Source: Bryopsis sp. KO-2023 (lineage: Eukaryota; Chlorophyta; Ulvophyceae; Bryopsidales; Bryopsidaceae). Taken from it: a DNA stretch of 64,000 bases. Each line of letters starts with the position of its first letter. Positions within the stretch are counted from its first letter, which is position 1. A program made the translations under genes and the position numbers. Below are positions 1-64,000 of the stretch, piece after piece. The notes beneath the pieces were generated by a model that saw nothing but the letters and a program-made list of their open reading frames with translations, made no database searches and was not told where the DNA came from. The stretch lies in contig BSYQ01000002.1 of assembly GCA_030272585.1 (NCBI GenBank), forward strand, positions 7,626,001-7,690,000, given 5' to 3'.

Positions 1-189
1 GTTTTCAACCCAGATCATGCGGATCCATACGGTTTCGTGCATCGGCTGATAAGCCCCGACCTATTCTCCTTGAAAAACTGTTTTTAAATTGTACTTACAT
101 TGGCCAAGTCGGTTCTGGCCGTCGACAGTCGAAGCTGTTTCTCAACAAACGAAACTCACAGACAATAGGGCCACTTTCACACAATAGCG

Positions 190-1580
190 TCAATTCCAAA
201 TGTTAGGTCTCCCACTCTCACTCTTGGACGGGCGTCGGAAAACAAGAAAGGGCTTTGCATTGGAACGGCGCCTTCTAACACCACCCCGTTGTGTTTCCCG
301 GCGGATAGAGATTTCAGAGGTGTTCACGCTTTCGTGTTGGTCGTGGTGGAATAAGTCTTGCACTCCAGCAGTAATATTCCGGCATATCGATTCCAGGGGC
401 AAAACATCGAACGGCTTTTCCACATGAATGGCGAATGCTTCAACACTCATTACAGCGAGGGAAAAGAAGAACGTTCCCGGTATCGTCCATGCTTTGCAGG
501 AGTTTGCAACGAGCACTGGGAGAAGACTCAACCAGACTTCCAAGAAGCGCGTTGCATGCCTGGAAGCAAGCAAAAAATTCATGTCGACTGTTTTGTTTCT
601 CTACAGGAAGACAGTGGGGTGCGCTGGTACTACCTTGAGAACTCGACTAGGGCAGGTTGTCTTTTGAGTCTTTCGCATCGGTCGACCATATCAGCGAAAA
701 ACGCGATGTTGCGGTCCATGCTCTTGGACGCCTTGAGCGGCATGTTTGACGAATTCACTGATTTCGAAGCTGCCTGAAGGCAGAAGTTTGGTAGATTCTC
801 GCAGCTCATCTGCAATCACAAGCATCCAAAGTATTGCGTAACAGAATCACAGCATTTCACAAGAAAACGACACGTTTAAAAAACTGAGCCCTGATGGAGA
901 TGAAGCTGGACCTCATGTCTCACCAGGCTCGCGAGCTCTTTGTCGGTCAATATGATATCCAAAGGAAAAAAGTTCTTGACTCTCTTAGCCTTATATTTCA
1001 CTTCTTTTCCTTCGGCCAGGTGGATACGGAGGCTGTGAGCGAAGGAGATGATCCACTTACCGAACTGCTCTTTTTCTTTCCCATCCTCCATATACTTCTT
1101 AGCCTGAATATCCATAAAACGATTATTGAACGGCGTGGAGTTTTTTTTCACACCACGATGCCTTGTGAGCAATCTCCACAGAAAACATATATGTTCAACT
1201 ATATAGTGTCTGAGCTCGATTTGCACGCACGAGTTTTGTGACGTCTATGGATCGGTTGAGCAATGCGGTCCAAGCCATGTGCGCCTCACGCCATCCAGTG
1301 TACATGGCGCTCACTCTCAACGCCAGCATCAGTGCCAGTGCGAAAGAGCCGAGAGTGGCAACAGTCCCACCCGCTGGAACACTCAGGGCGGGCAAAAAGT
1401 GCGAGAGAATGCAGTTTTCTCCGCACACTCTATAGGCCTCCACAACTGGAAAAAACGACATCATCATCAAATGGAAAGAAAGGCCTTTTTGGCTTGCAGA
1501 GCAGACATCCTCATTGGACCCAAACTACCTGCTGCCATGGAGGTGAAGAATAAAGCTGGCGATAGTGTTTCTTTGGACGC
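190..1580 (-). CDS. Bestrophin-family anion channel (5 downstream exons, N-terminus unresolved)
   Basis: Probable membrane anion (chloride/bicarbonate) channel. Five exons read in phase on the minus strand with GT/AG borders: 1580-1529, 1445-1231, 1103-924, 773-634 and 559-190 (stop TGA at 192-190). Exon 1445-1231 holds a hydrophobic helix followed by LRVSAMYTGWREA and WTALLNRS, the counterpart of the bestrophin helix, arginine, aromatic and W-x-x-L-x-N-x-S core. Exon 773-634 ends in DMVDRCERLKRQP, matching the conserved D-V-x-x-C-E-R element, and an AG/G split codon joins it to RHATRFLEVWLSLLP, another family hallmark. The last exon has a further hydrophobic helix, then EKPFDVLPLESIC, like the family's C-terminal E-x-P-F-x-x-L-P segment. 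Exons upstream of 1580 are not resolved; an ATG at 2072 could begin a leader. Family assignment is good, exon ends fair. Confidence 0.8.
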
Positions 1581-3753
1581 CAGGTCCCTGCACACACACC
1601 ACGTCTCCAGTGATATGGATCCCAGTTGGGAACAAACCACAGCACCTTAAGCATTTCCATCACTGGTTCAGTACCACAACTCACTGTGGAGGGCGTCGGA
1701 GATCGCACCATTTCCGAAGGACGTCGCCAATCTGCTACACAAAACGATCGTCAGAAAACGCAGAATAAAACAAACACCACCAATCGTAGCGAGCACTCTA
1801 TCCGCACCATTCCTAACCTATCTCCATTCTCATGTAGCGTGTCAGAGAACCATCTCTTGCCGTCGCACTCTTTGGGGACTTCTCCCCCATACGACGCACT
1901 GTCGTCGTAAGGAGTGGGCGCCGAATTAGTCCTTAGCCCACGAGCATTCCTAAAAGAGAATGGCCTGTCAGGGCGTCCAAATTCGGCCGTCGACAACATC
2001 TGTCGGCGTGAAGGAGGGGCTCTCGACACAGAACGAGAAGAAGGACAAGATAAGATTATGAGAGGGTGAGCCATGTTCGAAAGAGTGCACCAACGCTCTC
2101 GGAATTGAAAAAGTCAAAGCCAAAGATATGAGGGTAAACGCGCCGCCGAAACGGTTACAACCGTGCAATCAGTTACGAGGATGTTAAGAATTCATGAGGG
2201 AAGGCGACGTTACATGGCGGCGCATACTAATCAAGGTCGATCCTTAATTTCCAGACAAAATCAAATCAAATCATGATTACACACGAAGAAGCCGCTCAGC
2301 TCCAGACAAAAAAGGCAACAAGTGGATCCGAAAGCCATCAAATATCCTCGCACAAGTTGGCCACTGGGGCTCTCATAGCATCGATCCCGTGAAATAGTCG
2401 TCGTTGAAGCCACAGCTGACGTCGATCGCTCCATTAAAAGTCTATGCAGGTCGGGTGTAGAGTAAAATTTGATGCACACATCGCTTCTCCGTCACGTTCG
2501 CTCGACAATCAGAAGGCCACGAGCAGTCGCAGACAAGCATGTGGGTGTGGTCGAAGTCTTTTCGAGAAGGGTATTTAAACCCAGAGGCGGCCAATCGATC
2601 AGAGTCAGGACCCTGTCTTCATGTACAAGGTGTCGATATTGTACCCCCAATCAAAGAAAGCCTACCCTGGCCTGTCCACTGGCACTCACTTTTCCTTTTT
2701 CTCTTCTTTCCCTTTCTAGACTTCTGCGGATGGGTTAGCGACCCCTCGATTTATTTTTGTGTTTTTGTATTACTTTTGAAACTGGGCTCCTGTTGCTAGT
2801 AGTAGCATTGGATCCAGCTGTTTTCGCCTTTTTGTTTGCTTGCAATCCACCCCCCATCGTTAGAAACCAGAAAACCATGTCCAGGTCTCCGCTACCTGAG
2901 TTTTCACATTTTGAAAGCGAAATTCAACACCACCTGCATCGAATCGATATGGCTGGAAATACAAGAGCACAGTCAATGATTTGGACAGAAGATGGTGGGA
3001 AAAACCTGAGGTGTTCTATTGGAAAATAAAGTTTCTGCGGGGCTTGATTTCTTGGGAGGTGGAATATATGGTGGGACAATTGATCAGGTCAATCCAGCCC
3101 ACGCCATTTTATTTTTAATTTCACAGGATGTTTTCTTTTCGCTTTCAGGAAAGAATTTCGGCAGCAGGGCTCATTGTTCAGTTTGCGAGGGGGGTTCTTG
3201 TCGTAATGAAGAGAAAAAGAGAAAAGGAATGACGCATTTGTACAAGCAAATCCTTTTATTCAGGTGCAGAGTGGCCAGATGAGTTTATCACCGATTGCTT
3301 ACCATCTATTGATGCCATCAATGCATGCATGCATGTCTGTCAGCTCATTGAGCGCACAAAATATAACTGGAGGAAGGAATGTGTTATCTCATCTCACTTA
3401 AACTTGAGGAAGTTTTTTTCTTCTTCGTCCATTGCTTATCAATAATATTAGGGAGACAGAAATCCTCCTGTCGGTTATCTTATCCTTTTTGTTTTTTCAA
3501 AAATGTATGGATCTACTGTTACACAACAAGACCCCCTTGCAAAAACAAAATCAAAAACAAGAAGCAAGAAACAAAAACTGAACTCAACGTGAGATTTGTG
3601 TTGAAAGAGCTTATATATATCACCACAAACGAAGAGGAAAAGATCCGTCCATGAAAACCAGAAAAGCACAAACATAAAAGTGCTTATTAGGTACTACTAC
3701 AGAGAGTCGAGCAGAAAAAGGGAAGGACAGTCCAAATGCAACTGCTCATCTCT
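1581..3753. other. Spacer with possible bestrophin 5' exons and one copy of a dispersed module
   Basis: From 1581 to 2072 there are minus-strand open stretches, one with a hydrophobic segment, that may be the missing 5' exons of the bestrophin gene. Between about 2811 and 3300 lies a diverged copy of a module also found at about 15960-16400 (same orientation) and 28040-28470 (inverted). Shared landmarks are ACCATGTCCAG, TGATTTGGACA and TGATCAGGTCAATCCAG. Otherwise nothing recognised. Confidence 0.5.
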
Positions 3754-5568
3754 TCAATCTTTTTTGAGAAGCTCTTCCATCTCTTTTCTGTCGCAAATGT
3801 CGGCAGCGGTGTTTCCGCAGTTATCGCATATGTCTTTCCTTGCACCTTCGAAAAAAAAAGCCAGAGATATCATGGGTCCTAAGAACTATTACGAGCGTTA
3901 TTTTTTTCACAGGGAGTTTGGGATTTTTCTAATCCCTTCTCGTTTCTATGATATTGATAAAAGTGGGTATCTGCTTGGACCCGCTACAGACAAATAACCC
4001 CCTTTGAAAAAAACTGGAGATTGTAAGCAGTGAGAAGACAATAATTTGATTTGTTTTTCGAGCCTGTATACACCATTTAAAAAAATTCTCAGTAGCCAAG
4101 TTTTTGTATGAATGCGTATCGTCTCGATGGGAGTGACACCCTAAACAACTGAAAAAACTAAAAAATTCAACGCATGTAATATTGATTGATTGAGAAAATA
4201 CTGACAAATCGGAGTGACCTACCACCGTTGCTTAATTCCCTGGCTGCGTCAAGGCAGCCAAACATGGACGTCAAATGTAGCGCCGTTGTCCCCACGTCAT
4301 TTTGAGTATCGACATATGCCCCTGAAAAAAGGGATCAATATATACTTATCTTGTCCATCAAGAAAAGAAAACGAATTCTTCCTGCCGTTTTTATGCAATA
4401 ACGGTATGTTTTTGATTGGAAACAAATTAAATTCGACCGAGTTCCAGGTGTTTTCGGATGGGAATTCCGCCCAAGGAGGTCTTTCTGAGCAGTCATACAA
4501 AAAAAAAAGAGAGAAAAGCAAAAAAATCTTCGATTCTTCTCAAAACATTAATATTGAAAATCGAAGCTACTTGTTTCCCATCAGTGGAATTCCCTCTTGT
4601 GTTGATTGTTTTTTTAGAATTCCCTTTCATCTTTTTCATGTACACGTATTGATTAAAAAAACAAAGGAAAGATCAAGAGTTTACCAGCGTGCAACAGTGC
4701 CTTCACCGCTTCGGCGTGGTCCCGAGAAGATGCCTCATGCAGTGGAGTCCAACCGAAGTCACATTTCATATTAACACTGGCCCCTGAACACGGACGACAA
4801 CGCACGACGACGGGAAGCAACTATTAGTAGTTTCTTTTTGAACGCACAAATTGAAGATTCCCACCAATAGAAGTTTCGAGGAAAACCAAAGTTTCTTTTT
4901 TTTTCCGGGGGAGAAAACCGAATAATGTTTCCAGGAAGTCACAGAGTATCGTCGACACGAGAAATACTTTAAGCTCTACACAACTTCCAAAGAGAATTCC
5001 AGATTACTCAAAATGGTACACAGAGTTTAGATGAATGAATGAGTCAAACTGATACTATCCATGTTCACGAGAAGAAGGATGTATCTTTTTCTGTTCACTC
5101 AGCGAAAGTTTTTTTTTTGTGGACAGTCGGACGAGTTCCAAGCTTTCTAGACCGCAACTTTTACAGTGGCTGGGACGTAACAGCAACATATCATATTTAG
5201 TATTTTTAGTGGGGAAAATCGCCTTTTGTTTGTTTTGAATGATTGATAAGGAAAAATAAGCGAGCAAAGGCTTACCAGCGTGGATCAATGCCTCAACCAC
5301 TTTGAGGTGGCCATTTCTGCATGCAATATGTAATGCACTATCTCCCTGATGCCCTTTCATATGAACATCGGCCCCTGACCATGCACGACCAAGAAAGTTC
5401 TTATTCACAATTAAGTAAAAATCTAAAGTTCTGACCTGGTAAAAGCATCAATGCAACGCGATTGCTTAGAGAGAGAGCAAAAAAAATAGCAAACATAGTT
5501 CTCTTTTCAAGTTTTTGACCAACCTGCTGAAAGTAGACTTGCGACGATAAAAAAATGACCATACGCGG
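3754..5568 (-). pseudogene. Ankyrin gene copy 1, 3' part (one ankyrin repeat per exon)
   Basis: Downstream part of a coiled-coil/ankyrin gene on the minus strand. Exons: the end of exon 8 (5563-5524, continuing from 10671 across the retrotransposon), then 5374-5276, 4783-4685 and 4321-4223, each exactly 99 nt and encoding one 33-residue repeat. The first reads GADVHMKGHQGDSALHIACR and the second GASVNMKCDFGWTPLHEASS, with the ankyrin G-A-x-V, T-P-L-H and A-G landmarks. The last exon, 3845-3754, ends LLKKD-stop. The same arrangement and last-exon wording occur at 58567-60873. Ankyrin repeats bind partner proteins; the target is unknown. The gene is split by an LTR element inserted inside exon 8, so it is called broken here, though the exons themselves keep open frames. 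Confidence 0.85.
5564..5568. repeat. Target-site duplication CGCGG, left copy (Retro-1)
   Basis: CGCGG immediately before the TGTTG start of the 5' LTR; the matching copy is at 10671-10675. It lies inside an ankyrin exon. Confidence 0.95.
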
Positions 5569-5907
5569 TGTTGTTAAACCAGGTTGATAAAGGGGGAGTT
5601 GTGAGTATAGATTGGTGGTATGGGACATTAGTCTATAGGATCGACACGATTTAGAGTCATTTTCGAAGGAAGTGGCGTTTCGTCTAACGACAGAAACTAG
5701 ACCTGCGTTTTTCTGGCAAGTGGCGTTTCGCCTGAACAGTTAGGATAAAAGGGAACTTCGGAAAGGAAAGTTAGAGTGTTTGTAAAAAGACTTTTATACA
5801 AGGATCGGGTTGGAAAGTCCCCGATCAGGTCTCGCCCATACACAACACGTTCGCGTCCCCCCTGCGAACGAGGCAATCTGCAAGCACTATTTCAAACTCT
5901 ATCAACA
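5569..5907 (+). repeat. 5' LTR, type A (Retro-1)
   Basis: Begins TGTTGTTAAACCAGG and ends CTCTATCAACA. Its last base is also the A of the gag ATG. It differs from the X-element type A LTRs (32415, 41304) at shared sites, for example GATCGACACG here against GATCGGCACG there. Confidence 0.95.
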
Positions 5908-7253
5908 TGGTTTCGGAGCTCCGTAAGATTCTGATGAAGCACAAGCACGTAACGACGCTGGTCGCGTTCCTGGTACTCACTGTTTTGGAAGCAACACCGC
6001 TTACTGATAAGGAGGTAGTTGCGCAGCTGAGTGACCACCAGGAGATCACCAAAGAACACGAAAAAATACAAAAACAGGTGGAACTATTACGGGCAGAGTG
6101 GACGGATCTGACAGCTGCTAAGAACAACAACCTCCGGCCACCCAAGCCTACGCCACCTCTGGAAGAAACACCGAAGAAGGAGATAACTATTCAAAGGTCG
6201 ACGGAAAGCGGATTTTTCGCCTGGCTACGACCCCGCGAAAAAATTTATGTGATCGAAGGGTGTTCGTCAGTTCTTTGCTGCGTGCGAATGGTGGTCGGCG
6301 TAGGCTCTCACCTGCTCGAGAAAGCTTTTCAAGCAACCGTCGCTTTTTTCGTCGATCCAGTGACGACCATACATGACGTCTGGGATCGTCTGCAGGAGAT
6401 CACGCAGGATGGTGCGATTTGGATTTCGCAGGCGCTGGGTATCTTGCTTTTTGTCGGTCTGTTGAACCTGTTTGCATATTGCTACCTCTACATCCAACAC
6501 GTTTTGGGATTCCTAAAAAAAGGTTTTACGCTGTTGGAGCGCATCCCTCTTTGCCGTTTGGTAGTGATGGTAGGGAGCAAAATTTGGCGTCTACTGAAAG
6601 TCACACTTCAGGAACCTCGGGTGGATACTGCGAGGGACCAGGAGTTCAAGGAAATGAAAGCAACACTGGCGGATTTACTTAAACGAAATCAAGCCGACAA
6701 CGACAAAAGGTGCACCAAGTGCGGAAAGTTTGGCCATGTCGCCAGGCACTGTCATTCACAACGTCCACTGCGAGCAGACCCACCCTCCGATTGGAGAACC
6801 TCCCTGCCAAAAGTGCATGCAGTCGGGAATGGTGAACTGGTCGCGCCTAAGCAGACACACCTTCACACTCCGATTACACTGAATGGGGTAACAATCACGA
6901 AGTGTCTCATCGACACTGGCGCAGAGGCTAACATTATCCCACTGGCTGATTGTATTCGCCATGGATTTGCTTATGAAAAAAGTTCTAAAGAGGACAACCT
7001 CATTGGGTTCAATGGTTCCAAATCACCGATTGCAGGAAGTGTTACTATGGAGACGTCTGTTGGGCCTATGACTCAGCCAGCTCAGATTCCCTTCAAAATA
7101 TCTGCAAATGTTGGGCAGGTGATTCTGGGCTACCCAGGATTGCAACAAGTGGGTTTAACGATCAACTGTCAGTCGGGAGAACTGGTGAATCATCACACAG
7201 GCAAATGTGTCAGGTGCACAGTTGTCAAAAGATCACCTCCAAAAAACTACTAA
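5907..7253 (+). CDS. gag-pr: Retro-1 gag-like/protease polyprotein with membrane segments
   Basis: 448 residues. The ATG is made from the last A of the LTR and the first TG of the primer-binding site. Residues about 12-32 form a signal-peptide-like hydrophobic run (LVAFLVLTVLEATPL), about 43-72 a charged coiled-coil-like stretch, and about 170-200 a strong transmembrane segment (ALGILLFVGLLNLFAYCYLY). A CCHC zinc knuckle follows at 269-282 (CTKCGKFGHVARHC) and then the aspartic protease motif LIDTGAEANIIPL with the catalytic Asp at about 336. Zinc knuckle plus protease identify it as gag-protease; the membrane segments are unusual for gag and recall a fused or membrane-targeted capsid protein. 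It stops at 7253, just after the slippery heptamer. The copy at 45124-46470 differs by only a few residues. Confidence 0.9.
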   Translation: MVSELRKILMKHKHVTTLVAFLVLTVLEATPLTDKEVVAQLSDHQEITKEHEKIQKQVELLRAEWTDLTAAKNNNLRPPKPTPPLEETPKKEITIQRSTESGFFAWLRPREKIYVIEGCSSVLCCVRMVVGVGSHLLEKAFQATVAFFVDPVTTIHDVWDRLQEITQDGAIWISQALGILLFVGLLNLFAYCYLYIQHVLGFLKKGFTLLERIPLCRLVVMVGSKIWRLLKVTLQEPRVDTARDQEFKEMKATLADLLKRNQADNDKRCTKCGKFGHVARHCHSQRPLRADPPSDWRTSLPKVHAVGNGELVAPKQTHLHTPITLNGVTITKCLIDTGAEANIIPLADCIRHGFAYEKSSKEDNLIGFNGSKSPIAGSVTMETSVGPMTQPAQIPFKISANVGQVILGYPGLQQVGLTINCQSGELVNHHTGKCVRCTVVKRSPPKNY

Positions 7254-9235
7254 AGCCCCCGGAAGGGGGCACACTGACCCTGACTCAGCTCTGGCCACTG
7301 GAATCAGGACCAGGGATCCACTCGAAAGCAAATGACACACTCACGGTACTGGCAGGGAAGTCGCATTTCATCCCTCCCCTCACCTGGAAAACGCTGTATT
7401 TGCCTTTTGCCATGTCAGTCATTGGGGGCATCACCATCACCTCCGCCATCCATCGTACAGGGATTACTGCAGGAGTCAGTACTACTGCGACAGGGCATCT
7501 TCGGGTTGAGGTGTACAACAGTACCACGGAGGTACTTCATTTCACACCCCGATCGCAAATGATTCATTTGGCTGGACTGTCAGACTGGCAAGTAAAAGAT
7601 TTGGAGCCGCCACCAGAGGACTACACTGTCGCCACACTAACCTCATATCCGGAGAATTCGATCGATGCGGAGACCATCCAACGCGAAGTGTGCGACCGTT
7701 TTCCTGAAGTCGGCGACCTCAGCGAACACCCCATTATCCCGCCCATGGCCCAACTCCAAGTCGAACTGAGGGATTTACCCCATGTCACACCTACAGAAAA
7801 TGGGAGTAGGACACAGTACAGCATGGACTCAGTGGCCGACAGGCGAGTGGTACAAACACTTTTGGATGAATACGAAAAAAAAGGCTACATACAGTCAGTC
7901 ACACCATCGGATTCTGTCTATCTAAACCCTCTGCTGCCAGTGCGAAAGCCTAATAACACCTACAGGCTGACTAACGACTTCAGGAAGCTAAATGCATATT
8001 TCAGACAAGGGTCCCCACCTAACACGGAAACCAATGACACCTGGCGTGCCATGTACGACATAGACCCCTCCTGGAAGTATTTCTGTCGCATCGATCTCAA
8101 GGATGCCTTTTTTTCGATCCCGATCTCCGAGGATCTTTCCAAATTCTGTGGATTCACATGGGGTCCTCGGCGCTACATCTGGAAACGCCTCCCCCAGGGT
8201 TTTTTGTGGTCCTCTGTTCTATTTGCGGAAAGGACTGCACATGTCCTCAAAGGACTCAGTTGCATCCAGTATGCTGATGACATACTGGTGGGAGCCTCCA
8301 ATCGACAAGAGCTGCTGGACTGCGTTTTACAGGTCTATGACCGACTGAATGAATACGGGATGAAAGTTAACAATGAAAAAGTCCTCTGGTTAACCGAGGA
8401 AGTCACATTCCTCGGCTACCGAATCAAAGCTGGGCGCTGGGATTTGGGCCCCTATTTGCAGGAAAAATGTGACCAACTGGGCCAGATCACATCGGTCAAA
8501 GATCTCCAAAGAGTGATCGGCATTATCTCCTACTGTCGAAGGGCGATTCAGAATGTTGAAGTGCTGCTCGCGCCACTGCGCGCACACTTGCGTACCGCAC
8601 TGGAGAGAGGCAAAGTCAATTGGGAAGTAATTACAAATGAAACGCATGCAATTGTTCGCACGACCATGCAACGGCAACGTCAGTTACTCACTACAGGTGT
8701 GACACCCAAATCTTTCACCCTGGAAAGCGATTGGTCGTCAAACTTCGCAGGGTACATGCTGTTTATGCACCCAACCAACACCCAGTACTTCGAGGCGAAC
8801 GTGGTGGACATGGGCAGCGCGGTCATGGCTTTACCAACTTCAAGCTATTTGGGCGAATTAAAAGCGCTCATTTGGGCGTGCAAAAAAACGCGCGCAATGC
8901 GTGGCGACACCCACACAAACATCAAGACCGATGAAAACCACAGCCGATGGCCTGATGTGCTACCCCAAGCTGCTGCCGCCTGCAATGACATGGTTCATCG
9001 CATTACCGGCGACACCCCCCGGCGTTTCTGGAATGCAAGCGAGGCGGCCTGGGCCGCCGCCACCGCAAACATGGCCCATTCTCGCGCTCTCGTCAACCGC
9101 ACTCGCAATGGCTCGCCCAAACGCTGGCGGCTAGGAGCTCAAGTGTGGATTTACGATATGCGCCACACAGGAGCACTTCGAGGCAAATTTCGCCCTCGCT
9201 GGATCGGGCCAGGAAGGGTAGCACACCAGCTCTAA
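7205..9235 (+). pseudogene. pol: Retro-1 pol: reverse transcriptase, with internal deletion and premature stop
   Basis: The pol frame lies -1 to gag and is entered at the slippery site near 7244 rather than at its own ATG. It encodes reverse transcriptase with LPQGFLWSS and the catalytic YADD (codon at 8270), then the start of an RNase H domain (LESDWSSNFAGYML; GELKALIWA). After IKTD, near 8930, the frame jumps to integrase C-terminal sequence (SRWPDVLPQAAAACNDMVH), so the rest of RNase H and the integrase catalytic core are deleted in frame. Near 9233 a TCA codon, still present in the 42-46 kb copy, has become TAA, cutting off the last ~27 residues. Not expected to integrate on its own. Confidence 0.9.
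7241..7270 (+). promoter_or_regulatory. Programmed -1 frameshift signal between gag-pr and pol
   Basis: Slippery heptamer A-AAA-AAC (7241-7247) lies in the gag frame as CCA AAA AAC. A 7-nt spacer follows, then a perfect 6-bp stem GCCCCC/GGGGGC (7255-7260 with 7265-7270) closed by a GGAA loop. The gag stop codon (7251-7253) sits in the spacer. The -1 frame reads straight into the pol frame. The same signal is intact at 45107-45136 on the minus strand. Confidence 0.9.
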
Positions 9236-10331
9236 AAAACACGGTGGGAAGTTAACATGCATGATGGCCGGCGTGTCACCATGCATGCGGACTACATGAA
9301 GGAATATGAACTTTAAAAAAAAAAAAAACACAAACCACTGCAACCGCCAGGAGATCGGTGTGTGCATAGCCTGTGATTTGGTTTTTATTTTTCTTTTTGA
9401 ATCTCTTTCTTTTTCGAACTGGCGTTCGCCACCTTTTTTAGCCGCACTGCCTGTGCGTTTCTATTTAGTTCGAACTCGATTGGGACTGCTGCGGGGTTGC
9501 AGTTTGATGAATTTTTATTTTTTTCTGTTTTTCATTTTAGAACTGCACTTGGGTTTTCGGGTTTTTCTTTTTGGGCAAGCTGCCATAGCAATTTTTCAAT
9601 TTCGCCCTGGACTTGGGCTTTTTATTTCTTTGTCCAATTTAGAAAGTAACTTATTTCTTTCTTTTCTCGGACGGGATTAGGCCTGGGACTTTTCTTTCTC
9701 TTTTTCGACTTTGATCCAGCTTTCTGCAGCTTTGCCCTGGGTTGCTCAATTGGAACTGATGCATTTTGGGTTTTGGGGTTCTGGGTTTTTCTTTTCGAAC
9801 TGCATTTCTTTTTTACTCTGGACGAACTGCCATAGCACTTTATCACATTCGAGCTGGCTTTGGGCTTTCTCTCTTTCCCAATTATAAAGTAACTTATTTC
9901 TTTATTCTTTTGGAACTCGATTAGGCCTGGGATTTTTCGATTTTTGATACAGCTTTTTTCGGCTTCGCCCTGGGTTTGGGGTGTCGGTTTGGTTTTTTAT
10001 TTTTTTTTGGCTTTAGCCCTCTTTTTTATCCGCACTGGGTGTGCGTCTTCTTTTTCGTTCGAACTCAATTGGGACTGCTGGGTTTTAGTTCTCCTTTTTT
10101 CAATTTCGCACTGGATTTGCGTTTTCTTCCTGTGCAACTTATGAAGTAACTTATTTCTTCATTTGGTTCGTACTGGAATAGGCCTGGGATTTTTCCTTTT
10201 TTTCCGTTCGACTTTGATTAAGCTTTTTTCGGCTTCGCCCTGGGCTTTGAGTTCTTTTTTTTCTTTTCTTTTTCTTTCCTGTTTTTCCTTTTCTTTCTTC
10301 GGAGTTCTACAGCTCCAGGTGGGTGGGCCCA
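9236..10331 (+). other. Retro-1 3' non-coding region (T-rich, internally repetitive)
   Basis: About 1.1 kb of T-rich sequence with recurring phrases such as AGTAACTTATTTCTT, TAGGCCTGGGA and GCTTCGCCCTGGG, giving loose repeats of a few hundred bases. It ends in the polypurine tract and the 3' LTR. Antisense frames here are lysine-rich artefacts. Confidence 0.75.
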
Positions 10332-10670
10332 TGTTGTTAAACCAGGTTGATAAAGGGGGAGTTGTGAGTATAGATTGGTGGTATGGGACATTAGTCTATA
10401 GGATCGACACGATTTAGAGTCATTTTCGAAGGAAGTGGCGTTTCGTCTAACGACAGAAACTAGACCTGCGTTTTTCTGGCAAGTGGCGTTTCGCCTGAAC
10501 AGTTAGGATAAAAGGGAACTTCGGAAAGGAAAGTTAGAGTGTTTGTAAAAAGACTTTTATACAAGGATCGGGTTGGAAAGTCCCCGATCAGGTCTCGCCC
10601 ATACACAACACGTTCGCGTCCCCCCTGCGAACGAGGCAATCTGCAAGCACTATTTCAAACTCTATCAACA
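10332..10670 (+). repeat. 3' LTR, type A (Retro-1)
   Basis: Reads identical to the 5' LTR at 5569-5907; followed by the CGCGG target duplicate at 10671-10675. Confidence 0.95.
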
Positions 10671-12944
10671 CGCGGCAGCCTTGTGTAGTGGGGTGCATTC
10701 TCCTCCGCCATGAGTATTTACATCAAATCCCATGAATATGAACGCCTAAAAAATGCACATTGTCACAACACACATTCAGAAAGCCTAAAGCAATAAGAAA
10801 TATGTTTGCATGCGATGACAATAGGAAACAAGTTCGGTCAAAGAATCAGGATTTTCTTACCTTGACTTGTAAAAGGTTACCATCCTCGACAGCATCCTGA
10901 AGCAGCTCCGCACTTGTCTTCTCAATACAATAGCAAAATCAAAGACAAGAGTACATTTTTCTGATGATTATAAAAATATCCCGAGCCATCTAGCGTCAAG
11001 TAAAACTGGAACACACCGCAAAATTACCTCTTCTTCTGTCTCGACAAGAGAAGCGAAAATTTTCTCTGCGACAAAAGAATCCGAAAGTTCTGGAACAATT
11101 CGGGATGAGTGAAGTGCGTGTATGGGAAATGTGATAAGTAACGCTGTATCTGGCGGAATATCGAACTGAGGATTTCGTAGGTTTTGTAAGATGCCATACT
11201 TATGTCGTCAAACTCTGTTCTCAACGCTTTGATCTCGCTGCATTTTGTTTGGTGGCTCTCAGCACTTGCTCTGATCATATCCTCCTTCCGATTAATCACT
11301 TCATCTCGCTCCCTGATGTTTTCTTCCAGCGCTGTGATCTTCTCGTCTTTCCCAGTCAATTTTTTCTTACAGCTGGCTACAACGAGAAAAACAAAGCCTT
11401 CACCCTTACCATTTTATCCCAACTAGAAATGATTCAGCTCAAATATGGACTACATCTCTCCTGTTTTTGGCATCTTGAGCGGGCGTACCTCGCACAGCTT
11501 CAATCTCTTCCTCCCTGGCAACTCTCTGGGCGACGTTCTTTTCGAGGCTCGCCTGTAGGCATTTTATCAGGGCATCTTTCTCTACCAGTATCTCCATGTC
11601 CTTTTCGCAGAGTTTAGACCTGTTGTTTGTTTGCAGCTCCCCAAAAGCCTTCAGCTGCTCAATCACATTTTCTTGAAAACCCACATTTTGTGTCTGTAAC
11701 TCGTCTATGCGGGAGAGAGCCTTTAAAAGCAAAGCATCTCTTTCAGCAGCGATGGCGTCCCTGGCAGATATGCAACGGTTTTTTTCTTCGAGTTTCTCCA
11801 GAACGCTATGTAGATGCGCATCTTTCGCGTCAAGGGCGACCTGGACGATACCACAGAAACGAGTGTCTCGTCTTGGGGTCCATTGTAACAAAAACAGTAA
11901 AATAGTTTGGTCGATTGATGCTTCAGGATCTGGCCTGGCATGTCTTGTAATATAAAATACTTCTGGTCCATTGATTCTGGGAGGGTAAGAATTAAAAAAA
12001 TAGCTGGAGCACCTTCAACGAGTGTATTCCATCAGAGACGCTGTCGACTTTCATGAGCGACTGTTGCAACCTTGACCCTGGGGCTGCCATACGTGAAACC
12101 AGGAAAAAACACTTTTACAACAATTTCTGTGTGACTAGGGTCGTTTTAGGTACAGATAGTTTGCATCCCAGATATTGTCCTGGAACCACCACCAGCGATC
12201 TTATGTTGTCACAACGGTGATTATCCACATGAATGTTATGTGATGTCTGTTTGTCTACCCGTTGAGGAAGAAATGAGGAAAAACAATAAACGATCGTATA
12301 CACTTTGACCGTTCGGCACGTCTGCAGCGCGCCCCAGCCGAAAACTTGAAAACAACGTGGTGGCAGGCCAGTGCGCGTGCTTTTTAACTCCCTCGAAAAA
12401 GTTTTTTCTTCACCTCGCAGAGGGTCGTTTTGAGAGCTCCGCATGATCTCCTTACGAAACTCACCTGGGCCTTCCAGTTCATTCAGACGGGCACGCAGAT
12501 GTGTGTTTTCCGCTTGAGCATCTGGCTTCACAGGCTCACCCAAACGCTTCCCTGTAAAAACAAGCCAAAAGAATCTCAGTGTGGCCCCTGACTGCAATGC
12601 TGTCGAAACCAGATCAGGTAAGAAAACGTATGGACGCACGTTTTCTAGCTGATAGGACGACACGACCATTCCGGACAACATTCACGCAAACAACACGGAG
12701 CTTCACAGGTCAAGTCTATCGTGGATCGAAAGAGAAAGAACGCTGTGCAGTGCCTGATGTGGTAGCAACGTCCCTTGCTGTTCGAAAAAAAAGCACGTCC
12801 TTTGTAACAATACGAGCAGAAGAACGCGGTGTTACCTCGTGTGGAATCATCCCGACCGTCCGACATGGGCTCGTTGCCAAGCTTGTCTTCGATTGCTTCA
12901 CCCCAAGACCCCCTCCGACTGTTCGACTGCAGGCCGGAAGCCAT
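10671..12944 (-). pseudogene. Ankyrin gene copy 1, 5' part (coiled-coil N-terminus)
   Basis: Exons on the minus strand: 12944-12836 (ATG, MASGLQSNSRRGSWGEA), 12551-12414 (HLRARLNELEGPGEFRKEIM), 12083-12013, 11840-11489, 11376-11200, 11065-11028, 10920-10861 and 10745-10671, the last cut by Retro-1. All splice phases agree. Removing Retro-1 and one target duplicate gives a 115-nt exon, the same length as its counterpart at 59328-59442, and a 482-residue product. Exons 4-6 are heptad-rich coiled coil (LEKLEEKNRCISARDAIAAE; ENIRERDEVINRKEDMIRA); ankyrin repeats follow. Likely a soluble scaffold protein; partners unknown. Broken in exon 8 by the retrotransposon. Confidence 0.85.
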
Positions 12945-13044
12945 TGCTGTGTTCACAAGAGTCGTTTGAAACTGTGGAGCTGCGAGATCTTTTTAGTTCT
13001 CCAGGAGGCGCGGTCGCGTCTGTCGTGTCCGTTGTGACTTGAGG

Positions 13045-16000
13045 GAACACTACGAGACGTTCTTCGCACTCGCTGAGCGAACACTCGCAACGTGTATCCC
13101 CTTCCTATCTTTTCGCCGACCCAACCCGACCCAACCCGCGAGCGTACTGCACAAACACAGGAATTCGCCAATTGCTATCAAAACACACGCCAAAAGGAGG
13201 CGGAGAAAGCAAGGTGCATCGATAACTGTCGTTTTCCACCAAAGAGAGCGCCACTTTTGAAAAGGGAAATCGTATGTGCTGCCATGCCTTTCCAGGAAAG
13301 GATTTTCTCATTTGTTTGGTGTTGGTGTTGGTGCTGTTGCTTTACTTGAAAATCTTGTCATTCTGGTCGCTAATTTCACTCCACAGTTGCACACAACAGG
13401 TTGTTAAGGAAGGGAAGGATGAACTACGGTATCTGGCTTTCCTTGATTCGCTGAGACTTGGAATATTGAAAATAAAAGCAGCAGCGAGGTATTCAACGCG
13501 GAGGAGGGGGTACGAGAACAAATCCAAAGAAGCGCTTCTGTTCGCTATTACGCTTCCCAATCTAGGAAGACGGTTGGGTGCCTTCTCTTTTTCTTAACAT
13601 TTTGCTGTGCAGGATAAAGCTTTTCTTTGAATTTCAGTGTGACATCCAGGCCCTAGGGTGTGGATTTCTGGTGGTCGAGGCGGCGACGGTGTCGACGTCT
13701 GTGTGAACGACACAGGACAGTATTTCAGACGCCTTCTGCTGAAGCCATCATCAAGACTGCCATCGCCAATTCATTCAACGCAGAAACTGCCAGAGCGTGC
13801 AGCATTGAGTCTCATATCTTGCTGTGGATGCACAAGAGATGCAGCAAGAATGGCTCGAGCACTTTTTGAGCTGTGACATATCGGGCAAGAGGTGATGCAT
13901 CAGTTTGTTAACATGTTTGGAACGGGTTGAAAAGATGGTCGGATTTGCGTTGACTCGTTGCGAGAGTGAGGGAGGAGGTGAACTTACTTTTCGATATCTA
14001 TATTGCGTTTGGAGTAAAGCACAAGTCCAGGGGGACGTGTAATGGCTCAGCTGGTTGCCCAAAGGGGTGCTGCTCTTGTTGTTGATTGTCATTTAAATGC
14101 TGGTATATGTAGGTATTCAAATAGTTAGTTGTGCAGTTGGAGTGCAGTGCCAAGTGTGAATCTCCCTCAACCTCAAACAGTGAGAGGTTTGTTTGGAACA
14201 CTCGTTGAAAAAAATCCAAAGAAAAACATCTGTGTTTTTAATCCAAAATCAGTTCAGTTTCTAATTTTAATGTAACGAAAAAAATTAAGGACATTATCTT
14301 TCTGTAATGACTTGTTTTTCCCTCCGGGTTGATTTACACAAGGTCCTTCACCAATCAATGCCAGCTCAGCGACCAACTCAAAAAAAACTTCGACGGATTC
14401 TTTCCAGAACTATTTCCTTTTTCTTTTTTCCAACACTTTCCATTTTAAAAAAATGCCTTCTCCACCTGTTGGGTGCAGTTTTCCTGTTACTAATGCCCCT
14501 CCTCCTCAAAATCCCGAAATATTTGTCGATACAGGAGCTCTATCCCTAGCCATTGAAATCAACCTCATGAAAAAACCCAAAATGAATCTTAGGGGGTTGC
14601 CCAAATGGAGACTGGCCTCGTGCAACCTTCACCCTGCTTGATGGAGTGCTAAAAATTCAAAGGCAATTCCCTTGAGTGTTGAAGGGAAGCATTTAACCCA
14701 GCGTTGTACAATACATATGAAGAAAAGCCTGCTAAGGGAATTTAAAAAATGAATCATTATAGCAATGTTATGTGACACTGATATTTCACAGCCCAAGGAC
14801 ACCCGAGCAAAAACGTAAAAATGAATGTCAGTCTCCAAATCCTGTTGCGCAGCTCAGAGAGGTCTGAGCCTCTCTCTGTGTAATGTACAAATCCACCTTA
14901 ACATTCTAGAAATAAGGGAATGGACAGCAGATGTGCCTATCATTTAACAACGTGCAAAAGGGGGTTGAGTTTCTGGCAGTGGCGATGCGATAGGACGAGG
15001 GATTTTGCAACCCTCGGTTTTGAACGATAGAAAATTGAACGGCGGAAGAAGCCCTGAGGGATGGCGCAGCAGAGTGCAGAAAAAGAATAAAATATATGAA
15101 AATTTGGAAAAAAAAATTGAAAAAAAATTCAATACCTCTTCCAGCCTCTTTGGAAAAAGAAAAAGAAAGAAATAAAGTGAAAAAAAATAAAGTAAAACCC
15201 ATTACAATGAAATATTATTTGAAAGGTAGAAATAAAATCAAGAAAGGATAAAATAAAACACTTGCTGGAAAAACCCAACAAAAAAGGTGAATACACCAGA
15301 ATCGCAAATGGGAGTGTCGCAACCGGCATGCAACAGAGTTTCTGCATGACAGCCTGGGCGAGCTGAAGTGCAGTCTGTCTCTTAATTGCTTCGAGTGTTT
15401 ATCTCTAGCCTTCCCCAGGTCAGACGCTTTCATCCTGCTGATCTCATCTCTAAGGGGAAAACCTCACCGGAGTCCCCCCGGATAACACCCCCATCCTCAT
15501 CCTTGGCAAGCTTTCCATCGCAGCCTCGTTTGGCAACAATTTTGAACAACTCTTTGTCACCCCCCCCCCCAAAAAAAAAATATATCCTTCTTCCATTTTC
15601 TTTTCAAAAAAAATTCTCGGCTTTTCCTTGCCTCCTCTTGCTTCTTTTTTTTCTTTTGGTTTCATGCAGGGGATCGCATCAAGGAAGAAAGCATCCATTT
15701 CCTGAGCCATTTCCTTTTTTTATTATTCAGCCTACCAAGGGCACCACCCCTTTGGGTGGCTCTTCGATGGCTGGTTGCCCCCCCCCCCTTTTCTTTTTTT
15801 TTTTTTAAACCGAAGCTTACGAGAGCTATTCCTGTATACAAATATGTATACATAGGCATATATATGTATGTCTTCCCCTTTGTCTATAAACCTTCTTGAT
15901 TGATTCCAGGTGGATTTCCACATCAGGTGCCTACTGCAGCAAAGTCCGGCTAATTTCACCTTTCTTTTGTTGTTACGCTATCCACCCCACTATCGTAAAA

Positions 16001-18360
16001 AACTAGAAAACCATGTCCAGAGATTCGCTACCTGAGTTTGCACATATTCGAAACAGAATTCATATCCACGCTCGCTCAATCAACCTCTAGTGAAAATACA
16101 GGTGCACATTCAATGATTTGGACAAAGAGTGTGTGTGTATGTGTGTTGGGGGGGGGGGGAGGGGGGGGACTGAGGCGTTCAATTCAAAATTTCCACAATG
16201 GATGATTTGTTTTGGGAGGTGAAGTTTATGGTGGGAAGATTGATCAGGTCAATCCAGGCTACACCAGTTTTTGTTTTTTTTTCTGATTTCATGGATATTT
16301 TTTCCTTTGTTCTATTTTTGGTTTCACGAAGGTAAAAAAAGAATCGAGAAGTTCAAACAACCAATCATTCCATTCAGGTGCAGAGTGGCATTTAGGTTTT
16401 ATTGCCGATTGAGCAATTACCTGATGCATACACATCGATAATGCATTGCACCCCTTCCATCTCCAGAACAGGGGGAGATCTCCACAGACATTTTCACCAC
16501 ATGTGGAAATGGTGGTTGGCTGGTTCATTTTGACCACATGAAAAAATGTTGGCTGGCTGGCTGGCCAGCTTTCACCACATGTTGAAACAAACGCAAATGT
16601 TGGCTGACTGGTTTCCAGCGCCCCTCACATCCTGTGATTCGAAGCTGAGAATGTTAAAAAGGTAATTTCCACCACCTGCAGGCAGTGCTTGCTTGACATA
16701 AAAGTGTGCATTAAAAAAAAAGGAAAAGAAGATACTGAACAGGGGGTGTCGAACTTCTTAAAAGACAAATAAAAAAGAAAAAGAACATATTTTATCTCTG
16801 TATTGAATTGAATGGAACTCAAAAATAATAAATAAAATGAGATGAATAAATGCATGCAATCGTTTTAAGAACAGCACCTGCCCCTGTACCTTTACAAAGA
16901 CAATATTTCTTCCAAAATCTCTGTGGAAAAGAAGGTTCATAAAAAAGCAAACAAAAAAAAGTAATAAAGAAAGTAATCAAGACGAACAGAAAACAACAAA
17001 CTATTCTCTCCTTATATTTTCCGAGGTAGAAGAAAAGACATAGTTAAAAAAAAAGAGACGAACAGTAAAACAAAAAAACTTTTTATAAGAGCAACACAGG
17101 GGAATTGAACCCCTACTGTCCCAATTTCCACCAATTTATCTCAAATATAATTAAATTCTAAAAATAGTTTTTGAAATGTAGGTCAGTTGCTTGAGCCTGT
17201 GGGTATCAACAGTCGCTGATACATGCATCTTTTTTTTTCAAAAAAAAACAAGTCTTTCAGAATTAAACTAAAAAAAATAAATTAATAAAAAATTGTGAGG
17301 AGCAAAGGGGTTTTTAATCCAATTTTATCTTGGAGGAAAAAACGGACAATACAAACTATCCTCAGAGCATCTCTCATCAATCAGGGCTTTTTGTTCGGGG
17401 GGAAATAATATATTTCCAAGATTTTTTTATTTTCTTTCTTACCTTCACACCTGATTTTATTACCCCCAGAAAGAAGCCTGTTTCTGTTGTAAAAGAAGAA
17501 AAAAAAGGTGTTCAGGGTTTTCTCATCTTTAATTTTCAGGCTGTTTTAAATTTTAATTAATTTATTCATTTTCAAAAAGGTCTGGACTCTTTTGCCAGTT
17601 GAGAGCCTTGGCGTTTCCTTTTAAAAAATTATTTTCCCACCCCCCTTGAAAAAACACTCTCCAAATTTCCACGAAGACATCCACAGGCCGCTTCTTCGCC
17701 AGGAAAAAAGAAAAATAATGGAACAAGTCGTACCGTGGTAAATATTTTGTCCCAGTCCTCCCTGAGAAATGAGAAAGAAAAAATGCCAACTGAAACGCGG
17801 CGTACCCTTGCTTTTTTTCCTACAACGAGTCATCGCTGTCGCAGAAAATCCGCCGTCCGACCCTTGTCTCGACGATTTCGCTCCTTCCAGATTATAGTCC
17901 CGCAGTTTCGCCAGAGAGAAAAAAGGCGACGGGGTTAAAATAATTACGCAGCGTTCTCTTTCACGACCCAGAAAGGCGAAAAAAAAACTCAAAACCGTCG
18001 AAACAGGAAACTCTCTTTCCCATTGGTGGGGCGGGAAAACTAAAAATCATTAACTTCCAATTACCAAAAAAAAAGAAATCTGTCCATTGGTGTGAGAAAG
18101 ATCTCGTAAAAAGTGGCGTTATCGAAGGAAGTTTCGACCGCAACCCACAAAGACTTGGCAGAAGTCAGTCGAGTGGCTCTGCCAGGACTTCTTTGATATC
18201 GCAGAACCTCACGATTCGCTCGACGGCAGCTTTTTTGGTCCCGCAATTCTTGCTTCCAGCGAAAACCCCAGGCAGGAGCCGAAGACGGTTCGAAAAGGTG
18301 TGAGGGGCTGAGTGAGGTTACAGGGTTCGTCTTTGGACTGCGGCATCTCGCGATCGGGGG
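13045..18360. other. Non-coding part of left arm
   Basis: No gene I can support. Open frames around 13.1-13.9 kb have mirror-image counterparts at 30.5-31.4 kb, but a small indel breaks the longest one. Contents: a proline/Trp-type GACCCAACCC repeat near 13120, a G-run after GTGTGTG at about 16130-16170, TTGGCTGG repeats at about 16505-16610, a tRNA T-arm-like remnant at about 17090-17135, and several long A/T tracts. Confidence 0.5.
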
Positions 18361-18505
18361 GGGGATGGGGGGTTCGGGACGTTCGACTGAACGTTCTTTT
18401 GTTATCTTTTGCGCCTACTCTCTCGCCGTCTTCCTAGTGATTTTTGGGCAAAGGAGACGGAGTAGGGATCAATGGCTTTGTTTTTGCGATAGCAGGTTTG
18501 CAGAC

Positions 18506-19588
18506 ATGAGCGATAACGTGGGGGTTGAATGGGAGCTCCCGAGGGACGTCCTCGGTCGAATCTTCGAGAGGTTTTGGCCGAAGACTCTGGCCAAGTGCTC
18601 ATGTGTAGCCAAGGCTTGGAACGATGTCACCAAGGAAGATCGTTTCGCTGGGAACGTCGGCCTTGAGAGAGCCTGGCGATGCGGTACCGTTGTGCCGAAG
18701 TGTGTTCAGTTCCGCGAGTCTCAGTCCCTCTCAATCGAAGACGATCAGGACCTCGAAATCGACAATTGTGTCAAGCGAGGCGAGATGGTTGCGATTTTGT
18801 GTCGCGGAAATCTTGTCTTAGTGAATGAAGAGAACGCGGTGGTCTCTCACAGCAGACACTCGGCACCAATGTATTTTTCGCCTATGTCTTTGATCGACGG
18901 AATGCTTTTATTTGGGTTTGACAACAACGTTGCGGTCTTACAAATACCTGAATTGGACAAAATTGCAACTTTGAGCCTTCACATCGAAGTTCAAGTGATC
19001 GTGGATGTCGAAGAACACGTGGCCATTGGTGGTGAGTCTGGGTGTCTGGAGCTTTGGAGCAAGGCGAGTTGGACTCGTGCCAAGGTGTTGAATGATGGGG
19101 AGGTTGGCGAGAAAGAAATCGCATCTGCGGCTTTTGCCAAGGAAGCAGGTTTGCTTGTATGTGGGTTGAGTGTTGGGCATCTCGAAGTGTGGAGCTTGGC
19201 GGCCTGCACTTGCGTGAGAACGCTCAAGGGCCACGACGGCTGTGTCCAGCACGTTGATGTGAATAAGAATCTCATCATCAGTGGCTCTCATGATGATGAG
19301 ACTGTCCGGATATGGTCTCAGGAAACCGGAGAGTGTGTTCGACTTATCGACACGTACTTTTTTTGGGCAGGAGGCGTTGTGGCGCTAAGCGAAAGTAGAT
19401 TTGCGCACTGGGGAGGTGGAATCCATGTGGTGGTTTCTGATATCGCCACGGGCCATCGCCTCCACACGTTTGATGTGGGAAATGCTTACGCAGATCTTTT
19501 CATGACGGAGGATAAGCTCACTGTTGTCAGAAATGACGGGATGCTCTTGGTGTGGGATTTCTTGGCCTACTCCCGCTCTGAAGAATGA
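18506..19588 (+). CDS. F-box/WD40-repeat protein, copy 1
   Basis: 360 residues, intronless. The ATG at 18506 is chosen because MSDNVGVEWELPRD aligns with the start MSDCVPIEWDLPRD of the paralogue at 25763; the frame stays open upstream. Residues about 8-50 form an F-box (WELPRDVLGRIFERF, LAKCSCVAKAWNDV, then LERAW). The rest is a WD40-type propeller with repeats ending in motifs such as VRIWSQETGECVRLIDTY, LEVWSLAACTCVRTLKGHDG and LLVWDFLAY. F-box/WD40 proteins are substrate receptors of SCF ubiquitin ligases: the F-box binds SKP1 and the propeller binds the target. It sits at the inner end of the left duplication arm, transcribed away from the ankyrin gene. Confidence 0.85.
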   Translation: MSDNVGVEWELPRDVLGRIFERFWPKTLAKCSCVAKAWNDVTKEDRFAGNVGLERAWRCGTVVPKCVQFRESQSLSIEDDQDLEIDNCVKRGEMVAILCRGNLVLVNEENAVVSHSRHSAPMYFSPMSLIDGMLLFGFDNNVAVLQIPELDKIATLSLHIEVQVIVDVEEHVAIGGESGCLELWSKASWTRAKVLNDGEVGEKEIASAAFAKEAGLLVCGLSVGHLEVWSLAACTCVRTLKGHDGCVQHVDVNKNLIISGSHDDETVRIWSQETGECVRLIDTYFFWAGGVVALSESRFAHWGGGIHVVVSDIATGHRLHTFDVGNAYADLFMTEDKLTVVRNDGMLLVWDFLAYSRSEE

Positions 19589-20944
19589 GGGCACTGATTT
19601 TTTTTTAAAGAGAAAACTTTTGCATGGTTTGTGGATGTAATGTTGTGTCGCTGGAGCCTTTTTTCTTGGTTGGGAGAGAGCATCAGCTTTCGACTAAGTA
19701 TATATAACGATTGCTTTTTCTGTTTAGATTGGGATTTTTTCCATCTATGATGTGGGGTGCCAAGTCCAAGGCAACAGACGTACGGGATTTCGGGTCAACA
19801 AAAAAAACTGGAGGGTTTGACATGAACGAGAAACTCTGAATGGGAGGCTTTCTGTTTTGATAGAAAAAATTGGCAACTTCAATTGATTGGTTTCTCGGGA
19901 CCACAACTGTTTTTTTTTCTTTTTTTGTGATACAGCGATTTATGTATTCCGCACAACAGAACACTGAATGTTCTGGAGAAAACAACTTGGCAGGTGAGCT
20001 TTGGATTAGACTTTTCAAAAGGATTTAATCAAATCACATTAAAAGTGCATGGAAAGCTCTGCGAACATTCTTCCCTAGAACCCGCCCTAGGTGGCCACCA
20101 GATCCTCTTTTTCACATAAATAAACGACGACAGGAAAAAACGCAACATTGCCTTTTCTCCTAGATAGATGAGAGACTCTCTACTTCCGATATTTCTCAAA
20201 AATACCCATGCAATACAACATGCATGCTTTTCATTCATCCATTTATCCAAAAAAGTCCCCTTTACTTGATGATATTCCTGCACATGTAAACAGCCACAAC
20301 TCCAAGATATATCTGATCCAATTCAACCAACAGCACTTGTGTTGTTTTCCACACAGAACACCGAACGAGAGCAGAATTCGAACAAACAAACTCTGCTGCC
20401 GGTCTGGTCTTCCAGCCAGACCCACGTTCTGCCCCGCACTCATCCGATCAAGTCTGTGCTGAAATGCCTCCATTTTTTTTAATTTGTATTTTATTTTTGT
20501 TGCGGCTGAGATGTCGAGACTGGAAAACTGACGTTCGAGGAAATTGCTGTAGGCCGATCTGGCAGCCCCTTCTTTTTCAATGGATCGGAAAACAAGGAGG
20601 AGAGTTTCATGAAGCACCCCTTTTTCCACCCCCGTTCTCCCTATTCTGCTTGATGTCACGCTGTGAAAAGCCAGAAAACAGGGGGGAAACCCCCATCCGA
20701 TTCCTTTCAAGCAAACAAGTTGAAATCAACCTCAAGTTGGTGGAGGAGGGAAGACAAAACCCAGTTCGCGGCGGCGGCCTTTTTCTCAACCTTTCTGTTT
20801 TTCCCTTGAAACACAGGGCTCTTTTTCACCGTTGGATGCTTTTTGGTGATCAAAGCTTGATCGGTCGCTTGTTTGTAGGATTTACATGAAGCTCATGAAA
20901 GAGCATGTTTGTTACATATAGAATTGGTTTTGGAATGGATCGTG

Positions 20945-21033
20945 GAGAACAGATTCTGACCGGGTCCGTAGAGTGGATGGATCGTCGCGACTAGAATTGC
21001 CATTCGGCGGGGGTTCGAATCCCCCTCTCCACA
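20945..21033 (+). tRNA. tRNA-Ser-like sequence, copy 1 (doubtful function)
   Basis: The ends pair as a 7-bp acceptor stem (GTGGAGA with TCTCCAC). The 3' part has a perfect T-arm GGGGGTTCGAATCCCCC, and a GACTAGAAT stretch resembles the loop of tRNA-Ser(AGA). AGAGTGGATGG resembles a serine D-arm. The anticodon stem does not pair well and the D-arm is shifted. A T-run follows, as in pol III terminators. It could be a degenerate tRNA, a tRNA with an unusual intron, or a tRNA-derived repeat; two more copies occur in the window. Confidence 0.45.
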
Positions 21034-22432
21034 CCCTTTTTTTTTTGAAAATGAAATTTCGCACAACAAAGAGCACCATCCCTGCAGAAGCAGCCCCTGG
21101 CCTGCCTCAGCTTCTGCGGTCTTTCTTTCAAACGAAGTCAAAGAGATATCTTGTTTCGAATTCAGGGAGGTTGCTTGACTTTCTTTCTTTTGGGTTGTTG
21201 GATCCCAGTCGTTTGTTCTGGTGTTGATTTGCCGTTGGTTATGGACGGTTGGTGTTGGCCTGGACGATATGAGCTCGCGTTGTTGGGAATCAGGACAGCA
21301 GCTTTTGTTTGTGTAAATAGCGCTCTGTGGGCGCTCTCTGAGGCCTTGCGGCCGTCCCATGTGACTGTCTCTATCTCCGAAGCGCGATTCGTGGGCCCAT
21401 CATCATCCCAAAGTTTACAAGAGGTAGATACTTAGGGGGGGTTGGGAACGGATCCTAGCCTGGGATCCCACAGAGTGGGATGCAAGGCGAGGGATTTATC
21501 CAAAACTCTTTTTGGTTTTTGGACAGTGCAACATACAGCCTATCCATGAATTCCATCGAAAATTCCAAGAAGGGTTGCGTGCAACCACCAGGATTATCGC
21601 ATGGACTTTGTCAATCACCAACACCACCCACTACAAAAAAGCTTTTGCACAAAGAGGCCGTCACCCCCAACCCAACCCAACCCAGCCCAACCCAAAGTTT
21701 TGTGTTTGGTTCTGGCAAAGCGAATCGAAGGACCCACATTCCAGAGTCGTCCAATTGAAATGTACATTGTAAACCAACATAGTAACGCTTGCAAATGGGG
21801 GATGCCTGGAAGTGTGAGAATCCCTCGGTCAATTGCACGAATGAATAGATGCGGGACGGGAGATTCTCACTGCACTTTGTAGGGGTGAATAAGACGCTCC
21901 GTGCACAGCTGACCATCCATCCCTGCACCTTCTTCACGCTGTTCTGGTGAGAGCGAGTCGGGGCCGCGGCAGGATTCTTTTACAATAGAGTGGTTAAAAC
22001 GTTCGCTCGATACGCGAGCGTCGCTATTTGGAAGCTATAGTTTCGTGTGAATACGGTGCCTTCCAGGTGCGGCTGACCTGCCGCCACACCTACCGCCACA
22101 CCTTTCGAGCCTTCTTTCGTTTTTTTCGAGCTGTGGTTTTTTTTCCCGTCGTCGACCCAAACTGCGAACCTGCCGAAACACCGCGAGAGGCATGCCAAGA
22201 AGAAACAGAATCCTGGCGTACCGCACCAAGACAAACAAGAAGAGCCTAACCGAGCGCGACTCCGCCACCGCCACCGCCCCGTCGACGGGCTTGGCGGGAC
22301 TTTTCGCGCTTTGGTCGTCCACGCCCGCTTCGACTCCGGTGAAGACGGAAGCGAACGTCAAAAAGAGAATCGAGGGAAAAAAAAGAATTTCCTGGCGTGC
22401 GCGTTACATATCGAATTGGTTTTGGAATGGAT

Positions 22433-22528
22433 CGTGGAGAACAGATTCTAACCGGGTCTGTAGAGTGGATGGATCGTCGCGACTAGAATTGCCATTCGGC
22501 GGGGGTTCGAAACCCCCTCTCCGCACTC
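22433..22528 (+). tRNA. tRNA-Ser-like sequence, copy 2
   Basis: Near-identical to the 20945 copy, including GAGTGGATGGATCGTCGCGA, but the T-loop reads GGTTCGAAACC and the acceptor 3' side TCTCCGC. Both changes weaken tRNA pairing. Same downstream T-run and flank (GAAAATGAAATTTC). Confidence 0.35.
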
Positions 22529-24713
22529 TTTTTTTTTTTTTGAAAATGATTTTTTTTTTTTGAAAATGAAATTTCACACAACAAAGAGCACCATCCCTGC
22601 AGAAGCAGCCCCAGCGTCTACAGTCTTTCTTTCAAACTCTTTGACTTCAACAAAACACTCGCTCTGATCCAAGACTGGGTGGCACCCCGGATGGCACGAC
22701 CTGATGTTTCCGTTGTAATCTCGATCTCCAAATCGACATCAGAGGGGTAATTCCATGGAATAGTCAGGTAATTCCATGGAATAGTCAGATGAGTGAGAGT
22801 GCGGGGAGCTGTTGTGTGGGGGATTGGAAAACGCTTTTCTGTTCTGGAGAAGCTCGGTCGAGTTCTCACGGTTTGGGTATGCAACCAAACGCACCAACGG
22901 GTGCCATGGTTTTGGCGCAGCGCAACTGAGCTGGTGATTCCGGGAAGACTCTCATTAGTATTCGTGGAACGAATCCAATGGTTTCCAATTTGGGGGGGTG
23001 CCCATTTTTTTCCTTAATTATTCTCCGCCACACTTGGCCAAAATTCACAGTTTTCTGCCACACTGGCGGTAAATCGCCACTAAAGAAAACCCTGATCGTG
23101 AAGGCCAAGACCGGGAAATCAATCTCTTTCGTTCGATGATCAGCTAGCCCCCACGACTGAATCGAGGATTCTTTTTTATTTGGAGGGCGTGTTCTGTGAA
23201 TAGATAGAGTAGCTCTACAAAAAGTTGTATATGAAGGGAAATAACGTTTGTTTCATGTCTTATTTTAACGCCAACCCAGCCTGGCTACACAGGAAACAGA
23301 TAAAAATGAAATCCACAGAAACTGAGTTTTTAAGATCAAGCCCCCAGATATAATGACTTGGGAGTATTTATATAATAAATACTTGGGAGTAAGTAATAGA
23401 AAACAGAATAGCAGAAAAAGAAAAAAAAGAGGTGCAGGGAAGAAAGGGTTATGGAAAAGGGGGAATTCATAGATTGTGGAAAGAAAGGGAAAACAATTGG
23501 TAGAGCTTGAGAAATAAATATACATTCTCAGTGATATGATATCTACAAGGCCATCCGTCTGTCTGTCTGTCTGACGGACTGACTGTCGAATGTACGCTAA
23601 AAAAACTGAAGAAAAGGCAGATGTAGTTCATACATACACTGACATGGTCTTACTCAGCAATCCTGAAGTAAGCGACGTTGTCTTTTTTTGAGAAAAGAGA
23701 ATTAAAGAGAGCGAAAGAGAGGTCTGACTCTTGACGTTCTGGCTGTTGTTGTGTGTTTAAACACTCTCCGTGATTTTCGATTTTAGCATGTTGTCAAGTG
23801 GAAAAGCCGGGGGGGGGGGGAGACAGAGTTAAGATGGCACAGAATGATGTTGTATACAGAAACTGAGTTTTTAAAATCAAGCCCCCAGAGAGGGGCTGCC
23901 GCAGTCCCCCCACAGTTGAGTTAAGAGTGGATACAGGCTACACTGGGACATTTCAAATACTCTTTTCGCAGGACAAAGTTTCCAAAAAAAATCTGGATCC
24001 CCAGGAACCCGTTTCTGACATGTAACTGCAAAGCGTTTTACTTAAGCGAGTAGTGATCGAATCGAAAGTGTACTCCTGACTGTTCGAATGCAAAACTTTA
24101 TGACGTCATGTGACATATTGTGTCAGTGGGGAAAAGATATTTCCTTTTTTCTCATAGTTGAATTCGAAAGAGGTTTTCTATATTCGAGAGTCTTGTTTTT
24201 TCTGCGTCCTTCCGGATCGTGGAAAAAAGAGAACGGTGAGGCCCACAATTTAACCCCGTCGAATTTCCCCCCTCTTCGAATTTTTAATCGAAGAGACAAT
24301 GTGCAAGGGCAAAATGCACGGCACTTGTGACAGAGTGATTGACTCAGGGTGGTGAGTCAATGGGTGGCACTTTTAAGTGTGTTGGGTGTCTAGCTGATTG
24401 AGACGAAACTCAATCACTTTGGAGGCAGGGCAGAGGTGACAAAACTGTTGCAAAGGTTTGAAAAAGCAATACAGTTTTTGAAAAAGAGAGTAAATTTATG
24501 ACTTGTGCTGAATATTTAAGATTGAAGTAGCCCGACTACTTGTGTCTTCTCAATTTAAAGAGACTTGAAATATAAAAAAAACTCATTGCACACGCTTTAT
24601 TTGGTCGGTGGATAAGAAGCTAAGAGAAATTCAAAACAGCGCTTCTCTGTAGAGTTGCACCTCACAATCAATGAACACATTATAGAATAAAAATGTCTCC
24701 GAGAAGATAATGT

Positions 24714-25763
24714 TCATGACCCCTGAGAAAAATCCCACTCCAAAATCCCCCCATTACCATTAACGGCCACCAACTTTTCATCGTCCACCCATAACACATT
24801 CATCCCTGGTCGGTCATCTTCGTGCAGATTTGGTGAACAATCAAAACTCCTCACACACTCCCCTTTCGTTGTATCCCATATTTTTATCGTTCCATCACAA
24901 GATCCTGTAAACATCCGACCTTCTTTAACAACGACAGAGGTCACACTATCTGTGTGACCTTGAAAAGTTTGCATATGCTGACCGCTTTCCAATTCCCACG
25001 AGCGAATATTGCCATCAGTCGATCCACAAAAGAGGAGTCGATCAGAAACACCCAAGGACATCGCTCCAGTTTTTTGTCCACGAATCACTCTAACGCAAGC
25101 ATTATCAACCAAGTTCCATATTCGTATGGTCTCGTCGCTTGACCCACTAATCAAGAGGTTGCCTGGTTGGGGCAAGAGGCAATCCACATCATTTTCGTGA
25201 CCTTGAAGGGATCTATCGAACTCCCACACCCCTTTTCTCCAAATTTGAAGACGCCCAAATTCCCCCCCAACGGCCACATTATCGCCAAGGTCTGCAATCG
25301 ATAGGATTTCATGATCAAAAATATGAACGTGGAAAAGATTTCTCCATGTCGATATATCCCATCCACTCAAGTGACGTTCGCCCCCGATCACAAAAATCCC
25401 ACCCATGAAAGAAAAACTCCACACGAAGCCAATTTCCTCACAATCAAAAATAAATTCTTTTTGATCAAAATCAAACACCTTAACCCCGTCGACACCACCC
25501 AAGGCAAGCAAATTTTTCATCTTGGCACAACAAAATGTAGGAAAATCATTTTCGTCGTTGTGAATGATGGGCTCTATTGGTTCATGTAACCACGCACGCT
25601 CTAAATCGATTTTCCTTTTTAAGGACGATTCCTGATTTGTAACTTCTCGCCAAGACGTGGCCACACAAGAGCATCTAGCAAGCGAAACACCAGGGATTCT
25701 TCGAAAAATATCGACCAAGATATCTCTGGGCAAGTCCCATTCGATCGGAACACAGTCGCTCAT
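24714..25763 (-). CDS. F-box/WD40-repeat protein, copy 2
   Basis: 349 residues, intronless. F-box at residues about 8-50 (WDLPRDILVDIFRRIPGVSL, ARCSCVATSWREV). WD40 repeats follow with clear GH...WD cores: RSLQGHENDVDCLL ... SGSSDETIRIWN, then FCGSTDGNIRSWE, and FQGHTDSVTSVV ... TGSCDGTIKIWD. This copy keeps more canonical WD repeats than copy 1. Probable SCF ubiquitin-ligase substrate receptor; the target is unknown. Paralogue of 18506-19588 in mirror-image position, with conserved promoter-side sequence at 26.1-26.2 kb. A long frame on the opposite strand is antisense to its 5' end and not taken as a gene. Confidence 0.9.
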   Translation of the reverse strand: MSDCVPIEWDLPRDILVDIFRRIPGVSLARCSCVATSWREVTNQESSLKRKIDLERAWLHEPIEPIIHNDENDFPTFCCAKMKNLLALGGVDGVKVFDFDQKEFIFDCEEIGFVWSFSFMGGIFVIGGERHLSGWDISTWRNLFHVHIFDHEILSIADLGDNVAVGGEFGRLQIWRKGVWEFDRSLQGHENDVDCLLPQPGNLLISGSSDETIRIWNLVDNACVRVIRGQKTGAMSLGVSDRLLFCGSTDGNIRSWELESGQHMQTFQGHTDSVTSVVVKEGRMFTGSCDGTIKIWDTTKGECVRSFDCSPNLHEDDRPGMNVLWVDDEKLVAVNGNGGILEWDFSQGS

Positions 25764-28700
25764 GGTTGCGCCCTTCCTTCACTTCGAAAAAAACACGATT
25801 GATCAATTGCTCGACTATATCTTGCGGAAGGAGCCACTCTGCGCTCCAAAAATCGTCGCTCTCACAAACGAGGTTTTTGCCGGCTGCCTTGCCGAGCGCG
25901 CAAGTCTTTTCAAGCGGAAAAAGAGCTGTGGGGTAACCCAGCAGCACCAGCAAACGAAAAAAAAAGGTCGCCCACCCCAGCCCAGTGTGGCAAAAAGTCA
26001 CAAGGAAGGCGCCAAAGAGTTATCGCAATCAAGAAAAAGAAAAGAACGTCCTGAAGACCCAAAAAAACAACCCGCCGCAGTCCAGAGACCAAACCCTGTA
26101 ATCTCACTCAGCCCCCTCACACCTTGTCAAACCGTCTTCGGCTCCTGCCTGTGGTTTTCGCTGGAAGCGATAAAAGCGAAAACAAAAACGCTCCCGAGGA
26201 AAGCGAATCGTGCGGTTCTGCGATATCAAACAAGTTCTTCTTGGCGCAGCCACTTGACCGGCTTCTTGCTGCCCAAGTGTTTGTGGGATGTGCGATCAAA
26301 ACTTCCTTTGATTACGTCACTTTTTTTTCGAGATCTTTCTCACACCAATGAAGATATTTCCATTTTTCCAATCACGCAAATGATTTTCAGTTTTCCCGTC
26401 CACCTGTCGAAAAGAGAGCGTCCTGTCTCGACGGTTTTGGTTTTTTTTCCGTCTTTCTGAGTCGTGGAAAGAAAACGCTGCATATTTATTTTAACCCCGT
26501 AGCCTATTTTCGCTCTGGCGAAACTGCGGGACTATAATCTGGAAGGAGCAATATCGTCGATACAAGGGTTGGACGACAAATTTTTCTTCGACAGCGATGA
26601 CTCGTTGTAGGAAAAAAAACAAGCAAGAGTACGGCGCGTTTCTGTTGGGCATGTTTTTTCATCTTCTTTCTCGTTTCTCAGGGAGGACTGGGGCGAAATA
26701 TTTACCACGGTACGACTTGTTCCATTCTTTTTATTTTTTCTGGCGAAAAAGCGGCCTGTGAATGTCTTTGTGGAAAATTGGAGAGTGTTTTTCAAGGGGG
26801 GCGGGGTTGAATAATTTTCTGAAAGGGAACCCCAAGGCTATCAACTGGCAAGAGAGTCCAGACCTTTTTAAAAATGAATAAATTAATTAAAATTTAAAAC
26901 AGCCTGAAAATTAAAGATGAGAAAACCCTGAATACCTTTTTTTTCTTCTTTCACAACAGGAAAGGCTTGTTTCTGGGGGTATTAAATTCAGGCGTGAAGG
27001 TAAGAAAGAAAATGAAAAAATCTCATATATTATTTTCCCCCGAACGAAAAGCCCTGATTGATGAGAGATGCTCTGAGGATAGTTTGTATTGTCCGTTTTT
27101 TCCTCCAAGATAAAATAAAAAGATTGAATAAAAAACCCTTTGCTCCTCACAATTTTTTATTAATTTATTTTTTCTACTTTAATTCTGAAAGACTTATTTG
27201 TTTTTTTTGAAAAAAAAAGATGCATGTATCAGCAACTGCTGATACCCACAGGCTCAAGCAACTGACCTACATTTCAAAAACTATTTTTAGAATTTAATTG
27301 TATTTTGAGATAAATTGGTGGAAATTGGGACAGTAGGGGTTCGAATCCCCGGTGTTGCTTTGATAAAAAGTGTTTTTTCTTTTTATTTTCTACTGTTCGT
27401 CTCTTTTTCTTTTAATTATGTCTTTTCTTTTACCTCAGAAAATATAAGGAGAGAATAGTCTGTTATTTTCTCTTCGCCTTGACTAGTTTTTTTATTTTTT
27501 CAACCTTCTTTTCCACAGAGATTTTGGAAGAAATATTATTTTTGTAATGGTAGTACAGGGGCAGGTGCTGTTTTTAAAATAATTGCATGCATTTATTCAT
27601 CTCATTTTATTCATTATTTTTAAGTTCCATTCAATCTAATACATAGATATAATATTTTCTTTTTCTTTTTTTTTCCGTCTTTTAAGAAGTTCGACACCCC
27701 CTGTTCAGTATCTTCTTTTCCTTGTTTTTCCACACTTTTATGTCAAGCAAGCACTGCCTGCAGGTGGTGGAAATTACCTTTTTACATTCTCAGCTTCGAA
27801 TCACAGGTTGTGGGGGGCGCTAGAAACCAGCCAGCCAACATTTGCGTTTTCTATTAACATGTGGTGAAAGCTAGCTAGCCAGCCAGCCAGCCAACATTTT
27901 TTCATGTGGTGAAAATGAACCAGCCAACCAGCATTTCCATATGTGGTGAAAATATCAGTGGAGGCCATGTCTGACACCCCCCCCCTGTTCTGGAGATGGA
28001 AGGGGTGCAATGCATTATTGATGTGTATGCATGAGGTAAGCGATCCAGAATGAAAACAAAATGTCAATCTTCACCTGAATGGAATGATTGGTTGTTTGAA
28101 CTTCTCGATTCTTTTTTTACTTTCGTGAAACCAAAAATAGAAAGGAAAAAATATCCATGAAATCAGAAAAAAAAAACCCTGGTGTGGCCTGGATTGACCT
28201 GATCAATCCTCCCACCGTAAACTCGACGTCCCAAGAAATCATCCATTGTGGAAATTTTGAATTCAACGCCTCAGTCCCCCCCCCCCAACACGCGCACACA
28301 CTCTTTGTCCAAATCATTGAATGTGCATCTGCAGTTTCATTAGAGGTTGATTCAGCGAGCGTGGACGTGAATTCTGTTTCGAATATATGCAAACTCAGGT
28401 AGCGAATCTCTGGACATGGTTTTCTAGTTCTTTATAAAAGTGGGGTGGATGGCGTAACAACAAAAGAAAGGTGAAATTAGCCGGGGGGAAAAAAAATAAA
28501 ATAAAAAATGAAAAATTTGCTGCATTAGGCACCTGATGTGGAACTCCACCTGGAATCAATCAAGAAGGTTTATAGACAAAGGGGAAGACATACATATATG
28601 CCTATGTATACATATTTGTATACAGGAATAGTCTCGTAAGCTTTGGTTTTCTCAAAAAAAAAAAAAGGGGGAGGGGGCAACCAGCCATTGACGAGCCACC

Positions 28701-31490
28701 CAAAGGGGTGATGCCCCTCGGTAGGCTGAATAATAAAAAAAGGAAATGGCTCAGGAAATGGATGCTGTCTTCCTTGATGCAATCCCCTACATAAAATCAA
28801 AAGAAGAAAAAGAAGCAAGAGGAGGCAAGGAAAAGCCGAGCCACCCGCCAAAAAAGACACTAAAAAAAAATGAAAAAAGGAGATTGTGGGGGGGGGTGAC
28901 AAAGAGTTGTTCAAAATTGTTGCCAAACGAGGCTGCGATGGAAAGCTTGCCAAGGATGAGGATGGGGGTGTTATCCGGGGGGACTCCGGTGAGGTTTTCC
29001 CCTAGAGATGAGATCAGCAGGATGAAGGCGTCTGACCTGGGGAGGGCTAGAGATAAACACTCGAATCAATCAAGAGGCAGACTGCACTTCAGATCGCCCC
29101 GGCTGTCATGCAGAAACTCTGTTGCATGCCGGTTGCGACACTCCCATTTGCGATTCTGGTGTATTCACCTTTTTTGTTGGTTTCTTTTCCAGCAAGTGTT
29201 TTATTTTATCCTTTCTTGATTTTATTTCTACCTTTCAAATAATAATGGGTTTTACTTTATTTTATTTCACTTTATTTTTTTCTTCTTCTTTTTCCAAAGA
29301 GGCTGGAAGGTATTGAAATTTTTTTCAATTTTTTTTTCCAATTTTTTTTATATATTTTCTTTTAATGCACTCTGCTGAATTATCCCCCAGGGCTTCTTCC
29401 GCCGTTCAATTTTTTCTATCGTTCAAAATCGAGGGTTGCAAATTCCCCCGTTTTGTCGCATCGCCACTGCCAGAAACTCAACCCCCTTTTGCACGTTGTT
29501 AAATGATAGGCACATCTGCTGTTCATTCCCTGATTTCTAGAATGTCAAGGTGGATTTGTACATTATACATAGAGAGGCTCAGGCCTCTCTGAGCTGCGCA
29601 ACAAGATCAGGGGACTGACATTCATTTTTTCGTTTTTGCTCGGGTGTCTTTGAGCTGTGAAATATCAGTATCATTTAACATTGTTGTAATGATTCAATTT
29701 TTACAGTCGCTCAGCAGGCTTGTCTTTATATGTATTGTACAGCGCTGGGTTAAATGCTGCCCTTCGACACTCAAGGGAATTGCCTTTGAATTTTTAGCAC
29801 TCCATCGAGCAGGGTGGAGGTCTCCCATTTGGGCAACCCCCTAAGATTCATTTTTGGGTTTTTTCATGAGGTTGACTGACTTTGATTTCAATGAATGGGG
29901 TTAGCTCCTGTATCGACACGTTTTGGGCTTTTGAGGAGAAGGGGCATCAGTAACAGGAAAACTGCACCCAACAGGTGGAGAAGGCATTTTCTTAAAATGG
30001 AAAGTGTTGGAAAAAAGAAAGGGAAATAGTTATGGAAAGAATCAGTCCAAGTGTTTTTTTGAGTTGGTCGCTGAGCTGGCATTGATTGGTGAAGGACCTT
30101 GTGTAAATCAACCCGGAGGGAAAAACAAGTCATTACAGAAAGATAATGTCCTTAATTTTTTTCGTTACATTAAAATTAGAAACTGAACTGATTTTGGATT
30201 AAAAACACAGATGTTTTTCTTTGGATTTTTTTCAACGAGTGTTCCAAACAAACCTCTCACTGTTTGAGGTTGAGGGAGATTCACACTTGGTACTGCACTC
30301 CAACTGCACAACGAACTATTCGAATACCTACATATACCAGCATTTAAATGATAATCATCAACAAGAACAGCACCCCTTTGGGAAACAAGCTGAGCCAGTA
30401 CACGTCCCCCCGGACTTGTGCTTTCCCAAACGCAATACAGATATCGAACAAAAAGTTCACCTCCTCCCTCCCTCTCCAAACAAGTCAACGCAAATCCGAC
30501 CATCTTTTCAACCCGTTCCAAACATGTTAACAAACTGATGCATCACCTCTTGCCCAATATGGCACAGCTCAAAAAGTGCACGAGCCTTTCTTGCTGCATC
30601 TCTTGTGCATCCACAGCAAGATTCGAGACTCAATGCTGCACGCTCTGCCAGTGGCAGTTTCTGCGTCGAATGAATTGGTGATGGCAGTCTTGATGATGGC
30701 TTCAGCAGAAGGCGTCTGAAATTCTGTCTTGTGTCGTTCACACAGACGTCGACACCGTCGCCGCCCCGACTACCAGAAATCGACACCCTGGATGCCACAC
30801 TGAAACTCGAAGAAAAGCTTTATCCTGCACAGCAAAATGTTGAACAAGAAAAAAGGCACCCAACCGTCTTCCTAGATTGGGGAGAGTAACAACGATAAGA
30901 AGCGCTTCTTTGGATTTGTTCTTGTACCCCCTCCTACGTGTTGAATACCTCGCCGCCACTTCTATTTTCAATAGTCCAAGTCTCAGCGAATCAAGGAAAG
31001 CCAGATACAATCCTTTTCTTCCTTAACAACCTGTTGTGTACAACTGCGGAGTGAAATTAGCGACCAGAATGACAAGATTTTGAAGTAGAGCAACAGCAAC
31101 AGCAACAGCAACAGCATCAACACCAAACAAATAAGGAAAGCCTTTCCTGGACAGGCATGGCAGCACATGCGATTTCCCTTTTCAAAGGCGGCCCGCTCTA
31201 TGGTAGAAACGACAGTTATCGCGGCACCTTCATATTTCCGCCTCCTTGTGGCGTGTGTTCTGATCTCAATCGGCGAATTCCCGTCCATGTGCGGTACACT
31301 AGCGGGTTGGGTCGGGTTGGGTCGGCGAAAAGATAGGAAGGAGATACACCTATGCGAGTGTTCGCTCAGCGAGTGCGACGAACAGCTCATAGTGTTCCCT
31401 CAGGTCACAACGGACACGACAGACGCGACCACTCCTCCTGGAGGCTTAAAAAGGTCTCGCAGCTCCACAGTTTCAAACGACTCTTGTGAA
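25764..31490. other. F-box promoter side and non-coding right arm
   Basis: The first ~700 bases resemble the region upstream of copy 1 (GCTTCCAGCGAAAACC and GCAGAACC phrases). The rest mirrors 13.0-17.9 kb with no supported gene. It includes a T-arm/B-box-like GGGGTTCGAATCCCC at about 27336-27352, TTGGCTGG-type repeats at about 27830-27930 and long A/T runs. Confidence 0.5.
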
Positions 31491-31497
31491 CACAGGA

Positions 31498-32010
31498 ATG
31501 ACTTCCAGCCTGCAGTCCAACAGTCGGAGGGGGTCTTGGGGTGAAGCAGTCAAAGACAAGCTTTGCAACGAGCCCATGTCGGACGGTCGGGATGATTCCA
31601 TACGAGGTAACACCGCGTTCTTCTGCTCGTATTGTCACAAAGGACGTGCTTTTTTTTCGAACAGCAATTGGCGTTGCTACCACATTAGCCACTGCACAGC
31701 GTTTTTTCTCTTTCGATCCACGATAGACTTGACCTGTGAAGCTCCGTGTTGTTTGTGTGAATGTTGTCGAGAAGGGTCGTGCCGTCTTATCATCCACACG
31801 TTTTCTTTCCTGAGGTCTCGACGCCGTTGCAATCAGGGACCTCACTGAGTTTTTTTTGGCTTGTTTCTACAGGGAAGCGTTTGGGTGAGCGTGAGAAGCC
31901 AGATCCTCAAGCGGAAATCGCTCATCTTCGTGCCCGTCTGAATGAACTGGAAGGCCGAGGTGATTTTCGTAAGGAGACCATGCGCAGTTTTCAAGAAGAC
32001 CCTGTGCGAG
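31498..32010 (+). pseudogene. Ankyrin gene copy 2: only exons 1 and 2 recognised
   Basis: Exon 1 (31498-31606, ATG, MTSSLQSNSRRGSWGEA) and exon 2 (31873-32010, HLRARLNELEGRGDFRKETM) have exactly the lengths of copy 1 (109 and 138 nt), and the phases agree. Homology stops at the exon 2 donor (GTGAGACG). No later coiled-coil or ankyrin exon follows before the LTR at 32415. A candidate continuation once lay beyond element X and is now at 41150-41260 because of the inversion. Either a truncated copy or one fused to different 3' exons. Confidence 0.65.
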
Positions 32011-32409
32011 GTGAGACGACCTATACCCAGAAAGTCGGATTCCACGGGTTCTCTTTTGCTTGTTGCGCCGTTTCTAGTTTTTCTGCTTGGGACTGTCCAA
32101 TGTTATATGCGCTTCCGTATTTTTTTTCTCATTCGCCGTTCGAGTCAGCGGGGTAGATACTGGGGTGTTCCTGTGTGAATCGAACACGGATTGCTGGCGG
32201 TTCTCAGGGGGTTGGAGTGATGTGATAGTCTGTTGATTTGGGCATCCAAGCTGGGGCTGTGTTGATGTTTTTTTCTCTTTTTTCTCAACTGAGGGGGATT
32301 TCAATTTTTTTCCCGTGTGCAACACGCGCACGGGTTGGGTAAATGAAATGATAAAAACGTATGCGTTTGCTGCCTGGCAGTGCTGTGGATATCGACATAC
32401 ACAATTGAA

Positions 32410-32414
32410 CCTCT
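32410..32414. repeat. Target duplication CCTCT of element X, left copy
   Basis: CCTCT directly before the LTR A at 32415. Its partner is not beyond the 3' LTR here (TGAAC) but, inverted, at 41299-41303 (AGAGG). Confidence 0.9.
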
Positions 32415-32752
32415 TGTTGTTAAACCAGGTTGATAAAGGGGGAGTTGTGAGTATAGATTGGTGGTATGGGACATTAGTCTATAGGATCGGCACGATTTAG
32501 AGTCATTTTCGAAGGAAGTGGCGTTTCGTCTAACGACAGAAACTAGACCTGCGTTTTTCTGGCAAGTGGCGTTTCGCCTGAACAGTTAGGATAAAAGGGA
32601 ACTTCGGAAAGGAAAGTTAGAGTGTTTGTAAAAGACTATATTACAAGGATCGGGTTGGAAAGTCCCCGATCAGGTCTCGCCTACACACAACACGTTCGCG
32701 TCCCCCCTGCGAACGAGGCAATCTGCAAGCACAACTTCAAACTCTATCAACA
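32415..32752 (+). repeat. LTR A (5' LTR of element X)
   Basis: 338 bp. Shares private variants with the LTR at 41304-41641 (GGATCGGCACG, AAAAGACTATATTACAAGG, CGCCTACACAC, GCACAACTTC), and not with the Retro-1 LTRs. These two are therefore the original pair of one insertion. Confidence 0.9.
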
Positions 32753-33479
32753 TGGTTTCGGAGCCGAAGTGACGCTTCCTGGGCGATCGTCCCTGTGACG
32801 AGCGTGAGCAACATGTCGACAACAACCCCAGGAGCGAGTCCAAGTCGAGCCTTTGCGCTTGAAGTGCGCTGTGCGAGTGTCACGTCGGAACGGTACTTGA
32901 TGGGGCGTATGGGAGTCCCTCGTTCAATTTGACGAGACGAGAGTCGCTCGGCTGAGGACGGAAGCAGTAAGACCTGGGGTAACAATGGACGTGAGCGCGC
33001 GCGCGTCACATCGGCAGTTTTCTACCACTGAAACGACACCTGACACCAAGAGTCGACCAGATATCACAGTCCCCGCCAGAGAAGAGCGTAGGACGTCAAG
33101 AGTGATGCGACTGGGCGGGTGGGCGTTGGGAGTTTGAAAACTGACCGACAGAGACGTTTTTTGACGACCTGGAATCGACGTATCAACGTAGTCGTGGCCT
33201 GAGCGACGCAGGACAAAAAAGTCAGGTTTGGGGTCGAGAGTGGAGTGAAATTATGATGCGGTACAATGTGGGCTTATTTTTTCCATGCATGGATTTATGG
33301 GGTCCTTGTTTTTGGAATGGTCCATCATTGTGTTTTGCGACCTTTTTGGTTTTTTCTGAAGTTATCACGTGGGAACCGTGAGCGTTGGGAGGTTTTTTGG
33401 ATTTCGATTATTTTTTTCCTTTCGGGGCTTTCAGGTTTTTTTACTTTCGGAGTTCTACAGTTCCAGGTGGGTGGGCCCA

Positions 33480-33686
33480 TGTTGATTGTACGCGATCGAA
33501 TTAGTGGATCGCATATGGCGTTTCGCCTACCTGACAGAAACTAGGGGAACATATAAGGAAAGACCGTGATACTTTGGATAACTCTTCGTGTAAAAACGAT
33601 TGGTTCAATGCGTGTTTCCTAGACTTTCGTAAGAAGTCGGGTCGAACTGTCCCCGACTGAGTCTCAACCAAGGAACACCATCAACA
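33480..33686 (+). repeat. LTR B (3' LTR of element Y)
   Basis: 207 bp, TGTTGATTGTACGCG...ACCATCAACA. Reads the same as the reverse complement of 46470-46676. Contains a GTTTCGCCT...GACAGAAACTAG phrase also found in LTR A, so A and B are distant relatives. Confidence 0.9.
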
Positions 33687-34095
33687 TGAACTGCATCGTT
33701 GTGGAGTGCACATTGTTCCGTGCTCAGAGGCCTGTTTACGTTGTGGACGTCATCGTTGTGGAGTGCACATTGTTCCGTGCTCAAAGGCCTGTTTACGTTG
33801 TGAACTGCATCGTTGTGGAGTGCACATTACTCCGTGCTCAGAGGCCTGTTTACGTTGTAAACTGCATCGTTGCAAATCAAGCACTCAACCATGTCATTTC
33901 CAAAAGACGTCAACCATGCTAACCGGGCCTTCTGCGTGACTCGCCGGCTGGATGTGGGTGCTAAAAAATGCAACATTGTTGAATGTGCACTCCACATCGA
34001 TGAAAAACAACCATGCAAACGGGGTGTAGAACAACGTTAATGATGTCATTAACCATGCGAACGTTTACATCGTATTCAGCGAATCTCCTATAGTG
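33687..34095 (-). mobile_element. Detached left end of CACTA element T
   Basis: Begins with the Y target copy TGAAC and the 57-bp minisatellite (GTGGAGTGCACATT units). It continues with GCATGGTT/AACGTT motif sequence and ends at 34095 in TAGTG, that is, CACTATAGGAGATTC on the minus strand. This pairs with CACTATGGGAGATTC at the other end of T (58456). The flank GATT reads AATC in gene orientation, matching AATC after 58456. Confidence 0.85.
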
Positions 34096-34107
34096 GATTG
34101 CGCATAC

Positions 34108-35644
34108 CTAGCAGCGCTTCGATCTCGTGCTGCTTTGCAACTCTCTGGGCGACGTTCTCCTCAAGGGTCGTTCGAAGAGATATTATCAAGTCATCTCTCT
34201 GTTTCAAATGCTCCCCACCAGCCTCCAGCTGCTCACGAAGAAAGTTCATCATCGCGCGATCTTCTTTGAGACTCACTTGGAGAGAACTTATCATCGCATC
34301 CTTTTCCAGGAGTCTCTCGTTGTGCTCCCGAGCCTCCGTCTCTTTCTTGAAAATTTCACACTTGGCATTTTTCAACTGCTCCCCAGAAACAGCAATCTGA
34401 TCGTCCTTCTCGTTGAGTCGCCCCTGTACCTCCTCGACTTGCTCTCTGAAGGAAATCACTGTGGCGCGATACTCTTCAGCTTCACACTCGGCATTTTTCA
34501 ACTGCTCTCCAGAAACAGCAATCTGATCGTCCTTCTCGTTGAGTTGCCCCTGTACCTCCTTGAATTGCTCTCGAAGGGAAATCACTGTGGCGTGATATTC
34601 TTCAACTTTAGACTCGGCATTTTTCAATTTCTCCCCAGAAACAGCAATCTGAACGTCTTTCTCGCTGAGTTTCCCCTCTACCTCCTTGACTTGCTCTCGG
34701 AGCAAATTCACTGTGCTGTGAGATTCTTCAACTTTAGACTCGGCATTTTTCAATTTCTCCCCAGAAACAGCAATCTGAACGTCTTTCTCGAGGACTTGCT
34801 GACGAAGAGAATTCACTGCAGCTTGGTCCTCTACAATATTCGCAGGTTGTGCATGTAGCCTGACTATGTCGGAGAGGGCAGTTGAAATCAACGCATCTTT
34901 TTGGACGATGGTGGCGTCCCTCACAGATATACAATCGTTTTTTTGTTCAAGTTGCTTCGCAACATTGTGCAGCTCTTTTTCTTTCGCGTCAACGGCGACC
35001 TGAACCATCGCACACAAACAAAAATGTCCCCTCCTGGCCTTTAAGAATTATTGTCGAGTAGAGCTGGTCAAGAGAAACGACTATTGAAGTACCTTCAGCG
35101 AGCGTATCACTTCAGACACGTTGTCGACTTTCTTCAAGGACTGCTGCAGCCTCGATCCTGGGCTAGCTGAGTGGCAAGCAAGAAAAAAGATCGTTACAAC
35201 TTTTTCTGTACGAACTGGATTGTTTAAGGAGACAAGGGCGACGAATCAACAACACCACACCACTATATTCACCCCACCAAACTGCAGGGGAAAAAAGAAA
35301 AACGTATGGAATCGCATGAAGTTTTGAAATTTTGAAGGCTCGAGCGTGGCTTGGCGACCTGAGCAGAGATATAGAGACACGATGACAAGCAAGCGGGTCA
35401 TTGCTCTTCGACTTCCTGGTGTTCTGTCGTCGACGACGTCGCCGCCGACGCTGTCGTACGTCGCCAGTCGGACGCGCGTTTTTCATCTCGGAATGAGGTC
35501 TCTCACCTTGCACAGAGTCTTGTTGGGAACTGCGCAGGACTTCTTTACGAAAGTCATCTCTGCCTTCCAGCTTATCGAAACGGGTAGGAATATCAACGAC
35601 TTCTTCTTGGGTGTCTGGCGTCTCCCTTTCAGTCGAACACTTCC
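34108..35644 (-). pseudogene. Ankyrin gene copy 3, 5' part with expanded coiled coil
   Basis: Exons on the minus strand: exon 2 at about 35644-35506 (DIPTRFDKLEGRDDFRKEVL), an exon at about 35163-35094 (RLQQSLKKVDNVSEVIRSLK) and a large coiled-coil exon at 34999-34108 (892 nt against 352 nt in copy 1). The extra length is about four tandem 42-residue units starting EKDVQIAVSGEKLKNAE and ending LREQVKEVEGKLS. The exon ends in phase 1 (EIEALL G/gtatgc), matching the acceptor phase at 58567, so 58567-60873 is its former continuation. No first exon is seen: intron 1 holds CACTA element M. Separated from its 3' half by the X/Y inversion. Confidence 0.8.
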
Positions 35645-35784
35645 CTACAAAAAAACACAATGTGCCCCCTGACTACAACTGTCCCACAACCTCATGTAAC
35701 AAAGCGTAAGGGCGCGTTTGTTGGTCGATAAAACACGACGACGGGTCTTGACAACATTTCCACAAACACCACGGAGCTTCAACA

Positions 35785-35787
35785 GAT
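35785..35787. repeat. Target duplication GAT of CACTA element M (left)
   Basis: GAT before CACTATGGG; identical GAT at 41011-41013 after the terminal TAGTG. Confidence 0.85.
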
Positions 35788-35807
35788 CACTATGGGAAAA
35801 CCCGCTC

Positions 35808-36510
35808 TGTGCGGGGTTGGTCGAATCTCCGCCAAATATCGAAGAACGTCGAACTGACGAATTAAGACCCGAAACAGAACAGAAACGTATCAGGAACGGT
35901 CGGATGTACCTGGGTTCGACTCCCAGGCGTTTCAATCCCCTTACAACTGGGGTCGCGAAAAAGTCGTCAGCGACTGGAATTCGCGACCCCGCACAGATGT
36001 CTGTGCGGGGTTATAAACACCGCACAGGAGATCAACGCCGCACAGAGACCTGTGCGGGGTGACCGTAAAACGAGGGAATTTTCTTAAAACAAAAACACAC
36101 ACAAGTGCCCACAGTCCGAATCCCAAGCAACCCATCTGTTCATCCAAACCCACAAGGTTTAATAGCCCAAACACCATCCACACAATGTACCCCGCACAGA
36201 AGTCCACAACCCCCGCCCACACAGCCACATGCCCCGCACAAACACCGCGAAGAAAAAGAAGGAAGATCTTTTGACTCTTTCACTTGCTCTTTCGAGCAGT
36301 TTTCGGGGTTTGGGGGGAAATTCATTCAAAAAAACACACACACAGTTGTGCCCCAGTCTCCGAATCCCAAGCAACTCATCCGTTCATCGAAACCCGCAAG
36401 GTTTAATAACCCACAATATCATCAGAAAAAACTATAAGAGCACGCACGTTAGTCGGAATAAAAACAGGCCGCAGAGGGCTGTGTGCGGCGTTCCGACTCC
36501 GCACGATACG
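35808..36510. repeat. Left subterminal CCCCGCACA motif region of M
   Basis: Many copies of CCCCGCACAG in both orientations. Includes the near-perfect palindrome CCCCGCACAG/CTGTGCGGGG at 35987-36010 and an 11-bp inverted repeat GGGGTCGCGAA/TTCGCGACCCC at 35949-35990. A T-arm-like hairpin CCTGGGTTCGACTCCCAGG is at 35909-35927. Unlike a CRISPR array there is no constant repeat length or spacing. Confidence 0.75.
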
Positions 36511-36807
36511 CATTCATAACAATACCAAACAGGAAAACCCAGTCCCCGAAGCTGAAAAAAACCTTGACGTTCATCCAAATCGATCAACTTCGGCTAATCT
36601 TGACATGTCGAACCAAAAATGCCACACAAAAAAGAACAGGAAAACAACCACCACCGCACAGAAACGTCAACAGCCACGCACAAAAACCCATACACCCCGC
36701 ACAGACCTATTTTTTCGGAACGAGCGACGTTTTGGGGACGGCGAACGTTCCTCCTCGGCCACAAAACAACAGCCCCGCACACAGGCGCGTAAACCCCGCA
36801 CCGCCGT

Positions 36808-37860
36808 TTACTTCTTGCGCGACGACCTGCGTTTTTTTGGTGAATCCTCCTTCGCCTTCTTGGACCTCCGCGTTTTCTCGGCCTTTTCCAGAGCCTTCTG
36901 CCTGATGGACTTCTTCCCACTATCGTACAACCGATCCCTGTCCCTCTTTTTTTTGGGCGGTTCATCCTCCCCCGCACTTGACTCGTAGTCGGGCTCGGCA
37001 TCGTCGCCAATGTCCTGTGCGGGGTCCATGGGATCCTGTGCGGGGCTGTTGTGATCGTCACCAGCGCCGCACTCTGTGACCGCATCCTCCAGAACTGGTG
37101 CTGGAAGACCGTGAAGCGCTGCCTCCGCGCTCTCGGAGAAAGGGCCGCCGGAGGTACCGGAGGCACCGGAGGGACCACCGGTGTCATGACTTCCGGATAC
37201 CTCTCCTAAGCCGCACACACTAGTTTTAGCCCCGCACACACACATAGAAACCCCGCACACCAGAACATCAACAAAATGGTTACAAACACTGACTTTTTTG
37301 AACCACGCACAGAAGTCCTCCGACCCCGCACGAAACAGTAAAAAACATGTGTCGACAACCATTCAATCCCTCACCTGGATCCAGTGGAGGCGGCTGCAGT
37401 ACACGGGGAATGGTGGGCTCCCTTGGCTGCTTCCCACGGGCGATCTCCTCCGGGGTCTCCTCCTCGGGTGGTGGCTGACGCACCTGCGTGCACACGATAA
37501 ATCAGTTAGCGCACGAAGTATAATAAACCCCGCACAGAAGACCTACCACCCCGCACAGAGACCGAAACAGCAACACCTAACCAAACACGCACAGACACAA
37601 TCGAGGCCCGCACAGACAAGTTCATGACAGCCACGCACAGAAACACCCCACCCCCGCACAGAGACATTTGAGACACGCACATCAAGTTCTGCACTCACCA
37701 CGGAATCATGGACCAGCGTCCCCGTCTCCGCGAACCTCCGCTTCATCGCCTTCACCTCGTCCACCCACGCTACCTCGGTCGTGTACCACTCGTCGTTCGG
37801 GACGAGGGTGGCGCGCAGGTGGACGGTGTCCTGTATTTCGACGTCGTCAGACATGCGCAT
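36808..37860 (-). CDS. CACTA M accessory protein (3 exons)
   Basis: Exons 37860-37699, 37483-37375 and 37205-36808 join in phase to 222 residues. Exon 1 carries AWVDEVKAMKRRFAETG, matching AEWVTTVRLQEARFAEHG in the accessory protein of CACTA T. The middle is proline- and acid-rich and the C-terminus is lysine/arginine-rich (SPKKRRSSRKK), like KKSKKSKKTKKK in T. A charged nuclear, possibly DNA-binding protein is the simplest reading; no catalytic domain is seen. Both introns are filled with the CCCCGCACA motif, and two motif copies lie in exon 3 (37014-37024, 37035-37045), encoding DPAQD-type repeats. Much shorter than its T relative, so upstream exons may be lost or unrecognised. Confidence 0.65.
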
Positions 37861-39995
37861 TTTGACACGTGACTAAGGTTTTCATACTTTTTCTGTTCGC
37901 CACAATCGGGTAAGCGAAGGCTTCTGGAAGAGCGCCACGCTGGGGTCGGCGGAAAGGTATTGTTTCACTGTTTCAGGTATGGATCCCAGCCACCAGATTC
38001 TCTCCCGAACACGAGAACTCGACGACAGGGCCCATCACTTCTTGACACCTCACAGCGTCGGTTTCTTATGATGGCCGTTGCAAGGTACACAATTCAAAGT
38101 GGACTTCGTGTGACAAGTGGTTTTATGGTGCTTCCAGGGGAGGTCACAGTCGGAAGGGAATCGGAAGCTGAATGCAGTTGGGTGCACCGAGCAGCACATT
38201 TGAACAGGAGAAGAAAAAGATAAAGTAGATGGAGGAGGAGTTTAAACAGGGAAGGAGGAGGAGGGATGCGGAGATGGCCGGAATGGAAACGCAAGTGCGA
38301 CTGGCCAAGTACAAATCCAACCTCAGGTGCGAGCCGCCGTCGAACCGCCGTCGAACTGGTTCCCCCAGATTGATCACCTTCAAACCTCCACAGGCTGTAA
38401 GCCACTCCAAATAAAAGATATATATAAGTAGACCTGGTCAGCTTTGCCTCCATGTGTCTATGTTGCAACAGTTGAACTTGAAGGTTCAGTCTGTTCTACT
38501 TTTTGCATTACAGACACCAAAAAACAAAGAGAGGAGAGAGAAGTCCACCCCTGGAGGTTCCACCCCCCCCTGCTGAAACTGATGCCGATGATTCGATGAT
38601 CTCCGGAATGTATGAAGACTCTGTTTTGAATTGGCATTTCGTTTTCACATTTCGTTTTCACATTTCGTTTTGCATCACATTTCAGGAAATCGAGACCATC
38701 CGACATTTTCAAGGTGGGAAATTCGGTATGTGTCAAATCCCCCCCCCCCCCAAAAAAATGGTTTTTTTCTGGAAAAGTAGCTGATTGGCTTGGTGGCTGT
38801 GGTGCGACTTTTCTTTTTTTTCCTCAATGTTTTTTTTCTTTTTCTCGATTTGGCAGTTGCGATATTGAAGCAAGGAAATCCAGGGTCCACAGAGTTGGCA
38901 GAGGTTGATATTAAAAGATATTTAAACCCGACAGGGCTGGTCGCCACCGCATATTTCAGGTGGAGGAAATGAAAAAGAACTCATCTATAGTTCATATGTA
39001 GTTCTTAAAGAGAGCTTGTTGATACGTTTCATTCTGTTGTTCATTCACTTAAAACTTTTCCATTTTCTTTTTGGGTGGGGGGGGGGGTTGGCAAAGGAAA
39101 CGCAAGCCCTCGAAAAATAAGTGAAACAATTGCAGCAATTATTCTCTACACAGAATAGCTGCAGCACTCTGCCCCAAGAATAGTTGCAGCACTCTGCCCC
39201 AATTATCAAAATTTTGGACGATTTTTTTCATGGTGCGTTTTTGGAATGCTGATGTGTAATGCTTTTTTTTTCAAGACAAAACATTAACAGACTTTCACAG
39301 ATGCTGATAAATCAGTCTGACATGCAAGCGCTGATTCTTGGAGCAAAAGATGGCCAGAGCATTGTTGTAAAAAATGTTCAATGAAAAACAACAAAATAAA
39401 ACACCACAGAAACATTTGAGAATTTTTGTACGGTGTTGTTCTTCAGATCCTTGTGAATTTTTTTCAGGTGACTGGATCTGCTGCAGCCATCAATGTGAAC
39501 TGGACTCGAAGCATGCTGATGTTGTTCACCTTCTGGGATGGGTTTTCAGTCAGCAGTGGATATTGTTATTGCTTTGATAATGTTTCCCAGACAAAAACGG
39601 AAAAAACCTTCTTTTGCAGTAATGGAAATAGGCAGAAGAGAAAAAATGTTGAGGTGGCTTTTACTTTTCTTGAAACAATTGATTTATTCCAACCCTTGGA
39701 CAGCTGGTTTTGTCTGTCAGGCAGTGAGGGATTCGATGGTTAATTAAAAAATGGTTAGAAGTGGGTCAGATGGGTATTTATAATATGTTCAACGAGCTCT
39801 GTATTATTGAAATACAAGCGCAGGGTTGAATGGCAGGATCAGAGTTCAAGGTTTTGGGCTATTTTTTTTGTTTCTATTTCTGTTTTGGAATAAGTGGGAA
39901 TGGACAAGTGTTCAATGATAAAATGGGGTGTACATTTCAAAAGGGGTTTTGTCATTGTTGTTTTATTGTAACCAATTTGTCACCATGAATCTGCA
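37861..39995. other. Interior of CACTA M without motif or recognised gene
   Basis: About 2.1 kb between the gene start and the right motif array, almost free of CCCCGCACA. It contains a CATTTCGTTTTCA triplication at about 38634-38680, a C-run near 38740 and T-tracts. Possibly an insertion or the decayed remains of other transposon genes; nothing identifiable. Confidence 0.4.
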
Positions 39996-39997
39996 CA

Positions 39998-40999
39998 TTT
40001 GTGTTTCTACAATCACCCCGCACACACACAGAAGGAGCCCGCACAGGGCTGTAATAATCACCCCGCACACACACAGAAGGAGCCAGCACAGTCACCCCGC
40101 ACACACACAGAAGGAGCCCGCACACTCACCCCGCACACACAAAGAAGGAACCCGCACAGATACCCCGCACACACACAGAAGGAACCCGCACAGATACCCC
40201 GCACACACACAGAAGGAGCCCGCACAGGGCTGTAATAAACACCCCGCACACACACAGAAGGAGCCCGCACAGGGCTGTAATGATCACCCCGCACACACAC
40301 AGAAAGAGCCCGCACAGTCACCCCGCACACACACAGAAGGAGCCCGCACACTCACCCCGCACACACAAAGAAGGAACCCGCACACACACAGAAGGAACCC
40401 GCACAGATACCCCGCACACACACAGAAGGAGCCCGCACAGGGCTGTTATAATCACCCCGCACACACACAGAAGGAGCCCGCACAGTCACCCCGCACACAC
40501 ACAAGGAGCCCGCATACGCTTCCCACATTGACCCCGCACAGCGACCCCGCACAGTTGTGCGGGGGCCTGGTCCTCGTGTGCGGGGTGGTCCATGATTCGC
40601 ACAGACGACTGGAACCCGTGCACAGAGAAAACAAAACCCCGCACAGCTCTGTTCCCCGGTTTGGCCGGTTTATGTCCGGGGTCCCAATTTGACCCCGCAC
40701 AGACCAGAACCCCGCACACAGAACCTGACGTCTTCCATATCCACCCCGCACGGCACCCCCGCACGGAGGATAGGGTACCCCGCACACTGTACGGGGCTAT
40801 GTTTCATCTGTGCGGGGTCCCACAATGGGAAAGACGTCAGGTCCTGTGTGCGGGGTTCTGGTCTGTGCGGGGTCAAAATGGGGACCCGGGCATAAACCGG
40901 CCAAACCGGGGAACAGAGCTGTGCGGGGTTGTTTTGTTTTTGTGCACGGGTTTCAGAGTGCTGTACGGGGTTTCAAAAACACCCCGCACAGAACGCGAC
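39998..40999. repeat. Right subterminal CCCCGCACA tandem array of M
   Basis: From about 40015 to 40540, units such as CCCCGCACACACACAGAAGG AGCCCGCACAG recur about every 33-45 bases, with optional GGCTGTAATAA inserts. From 40540 to 40999 the motif occurs in both orientations, forming inverted pairs up to the right end. All three frames stay open here only because of the repeat. Confidence 0.8.
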
Positions 41000-41149
41000 T
41001 TCCCATAGTGGATGTCGCTATTGGTTGGGGGGAGGGGGGGGGAAGACTAGAGGGGAAAGAAGACTGTGCTGTAGCTCCTGTGGGAGCCCTTTCGTCGGGT
41101 GGAAAAGACTGCGTGATGTGAATATGAGCACAAGATAATCCCCACTTAC

Positions 41150-41260
41150 CTTGCAGGGGACGATCCTGATTGGCTGGGATGGCCCCACTGAGAACCTTAT
41201 CTTCAACTTCTTTCGCTTCGAGAGCTCCTTCACCATTCAATTGCAGGAGGGAAGGAATGC
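41150..41260 (-). CDS. Isolated putative exon between M and element X
   Basis: A 111-nt stretch with acceptor TTTGACACAG and donor GTAAGTGG on the minus strand, encoding IPSLLQLNGEGALEAKEVED and more. Before the inversion it lay just after element X, downstream of ankyrin copy 2 and upstream of copy 3, so it may belong to either. Family not recognised. Confidence 0.4.
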
Positions 41261-41298
41261 CTGTGTCAAAAAAAATCGTTTAAGAGTGCGGAGCTGCG

Positions 41299-41303
41299 AG
41301 AGG
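41299..41303. repeat. Target duplication of element X, displaced copy (AGAGG)
   Basis: AGAGG, the reverse complement of CCTCT at 32410-32414, directly abuts LTR A at 41304. Confidence 0.9.
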
Positions 41304-41641
41304 TGTTGATAGAGTTTGAAGTTGTGCTTGCAGATTGCCTCGTTCGCAGGGGGGACGCGAACGTGTTGTGTGTAGGCGAGACCTGATCGGGGACTTTCCA
41401 ACCCGATCCTTGTAATATAGTCTTTTACAAACACTCTAACTTTCCTTTCCGAAGTTCCCTTTTATCCTAACTGTTCAGGCGAAACGCCACTTGCCAGAAA
41501 AACGCAGGTCTAGTTTCTGTCGTTAGACGAAACGCCACTTCCTTCGAAAATGACTCTAAATCGTGCCGATCCTATAGACTAATGTCCCATACCACCAATC
41601 TATACTCACAACTCCCCCTTTATCAACCTGGTTTAACAACA
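41304..41641 (-). repeat. LTR A (3' LTR of element X)
   Basis: Same private variants as 32415-32752; abuts AGAGG at 41299-41303. Confidence 0.9.
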
Positions 41642-42670
41642 TGGGCCCACCCACCTGGAGCTGTAGAACTCCGAAGAAAGAAAAGGAAAAACAGAAAAGA
41701 AAAAGAAAAGAAAAAAAAGAACCCAAAGCCCAGGGCGAAGCCGAAAAAAGCTTAATCAAAGTCGAACGGAAGAAAAGGAAAAATCCCAGGCCTACTCCAG
41801 TACGAACCAAATGAAGAAATAAGTTACTTCATAAGTTGCACAGGAAGAAAACGCAAATCCAGTGCGAAATTGAAAAAAAGAAAAACTAAAACCCAGCAGT
41901 CCCAATTGAGTTCGAACGAAAAAGAAAACGCACACCCAGTGCGGATAAAAAAGAGGGCTAAAGCCAAAATAAAAAACCAAACCGACACCCCAAACCCAGG
42001 TCGAAGCCTTAAAAAGCTGTATCAAAAATCGAAAAATCCCAGGCCTAATCGAGTTTCAAAAAAATAAAGAAATAAGTTACTTTATAATTGGGAAAGAGAG
42101 AAAGCCCAAAGCTAGCTCGAATGTGATAAAGTGCTATGGCAGTTCGTCCAGAGTAAAAAAAAAAGAAATGCAGTTCGAAAAGAAAAACCCAGAACCCCAA
42201 AACTCAAAACCCACAACCCAAAATGCATCAGTTCCAATTGAGCAACCCAGGGCAAAGCTGCAGAAAGCTGTATCAAAGGCGAAAAAGAGAAAGAAAAGTC
42301 CCAGGCCTAATCCCGTCCGAGAAAAGAAAGAAATAAGTTACTTTCTAAATTGGACAAAGAAAGAAAAAGCCCAAGTCCCAGGGCGAAATTGAAAAATTGC
42401 TATGGCAGCTTGCCCCAAAAGAAGAACCCGAAAGCCCAAGTGCAGTTCTAAAATGAAAAACAGAAAAAATAAAAATTCATCAAACTGCAACTCTGCAGCA
42501 GTCCCAATCGAGTTCGAACTAAATAGAAACGCACAGGCAGTGCGGCTAAAAAAGGTGGCGAACGCCAGTTCGAAAAAGAAAGCGTTCCAAAAAAATAAAA
42601 AATAAAAACCAAATCACAGGCTATGCACACACCGATCTCCTGGCGGTTGCAGTGTTTTGTTTGTTTGTTT
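41642..42670 (-). other. 3' non-coding region of the 42-46 kb retroelement
   Basis: Counterpart of 9236-10331 in Retro-1, with small differences. Lysine-rich open frames on the plus strand are antisense artefacts of its T-rich sequence. Confidence 0.7.
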
Positions 42671-42673
42671 TTT

Positions 42674-45172
42674 TTAAAGTTCATATTCTTTCATGTAGTC
42701 CGCATGCATGGTGACACGCCGGCCATCATGCATGTTAACTTCCCACCGTGTTTCTGAGAGCTGGTGTGCGACCCTTCCTGGCCCGATCCAGCGAGGACGA
42801 AATTTGCCTCGAAGTGCGCCTGTGTGGCGCATATCGTAAATCCACACTTGAGCGCCTAGCCGCCCTCGAGTGTCTCTCCAGTGTTGTAGAGCGGAGACGA
42901 CTTCGGTGGCTCCTGTACTTTTTGTAGGTGTGACTTGAATATAGCGAGTCAGGTGATCAATGATGAGGGCCACATAGCGATAACCGTCGACATTAGGCAG
43001 GGGCCCAATATGGTCAACTGAAATGATAGCGTTTGGTCGCAGTGGTGTGGGCGAGCTACCATAGGGTGTGCGGAGAGTGAGGGTTTGAAATTGTTGGCAT
43101 GGTCCACAGGTGCAGATCTTACTGGCGATTGTAGATCGTGAGTAGTCGAAACCCCAAAGCTGTGCTCGACGCCATGTGCCATCAGTTCCAGGGTGGCCTT
43201 GGTGTATGACGCGCCAGATGTCGTCGGGGATAGCGTCAGTAGCTAGTTGCAGGGCATTGATAGTGTGACTGGAGGTTGCTCTGTGTGGACGAGAGAGTAA
43301 ATCCGCGCCGATGTTGTCGGTGCCAGGTACAAAGGTGACTGTCGAGTGGGCTTCGTTTTGGAAAAACCACCCTAAAAGGCGAGCTTCCCTGACGTCCGAC
43401 GTTGTGATAGCACCAGCTTGCAGTTTGGAGGCCAGAGCACAATTGTCGGTCTTGATGTCTGTGTGGGTGTCGCCACGCATTGCGCGCGTTTTTTTGCACG
43501 CCCAAATGAGCGCTTTTAATTCGCCCAAATAGCTTGAAGTTGGTAAAGCCATGACCGCGCTGCCCATGTCCACTACGTTCGCCTCGAAGTACTGGGTGTT
43601 GGTTGGGTGCATAAACAGCATGTACCCTGCGAAGTTTGACGACCAATCGCTTTCCAGGGTGAAAGATTTGGGTGTCACACCTGTAGTGAGTAACTGGCGT
43701 TGCCGTTGCATGGTCGTGCGAACAATTGCATGCGTTTCATTTGTAATTACTTCCCAATTGACTTTGCCTCTCTCCAGTGCGGTACGCAAGTATGCGCGCA
43801 GTGGTGCGAGCAGCACTTCAACATTCTGAATCGCCCTTCGACAGTAGGAGATAATGCCGATCACTCTTTGGAGATCTTTGACCGATGTGATCTGGCCCAG
43901 TTGGTCACATTTTTCCTGCAAATAGGGGCCCAAATCCCAGCGCCCAGCTTTGATTCGGTAGCCGAGGAATGTGACTTCCTCGGTTAACCAGAGGACTTTT
44001 TCATTGTTAACTTTCATCCCGTATTCATTCAGTCGGTCATAGACCTGTAAAACGCAGTCCAGCAGCTCTTGTCGATTGGAGGCTCCCACCAGTATGTCAT
44101 CAGCATACTGGATGCAACTGAGTCCTTTCAGGACGTGTGCAGTCCTTTCCGCAAATAGAACGGAGGACCACAAAAAACCCTGGGGGAGGCGTTTCCAGAT
44201 GTAGCGCCGAGGACCCCATGTGAATCCACAGAATTTGGAAAGATCCTCGGAGATCGGGATCGAAAAAAAAGCATCTTTGAGATCGATGCGACAGAAATAC
44301 TTCCAGGAGGGGTCTATGTCGTACATGGCACGCCAGGTGTCATTGGTTTCCGTGTTAGGTGGGGACCCTTGTCTGAAATATGCATTTAGCTTCCTGAAGT
44401 CGTTAGTCAGCCTGTAGGTGTTATTAGGCTTTCGCACTGGCAGCAGAGGGTTTAGATAGACAGAATCCGATGGTGTGACTGACTGTATGTAGCCTTTTTT
44501 TTCGTATTCATCCAAAAGTGTTTGTACCACTCGCCTGTCGGCCACTGAGTCCATGCTGTACTGTGTCCTACTCCCATTTTCTGTAGGTGTGACATGGGGT
44601 AAATCGCTCAGTTCGACTTGGAGTTGGGCCATGGGTGGGATAATGGGGTGTTCGCTGAGGTCGCCGACTTCAGGAAAACGGTCGCACACTTCGCGTTGGA
44701 TGGTCTCCGCATCGATCGAATTCTCCGGATATGAGGTTAGTGTGGCGACAGTGTAGTCCTCTGGTGGCGGCTCCAAATCTTTTACTTGCCAGTCTGACAG
44801 TCCAGCCAAATGAATCATTTGCGATCGGGGTGTGAAATGAAGTACCTCCGTGGTACTGTTGTACACCTCAACCCGAAGATGCCCTGTCGCAGTAGTACTG
44901 ACTCCTGCAGTAATCCCTGTACGATGGATGGCGGAGGTGATTGTGACGCCCCCAATGACTGACATGGCAAAAGGCAAATACAGCGTTTTCCAAGTGAGGG
45001 GAGGGATGAAATGCGACTTCCCTGCCAGTACCGTGAGTGTGTCATTTGCTTTCGAGTGGATCCCTGGTCCTGATTCCAGTGGCCAGAGCTGAGTCAGGGT
45101 CAGTGTGCCCCCTTCCGGGGGCTTTAGTAGTTTTTTGGAGGTGATCTTTTGACAACTGTGCACCTGACACAT
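42674..45172 (-). CDS. pol: Pol polyprotein: reverse transcriptase, RNase H, partial integrase
   Basis: 832-residue frame entered by -1 frameshift. Reverse transcriptase has LPQGFLWSS and YADD; RNase H continues through IKTDNCALASKLQ and VTFVPGTDNIGADLLSRPH, lost in Retro-1. Integrase shows the CTCGPCQQFQ end of the zinc domain and the first two acidic catalytic positions (SVDHIGPLPNVDG; LIIDHLTRYI). After ALQHWRDT, near 42862, the frame jumps to RLGAQVWIYD, the C-terminal chromodomain-like tail region, so the segment with the third catalytic acid is missing. The C-terminus keeps the 27 residues cut off in Retro-1. Otherwise close to Retro-1; integration in cis is unlikely. Confidence 0.9.
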   Translation of the reverse strand: MCQVHSCQKITSKKLLKPPEGGTLTLTQLWPLESGPGIHSKANDTLTVLAGKSHFIPPLTWKTLYLPFAMSVIGGVTITSAIHRTGITAGVSTTATGHLRVEVYNSTTEVLHFTPRSQMIHLAGLSDWQVKDLEPPPEDYTVATLTSYPENSIDAETIQREVCDRFPEVGDLSEHPIIPPMAQLQVELSDLPHVTPTENGSRTQYSMDSVADRRVVQTLLDEYEKKGYIQSVTPSDSVYLNPLLPVRKPNNTYRLTNDFRKLNAYFRQGSPPNTETNDTWRAMYDIDPSWKYFCRIDLKDAFFSIPISEDLSKFCGFTWGPRRYIWKRLPQGFLWSSVLFAERTAHVLKGLSCIQYADDILVGASNRQELLDCVLQVYDRLNEYGMKVNNEKVLWLTEEVTFLGYRIKAGRWDLGPYLQEKCDQLGQITSVKDLQRVIGIISYCRRAIQNVEVLLAPLRAYLRTALERGKVNWEVITNETHAIVRTTMQRQRQLLTTGVTPKSFTLESDWSSNFAGYMLFMHPTNTQYFEANVVDMGSAVMALPTSSYLGELKALIWACKKTRAMRGDTHTDIKTDNCALASKLQAGAITTSDVREARLLGWFFQNEAHSTVTFVPGTDNIGADLLSRPHRATSSHTINALQLATDAIPDDIWRVIHQGHPGTDGTWRRAQLWGFDYSRSTIASKICTCGPCQQFQTLTLRTPYGSSPTPLRPNAIISVDHIGPLPNVDGYRYVALIIDHLTRYIQVTPTKSTGATEVVSALQHWRDTRGRLGAQVWIYDMRHTGALRGKFRPRWIGPGRVAHQLSETRWEVNMHDGRRVTMHADYMKEYEL
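45107..45136 (-). promoter_or_regulatory. Programmed -1 frameshift signal (second copy)
   Basis: Minus-strand heptamer AAAAAAC (45136-45130), 7-nt spacer with the gag stop, then GCCCCC-GGAA-GGGGGC (45122-45107). Identical to 7241-7270. Confidence 0.9.
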
Positions 45173-46470
45173 TTGCCTGTGTGATGATTCACCAGTTCTC
45201 CCGACTGACAGTTGATCGTTAAACCCACTTGTTGCAATCCTGGGTAGCCCAGAATCACCTGCCCAACATTTGCAGATATTTTGAAGGGAATCTGAGCTGG
45301 CTGAGTCATAGGCCCAACAGACGTCTCCATAGTAACACTTCCTGCAATCGGTGATTTGGAACCATTGAATCCAATGAGGTTGTCCTCTTTAGAACTTTTT
45401 TCATAAGCAAATCCATGGCGAATACAATCAGCCAGTGGGATAATGTTAGCCTCTGCGCCAGTGTCAATTAGACATTTCGTGATTGTTACCCCATTCAGTG
45501 TAATTGGAGTGTGAAGGTGTGTTTGCTTAGGCGCGATCAGTTCACCATTCCCGACTGCATGCACTTTTGGCTGGGAGGTTCTCCAATCGGAGGGTGGGTC
45601 TGCTCGCAGTGGACGTTGTGAATGACAGTGCTTAGCGACATGGCCAAACTTTCCGCACTTGGTGCACCTTTTGTCGTTGTCGGCTTGATTTCGTTTAAGT
45701 AAATCCGCCAGTGTTGCTTTCATTTCCTTGAACTCCTGGTCCCTCGCAGTATCCACCCGAGGTTCCTGAAGTGTGACTTTCAGTAGACGCCAAATTTTGC
45801 TCCCTACCATCACTACCAAACGGCAAAGAGGGATGCGCTCCAACAGTGTAAAACCTTTTTTTAGGAATCCCAAAACGTGTTGGATGTAGAGGTAGCAATA
45901 TGCAAACAGGTTCAACAGACCGACAAAAAGCAAGATACCCAGCGCCTGCGAAATCCAAATCGCACCATCCTGCGTGATCTCGTGCAGACGATCCCAGACG
46001 TCATGTATGGTCGTCACTGGATCGACGAAAAAAGCGACGGTTGCTTGAAAAGCTTTCTCGAGCAGGTGAGAGCCTACGCCGACCACCATTCGCACGCAGC
46101 AAAGAACTGACGAACACCCTTCGATCACATAAATTTTTTCGCGGGGTCGTAGCCAGGCGAAAAATCCGCTTTCCGTCGACCTTTGAATAGTTATCTCCTT
46201 CTTCGGTGTTTCTTCCAGAGGTGGCGTAGGCTTGGGTGGCCGGAGGTTGTTGTTCTTAGCAGCTGTCAGATCCGTCCACTCTGCCCGTAATAGTTCCACC
46301 TGTTTTTGTATTTTTTCGTGTTCTTTGGTGATCTCCTGGTGGTCACTCAGCTGCGCAACTACCTCCTTATCAGTAAGCGGTGTTGCTTCCAAAACAGTGA
46401 GTACCAGGAACGCGACCAGCGTCGTTACGTGCTTGTGCTTCATCAGAATCTTACGGAGCTCCGAAACCAT
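45124..46470 (-). CDS. gag-pr: gag-like/protease polyprotein (second copy)
   Basis: 448 residues, same architecture as 5907-7253: signal-like N-terminus, coiled-coil-like stretch, transmembrane segment, zinc knuckle (CTKCGKFGHVAKHC) and protease motif LIDTGAEANIIPL. Only a handful of substitutions separate the two (for example Arg/Lys in the knuckle, Leu/Gln after DWRTS). The ATG again uses the last base of the LTR, here LTR B, so this start survives with either LTR. Confidence 0.9.
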   Translation of the reverse strand: MVSELRKILMKHKHVTTLVAFLVLTVLEATPLTDKEVVAQLSDHQEITKEHEKIQKQVELLRAEWTDLTAAKNNNLRPPKPTPPLEETPKKEITIQRSTESGFFAWLRPREKIYVIEGCSSVLCCVRMVVGVGSHLLEKAFQATVAFFVDPVTTIHDVWDRLHEITQDGAIWISQALGILLFVGLLNLFAYCYLYIQHVLGFLKKGFTLLERIPLCRLVVMVGSKIWRLLKVTLQEPRVDTARDQEFKEMKATLADLLKRNQADNDKRCTKCGKFGHVAKHCHSQRPLRADPPSDWRTSQPKVHAVGNGELIAPKQTHLHTPITLNGVTITKCLIDTGAEANIIPLADCIRHGFAYEKSSKEDNLIGFNGSKSPIAGSVTMETSVGPMTQPAQIPFKISANVGQVILGYPGLQQVGLTINCQSGELVNHHTGKCVRCTVVKRSPPKNY

Positions 46471-46676
46471 GTTGATGGTGTTCCTTGGTTGAGACTCAGT
46501 CGGGGACAGTTCGACCCGACTTCTTACGAAAGTCTAGGAAACACGCATTGAACCAATCGTTTTTACACGAAGAGTTATCCAAAGTATCACGGTCTTTCCT
46601 TATATGTTCCCCTAGTTTCTGTCAGGTAGGCGAAACGCCATATGCGATCCACTAATTCGATCGCGTACAATCAACA
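46470..46676 (-). repeat. LTR B (5' LTR of element Y)
   Basis: Reverse complement of 33480-33686 with no difference seen. Followed at 46677-46681 by GTTCA, the reverse complement of TGAAC at 33687-33691. Confidence 0.9.
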
Positions 46677-47530
46677 GTTCACAACGTAGACAAGCGTTTT
46701 AGCACGGAGTAATGTGCACTCCACAACGATGCAGTTCACAACGTAGACAGGCCTCTGAGCACGGAGTAATGTGCACTCCACAACGATGCAGTTCACAACG
46801 TAAACAGGCCTCTGAGCACGGAACAATGTGCACTCCACAACGATGACGTCCACAACGTAAACAGGCCTCTGAGCACGGAACAATGTGCACTCCACAACGA
46901 TGCAGTTCACAACGTAGACAAGCGTTTTAGCACGGAGTAATGTGCACTCCACAACGATGCAGTTCACAACGTAGACAAGCGTTTTAGCACGGAGTAATGT
47001 GCACTCCACAACGATGCAGTTCACAACGTAAACAGGCCTCTGAGCACGGAGTAATGTGCACTCCACAACGATGCAGTTCACAACGTAGACAAGCGTTTTA
47101 GCACGGAGTAATGTGCACTCCACAACGATGCAGTTCACAACGTAAACAGGCCTCTGAGCACGGAGTAATGTGCACTCCACAACGATGCAGTTCACAACGT
47201 AAACAGGCCTCTGAGCACGGAACAATGTGCACTCCACAACGATGACGTCCACAACGTAAACAGGCCTCTGAGCACGGAACAATGTGCACTCCACAACGAT
47301 GACGTCCACAACGCAGACAAGCGTTTTAGCACGGAATAATGTGCACTCCACAACGATGCAGTTCACAACGCAGACAAGCGTTTTAGCACGGAATAATGTG
47401 CACTCCACAACGATGACGTCCACAACGTAAACAGGCCTCTGAGCACGGAACAATGTGCACTCCACAACGATGACGTCCACAACGCAGACAAGCGTTTTAG
47501 CACGGAATAATGTGCACTCCGCAACGTTGG
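46677..47530. repeat. 57-bp minisatellite, about 15 units (T left subterminal)
   Basis: Unit GTTCACAACGTAGACAAGCG (and on, 57 bp) with two alternating variants, CAAGCGTTTTAGCACGGAGTA and the CAGGCCTCTGAGCACGGA type. As 57 is 19 codons, it gives a spurious 295-residue open frame on the minus strand. About three units are at 33687-33870, beyond the Y insertion and now inverted. Confidence 0.9.
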
Positions 47531-47765
47531 ATGCTACAACGGGGAGTGGCTTCGTCACATTGTTGGTTGTGGGTTTTGCAACGTTGATCCTTACAACGGG
47601 GAGTGGCTACGTCACATTGTTGGTTGTGGGTTTTGCAACGTTGGATGCTACAACGGGGAGTGGCTTCGTCACATTGTTGGACGCAGGTTTTGCACCGTTT
47701 ATTGCCACAACGGGGAGAGACTTTCTCACATTGTTCGTTGTCGGTTTTGCAACGTTTTTTACAAA
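47525..47765. repeat. Second 57-bp minisatellite, about 4 units
   Basis: Units like CAACGTTGGATGCTACAACG GGGAGTGGCT... recur every 57 bp but differ in sequence from the preceding array. Each holds CAACGTTG and ACAACG. Confidence 0.8.
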
Positions 47766-49900
47766 TAAGAAATAAGATTAAAAACCACCCATCGATATTC
47801 CCATCAGAAATGTTGCAGGGCTAAAAACGAAATAAGGGACGTCACTCCCTGCCATCCCAACTCACAAATGAAATATAAAAAGCCGAAATATGGATCCCAT
47901 CTTGAAAAGACCTCTTCGTATTCTTCTCGTAACTGTACACATTGATTCTGATCCATGGACCACTATTCCCCGTCTTGGAACAGTTACAGAGCTTCCTCTT
48001 GAAGGTTCTCGCATAGCAAATAGCACTTGGTCTGGAACGGTCGACTCCACTGCCTCCTCCCCACCAATTACAATAACTAAGACCCCAGCTTATTTTTCTG
48101 TGGAAATGGCCACATCGGTGAACAGGTCGAGCATATACACCTGGGGAGACGATAAAAAAAGAAAAATTTCAAAAGAAAATAAAAAATGAACACGGAAGAG
48201 TGTGATGGTTTTAATCTAACAAGTGAGGCCATGACTGTTTCGAAAAGAAGCCCTAGCTTTTTTCAGGAATCCACGTGATGGCATTCACTTTTCCATCCAT
48301 CTTTCCATTGAAAAAACAAAAAAAACAAACACCCCACATAAAGAACAGACACACTTTTGAACCCTGCCGATCCAGCCTTCAGTCCATTGTAAATTCACAA
48401 GCACCTGGCCTTCAAAGAAGGAATCAATAAAACGAAAGCATCGTTCCAACGTTCACCCCCACAAAAGATAAGAACCTTTCTTGCTTTTCTTTAATTACCT
48501 AAACTCAGCCTGAGCATGTCCTGCTGGCCTTGAATCAGTTTTCCCTCTTGAAACACACTGCACCGGCGATAGCAACAGTGACACCTCCAGCAGCCGTTGC
48601 TGCCTTGCCTTTGCCACAGCTGGAACCATCCTTTCACCACCACTGTTGATATGCCTCCTTGACTGGTTTTCCAACCTGGAAGGAAACCCAGGTGCACCTG
48701 GTTAGGACCTGTTTCTATTCTGAGTTTGACAGGAGCATCGGTTTCCTTTCTTTTGGATCCTGGAATGTCCGGTGGATCAACCGGTTGAAACGTGGACTCT
48801 TTCTACAACTTGTTGCCACTGCTTGTTCCCACTGCATGAAGGTTTCGATCATGGTCACCTGATTTTGATTGTTGGCCAGGTCAGTTGTCCAGGTCTTCAA
48901 ATGATCAAGAAAGGCTGCCGATGTGGATGGAAGATGATGCTCGTCTGATGGCATTGGAGGCCCACCTGGGACGCCAACGTTTTGTTTCGGAGCACTCTTC
49001 GTGCAGAAAAAACCTTGTGGGCTTCTGTGTGTCTTGTTCAGTGCCTTCGGTTCCCTGCAACAGAGCTCTGATCCATTTTAGCTTTTGTCCACTGCAAGAA
49101 AAGTGGAAGGGAACAACCTGACCCCACAAAAAAAGCCCACCCAGCAGCCCTGTTTCTTGCCTGTTCAAGGGGGAGTTGGAGAACAAAACTGGTGCACTGC
49201 TTGTCTCACGGCCATCCTTTGGCACACTGAAAATTAAACAATAGATCCCTCCCACCTGCTATCTGCCACCTCCCACCCAACACCGCTACCACGGTTTCAG
49301 TCTTGGCTTATCGGGTCCATCCCGCGGTGACTCTAGGAAGGTCGATATCCTCATTAAAGTCCAGCAAAGTGACCCCCACTGCGTCCAACGGTTGTTGCGA
49401 TCTTGGTTCTGGGGTATCCACTGCAGTCATCGCTGCTGAATCCTACTAGCTAGCTACCTACTATAGTAGCGGTGTTGTTGACGGCGGACAGTCTGGCTTG
49501 CTCAAAACCTGGCTCTCTCAGGTGAGCTAGCCGGAGGACATACGAACGAGTTCGAGAAACGACCGAGAAAGGAGATCTTCTTTCTAGAACAACCAGAAAA
49601 TTGAAAAGAAAAAGCCGACGCGAAAGCTGTGAGGCGCCGGCAGGGAACAAATTCGTCGATTCGACATTGTGAGAACATAGTTAATTCTTACAATGTCGAA
49701 TCGACGACATCGTCGTCATCGATGACATTACGCTGACCTAATTCTGAAGACACTCAGGTACACATGGTTGAGTGGTTCGTTTGCAACCATGAACAACAAC
49801 AACGTTTACAACGGGGACAGACCACTCTGCAACGTTATTTACAAATCCACCAAGTCTGGTATTAGACGTTTGAAACACATTCCAGAAAAACCACAGCACA
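47766..49900. other. T interior left of the accessory gene
   Basis: About 2.1 kb with no recognised gene. An open stretch at 48715-48954 (-) reads AFLDHLKTWTTDLANNQ and could be an exon, but there is no support. A perfect 17-bp inverted repeat CGTCGATTCGACATTGT (49654-49706, 19-nt loop) suggests a small nested element. ACAACG/AACGTT motifs return at 49795-49850. Confidence 0.4.
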
Positions 49901-49910
49901 AATGAAACTC

Positions 49911-50356
49911 CCCACCCATCATCCCCCAGCTCAGTTGCCCCCCAAAACAGCCAAAAAAAACCACAACACAAATCACACTCCCCACTCATCATCCCCCAGC
50001 TCAGTTGCCCCCCAAAACAGCCAAAAAAAACCACAACACAAATCAAACTCCCCACTCATCATCCCCCAGCTCAGTTGCCCCCCAAAACAGCCAAAAAAAA
50101 CCACAACACAAATCAAACTCCCCACTCATCATCCCCCAGCTCAGTTGCCCCCCAAAACAGCCAAAAAAAACCACAACACAAATCAAACTCCCCACTCATC
50201 ATCCCCCAGCTCAGTTGCCCCCCAAAACAGCCAAAAAAAACCACAACACAAATCAAACTCCCCACTCATCATCCCCCAGCTCAGTTGCCCCCCAAAACAG
50301 CCAAAAAAAATCACAACACAAATCAAACTCCCCACTCATCATCCCCCAGCTCAGTT
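49911..50356. repeat. 70-bp tandem repeat, about 6.5 units
   Basis: Units starting ATCCCCCAGCTCAGTTGCCC recur at exact 70-bp steps (49921, 49991, 50061 ... 50341) with almost no variation, so it is young. It runs up to the stop codon of the accessory gene (50361) and so forms its 3' untranslated region. Long frames across it are artefacts. Confidence 0.9.
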
Positions 50357-50360
50357 CCCT

Positions 50361-52932
50361 CTACTTTTTTTTGGTTTTCTTGGATTTCTTGGATTTCTTT
50401 CCCGACTCCGCCGTTGTCATTCCCTCCGCCGCCGTTGTCATTCCCTCCGCCGCCGTTGTCATTCCCTCCGCCGCCGTTGTCATTCCCTCCGCCGCCGTTG
50501 TCATTCCCTCCTCCGCCGTTGCACCGGAAGGTGCCGACGTTGTATCTTCTTCAGCCTCCCCCCCCTTCCTTTTCCTTCCCTTCCTCTTCTTCCTCCGCCT
50601 CTCAGCTGAGTCCTTGGTGGAAGCGCTTCTGGTGGGCGTCTCAGAAGGCACCCCCCCCTCCTCCTCCGTTGCACCTGGGGCCGTCGTCGTTGTGAGTGCC
50701 CCGCCAACCGCTGGAGGCACCACCTCCGCCCCCCCCTGCCCGCCCGCCGGTGCGTCGCTCATCTCCACAAGATCCCGCTCCGTGTCAAACCCTTCGTCGA
50801 TATCCCTCCATGAGGCATCTGCAACACAACGTTTAACACAGCTTCAATACAACGACATCCAAATAGACAACAACGCAAACACACTTTATTACAACGCACA
50901 CTGCAACGGAAAACACGACAGTTCCAAGGTTACCTCGCTGTGCCGCGAGCCGGGTGGAACGGCGGGCGGACAAGGGGGTCTTCGGGGCGCCACGTGGGGG
51001 GTTTCTCCCTTTTGGAGTCTTCCTTCCACGCCGCGCTAAGTGTGGGCGACGTGGTGTGGCGGGCGATGGCGACTTCTCCTTCTCGGCGATGCGGGTCCCC
51101 AGGAGTTCCCCAGCGAGGTCTTCAGAAGACTCTTCACCGGCGTCAGCGTGAGGGGGGGAGTCGGAAGACTCCGAGCCGACGTCCTCGGGGGACTCGACGC
51201 CCTCGGAGGCCTCGGCGCCCTCGTCGTCGAGCTTCGCGGATGTGGCGACGTGGACGTCGCCATGCTCCGCGAAGCGAGCCTCTTGGAGGCGAACCGTCGT
51301 CACCCACTCGGCGTCCTCCGTGAAAAGTTCACGGTTGTCCCTGAGTGGGTGACGAAGGTTCGACTCCACGAAGTCCCCCGAGCGGTTCTTGGTGAATCGT
51401 ACCCGGCTCTCGTCCGCGATTCTAAACACAACAATAACATGGTTAAAACAAACAACATGGTTGAATCAGAGAAACACAACGACACCAGACAAAACAACAT
51501 GGTTGAATCAGAGAAACACAACGACACAAAAACAAAACAACATGGTTGGATCGGGGAAACACAACGACATCCAACAAAACAACATGGTTACAACAGAGAA
51601 ACACAGCGACACCCAACGGAATAACAACGCAAACACCCTACCTCTTGGAGACGTAAAGTTTGATGACTCTCAACGACAGCTTGAATGTCTGAGCCCCGTC
51701 GATGACCCTCCCCCTGTTCGACCGCTGCAACATGAGTCGCTTCTCCACGAGGTGCATGAACATCCTCATTTGTTTGGCACCGGCCGCATCCGTGACATTG
51801 ACTCCCCCAACCTGCACAATGTTGTTACATGGTGTTTCAAGAAAACTGCAACGAACAGATTTGACTTTGCATGGTTTTTATGATGAGCAGCGGACAGGAC
51901 ACCGTTTGCATGGTTTTTTCAAAACGTTGCAGTGCGCAGGATATCGTTTGCATGGTTGTTTACTTTCACAACAGCGAACATTGCTTTCTCTGCATGGTTA
52001 CCTCGTTTTCATCCATGTTTGGCGTCAAAGTCGCGGGTATGCGACCGGCGAGCCGCAGCTTCCTGCCTCCGTATGGTTCCTCCGCGCCGGCCACATACCC
52101 GGACAAGTTCCCGGCCTGAATATGGGCGTGGCGGCGGTCGTGGTATGATTGGTCCTTGCACCTTGGCCACCACTCGCGAATCGTCTGCACACACATTTCC
52201 ATGGTTTTTAGTACACACAGCATGGCTATACAGGGACAGAACATGGTTCAGCAACAGCAACAACAAAACAACCAGAAAAACATGGAGAAACAAAGAAAAT
52301 TCTGTTGTTTTCTTTGGTTTCGGAAAGAAAAAGAAACCCTGAAGTTTAGCCAGCCCCCCTCCCCCCCCTTTTTTTCCCGCCGACCGTGCACCCACCTTTG
52401 TCAACCACTCGAAACCTTCGCTGGCGAACGTTGGATACGTTCCTCTCCCCTCACCCCTCCTTCGCGCCGTGCAAAAGACACCATCCCGCCAACCCACCAC
52501 CCCTTCTAGCGTTGCGGCAACCAGACCCTTTCCTGGAGGGTCTGGCGACTCGCTCAGGGTTTTTTCCGTCGTTTTTTTTCCCCCTCCGGAGCCTCCTCCC
52601 TCCTCCCAGGGCACAACAATCACTGCCGCCTTCCCCAGCACCAGCAGATCCTCCACCCCCTCCAGGAAAGCGTCCAGCAACATCTCATCGTCGGGGAGAG
52701 GAAGGGTGAGGGGGAGCAGGCCGGTCGTCAACACCGCCACGGTGGTGACGGCCCCAAGGAAGGCGGTGGTCACCGCCGCCAGCGACACGTTGGAGATCCT
52801 GCCCCATCCCTGGAGCTTTTTCACGACCTCACGGTCACTCTCCGGCGGATCTCCAAGCATGAAGCTGGCGGCGGCGTCGCCCTCCTCGGGGCCCTTCGGT
52901 CTCAACACAAAAGCATTCGTGACAGTCGACAT
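50361..52932 (-). CDS. CACTA T accessory protein (5 exons, 611 aa)
   Basis: Exons 52932-52396, 52184-52002, 51811-51642, 51421-50934 and 50818-50361; every splice is GT/AG and phases sum to 611 residues. No known domain recognised. Exon 1 has a long hydrophobic, alanine/threonine/valine-rich stretch; exon 3 a KQMRMFMHLVEKRL helix. Exon 4 holds AEWVTTVRLQEARFAEHG, shared with the CACTA M protein, then an acidic/serine run and a basic tail. Exon 5 has five tandem EGMTTAA heptapeptides and ends KKSKKSKKTKKK. Position (divergent from the transposase) and character suggest the second gene of CACTA elements (TNPA-like DNA-binding) or an anti-silencing factor; this is inference. Its introns are packed with ACAACG and GCATGGTT. 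Confidence 0.75.
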
Positions 52933-53127
52933 ATTGAAAACAGTGCGCAAGTGGAGTGCGCTCGTGGCGGCCGGCTTTTGTTGACGTTCGCGCGCGCCGT
53001 GACGTCCACCGATGTGGACGTCGCGAATAACGTTGGAATTGCGTCATGACATCCACAACGCAGCGTCCACTCATGCAGCATCCGAATTTCCTTTCGCGAT
53101 TTCGACGGAATCGTGGAATTCGCCGCC
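52933..53127. promoter_or_regulatory. Bidirectional promoter region of CACTA T
   Basis: 195 bp between divergent start codons, GC-richer than the flanks, with a CGCGCGCG run and a perfect palindrome GACGTCCAC-CGAT-GTGGACGTC at 53001-53022, plus AACGTTGG and CACAACG motifs. Most likely drives both genes; no TATA box is evident. Confidence 0.6.
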
Positions 53128-56100
53128 ATGCCGAATTTTTATAGTGGGTATAAAACACTCTTAAAAAAAACGGGGGGAAGTAGGTGCCCTTGCTGTAGGG
53201 AGCTTATTAGGTGTAGGAATCATTGGGTAGGACACAAGAGGAATTGCTTAAGGCTGGAGGAGCTGTTGGTGGTGGTGAAGGCATGGGAAGGTGGGTGTTT
53301 TTAGATGTGCAATCAGAAATTCCTTTTAAGTTGTAATATTCTAAAACTGAAACCTCAACACAATTTGAATCCCTTGTATCTCATCACTAGAGCATCAGAT
53401 GTCTTTGAAATTTTGTCAAGTAATGTGATTATTTATATTTATCACACCATCAAAATTTCAAAGTCATCTGATGCTCCAGTGATGAGATACAAGGGATTCA
53501 AATTGTGTTGAGGTTTCAGTTTTAGAATATTACCACTATAAGCTGTGACAACGTATATACCCTTGGTTTGCACCGCTTTTTAGCATGTTTTACATGGCTG
53601 ACAGACGAGAACGAGGCATCACGCGGAGAAAGGCGTTTGGCACCACTCCTTCAACAAGCGAGCGATGGAGCTGATGTGGGTGCGAGCAGCATCCCCAACG
53701 ATGATGTCCAAGATAACAGCGGTGTCAGGGACGTGAACAACGATGGTCTTGACGTGAACAACGACGATGGAGGAAGTGACCACGATGTCATGGACGTGCA
53801 CAACGATGGCCTGGACATGCACAATGACGGTAGTGGAGAGGTTGACAACGATGTTCTTGACATTCACAACGGCGATGGTGGGGGTGACAACGATGGCGAC
53901 CTCCGAGGCGATGGGGGACTCCCTGCCGTTGATGGAAGCGAGTCAGATGCATCCCCTGGGATGGACACCGAGGAAGAAACCGAGGTGGAGGAGGACGATG
54001 GAGAAGAAAATAGCTCTGAAACCACAAACGACAGCGATGATAGCTCGGTCCACAACGAGGACACTGACTCTGACAGCGTTGAGAATGATGGCCCCGACTT
54101 CTTTGGAGACGTTCACCACAACGAGGAGCTGAAAACGCCGTTGTACCCGGGATGCGTGTTCACCTTGCTTCATGTGATTATGCTCCTTCTACAACAAAAG
54201 GCCGACCACGGCACAACGAGGGAGGCCTTTGAGGCCAATTTGAAACTCATCAGTGCAATTCTGCCCCCCAACCATGTTCTTCCCACATCGCTGCTTCGAA
54301 TCAAGAGGCTGTTGGGGGTCCCACATCTTGAAGACGTCACTTATTTCTCTTGCGAAACAGGATGCAAGTTTTATCACGTGAAAGACCGGTGCGTGTGTAT
54401 TTTCGTTGTTATGACAGCATCCACCATTGTCGGATATATGATATGCGCTGAGATATATATCACAACGTGCACACCAGTTAACACACGGTGAAGTAGTACT
54501 GATGCAAGGTTCGTTTTCTTTCTGGCAGGAGGTTTCTACGGCCGTCGCTTGACATTCTTTGCGAGTATTGCCGAAAGCCTATATTCACGGTGCAAAAAGG
54601 GGTTTCAACCGCTCTGGAGCCTTGCTTAAAAATTTTCTACTTTGGAGTCAAGAGCCTCCTCCGTGTGATGAACGGGGGCCTTGCCTTTTGCCAAGCACGA
54701 CACAAAGGGGAAAACGATGGCATCCGGACGACTCCGATGTTCCACCGACTAGCGTCTCTCGTTGGAGACTCCCTTACAAAGACTGGCCTCTATCACCTAG
54801 GAGGCGACTATTTTGGTTGCACCACAGGAAGGCGTGGGAATTATTCTCTCGGGACGTTTTTTATTCGTTGTGGTAAGGTGTTACACCGTTGTAAACTGAG
54901 ACAAGTACATTGTAATCCTGTAATTGTAATCCACATTGTGTTGTTTCAATGTGTTCTGGACATTCCACAACGCGTTTACAAAGTGTCACAATGTTGTCCA
55001 ACGCTTTAACACTGGGTTATCACTTGTTTGCATGGCAGATGATATGTGCAAGGAGGAATCCATGAAGACCTCCTTTCACTATCCCTTGCTCATCATATCC
55101 GGACCTAAGGAGCCAAAAACCTTGCAAGCGATATTAGGCCTCATTGTGAGGGATTTCAAGGCTCTCATGCCGGGCAACGGTTTCCTTCACACGGATTCGT
55201 GGACGTTTCACGAAGGATCCCCCGCCCGAGAGAGGGTAGAGCACTCGGCAATAATTTCCTCTGTGGCGGGCGATTCTCCCTGGATGGCCAAGGTCATGAA
55301 TGACCTTGGCTTGACCGCTAGAAACGCTTGCCCGGACTGCTTTGGTCCCACCCAAAGTGTGCAAGGAACATCGACCAAAACACAACGGTATTTGGGCTAT
55401 AAATCCCCTGTCCTACTGAGCGACGGCGATGTGGAATTGATGAGGATGGTCGGCAGGCGTGGAAAGGTGGGTGTGGAGTACGTGATACGTGTGCGGGGGG
55501 GCTTCAACGGTGTTGATTTACATTCATGCGTTGTGTATGGCCGTGTTTGCCATGTGATGTAGCACACACACGCTGTGTATGGCCGTGTTTGCCATGTGCT
55601 GTAGCACACACACGCTGTGTTTGTGCTTATTAACGTTGCGACCTGTTCTTTGTGTTAGATGAAGCGACAATGGCAACCGGACATGATAGACATGGTGAAA
55701 ACAAGGGAGGAGCACATGAAGGCAGCTCAGTTGGTGGATCAAGGCTTGTTGACCCCAACACAAGCACATACTCATGGCTCCACCGCCCTTGCTGACCTTC
55801 CATATTACACGCCCGAGCTGAAGGTCATGGGTGTCGCCCACTTGATTTTGATGGGCTTGGTCAAGGACTTCCTGAGCCAGGTAAGGATTTTGAAACGCGA
55901 ATGGGCTGAAAACACTTGTGCGGGTGTGTCCCTTACAAACCTTGTTGTGGTGGTGCAATGCCATGTGTTTACGTCCGGTGGCGGTGTGTTCGTAGATCAA
56001 ACAACGCTTGACCTCACGGGAAAGAAGACACCACGCCGCCGCCTACAAGAAACGCTTGCAGGGTTTGAAGATACCAACGGACTTCGGTGCTTGCATCGTT

Positions 56101-57775
56101 GACTTGACGGCCGAGCGTGTGTATTCAAACATGCATGATATCATGGTTTTTATTCGGTGAGTTCCTGTTCCTTGTTGTCGGCTCTTATTTCGTTGTTAAT
56201 GATTGTTCTGTCGTTGTTGCCAGCCTTATTTCCATTGTTTCGTTTCAACCGTGTTGATCTTTATCCCAGCGTTGTTAAGAGTTGCATTAACCTTGTGAAT
56301 ATAGGTCTTACGAGAGTTTCGTGATGGAGGCTTGCTTGACGAGAGAAGAACTCCTTGCCTGGACCGACCTGGTTTCCGTGGCCACACACTATGTGTGTGT
56401 GCAGGGCCACATCCACGACAAGGACTTCGGGGCGAAGGCGAAGAAGATTCAAGCAAAAACCATGCGCTACTGCAGGTAAACGTTTGTCTGTTTTACATTG
56501 GGTTGCATTGTTTTAACAACGGTAATAGGTTTGAATACATCGCTGTGAGAAAAATCGGGTTTAGGGACACGGATTTGTGTGTTTTTTTTCTGTTTTTCAG
56601 GCGTGCCGAGGACTTGTTTGGGAAGACCATTTGCAAGTTCAACATGCATAAGCTTGTGTGTGCGGGCTTCCGGCAAGAAGCTTTGAGAGGTCCGGCGGCG
56701 GGGATCTCGGAGTTTTGGATCGAACGGGCTCTTGGGCGACAGAAACGGACCATGGCGGGGAGGGTAAAGAGAGCTCCAAGTGCCATGTATGCCAACGATG
56801 TGCTCTGCCAACTGTGAGTTGAATTAATGTGTGGCTGGAACAATGTTTAACGAGTGTTTTGCACGGCGTTTGTCTGGATTCGTATGGTTGTGTTACTTTG
56901 TTTTCATCTGCATGGTACAGAAGTATGTTTGCATTGTTGTTGTGTGTAGGACCCTTGCCGCCCATTTCAACACCCTCCCCCCCAGCACGGTTGATTCTCT
57001 ACGTGCGTTGTTCGAGCCCAAAACACCGACTAACAAGATGACCCTCACGTGGGATGGAGGTAAGGCGACGTTCAAGACCAACCATGCTGCAGAGGACGAT
57101 GTCCGTGCCTTCATTAAGGAGTTGAAGACTGCTGCAAGGTGAGGTCGTGTGACACAAAAACCATGTACAACCTGTGTATGACAATGTTTAAATGGCTCAA
57201 CGCATTGTGCGTTTGCTTGTGAGCGTTGTGTTTCTGGCGTTACGCGCTGTGAACTGTGGTTAAAGCGGTGTGGATTGCCTTGTAGGACTTTTGGGTTCTC
57301 TTTGCCGGGTTGGGAGGGGAGGAACCCAAGAGATGCCAACATCCTCAGAACCAACAAGGTGGAGAGGCAGATGTGGGGATGCACTGAAACGTTTTTTTCA
57401 AAGAGATGGAGAGAAGGTCCAAAGGCCGAAAACAATACGATGGTGTTCGTTGCATTCCAGTCCGGCAACAGCCCATACCAAATGTACCTCGGCCATGTGT
57501 TGGACATCTTTATCATTGAGGATTTTGAGCACGGCGCCGCTCCAACCCAGGTGGTGCTCATGTTGGAGCTCTACAAGATTGCCTACAGCGTTGCAACGTT
57601 CCCCAAGGTCAGGGGCGAGCCCAGGCCAGGTCCAGTCGACTTGAACAACGTGTTTAAGATCGTGGGCGTTGGTGAAAAAAAATACCCGGTTCTGCTGGAG
57701 TCAGTACCAACAAAAATGATGAGGATGGTGGATGAGAGGGGAAATTCACGCTATTGCATGTACAATGGAATGTGA
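53128..57775 (+). CDS. CACTA transposase (Tnp2/Transposase_21-like), 10 exons, intact
   Basis: Exons 53128-53290, 53605-54388, 54529-54872, 55039-55466, 55659-55880, 55996-56156, 56305-56475, 56601-56813, 56950-57138 and 57286-57775 join in phase into 1054 residues without a stop. Exon 1 is a C-x2-C zinc finger (RCPCCRELIRCRNHWVGHKR then NC). Exon 2 is very acidic with repeated VHNDGLD-type units, then HVLPTSLLRIKRLLG. The core shows CEYCRKPIF, PLLIISGPKEPKTL, DLGLTARNACPDCFG, LADLPYYTPELKVMGVAHL and LKIPTDFG, in the order and spacing of Tnp2-type CACTA transposases. It cuts the element at its TIRs and integrates it elsewhere. Intron 1 holds a fold-back element; introns carry AACGTT/GTTGT motifs. 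The family call is from memory of motifs. Confidence 0.85.
53333..53533. mobile_element. Fold-back MITE-like element in transposase intron 1
   Basis: 201 bp starting GTAATATTCTAAAACTG and ending CAGTTTTAGAATATTAC. Arms of about 80 bases are nearly perfect inverted copies around a short AT-rich centre. No clear target duplication. Confidence 0.85.
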
Positions 57776-58456
57776 ACGTGCTGGCCAGTTCACGTTGTAA
57801 AGGTCTTGGTCCACGTTGTGTATTTGAGGAATGACACTGCCAACCATGTAATGATTGGACGAGCGTTGCAAACACGATAGGAACTCCCCATTTGTTTCAA
57901 CATCCATGAAGAAAACCATGCATAAATCTGCCTGAACCATGCTGTGATCGAAACGACAATTCCCACACATGATATCCAGGATAACAACCATGTACAAGAA
58001 CACTCCAACCACAACACAGTTGCAACGATATTTCCGGGTGAACCCGAAGTTGACGTCTGGAAAAGCAACCGTGTATATAAGCAACTGCACGTTGTAGTTT
58101 GACAACGTGGTTTCCAAGGCCCCCTATCTGACACCTGGGAGTGCTTTTTAACGACGTATTAGACGACGGTGACGAGCCCCGAATACTTTTTCAAGTGATA
58201 TGTGATGTATTTTGTGTTTCTTTCAAAACTGCGTTGTTGATGTGGATGTCTGCGTTGTCGACTGATCAGGCCAAAAGGCCGTCACTTGCGAAATGCGACG
58301 GAAGCGGCTGTATCTTGGCGTAAGACGCCTAGGGGTCGAACCTAGGTGTTTCCGCACGTCTTTGTGTGTGTTCCGCCATTTTTCGACGTGTTTCACGTTT
58401 CGATCCGGTTGGCGTGAAAATCAAATTACATGGTTAATAGTGAATCTCCCATAGTG
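57776..58456. other. Right subterminal region of CACTA T
   Basis: Non-coding, rich in AACGTTGT, CACGTTGT and ACCATG motifs. A hairpin CCTAGG-GGTCGAA-CCTAGG at 58328-58346 resembles the T-arm-like hairpin near the end of CACTA M. Ends in CCCATAGTG. Confidence 0.65.
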
Positions 58457-58566
58457 AATCCATGTGCCAAGAGTGTAGAAAATTCAGTCAATATTTGACT
58501 TGCACAGTTTGTAACTGGTCAGTAAGAAATCGCTAAGGAGACAAGCTTTTTTTTCGTCCCTTGTAG

Positions 58567-60873
58567 GTGAGTTTGCAGCACTGGAGCGTGAAAAGGAATC
58601 AAGGGTTTCATTGCTTGAGGAAAAAAATAGGGAACAAGATGAAGTGATCAGCCAGAAAGAGGAGATGATAAAAGCAACTGAGCGAAAAGAGAAAGAGCTG
58701 ATCCAGGATAAAGATGACGAGATACAAGCGTTGAAAAGAGTGGTTGGGAATATAGGTATCGCAGTACTTACTCAATGTTGAATTTTTTTTTGGGGGGGGT
58801 GGGGGGCTAAAAAAGTTTTCAACACATTCTCAAAAGAACGTGCTTCGTTTATCCCCAAATTTGATCGATAAAGATCATTAAACGTTGAAGCAGTCGTGTG
58901 CCTTTTGATCAACAAATTCAATAAAAATTGAGTATAATATCAAAAACTCCTCTGAAACAGAAAAAAAAAATTGTTGCTGAAAAGTTTTGTTCTATTGTTG
59001 TAGAGAGACCTGTGCAATGTCATTTCAAGGTAGGGGAAGTAGCTTTATCATTTGTTGCAAGTTTTTTTGGTGTTGCGTGTTCGGCTTCGGAACTTCTTAC
59101 TCCCGTTTAAAAAGATATGCCTTGGTGAGCTTGTTTGACAACAGGACCGAGGTGTGCCATTGCTCTTGGACACTGTCAAGAGTGGTGATCTTAAAACAGT
59201 CAAGGTAAAAAAAAGAATCCCATTTGGTTCTCCCATTTACTTGTTTCATGTTTCATAACAAGAAATCATATTTTGTTTCATTTACCTTTAATTCTTTTTG
59301 AAATATCAAAATGTGCACTTCTTTTAGGTTTTGATGTCCATGGGATTTGATGTCAATACTCAAGATGGCCAAAAAAAACCCGTACTTTCATGGGCAGCCG
59401 AGAAAGGGCATCATTCTATCGTGAAAACACTACTTTCGAAAGGTTTGCCAAAAACTTCAAAAGAAACTCTCATTTTTTTTTGCTTCTTTTTTGAAATAGG
59501 AAGTATATTCTTTTGCCTAGTCTTTTCAAATCTTCTATCAAAGCAGAAGTCTATATTTTCAAACATTCTTTAAATGTATCATTCGAGATTAGATTAATGT
59601 TCTTTCTTCCAGACCATGTTGACAAAAATACATATTTTTTTTCTATGGATAAGGGTATACTATCGATTTGAGGTATCCTAACTTCCTCCTTAGCGAGTTG
59701 GCACCCCTTTTAAGATGTCACCCATCGGTCATTTGGGATTATGATTCCCTTATGTTTATTTAGAGAACTTTTTTTTTTTTTTCCCAAGAATGCCTGGTGC
59801 CTTTCTGAAAATCAGCCTCTCTTGAGCTTAAGAAGAAAAGGAAGTTGATTGTGTACCTTTGTCGTGCATGTTCAGGAGCCAATGTTGATTTGAGCGATGT
59901 AAGTAAAACAACTCCCATACATTTCGCATCTTGGAAAGGCCACTCCGAAGCGGTGAAGGAATTGTTGGACGCTGGTAAGCTTCAGCTTGCTTTTCTTATT
60001 TTCGTACCAAGGATGATAAAGAACAGGGGCACTTCCACTTGCTAAATCGAAGTGCTTGTTGTTTTCACAATGATAATTTTTTGGGGTAGGGTCGAACTAT
60101 TCATGTTTCTTTTTCCATCTTTTGACTTCCATGGTGAAAATAGTTGAGCGAGGTAAAAAGAATTATATAAAAAAATTTCTTATAAAGTTTTTCTTCTAAA
60201 AACGGTTGGAACCCGAGACAATTTGATTTATCTTTAAGCTATCGATTTTTAAAGGGAACGAAGGACTATTTTTTGTCTGTTGAAGTGATAAGATTAAAAA
60301 TTCAATTTTTCAGGGGCCAATGTCAATGCTCAAAGTCAATCGGGGAACACGGCGCTACATTGGGCGTCAAGAAATGGCCACCTTGACACAGCCAGGGAAT
60401 TGATCAACCATGGTAGCTCCTCTCAGATTTATGAAGCTTTTTTCATCTGTTCTTTATCCCATGAGGATAATACAAATTCAACTCATGCACAAAACTGGTC
60501 GCTGATTGCTTCTTGTAGAAATGTTTCTTGGCTGGAAAAAAGAACCCTTAAAAACACAAGATATGCTTGTGCCTTGAAATTTTCTTAGTGCTCTTCTTCA
60601 CTCTTTTATCCAATAGAAACTATCCAGCACTCTGTCAAAAACATCACCCAAACTCGATCGATATCGAAAATGTGAGATCCTTGTGACAAGAAAAAGCTTG
60701 TACTGGCATCTATTTTTCGATAAAAAAACAATTTTGTGGGGTCACATTTTTTCGCAGATGCAAGGAAAGACATTCGCAATAACATAAGGAAAACTGCTGC
60801 CGAGGTTATTTGTGTGTACGATGGGAACAATGCGATCAAAAAAGAGATAGAAGACCTTTTCAAAACAGATTGA
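58567..60873 (+). pseudogene. Ankyrin gene copy 3, 3' part
   Basis: Exons: 58567-58755 coiled coil (EEKNREQDEVISQKEEMIKA), 59005-59030 (26-nt micro-exon ERPVQCHFK), 59145-59204, 59328-59442 (MGFDVNTQDGQ...), 59876-59974 and 60314-60412 (99 nt each, GANVDLSDVSKTTPIHFASW; GANVNAQSQSGNTALHWASR) and 60758-60873 (stop TGA). Phases agree throughout. It begins in the middle of the coiled coil: its 5' exons are at 34108-35644, carried off by the inversion, and its entry phase fits that exon. One ankyrin exon fewer than copy 1. Whether a shortened transcript is made is unknown. Confidence 0.85.
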
Positions 60874-62670
60874 AGAGATGAGTGCATTCCGACTGCCCTG
60901 TTCCTCTGTGGCTTGACTCCATGTAGCAGTAGCTTTTTTTTATCTATGTGATATTGTGTTTCTCTCGCCAAGGGACGTATTCCGGTCCTATCTTGTTCTG
61001 TTGATTTTCTTTTTTTCAACAAAAGTCCCAGTTTTGAATTTAGTTCTCTGCGTTTGCTTTTCATTTCTTTTTTCTCTTTGAACGGGGTTTTTTTTTTGCA
61101 AATACGTTAAAGAAGAAGTTACATACTTCTATTTGGGAAAGAGTGAGAAAAACACTTCCTGTCTTTTGAAAAATCCTGCCATAAGTTCATGCTGGGTGGA
61201 TTTTTTTGAATCGATTTTTTAGCTGGGACAAGTTACTGCTTGCACCAGCTCTATTTTGTGCGATCAATGAGCTTTCAAATATGCAGTAAGGGATGGGATT
61301 GCAGTTACTTTGATCAAAAAAAGAAAAAAAGACCCTGGCAGAGATGTAGTAGTTGTAACATCGAGACACTTTTTGATTGAAGAAATATCTACGAATTGGC
61401 AAAGCTCCAAAGTTTTCGCAAGGTGAAGTCCAAGAATCGCATTCGATACCAATTGGCGCCAACGGCACGTTGCTTTTTGTTTTTATATATCGATATTTTG
61501 ATCAGGGTACCCTCTCGAAGAATACGTCCAGCCAGGTCCACTCTCTTCTCTGTATCGATAAATTCCCCAAGAAGGATCCTCTTTTCTGGAGTATTTTCTT
61601 GTTGTTGAGGACATATATGTCCAGCTCGAAATTTCGAGCCTTCTTTCGTGTTTTTCGAGCCGTTGTTTTTTTCCTCTCGTCGACCCAAACTGCGAACCTG
61701 CCGAAACAAACACCGCGAGAGGCACGCCGAGAAGAAACAGAATCCTGACGTACCGCACCAAGACATACAAGAAGAGCCTCACCGAGCGCGACTCCACCAC
61801 CGCCGTCGACGGGCTTGGAGGAACTTTTCGCGCTTTGGTTGTCCACGCCCGCTTCGACTCCGGTGAAGACGAAAGCGAACGTCAAAAAGGGAATCGAGGA
61901 AAAAAAAGAATCCCCTGGTGTGCACGTTAGATATCGAACTGGTTTTGGAATGGATCGTGGAGAACAGATTCTGACCGGGTTCCATTCGGCGGGGGTTCGA
62001 ATCCCCCTCTCCACACTCTTTTCTTTTTTTGAAAATGAAATTTCACACAACAAAGAGCACCATCCCTGCAGAAGCAGCCCCAGCGTTTGCAGTCTTTCTT
62101 TCAAACTCTTTGACTACAAACAAAACACTCGCTCTGTCTTGATGATCTAAGACTGGGTGGCACCCCGGCTAGCACGACCTGATGTTTCCCTTGTAATTTC
62201 GATCTTCAAACCGACATCAGAGGGGTCATTCCACAGGAATGAACTCCTTGGCATCGTGGTGAAGATGCAACGGTTACGGTTGGGTTCTCCAGCAAGGAGT
62301 CAAGTGATGTGTGCATGCCAACTTTTACTGAGAAGCAAGTGTGAAATCACTGGCGTCATGCCCACGTGATAAATTTCCTGGAGATTGTTCGAGAGGGGGC
62401 TTTCATGGCTCCAGCAGAATAGCCCCTTGCTTCGACATGGGAGCAATTAGCCGACTATAGTTGTCCTGTTGGAAAGGAATTTAAACTCAGAGTGGGGAAC
62501 AACAACAACAATGATTACATGTTACCTGAGGACTCACTCTGCTTCTATCTCTTCTCAGAGTGGGGAAACACATATTGTTTTCGCTGTAGACATTGCTTCA
62601 GTTCGGTAGTGTCAGGGGATTCTCTCATCTGAAACCTCAAAAGAAAAAGTCACTGGAATCGATAGAAACT
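60874..62670. other. Spacer with a block shared with the 22-kb region
   Basis: 61620-62230 matches 22100-22760 (phrases AACTGCGAACCTGCCGAAAC, CCACGCCCGCTTCGACTCCG, ACGACCTGATGTTTCC). Frames in this block are interrupted by different indels in the two copies, so coding is not supported. 62230-62670 has repeated AACTCAGAGTGGGGA and nothing else recognised. Confidence 0.55.
61957..62016 (+). tRNA. tRNA-Ser-like sequence, copy 3 (core deleted)
   Basis: Keeps the acceptor stem GTGGAGA/TCTCCAC and T-arm GGGGGTTCGAATCCCCC but lacks about 30 bases covering the D-arm and anticodon. Certainly non-functional as a tRNA. Confidence 0.45.
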
Positions 62671-62683
62671 AAAGTGATATCAG

Positions 62684-63421
62684 AAAAGGCTTGAAGATGC
62701 TTATGATAAATGGTCTGCCCAGACATGGCGCTCGTTGGAGATCAAGGTTCTGTGTGACTGGATTACAGCAAAAACGTCCATTCCTGTTCTCGCGCCAGGT
62801 ACAGGATTCGGTGTGGAATCCCTGCCACCAGCACAGCAGAAAAAAAAAACCGAACCGAAAAGCTGGTTTCACGAGGAAAGCCTACTACGCAGTCCGGTGT
62901 CTATAAACAAGACCGTCCTAGAGGGAGCACTCCCTGGAAAGGCTGTTGATGGAGATGGAAACCCACGTTGGGAGGGGAAATACTGCCAACATACCCCCGA
63001 AACCGTCAACCCTTGGTGGTCAGTCGATTTGCTGGATGAATACGACGTTTCTAGGGTTGCGATAAGCAGCCAACACTCCTATCCGAACCTGTCTTGCAAT
63101 CTGGTGATATCTGTTGGTGACAATCCATTTTCCGTGTCGAATCCCGCTTGTTTGATCGGTGGGGTGGTTGCCCTAAAGAAAACCAAGTCCTTCCCTTGTG
63201 CGTTGCGGGGAAGATTTGTGACCGTCACAAGCGTAAGCCCCAGCGAATACCTCTCACTGTGCGAAGCGGAGGTGTACGCAATCGTCGAGACGGAGAAGCA
63301 CAAAAAAAAAGTCATGCATGAAAATCCCCCCCCAAAAAAAGTAAAAGCAGAATCGAGAACAAAAACAAAACCCCGCCGTCGGTTTCAGCACCGGCGGCTA
63401 CGACCTCCCTGGCGCATCTGA
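62684..63421 (+). CDS. F-type lectin (fucolectin-like) domain exon
   Basis: The frame is open from 62678 with no ATG before the domain; an acceptor TGATATCAG precedes 62684, so this is probably a last or inner exon. A short helical lead (RLEDAYDKWSAQTWRSLEIK) comes first. The lectin domain then runs from about 62905 to 63290: GKAVDGDG, CQHTPE and NPWWSVDLLDEYDVSRVAI, and the closing CALRGRFVTVT...EYLSLCEAEVYA. These are hallmarks of the F5/8-type-C/F-type lectin fold, which binds fucose or other glycans. The tail is basic (PPPKKVKAE, KPRRR). No signal peptide is visible in this exon. The equivalent place at about 22.76 kb lacks it. Confidence 0.75.
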   Translation, partial: KRLEDAYDKWSAQTWRSLEIKVLCDWITAKTSIPVLAPGTGFGVESLPPAQQKKKTEPKSWFHEESLLRSPVSINKTVLEGALPGKAVDGDGNPRWEGKYCQHTPETVNPWWSVDLLDEYDVSRVAISSQHSYPNLSCNLVISVGDNPFSVSNPACLIGGVVALKKTKSFPCALRGRFVTVTSVSPSEYLSLCEAEVYAIVETEKHKKKVMHENPPPKKVKAESRTKTKPRRRFQHRRLRPPWRI

Positions 63422-64000
63422 TCATCCCTGTCAGTTCGAGAGTGAAGGTTCGAAACCGGGACCTGGTGGCCAAGGATCCTCTAGCAGATCCCCTTGACCA
63501 GCGGGCGAACGATGACATGCGGCGATGTCGCACTCAAGTACCCCCCCAAGGATGATTCACCCAACCGCCAGAAACTCGAGCGGTACTCTCCGACGTCTTC
63601 GAAGACGTCCCCGGTCCAAACCAGCTGAATCCAAATCGGTGTCCTCGCGATGCTCACGCGTGGTGGTGACCAAAGCCACCAAAGAGTCAGGTGGATGAGA
63701 GTGTGGGGAGCTGTTGTGTGGGGGACAGGAAAACGCTTTTCCTGTTCTGGAGAAGCTCGATCGAGTTCTCACGGCAACCAAACGCACCAACGGGTGCCAT
63801 GGTTTTGGCGCAGCGCGCATGAGCTGGTGATTGCGGAAAGAATCTAATTAGTTTTTTGGGGCCGATTCACACCGTTGCACCGAGACTAAATGTCAGTGAG
63901 GAATGCGGGGCACTGGAGCTCTCACAAACAACCGACCCAAATTCCCGGCTGGGGTGTTCGCTGGAAAAAGAAAATGTCGTGAGCGCGTCGCCAAACATCA
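63422..64000. other. Downstream flank of the lectin exon
   Basis: 63683-63845 is a near copy of 22790-22965 (GGGGAGCTGTTGTGTGGGGG; AACGCACCAACGGGTGCCAT). No gene supported in the rest. Confidence 0.5.

Follow-up and report, generated by a model that had tools for sequence, protein, structure and literature searches.

The closest described counterpart of the locus presented here is inversion 2z3 of Drosophila buzzatii, with two copies of the transposon Galileo in opposite orientation at the breakpoints, exchanged target duplications, chimeric copies and a single target in the non-inverted arrangement (PMC2775673). Inter-element recombination has been described for LTR retrotransposons, and two papers give unlike LTRs together with missing or mismatched duplications as the marks of post-integration recombination (PMC1950507, PMC2672092). 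One of them provides a test, according to which matching duplications indicate one integration and missing ones recombination (PMC1950507). Other LTR families are also known to recombine while being reverse-transcribed (PMC5668417, PMC1950507). Here we describe two LTR elements, X and Y, of the green alga Bryopsis sp. KO-2023. Studies on HERV rearrangements reportedly rely on the same marks of post-integration recombination, and recombination of LTR elements is usually known from one product, i.e. one half of the event, only. The event that involved X and Y can be reconstructed because both reciprocal products survive in place.

X and Y are located in opposite orientation at two breakpoints within the window, which is the whole stretch of 64,000 nucleotides that was analysed (contig BSYQ01000002.1, positions 7,626,001 to 7,690,000; Table 1). 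Both are chimeric, each with one LTR A and one LTR B and with an interior that is usually found behind the other LTR type. The four LTRs, their ends and the flanking 5-mers that the initial annotation had given all proved correct in a direct comparison, and the LTR alignment that it had proposed as a check gave 338 of 338 identical positions for the LTR A pair and 207 of 207 for the LTR B pair. With two LTRs, a PBS (named by its position), a PPT, protease, RT and RNase H, Y has the make-up of a Ty3/gypsy-like LTR retrotransposon, with protease and RNase H matches below the curated cut-offs and an RT that matches RVT_1 at 4.8e-25. A search of the pol frames of both Y and Z for Pfam domains (E <= 1e-3) gave no integrase. 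The best relatives among solved structures are Pr125Pol entries (foamy virus), followed by retroviral RTs and Ty3, and to judge from RT similarity the element family is retrovirus/Ty3-like. The window also harbors an imperfect inverted duplication (12410-16154 and 28276-32014, 87-97% in pieces) that flanks two F-box/WD40 frames; these large repeats (12-16 and 28-32 kb) seem to stem from a separate duplication and are outside the evidence for the inversion.

Table 1. Features of the X/Y locus (positions in the window).
Feature	Position	Strand	Remark
Element X	32410-33691	+	Order CCTCT, LTR A, PBS, 727-bp interior, LTR B, TGAAC
Target duplication CCTCT, 5 bp, left copy, site 1	32410..32414	+	Single copy in paralog
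LTR A, 5' LTR of X	32415..32752	+	100% to 41304-41641
19-bp tract ATCAACATGGTTTCGGAGC, LTR end and PBS, common to X and Y	32746..32764	+	Putative exchange point
727-bp interior of X, no frame of at least 150 aa	32753..33479	+	Native to LTR B elements (junction sample)
23-bp PPT/LTR-start tract common to X and Y	33462..33484	+	Alternative, less likely exchange point
LTR B, 3' LTR of X	33480..33686	+	100% to 46470-46676
Target duplication TGAAC, 5 bp, site 2	33687..33691	+	Probably brought to X by exchange
57-bp minisatellite fragment	33687..33872	+	Probably parted from 46677-47526 by inversion
Inverted segment, 7,607 bp	33692..41298		Colinearity with paralog
Element Y	41299-46681	-	Order TGAAC, LTR B, PBS, gag-pol, LTR A, CCTCT
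Duplication AGAGG, 5 bp	41299..41303	+	Reverse complement of CCTCT
LTR A, 3' LTR of Y	41304..41641	-	100% to 32415-32752
Interior of Y, gag-pol with RT	41642..46469	-	
19-bp LTR-end/PBS tract ATCAACATGGTTTCGGAGC, Y copy	46458..46476	-	
LTR B, 5' LTR of Y	46470..46676	-	100% to 33480-33686
Duplication GTTCA, 5 bp	46677..46681	+	Reverse complement of TGAAC
57-bp minisatellite, main body	46677..47526	-	Putative insertion target of B element
Gap insertion 1, 5.2 kb	35788-41010		CACTATGGGAA ends, ATC duplication
Gap insertion 2	33692-34094 and 46682-58458		Similar CACTA ends, split by inversion

The flanks of each element are unlike (CCTCT and TGAAC for X, AGAGG and GTTCA for Y), and those of like LTRs are exact reverse complements between X and Y. 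The duplications are thus exchanged, CCTCT/AGAGG going with LTR A and TGAAC/GTTCA with LTR B, just as the initial annotation had claimed, and chance agreement of both 5-mers amounts to about 1e-6 if equal base frequencies are assumed. Matching duplications on one element, the sign of a hybrid formed by reverse transcription, were found neither on X nor on Y, and by the test of PMC1950507 both are to be regarded as recombinants. Among 27 tabulated elements, a non-random set restricted to those with both ends known (elements with missing or undefined ends were left out, and the underlying LTR searches scored 40 candidates out of 57 and 40 out of 86), 24 have matching duplications, including the element at C3:2570 (CTGGC). 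The other three are X, Y and C11:2097386-2099813. The latter is a B element with the flanks TTTCT/AAGTG and LTRs identical at 206 of 209 positions, possibly a further recombinant.

The un-inverted order was found in a paralog. For site 1, a query of 600 bases was assembled from the flank up to 32414 and, reverse-complemented, the flank up to 41298, and was searched against the whole genome. Its best match is a paralog without interruption, C2:7530785-7531373 (98% over query bases 2-588), which lies about 127 kb upstream on the contig of X and Y, reads CAATTGAACCTCTCGCAGCTCC and contains CCTCT once. The joint is crossed by 9 of the 23 matches listed, among them C2:8625734 (82%), C2:6414995 (86%, bases 178-549) and C2:8322868 (73%); two more are the window's own halves, and the remainder are one-sided, with C2:7014923 and C2:8649186 both starting at the joint (base 298). 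Bases 1-5403 of the paralogous locus (L089) correspond in six blocks to window positions 31830-32414 (+), 41304-41011 (-), 35787-34094 (-, three blocks) and 58459-61615 (+), which fall on one strand and into rising order only once 33692-41298 is un-inverted. This order test left out weaker overlapping matches (31737-32037, 70%; 34671-34481, 84%) and short secondary matches to 3.7-4.3, 10.7 and 11.5 kb, and one of the match listings for L089 and a further repeat copy, L090, spanned window positions 27000-48500. The gaps in this colinearity look like later insertions. Both resemble DNA transposons and have CACTA termini; the 57-bp array belongs to the second, three frames of which gave no Pfam match. 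The paralog, which is not allelic, passes both breakpoints in un-inverted order.

The B element of site 2 lies inside the 57-bp minisatellite, of which a piece of 186 bp adjoins X and the main body adjoins Y in opposite orientation. When the two halves are joined with one duplication, the 57-bp phase is restored with 86% identity at lag 57, whereas no other lag tested between 40 and 74 exceeds 35%. Moreover, in L090, another copy of this dispersed repeat, the array runs straight into the tail 33687-34095 (95.6%), and the same pairing of array and tail was found at further sites of the genome. The single-target state of site 2 is seen as a continuous minisatellite in another copy of the repeat, i.e. 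in a paralog and not in an allele. The reading of the locus as a transposon-mediated inversion is supported by the paralog through both breakpoints and by the array rejoined in phase.

Regarding the point of exchange, the exact tracts common to the inferred parents (cut-off 14 bp) number three. One, of 19 bp, spans LTR end and PBS, and the others, of 23 bp and 15 bp, lie at the PPT. In the whole genome there are 160 occurrences of a 17-base PBS pattern and none of its reversed control. Junctions were sampled with a pattern based on LTR A, LTR B, gag and short interior, allowing up to three mismatches, which yielded 32 sites as against the 160 PBS occurrences and missed elements with the short LTR B'. 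In this sample, B is followed by the short interior at 11 sites and by gag at one, A is followed by the short interior at four (X, C7, C3 and C1), and gag stands after non-B ends at 16, of which 15 adjoin a match to LTR A, the remaining one being C1:4934601. The single B|gag junction among the 17 gag junctions is that of Y. Since in these 32 junctions gag-pol thus accompanies A, and the short interior in most cases B, the exchange is placed in the 19-bp PBS tract, and the preference of the initial annotation for this point is supported by gag beside A in 15 of 17 junctions and the short interior after B in 11 of 15. A chromosomal exchange in the 23-bp PPT tract would instead have had the parents A-short-A and B-gag-pol-B; this tract is 4 bp longer and adjoins the further exact tract of 15 bp, but it would leave the two junction counts (gag behind B in 1/17, short interior behind B in 11/15) at odds with the parents, neither of which is among the 27 tabulated elements, and is highly improbable. 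The lengths of these tracts also bear on an assembly artefact, in which two ordinary elements were mis-joined. Inverted repeats are a classic place for misassembly, but with a cut-off of 14 bp the parents have no exact tracts in common other than those of 23, 19 and 15 bp, two mis-joins at one and the same 19-bp tract would be required, and the assembly comprises 91 Mb in 28 contigs, which makes an artefact very improbable. The exchange tract of 19 bp is an unlikely place for a misassembly, but the word "prove", which had been used for the inversion, is too strong.

It is probable that a reciprocal chromosomal exchange between two inverted insertions inverted the 7.6 kb. An LTR A element with gag-pol would have inserted at CCTCT (site 1), and a short, probably non-autonomous LTR B element in opposite orientation at TGAAC/GTTCA (site 2), within the 57-bp minisatellite belonging to the dispersed repeat. 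Later, both insertions would have undergone reciprocal exchange in ATCAACATGGTTTCGGAGC, which spans LTR end and PBS, most likely by break-and-rejoin or annealing at this 19-bp homology, which would have left both elements chimeric, their LTRs and target duplications exchanged, and the intervening 7.6 kb inverted. Such an exchange accounts, with two ordinary parents, for what is directly observed, namely the anatomy, the swapped duplications, the ancestral order in the paralog, the minisatellite phase and the usual pairings of LTR and interior; that it was chromosomal and took place after integration we infer, and likewise the repair route. It counts against the chromosomal exchange that the 19-bp tract is short and that the longer tract of 23 bp at the PPT was not used. 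A length of 19 bp is far below that usual for homologous recombination. This homology is the weak point, and homologous recombination over a long tract is less plausible than two breaks that annealed or were end-joined. Furthermore, the A|PBS|interior junction is also made by reverse transcription, as the hybrids C7 and C3 have matching duplications, which counts against the chromosomal exchange, too.

The element C7:2971622-2972894 contains A, PBS, short interior and B as in X, yet is flanked by TAGGG on both sides, so that it was apparently a hybrid before integration. At C3:2570-2572 kb the 5' LTR is short and chimeric and the 3' LTR a full B, with matching duplications of CTGGC, and at C6:3795 kb, C14:243 kb and C15:488 kb unlike 5' and 3' LTRs, which have the first part in common and differ downstream, go along with matching duplications. 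Similarly, the LTRs of C9:3472058-3473262 and C4:5726077-5727236 are identical or nearly so in their first half and have most differences downstream (U3, R and U5 were assigned by position), again with matching duplications, which argues against the use of LTR divergence as a clock in this genome. Unlike LTRs with matching duplications thus point to a hybrid before integration, and intermolecular strand transfer near the PBS seems, from the anatomy of these elements, to be common in this genome. Template switching or LTR swapping during reverse transcription, as described in PMC1950507 and PMC5668417, would explain the elements C7, C3, C6, C14 and C15. By itself it fails for X and Y, because their duplications are swapped. 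LTR swapping in soybean is said to be the topic of one study. The unlike LTRs are therefore not sufficient on their own as proof of the inversion; it is the swapped duplications and the paralog that settle the case. A second swapped pair, formed by C1:7471896-7473198 (A'|interior|B with unlike flanks) and C5:2925817, was considered and rejected, since CTCTT is found at both outer A' LTRs on C1, which belong to a single composite element, and C5 carries a solo LTR between two copies of its own GTTTT. The C1 locus is a composite (C1:7469441-7473198) with CTCTT outside both A' LTRs and with PBS, short interior and LTR B inside, as well as a later insertion in the 3' LTR. A tandem array of the order B-interior-B-interior-B with one outer duplication, GTCCA, is present at C8:3916547-3918655.

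The hybrid C7 also speaks for a cross-integration. According to this, plus-strand transfer between molecules, in both directions and at the PBS, would have produced the hybrid cDNAs A-short-B and B-gag-pol-A in one particle. Of two nearby sites, one would then have received both A ends and the other both B ends from integrase, so that a single retrotransposition event would have flipped the 7.6 kb, with the same product as the chromosomal exchange. An A-short-B hybrid did integrate elsewhere (C7, with TAGGG on both sides), plus-strand transfer predicts an exchange exactly at the PBS, and both LTR pairs are 100% identical. However, a reciprocal transfer and, in addition, a mispairing of ends between two cDNAs are required, which are more coincidences than the chromosomal exchange needs; the normal integration of the C7 hybrid implies that A and B ends are able to pair together, and no second B|gag junction occurs among the 32 sampled. 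We therefore consider the cross-integration unlikely and prefer the chromosomal exchange after integration.

One and the same genome holds X and Y and a PBS-centred hybrid made before integration, and target duplications tell the two routes apart, which cautions against using unlike LTRs alone, be it to date an element or to prove chromosomal recombination. In the open literature, mostly in the form of titles and the openings of abstracts, we found no inversion between LTR elements with both swapped duplications and an exchange at the PBS. X and Y share unlike LTRs and mismatched duplications with the inter-element recombinants of PMC1950507 and PMC2672092, and they represent an unusually complete case with both reciprocal products, both swapped duplications, an un-inverted paralog and an exchange pinned to 19 bp. 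The inversion is a new example of a way of rearranging chromosomes that is already known, like that of Galileo in Drosophila. Opposite orientation, exchanged duplications, two chimeric copies and a single target in the un-inverted state are common to both, whereas Galileo belongs to the DNA transposons, has long inverted repeats and recombined within 141 bp of its middle segment (PMC2775673). X and Y, in contrast, are LTR retrotransposons of two subfamilies with an exchange tract of 19 bp, and their non-inverted order is taken from a paralog instead of from strains.
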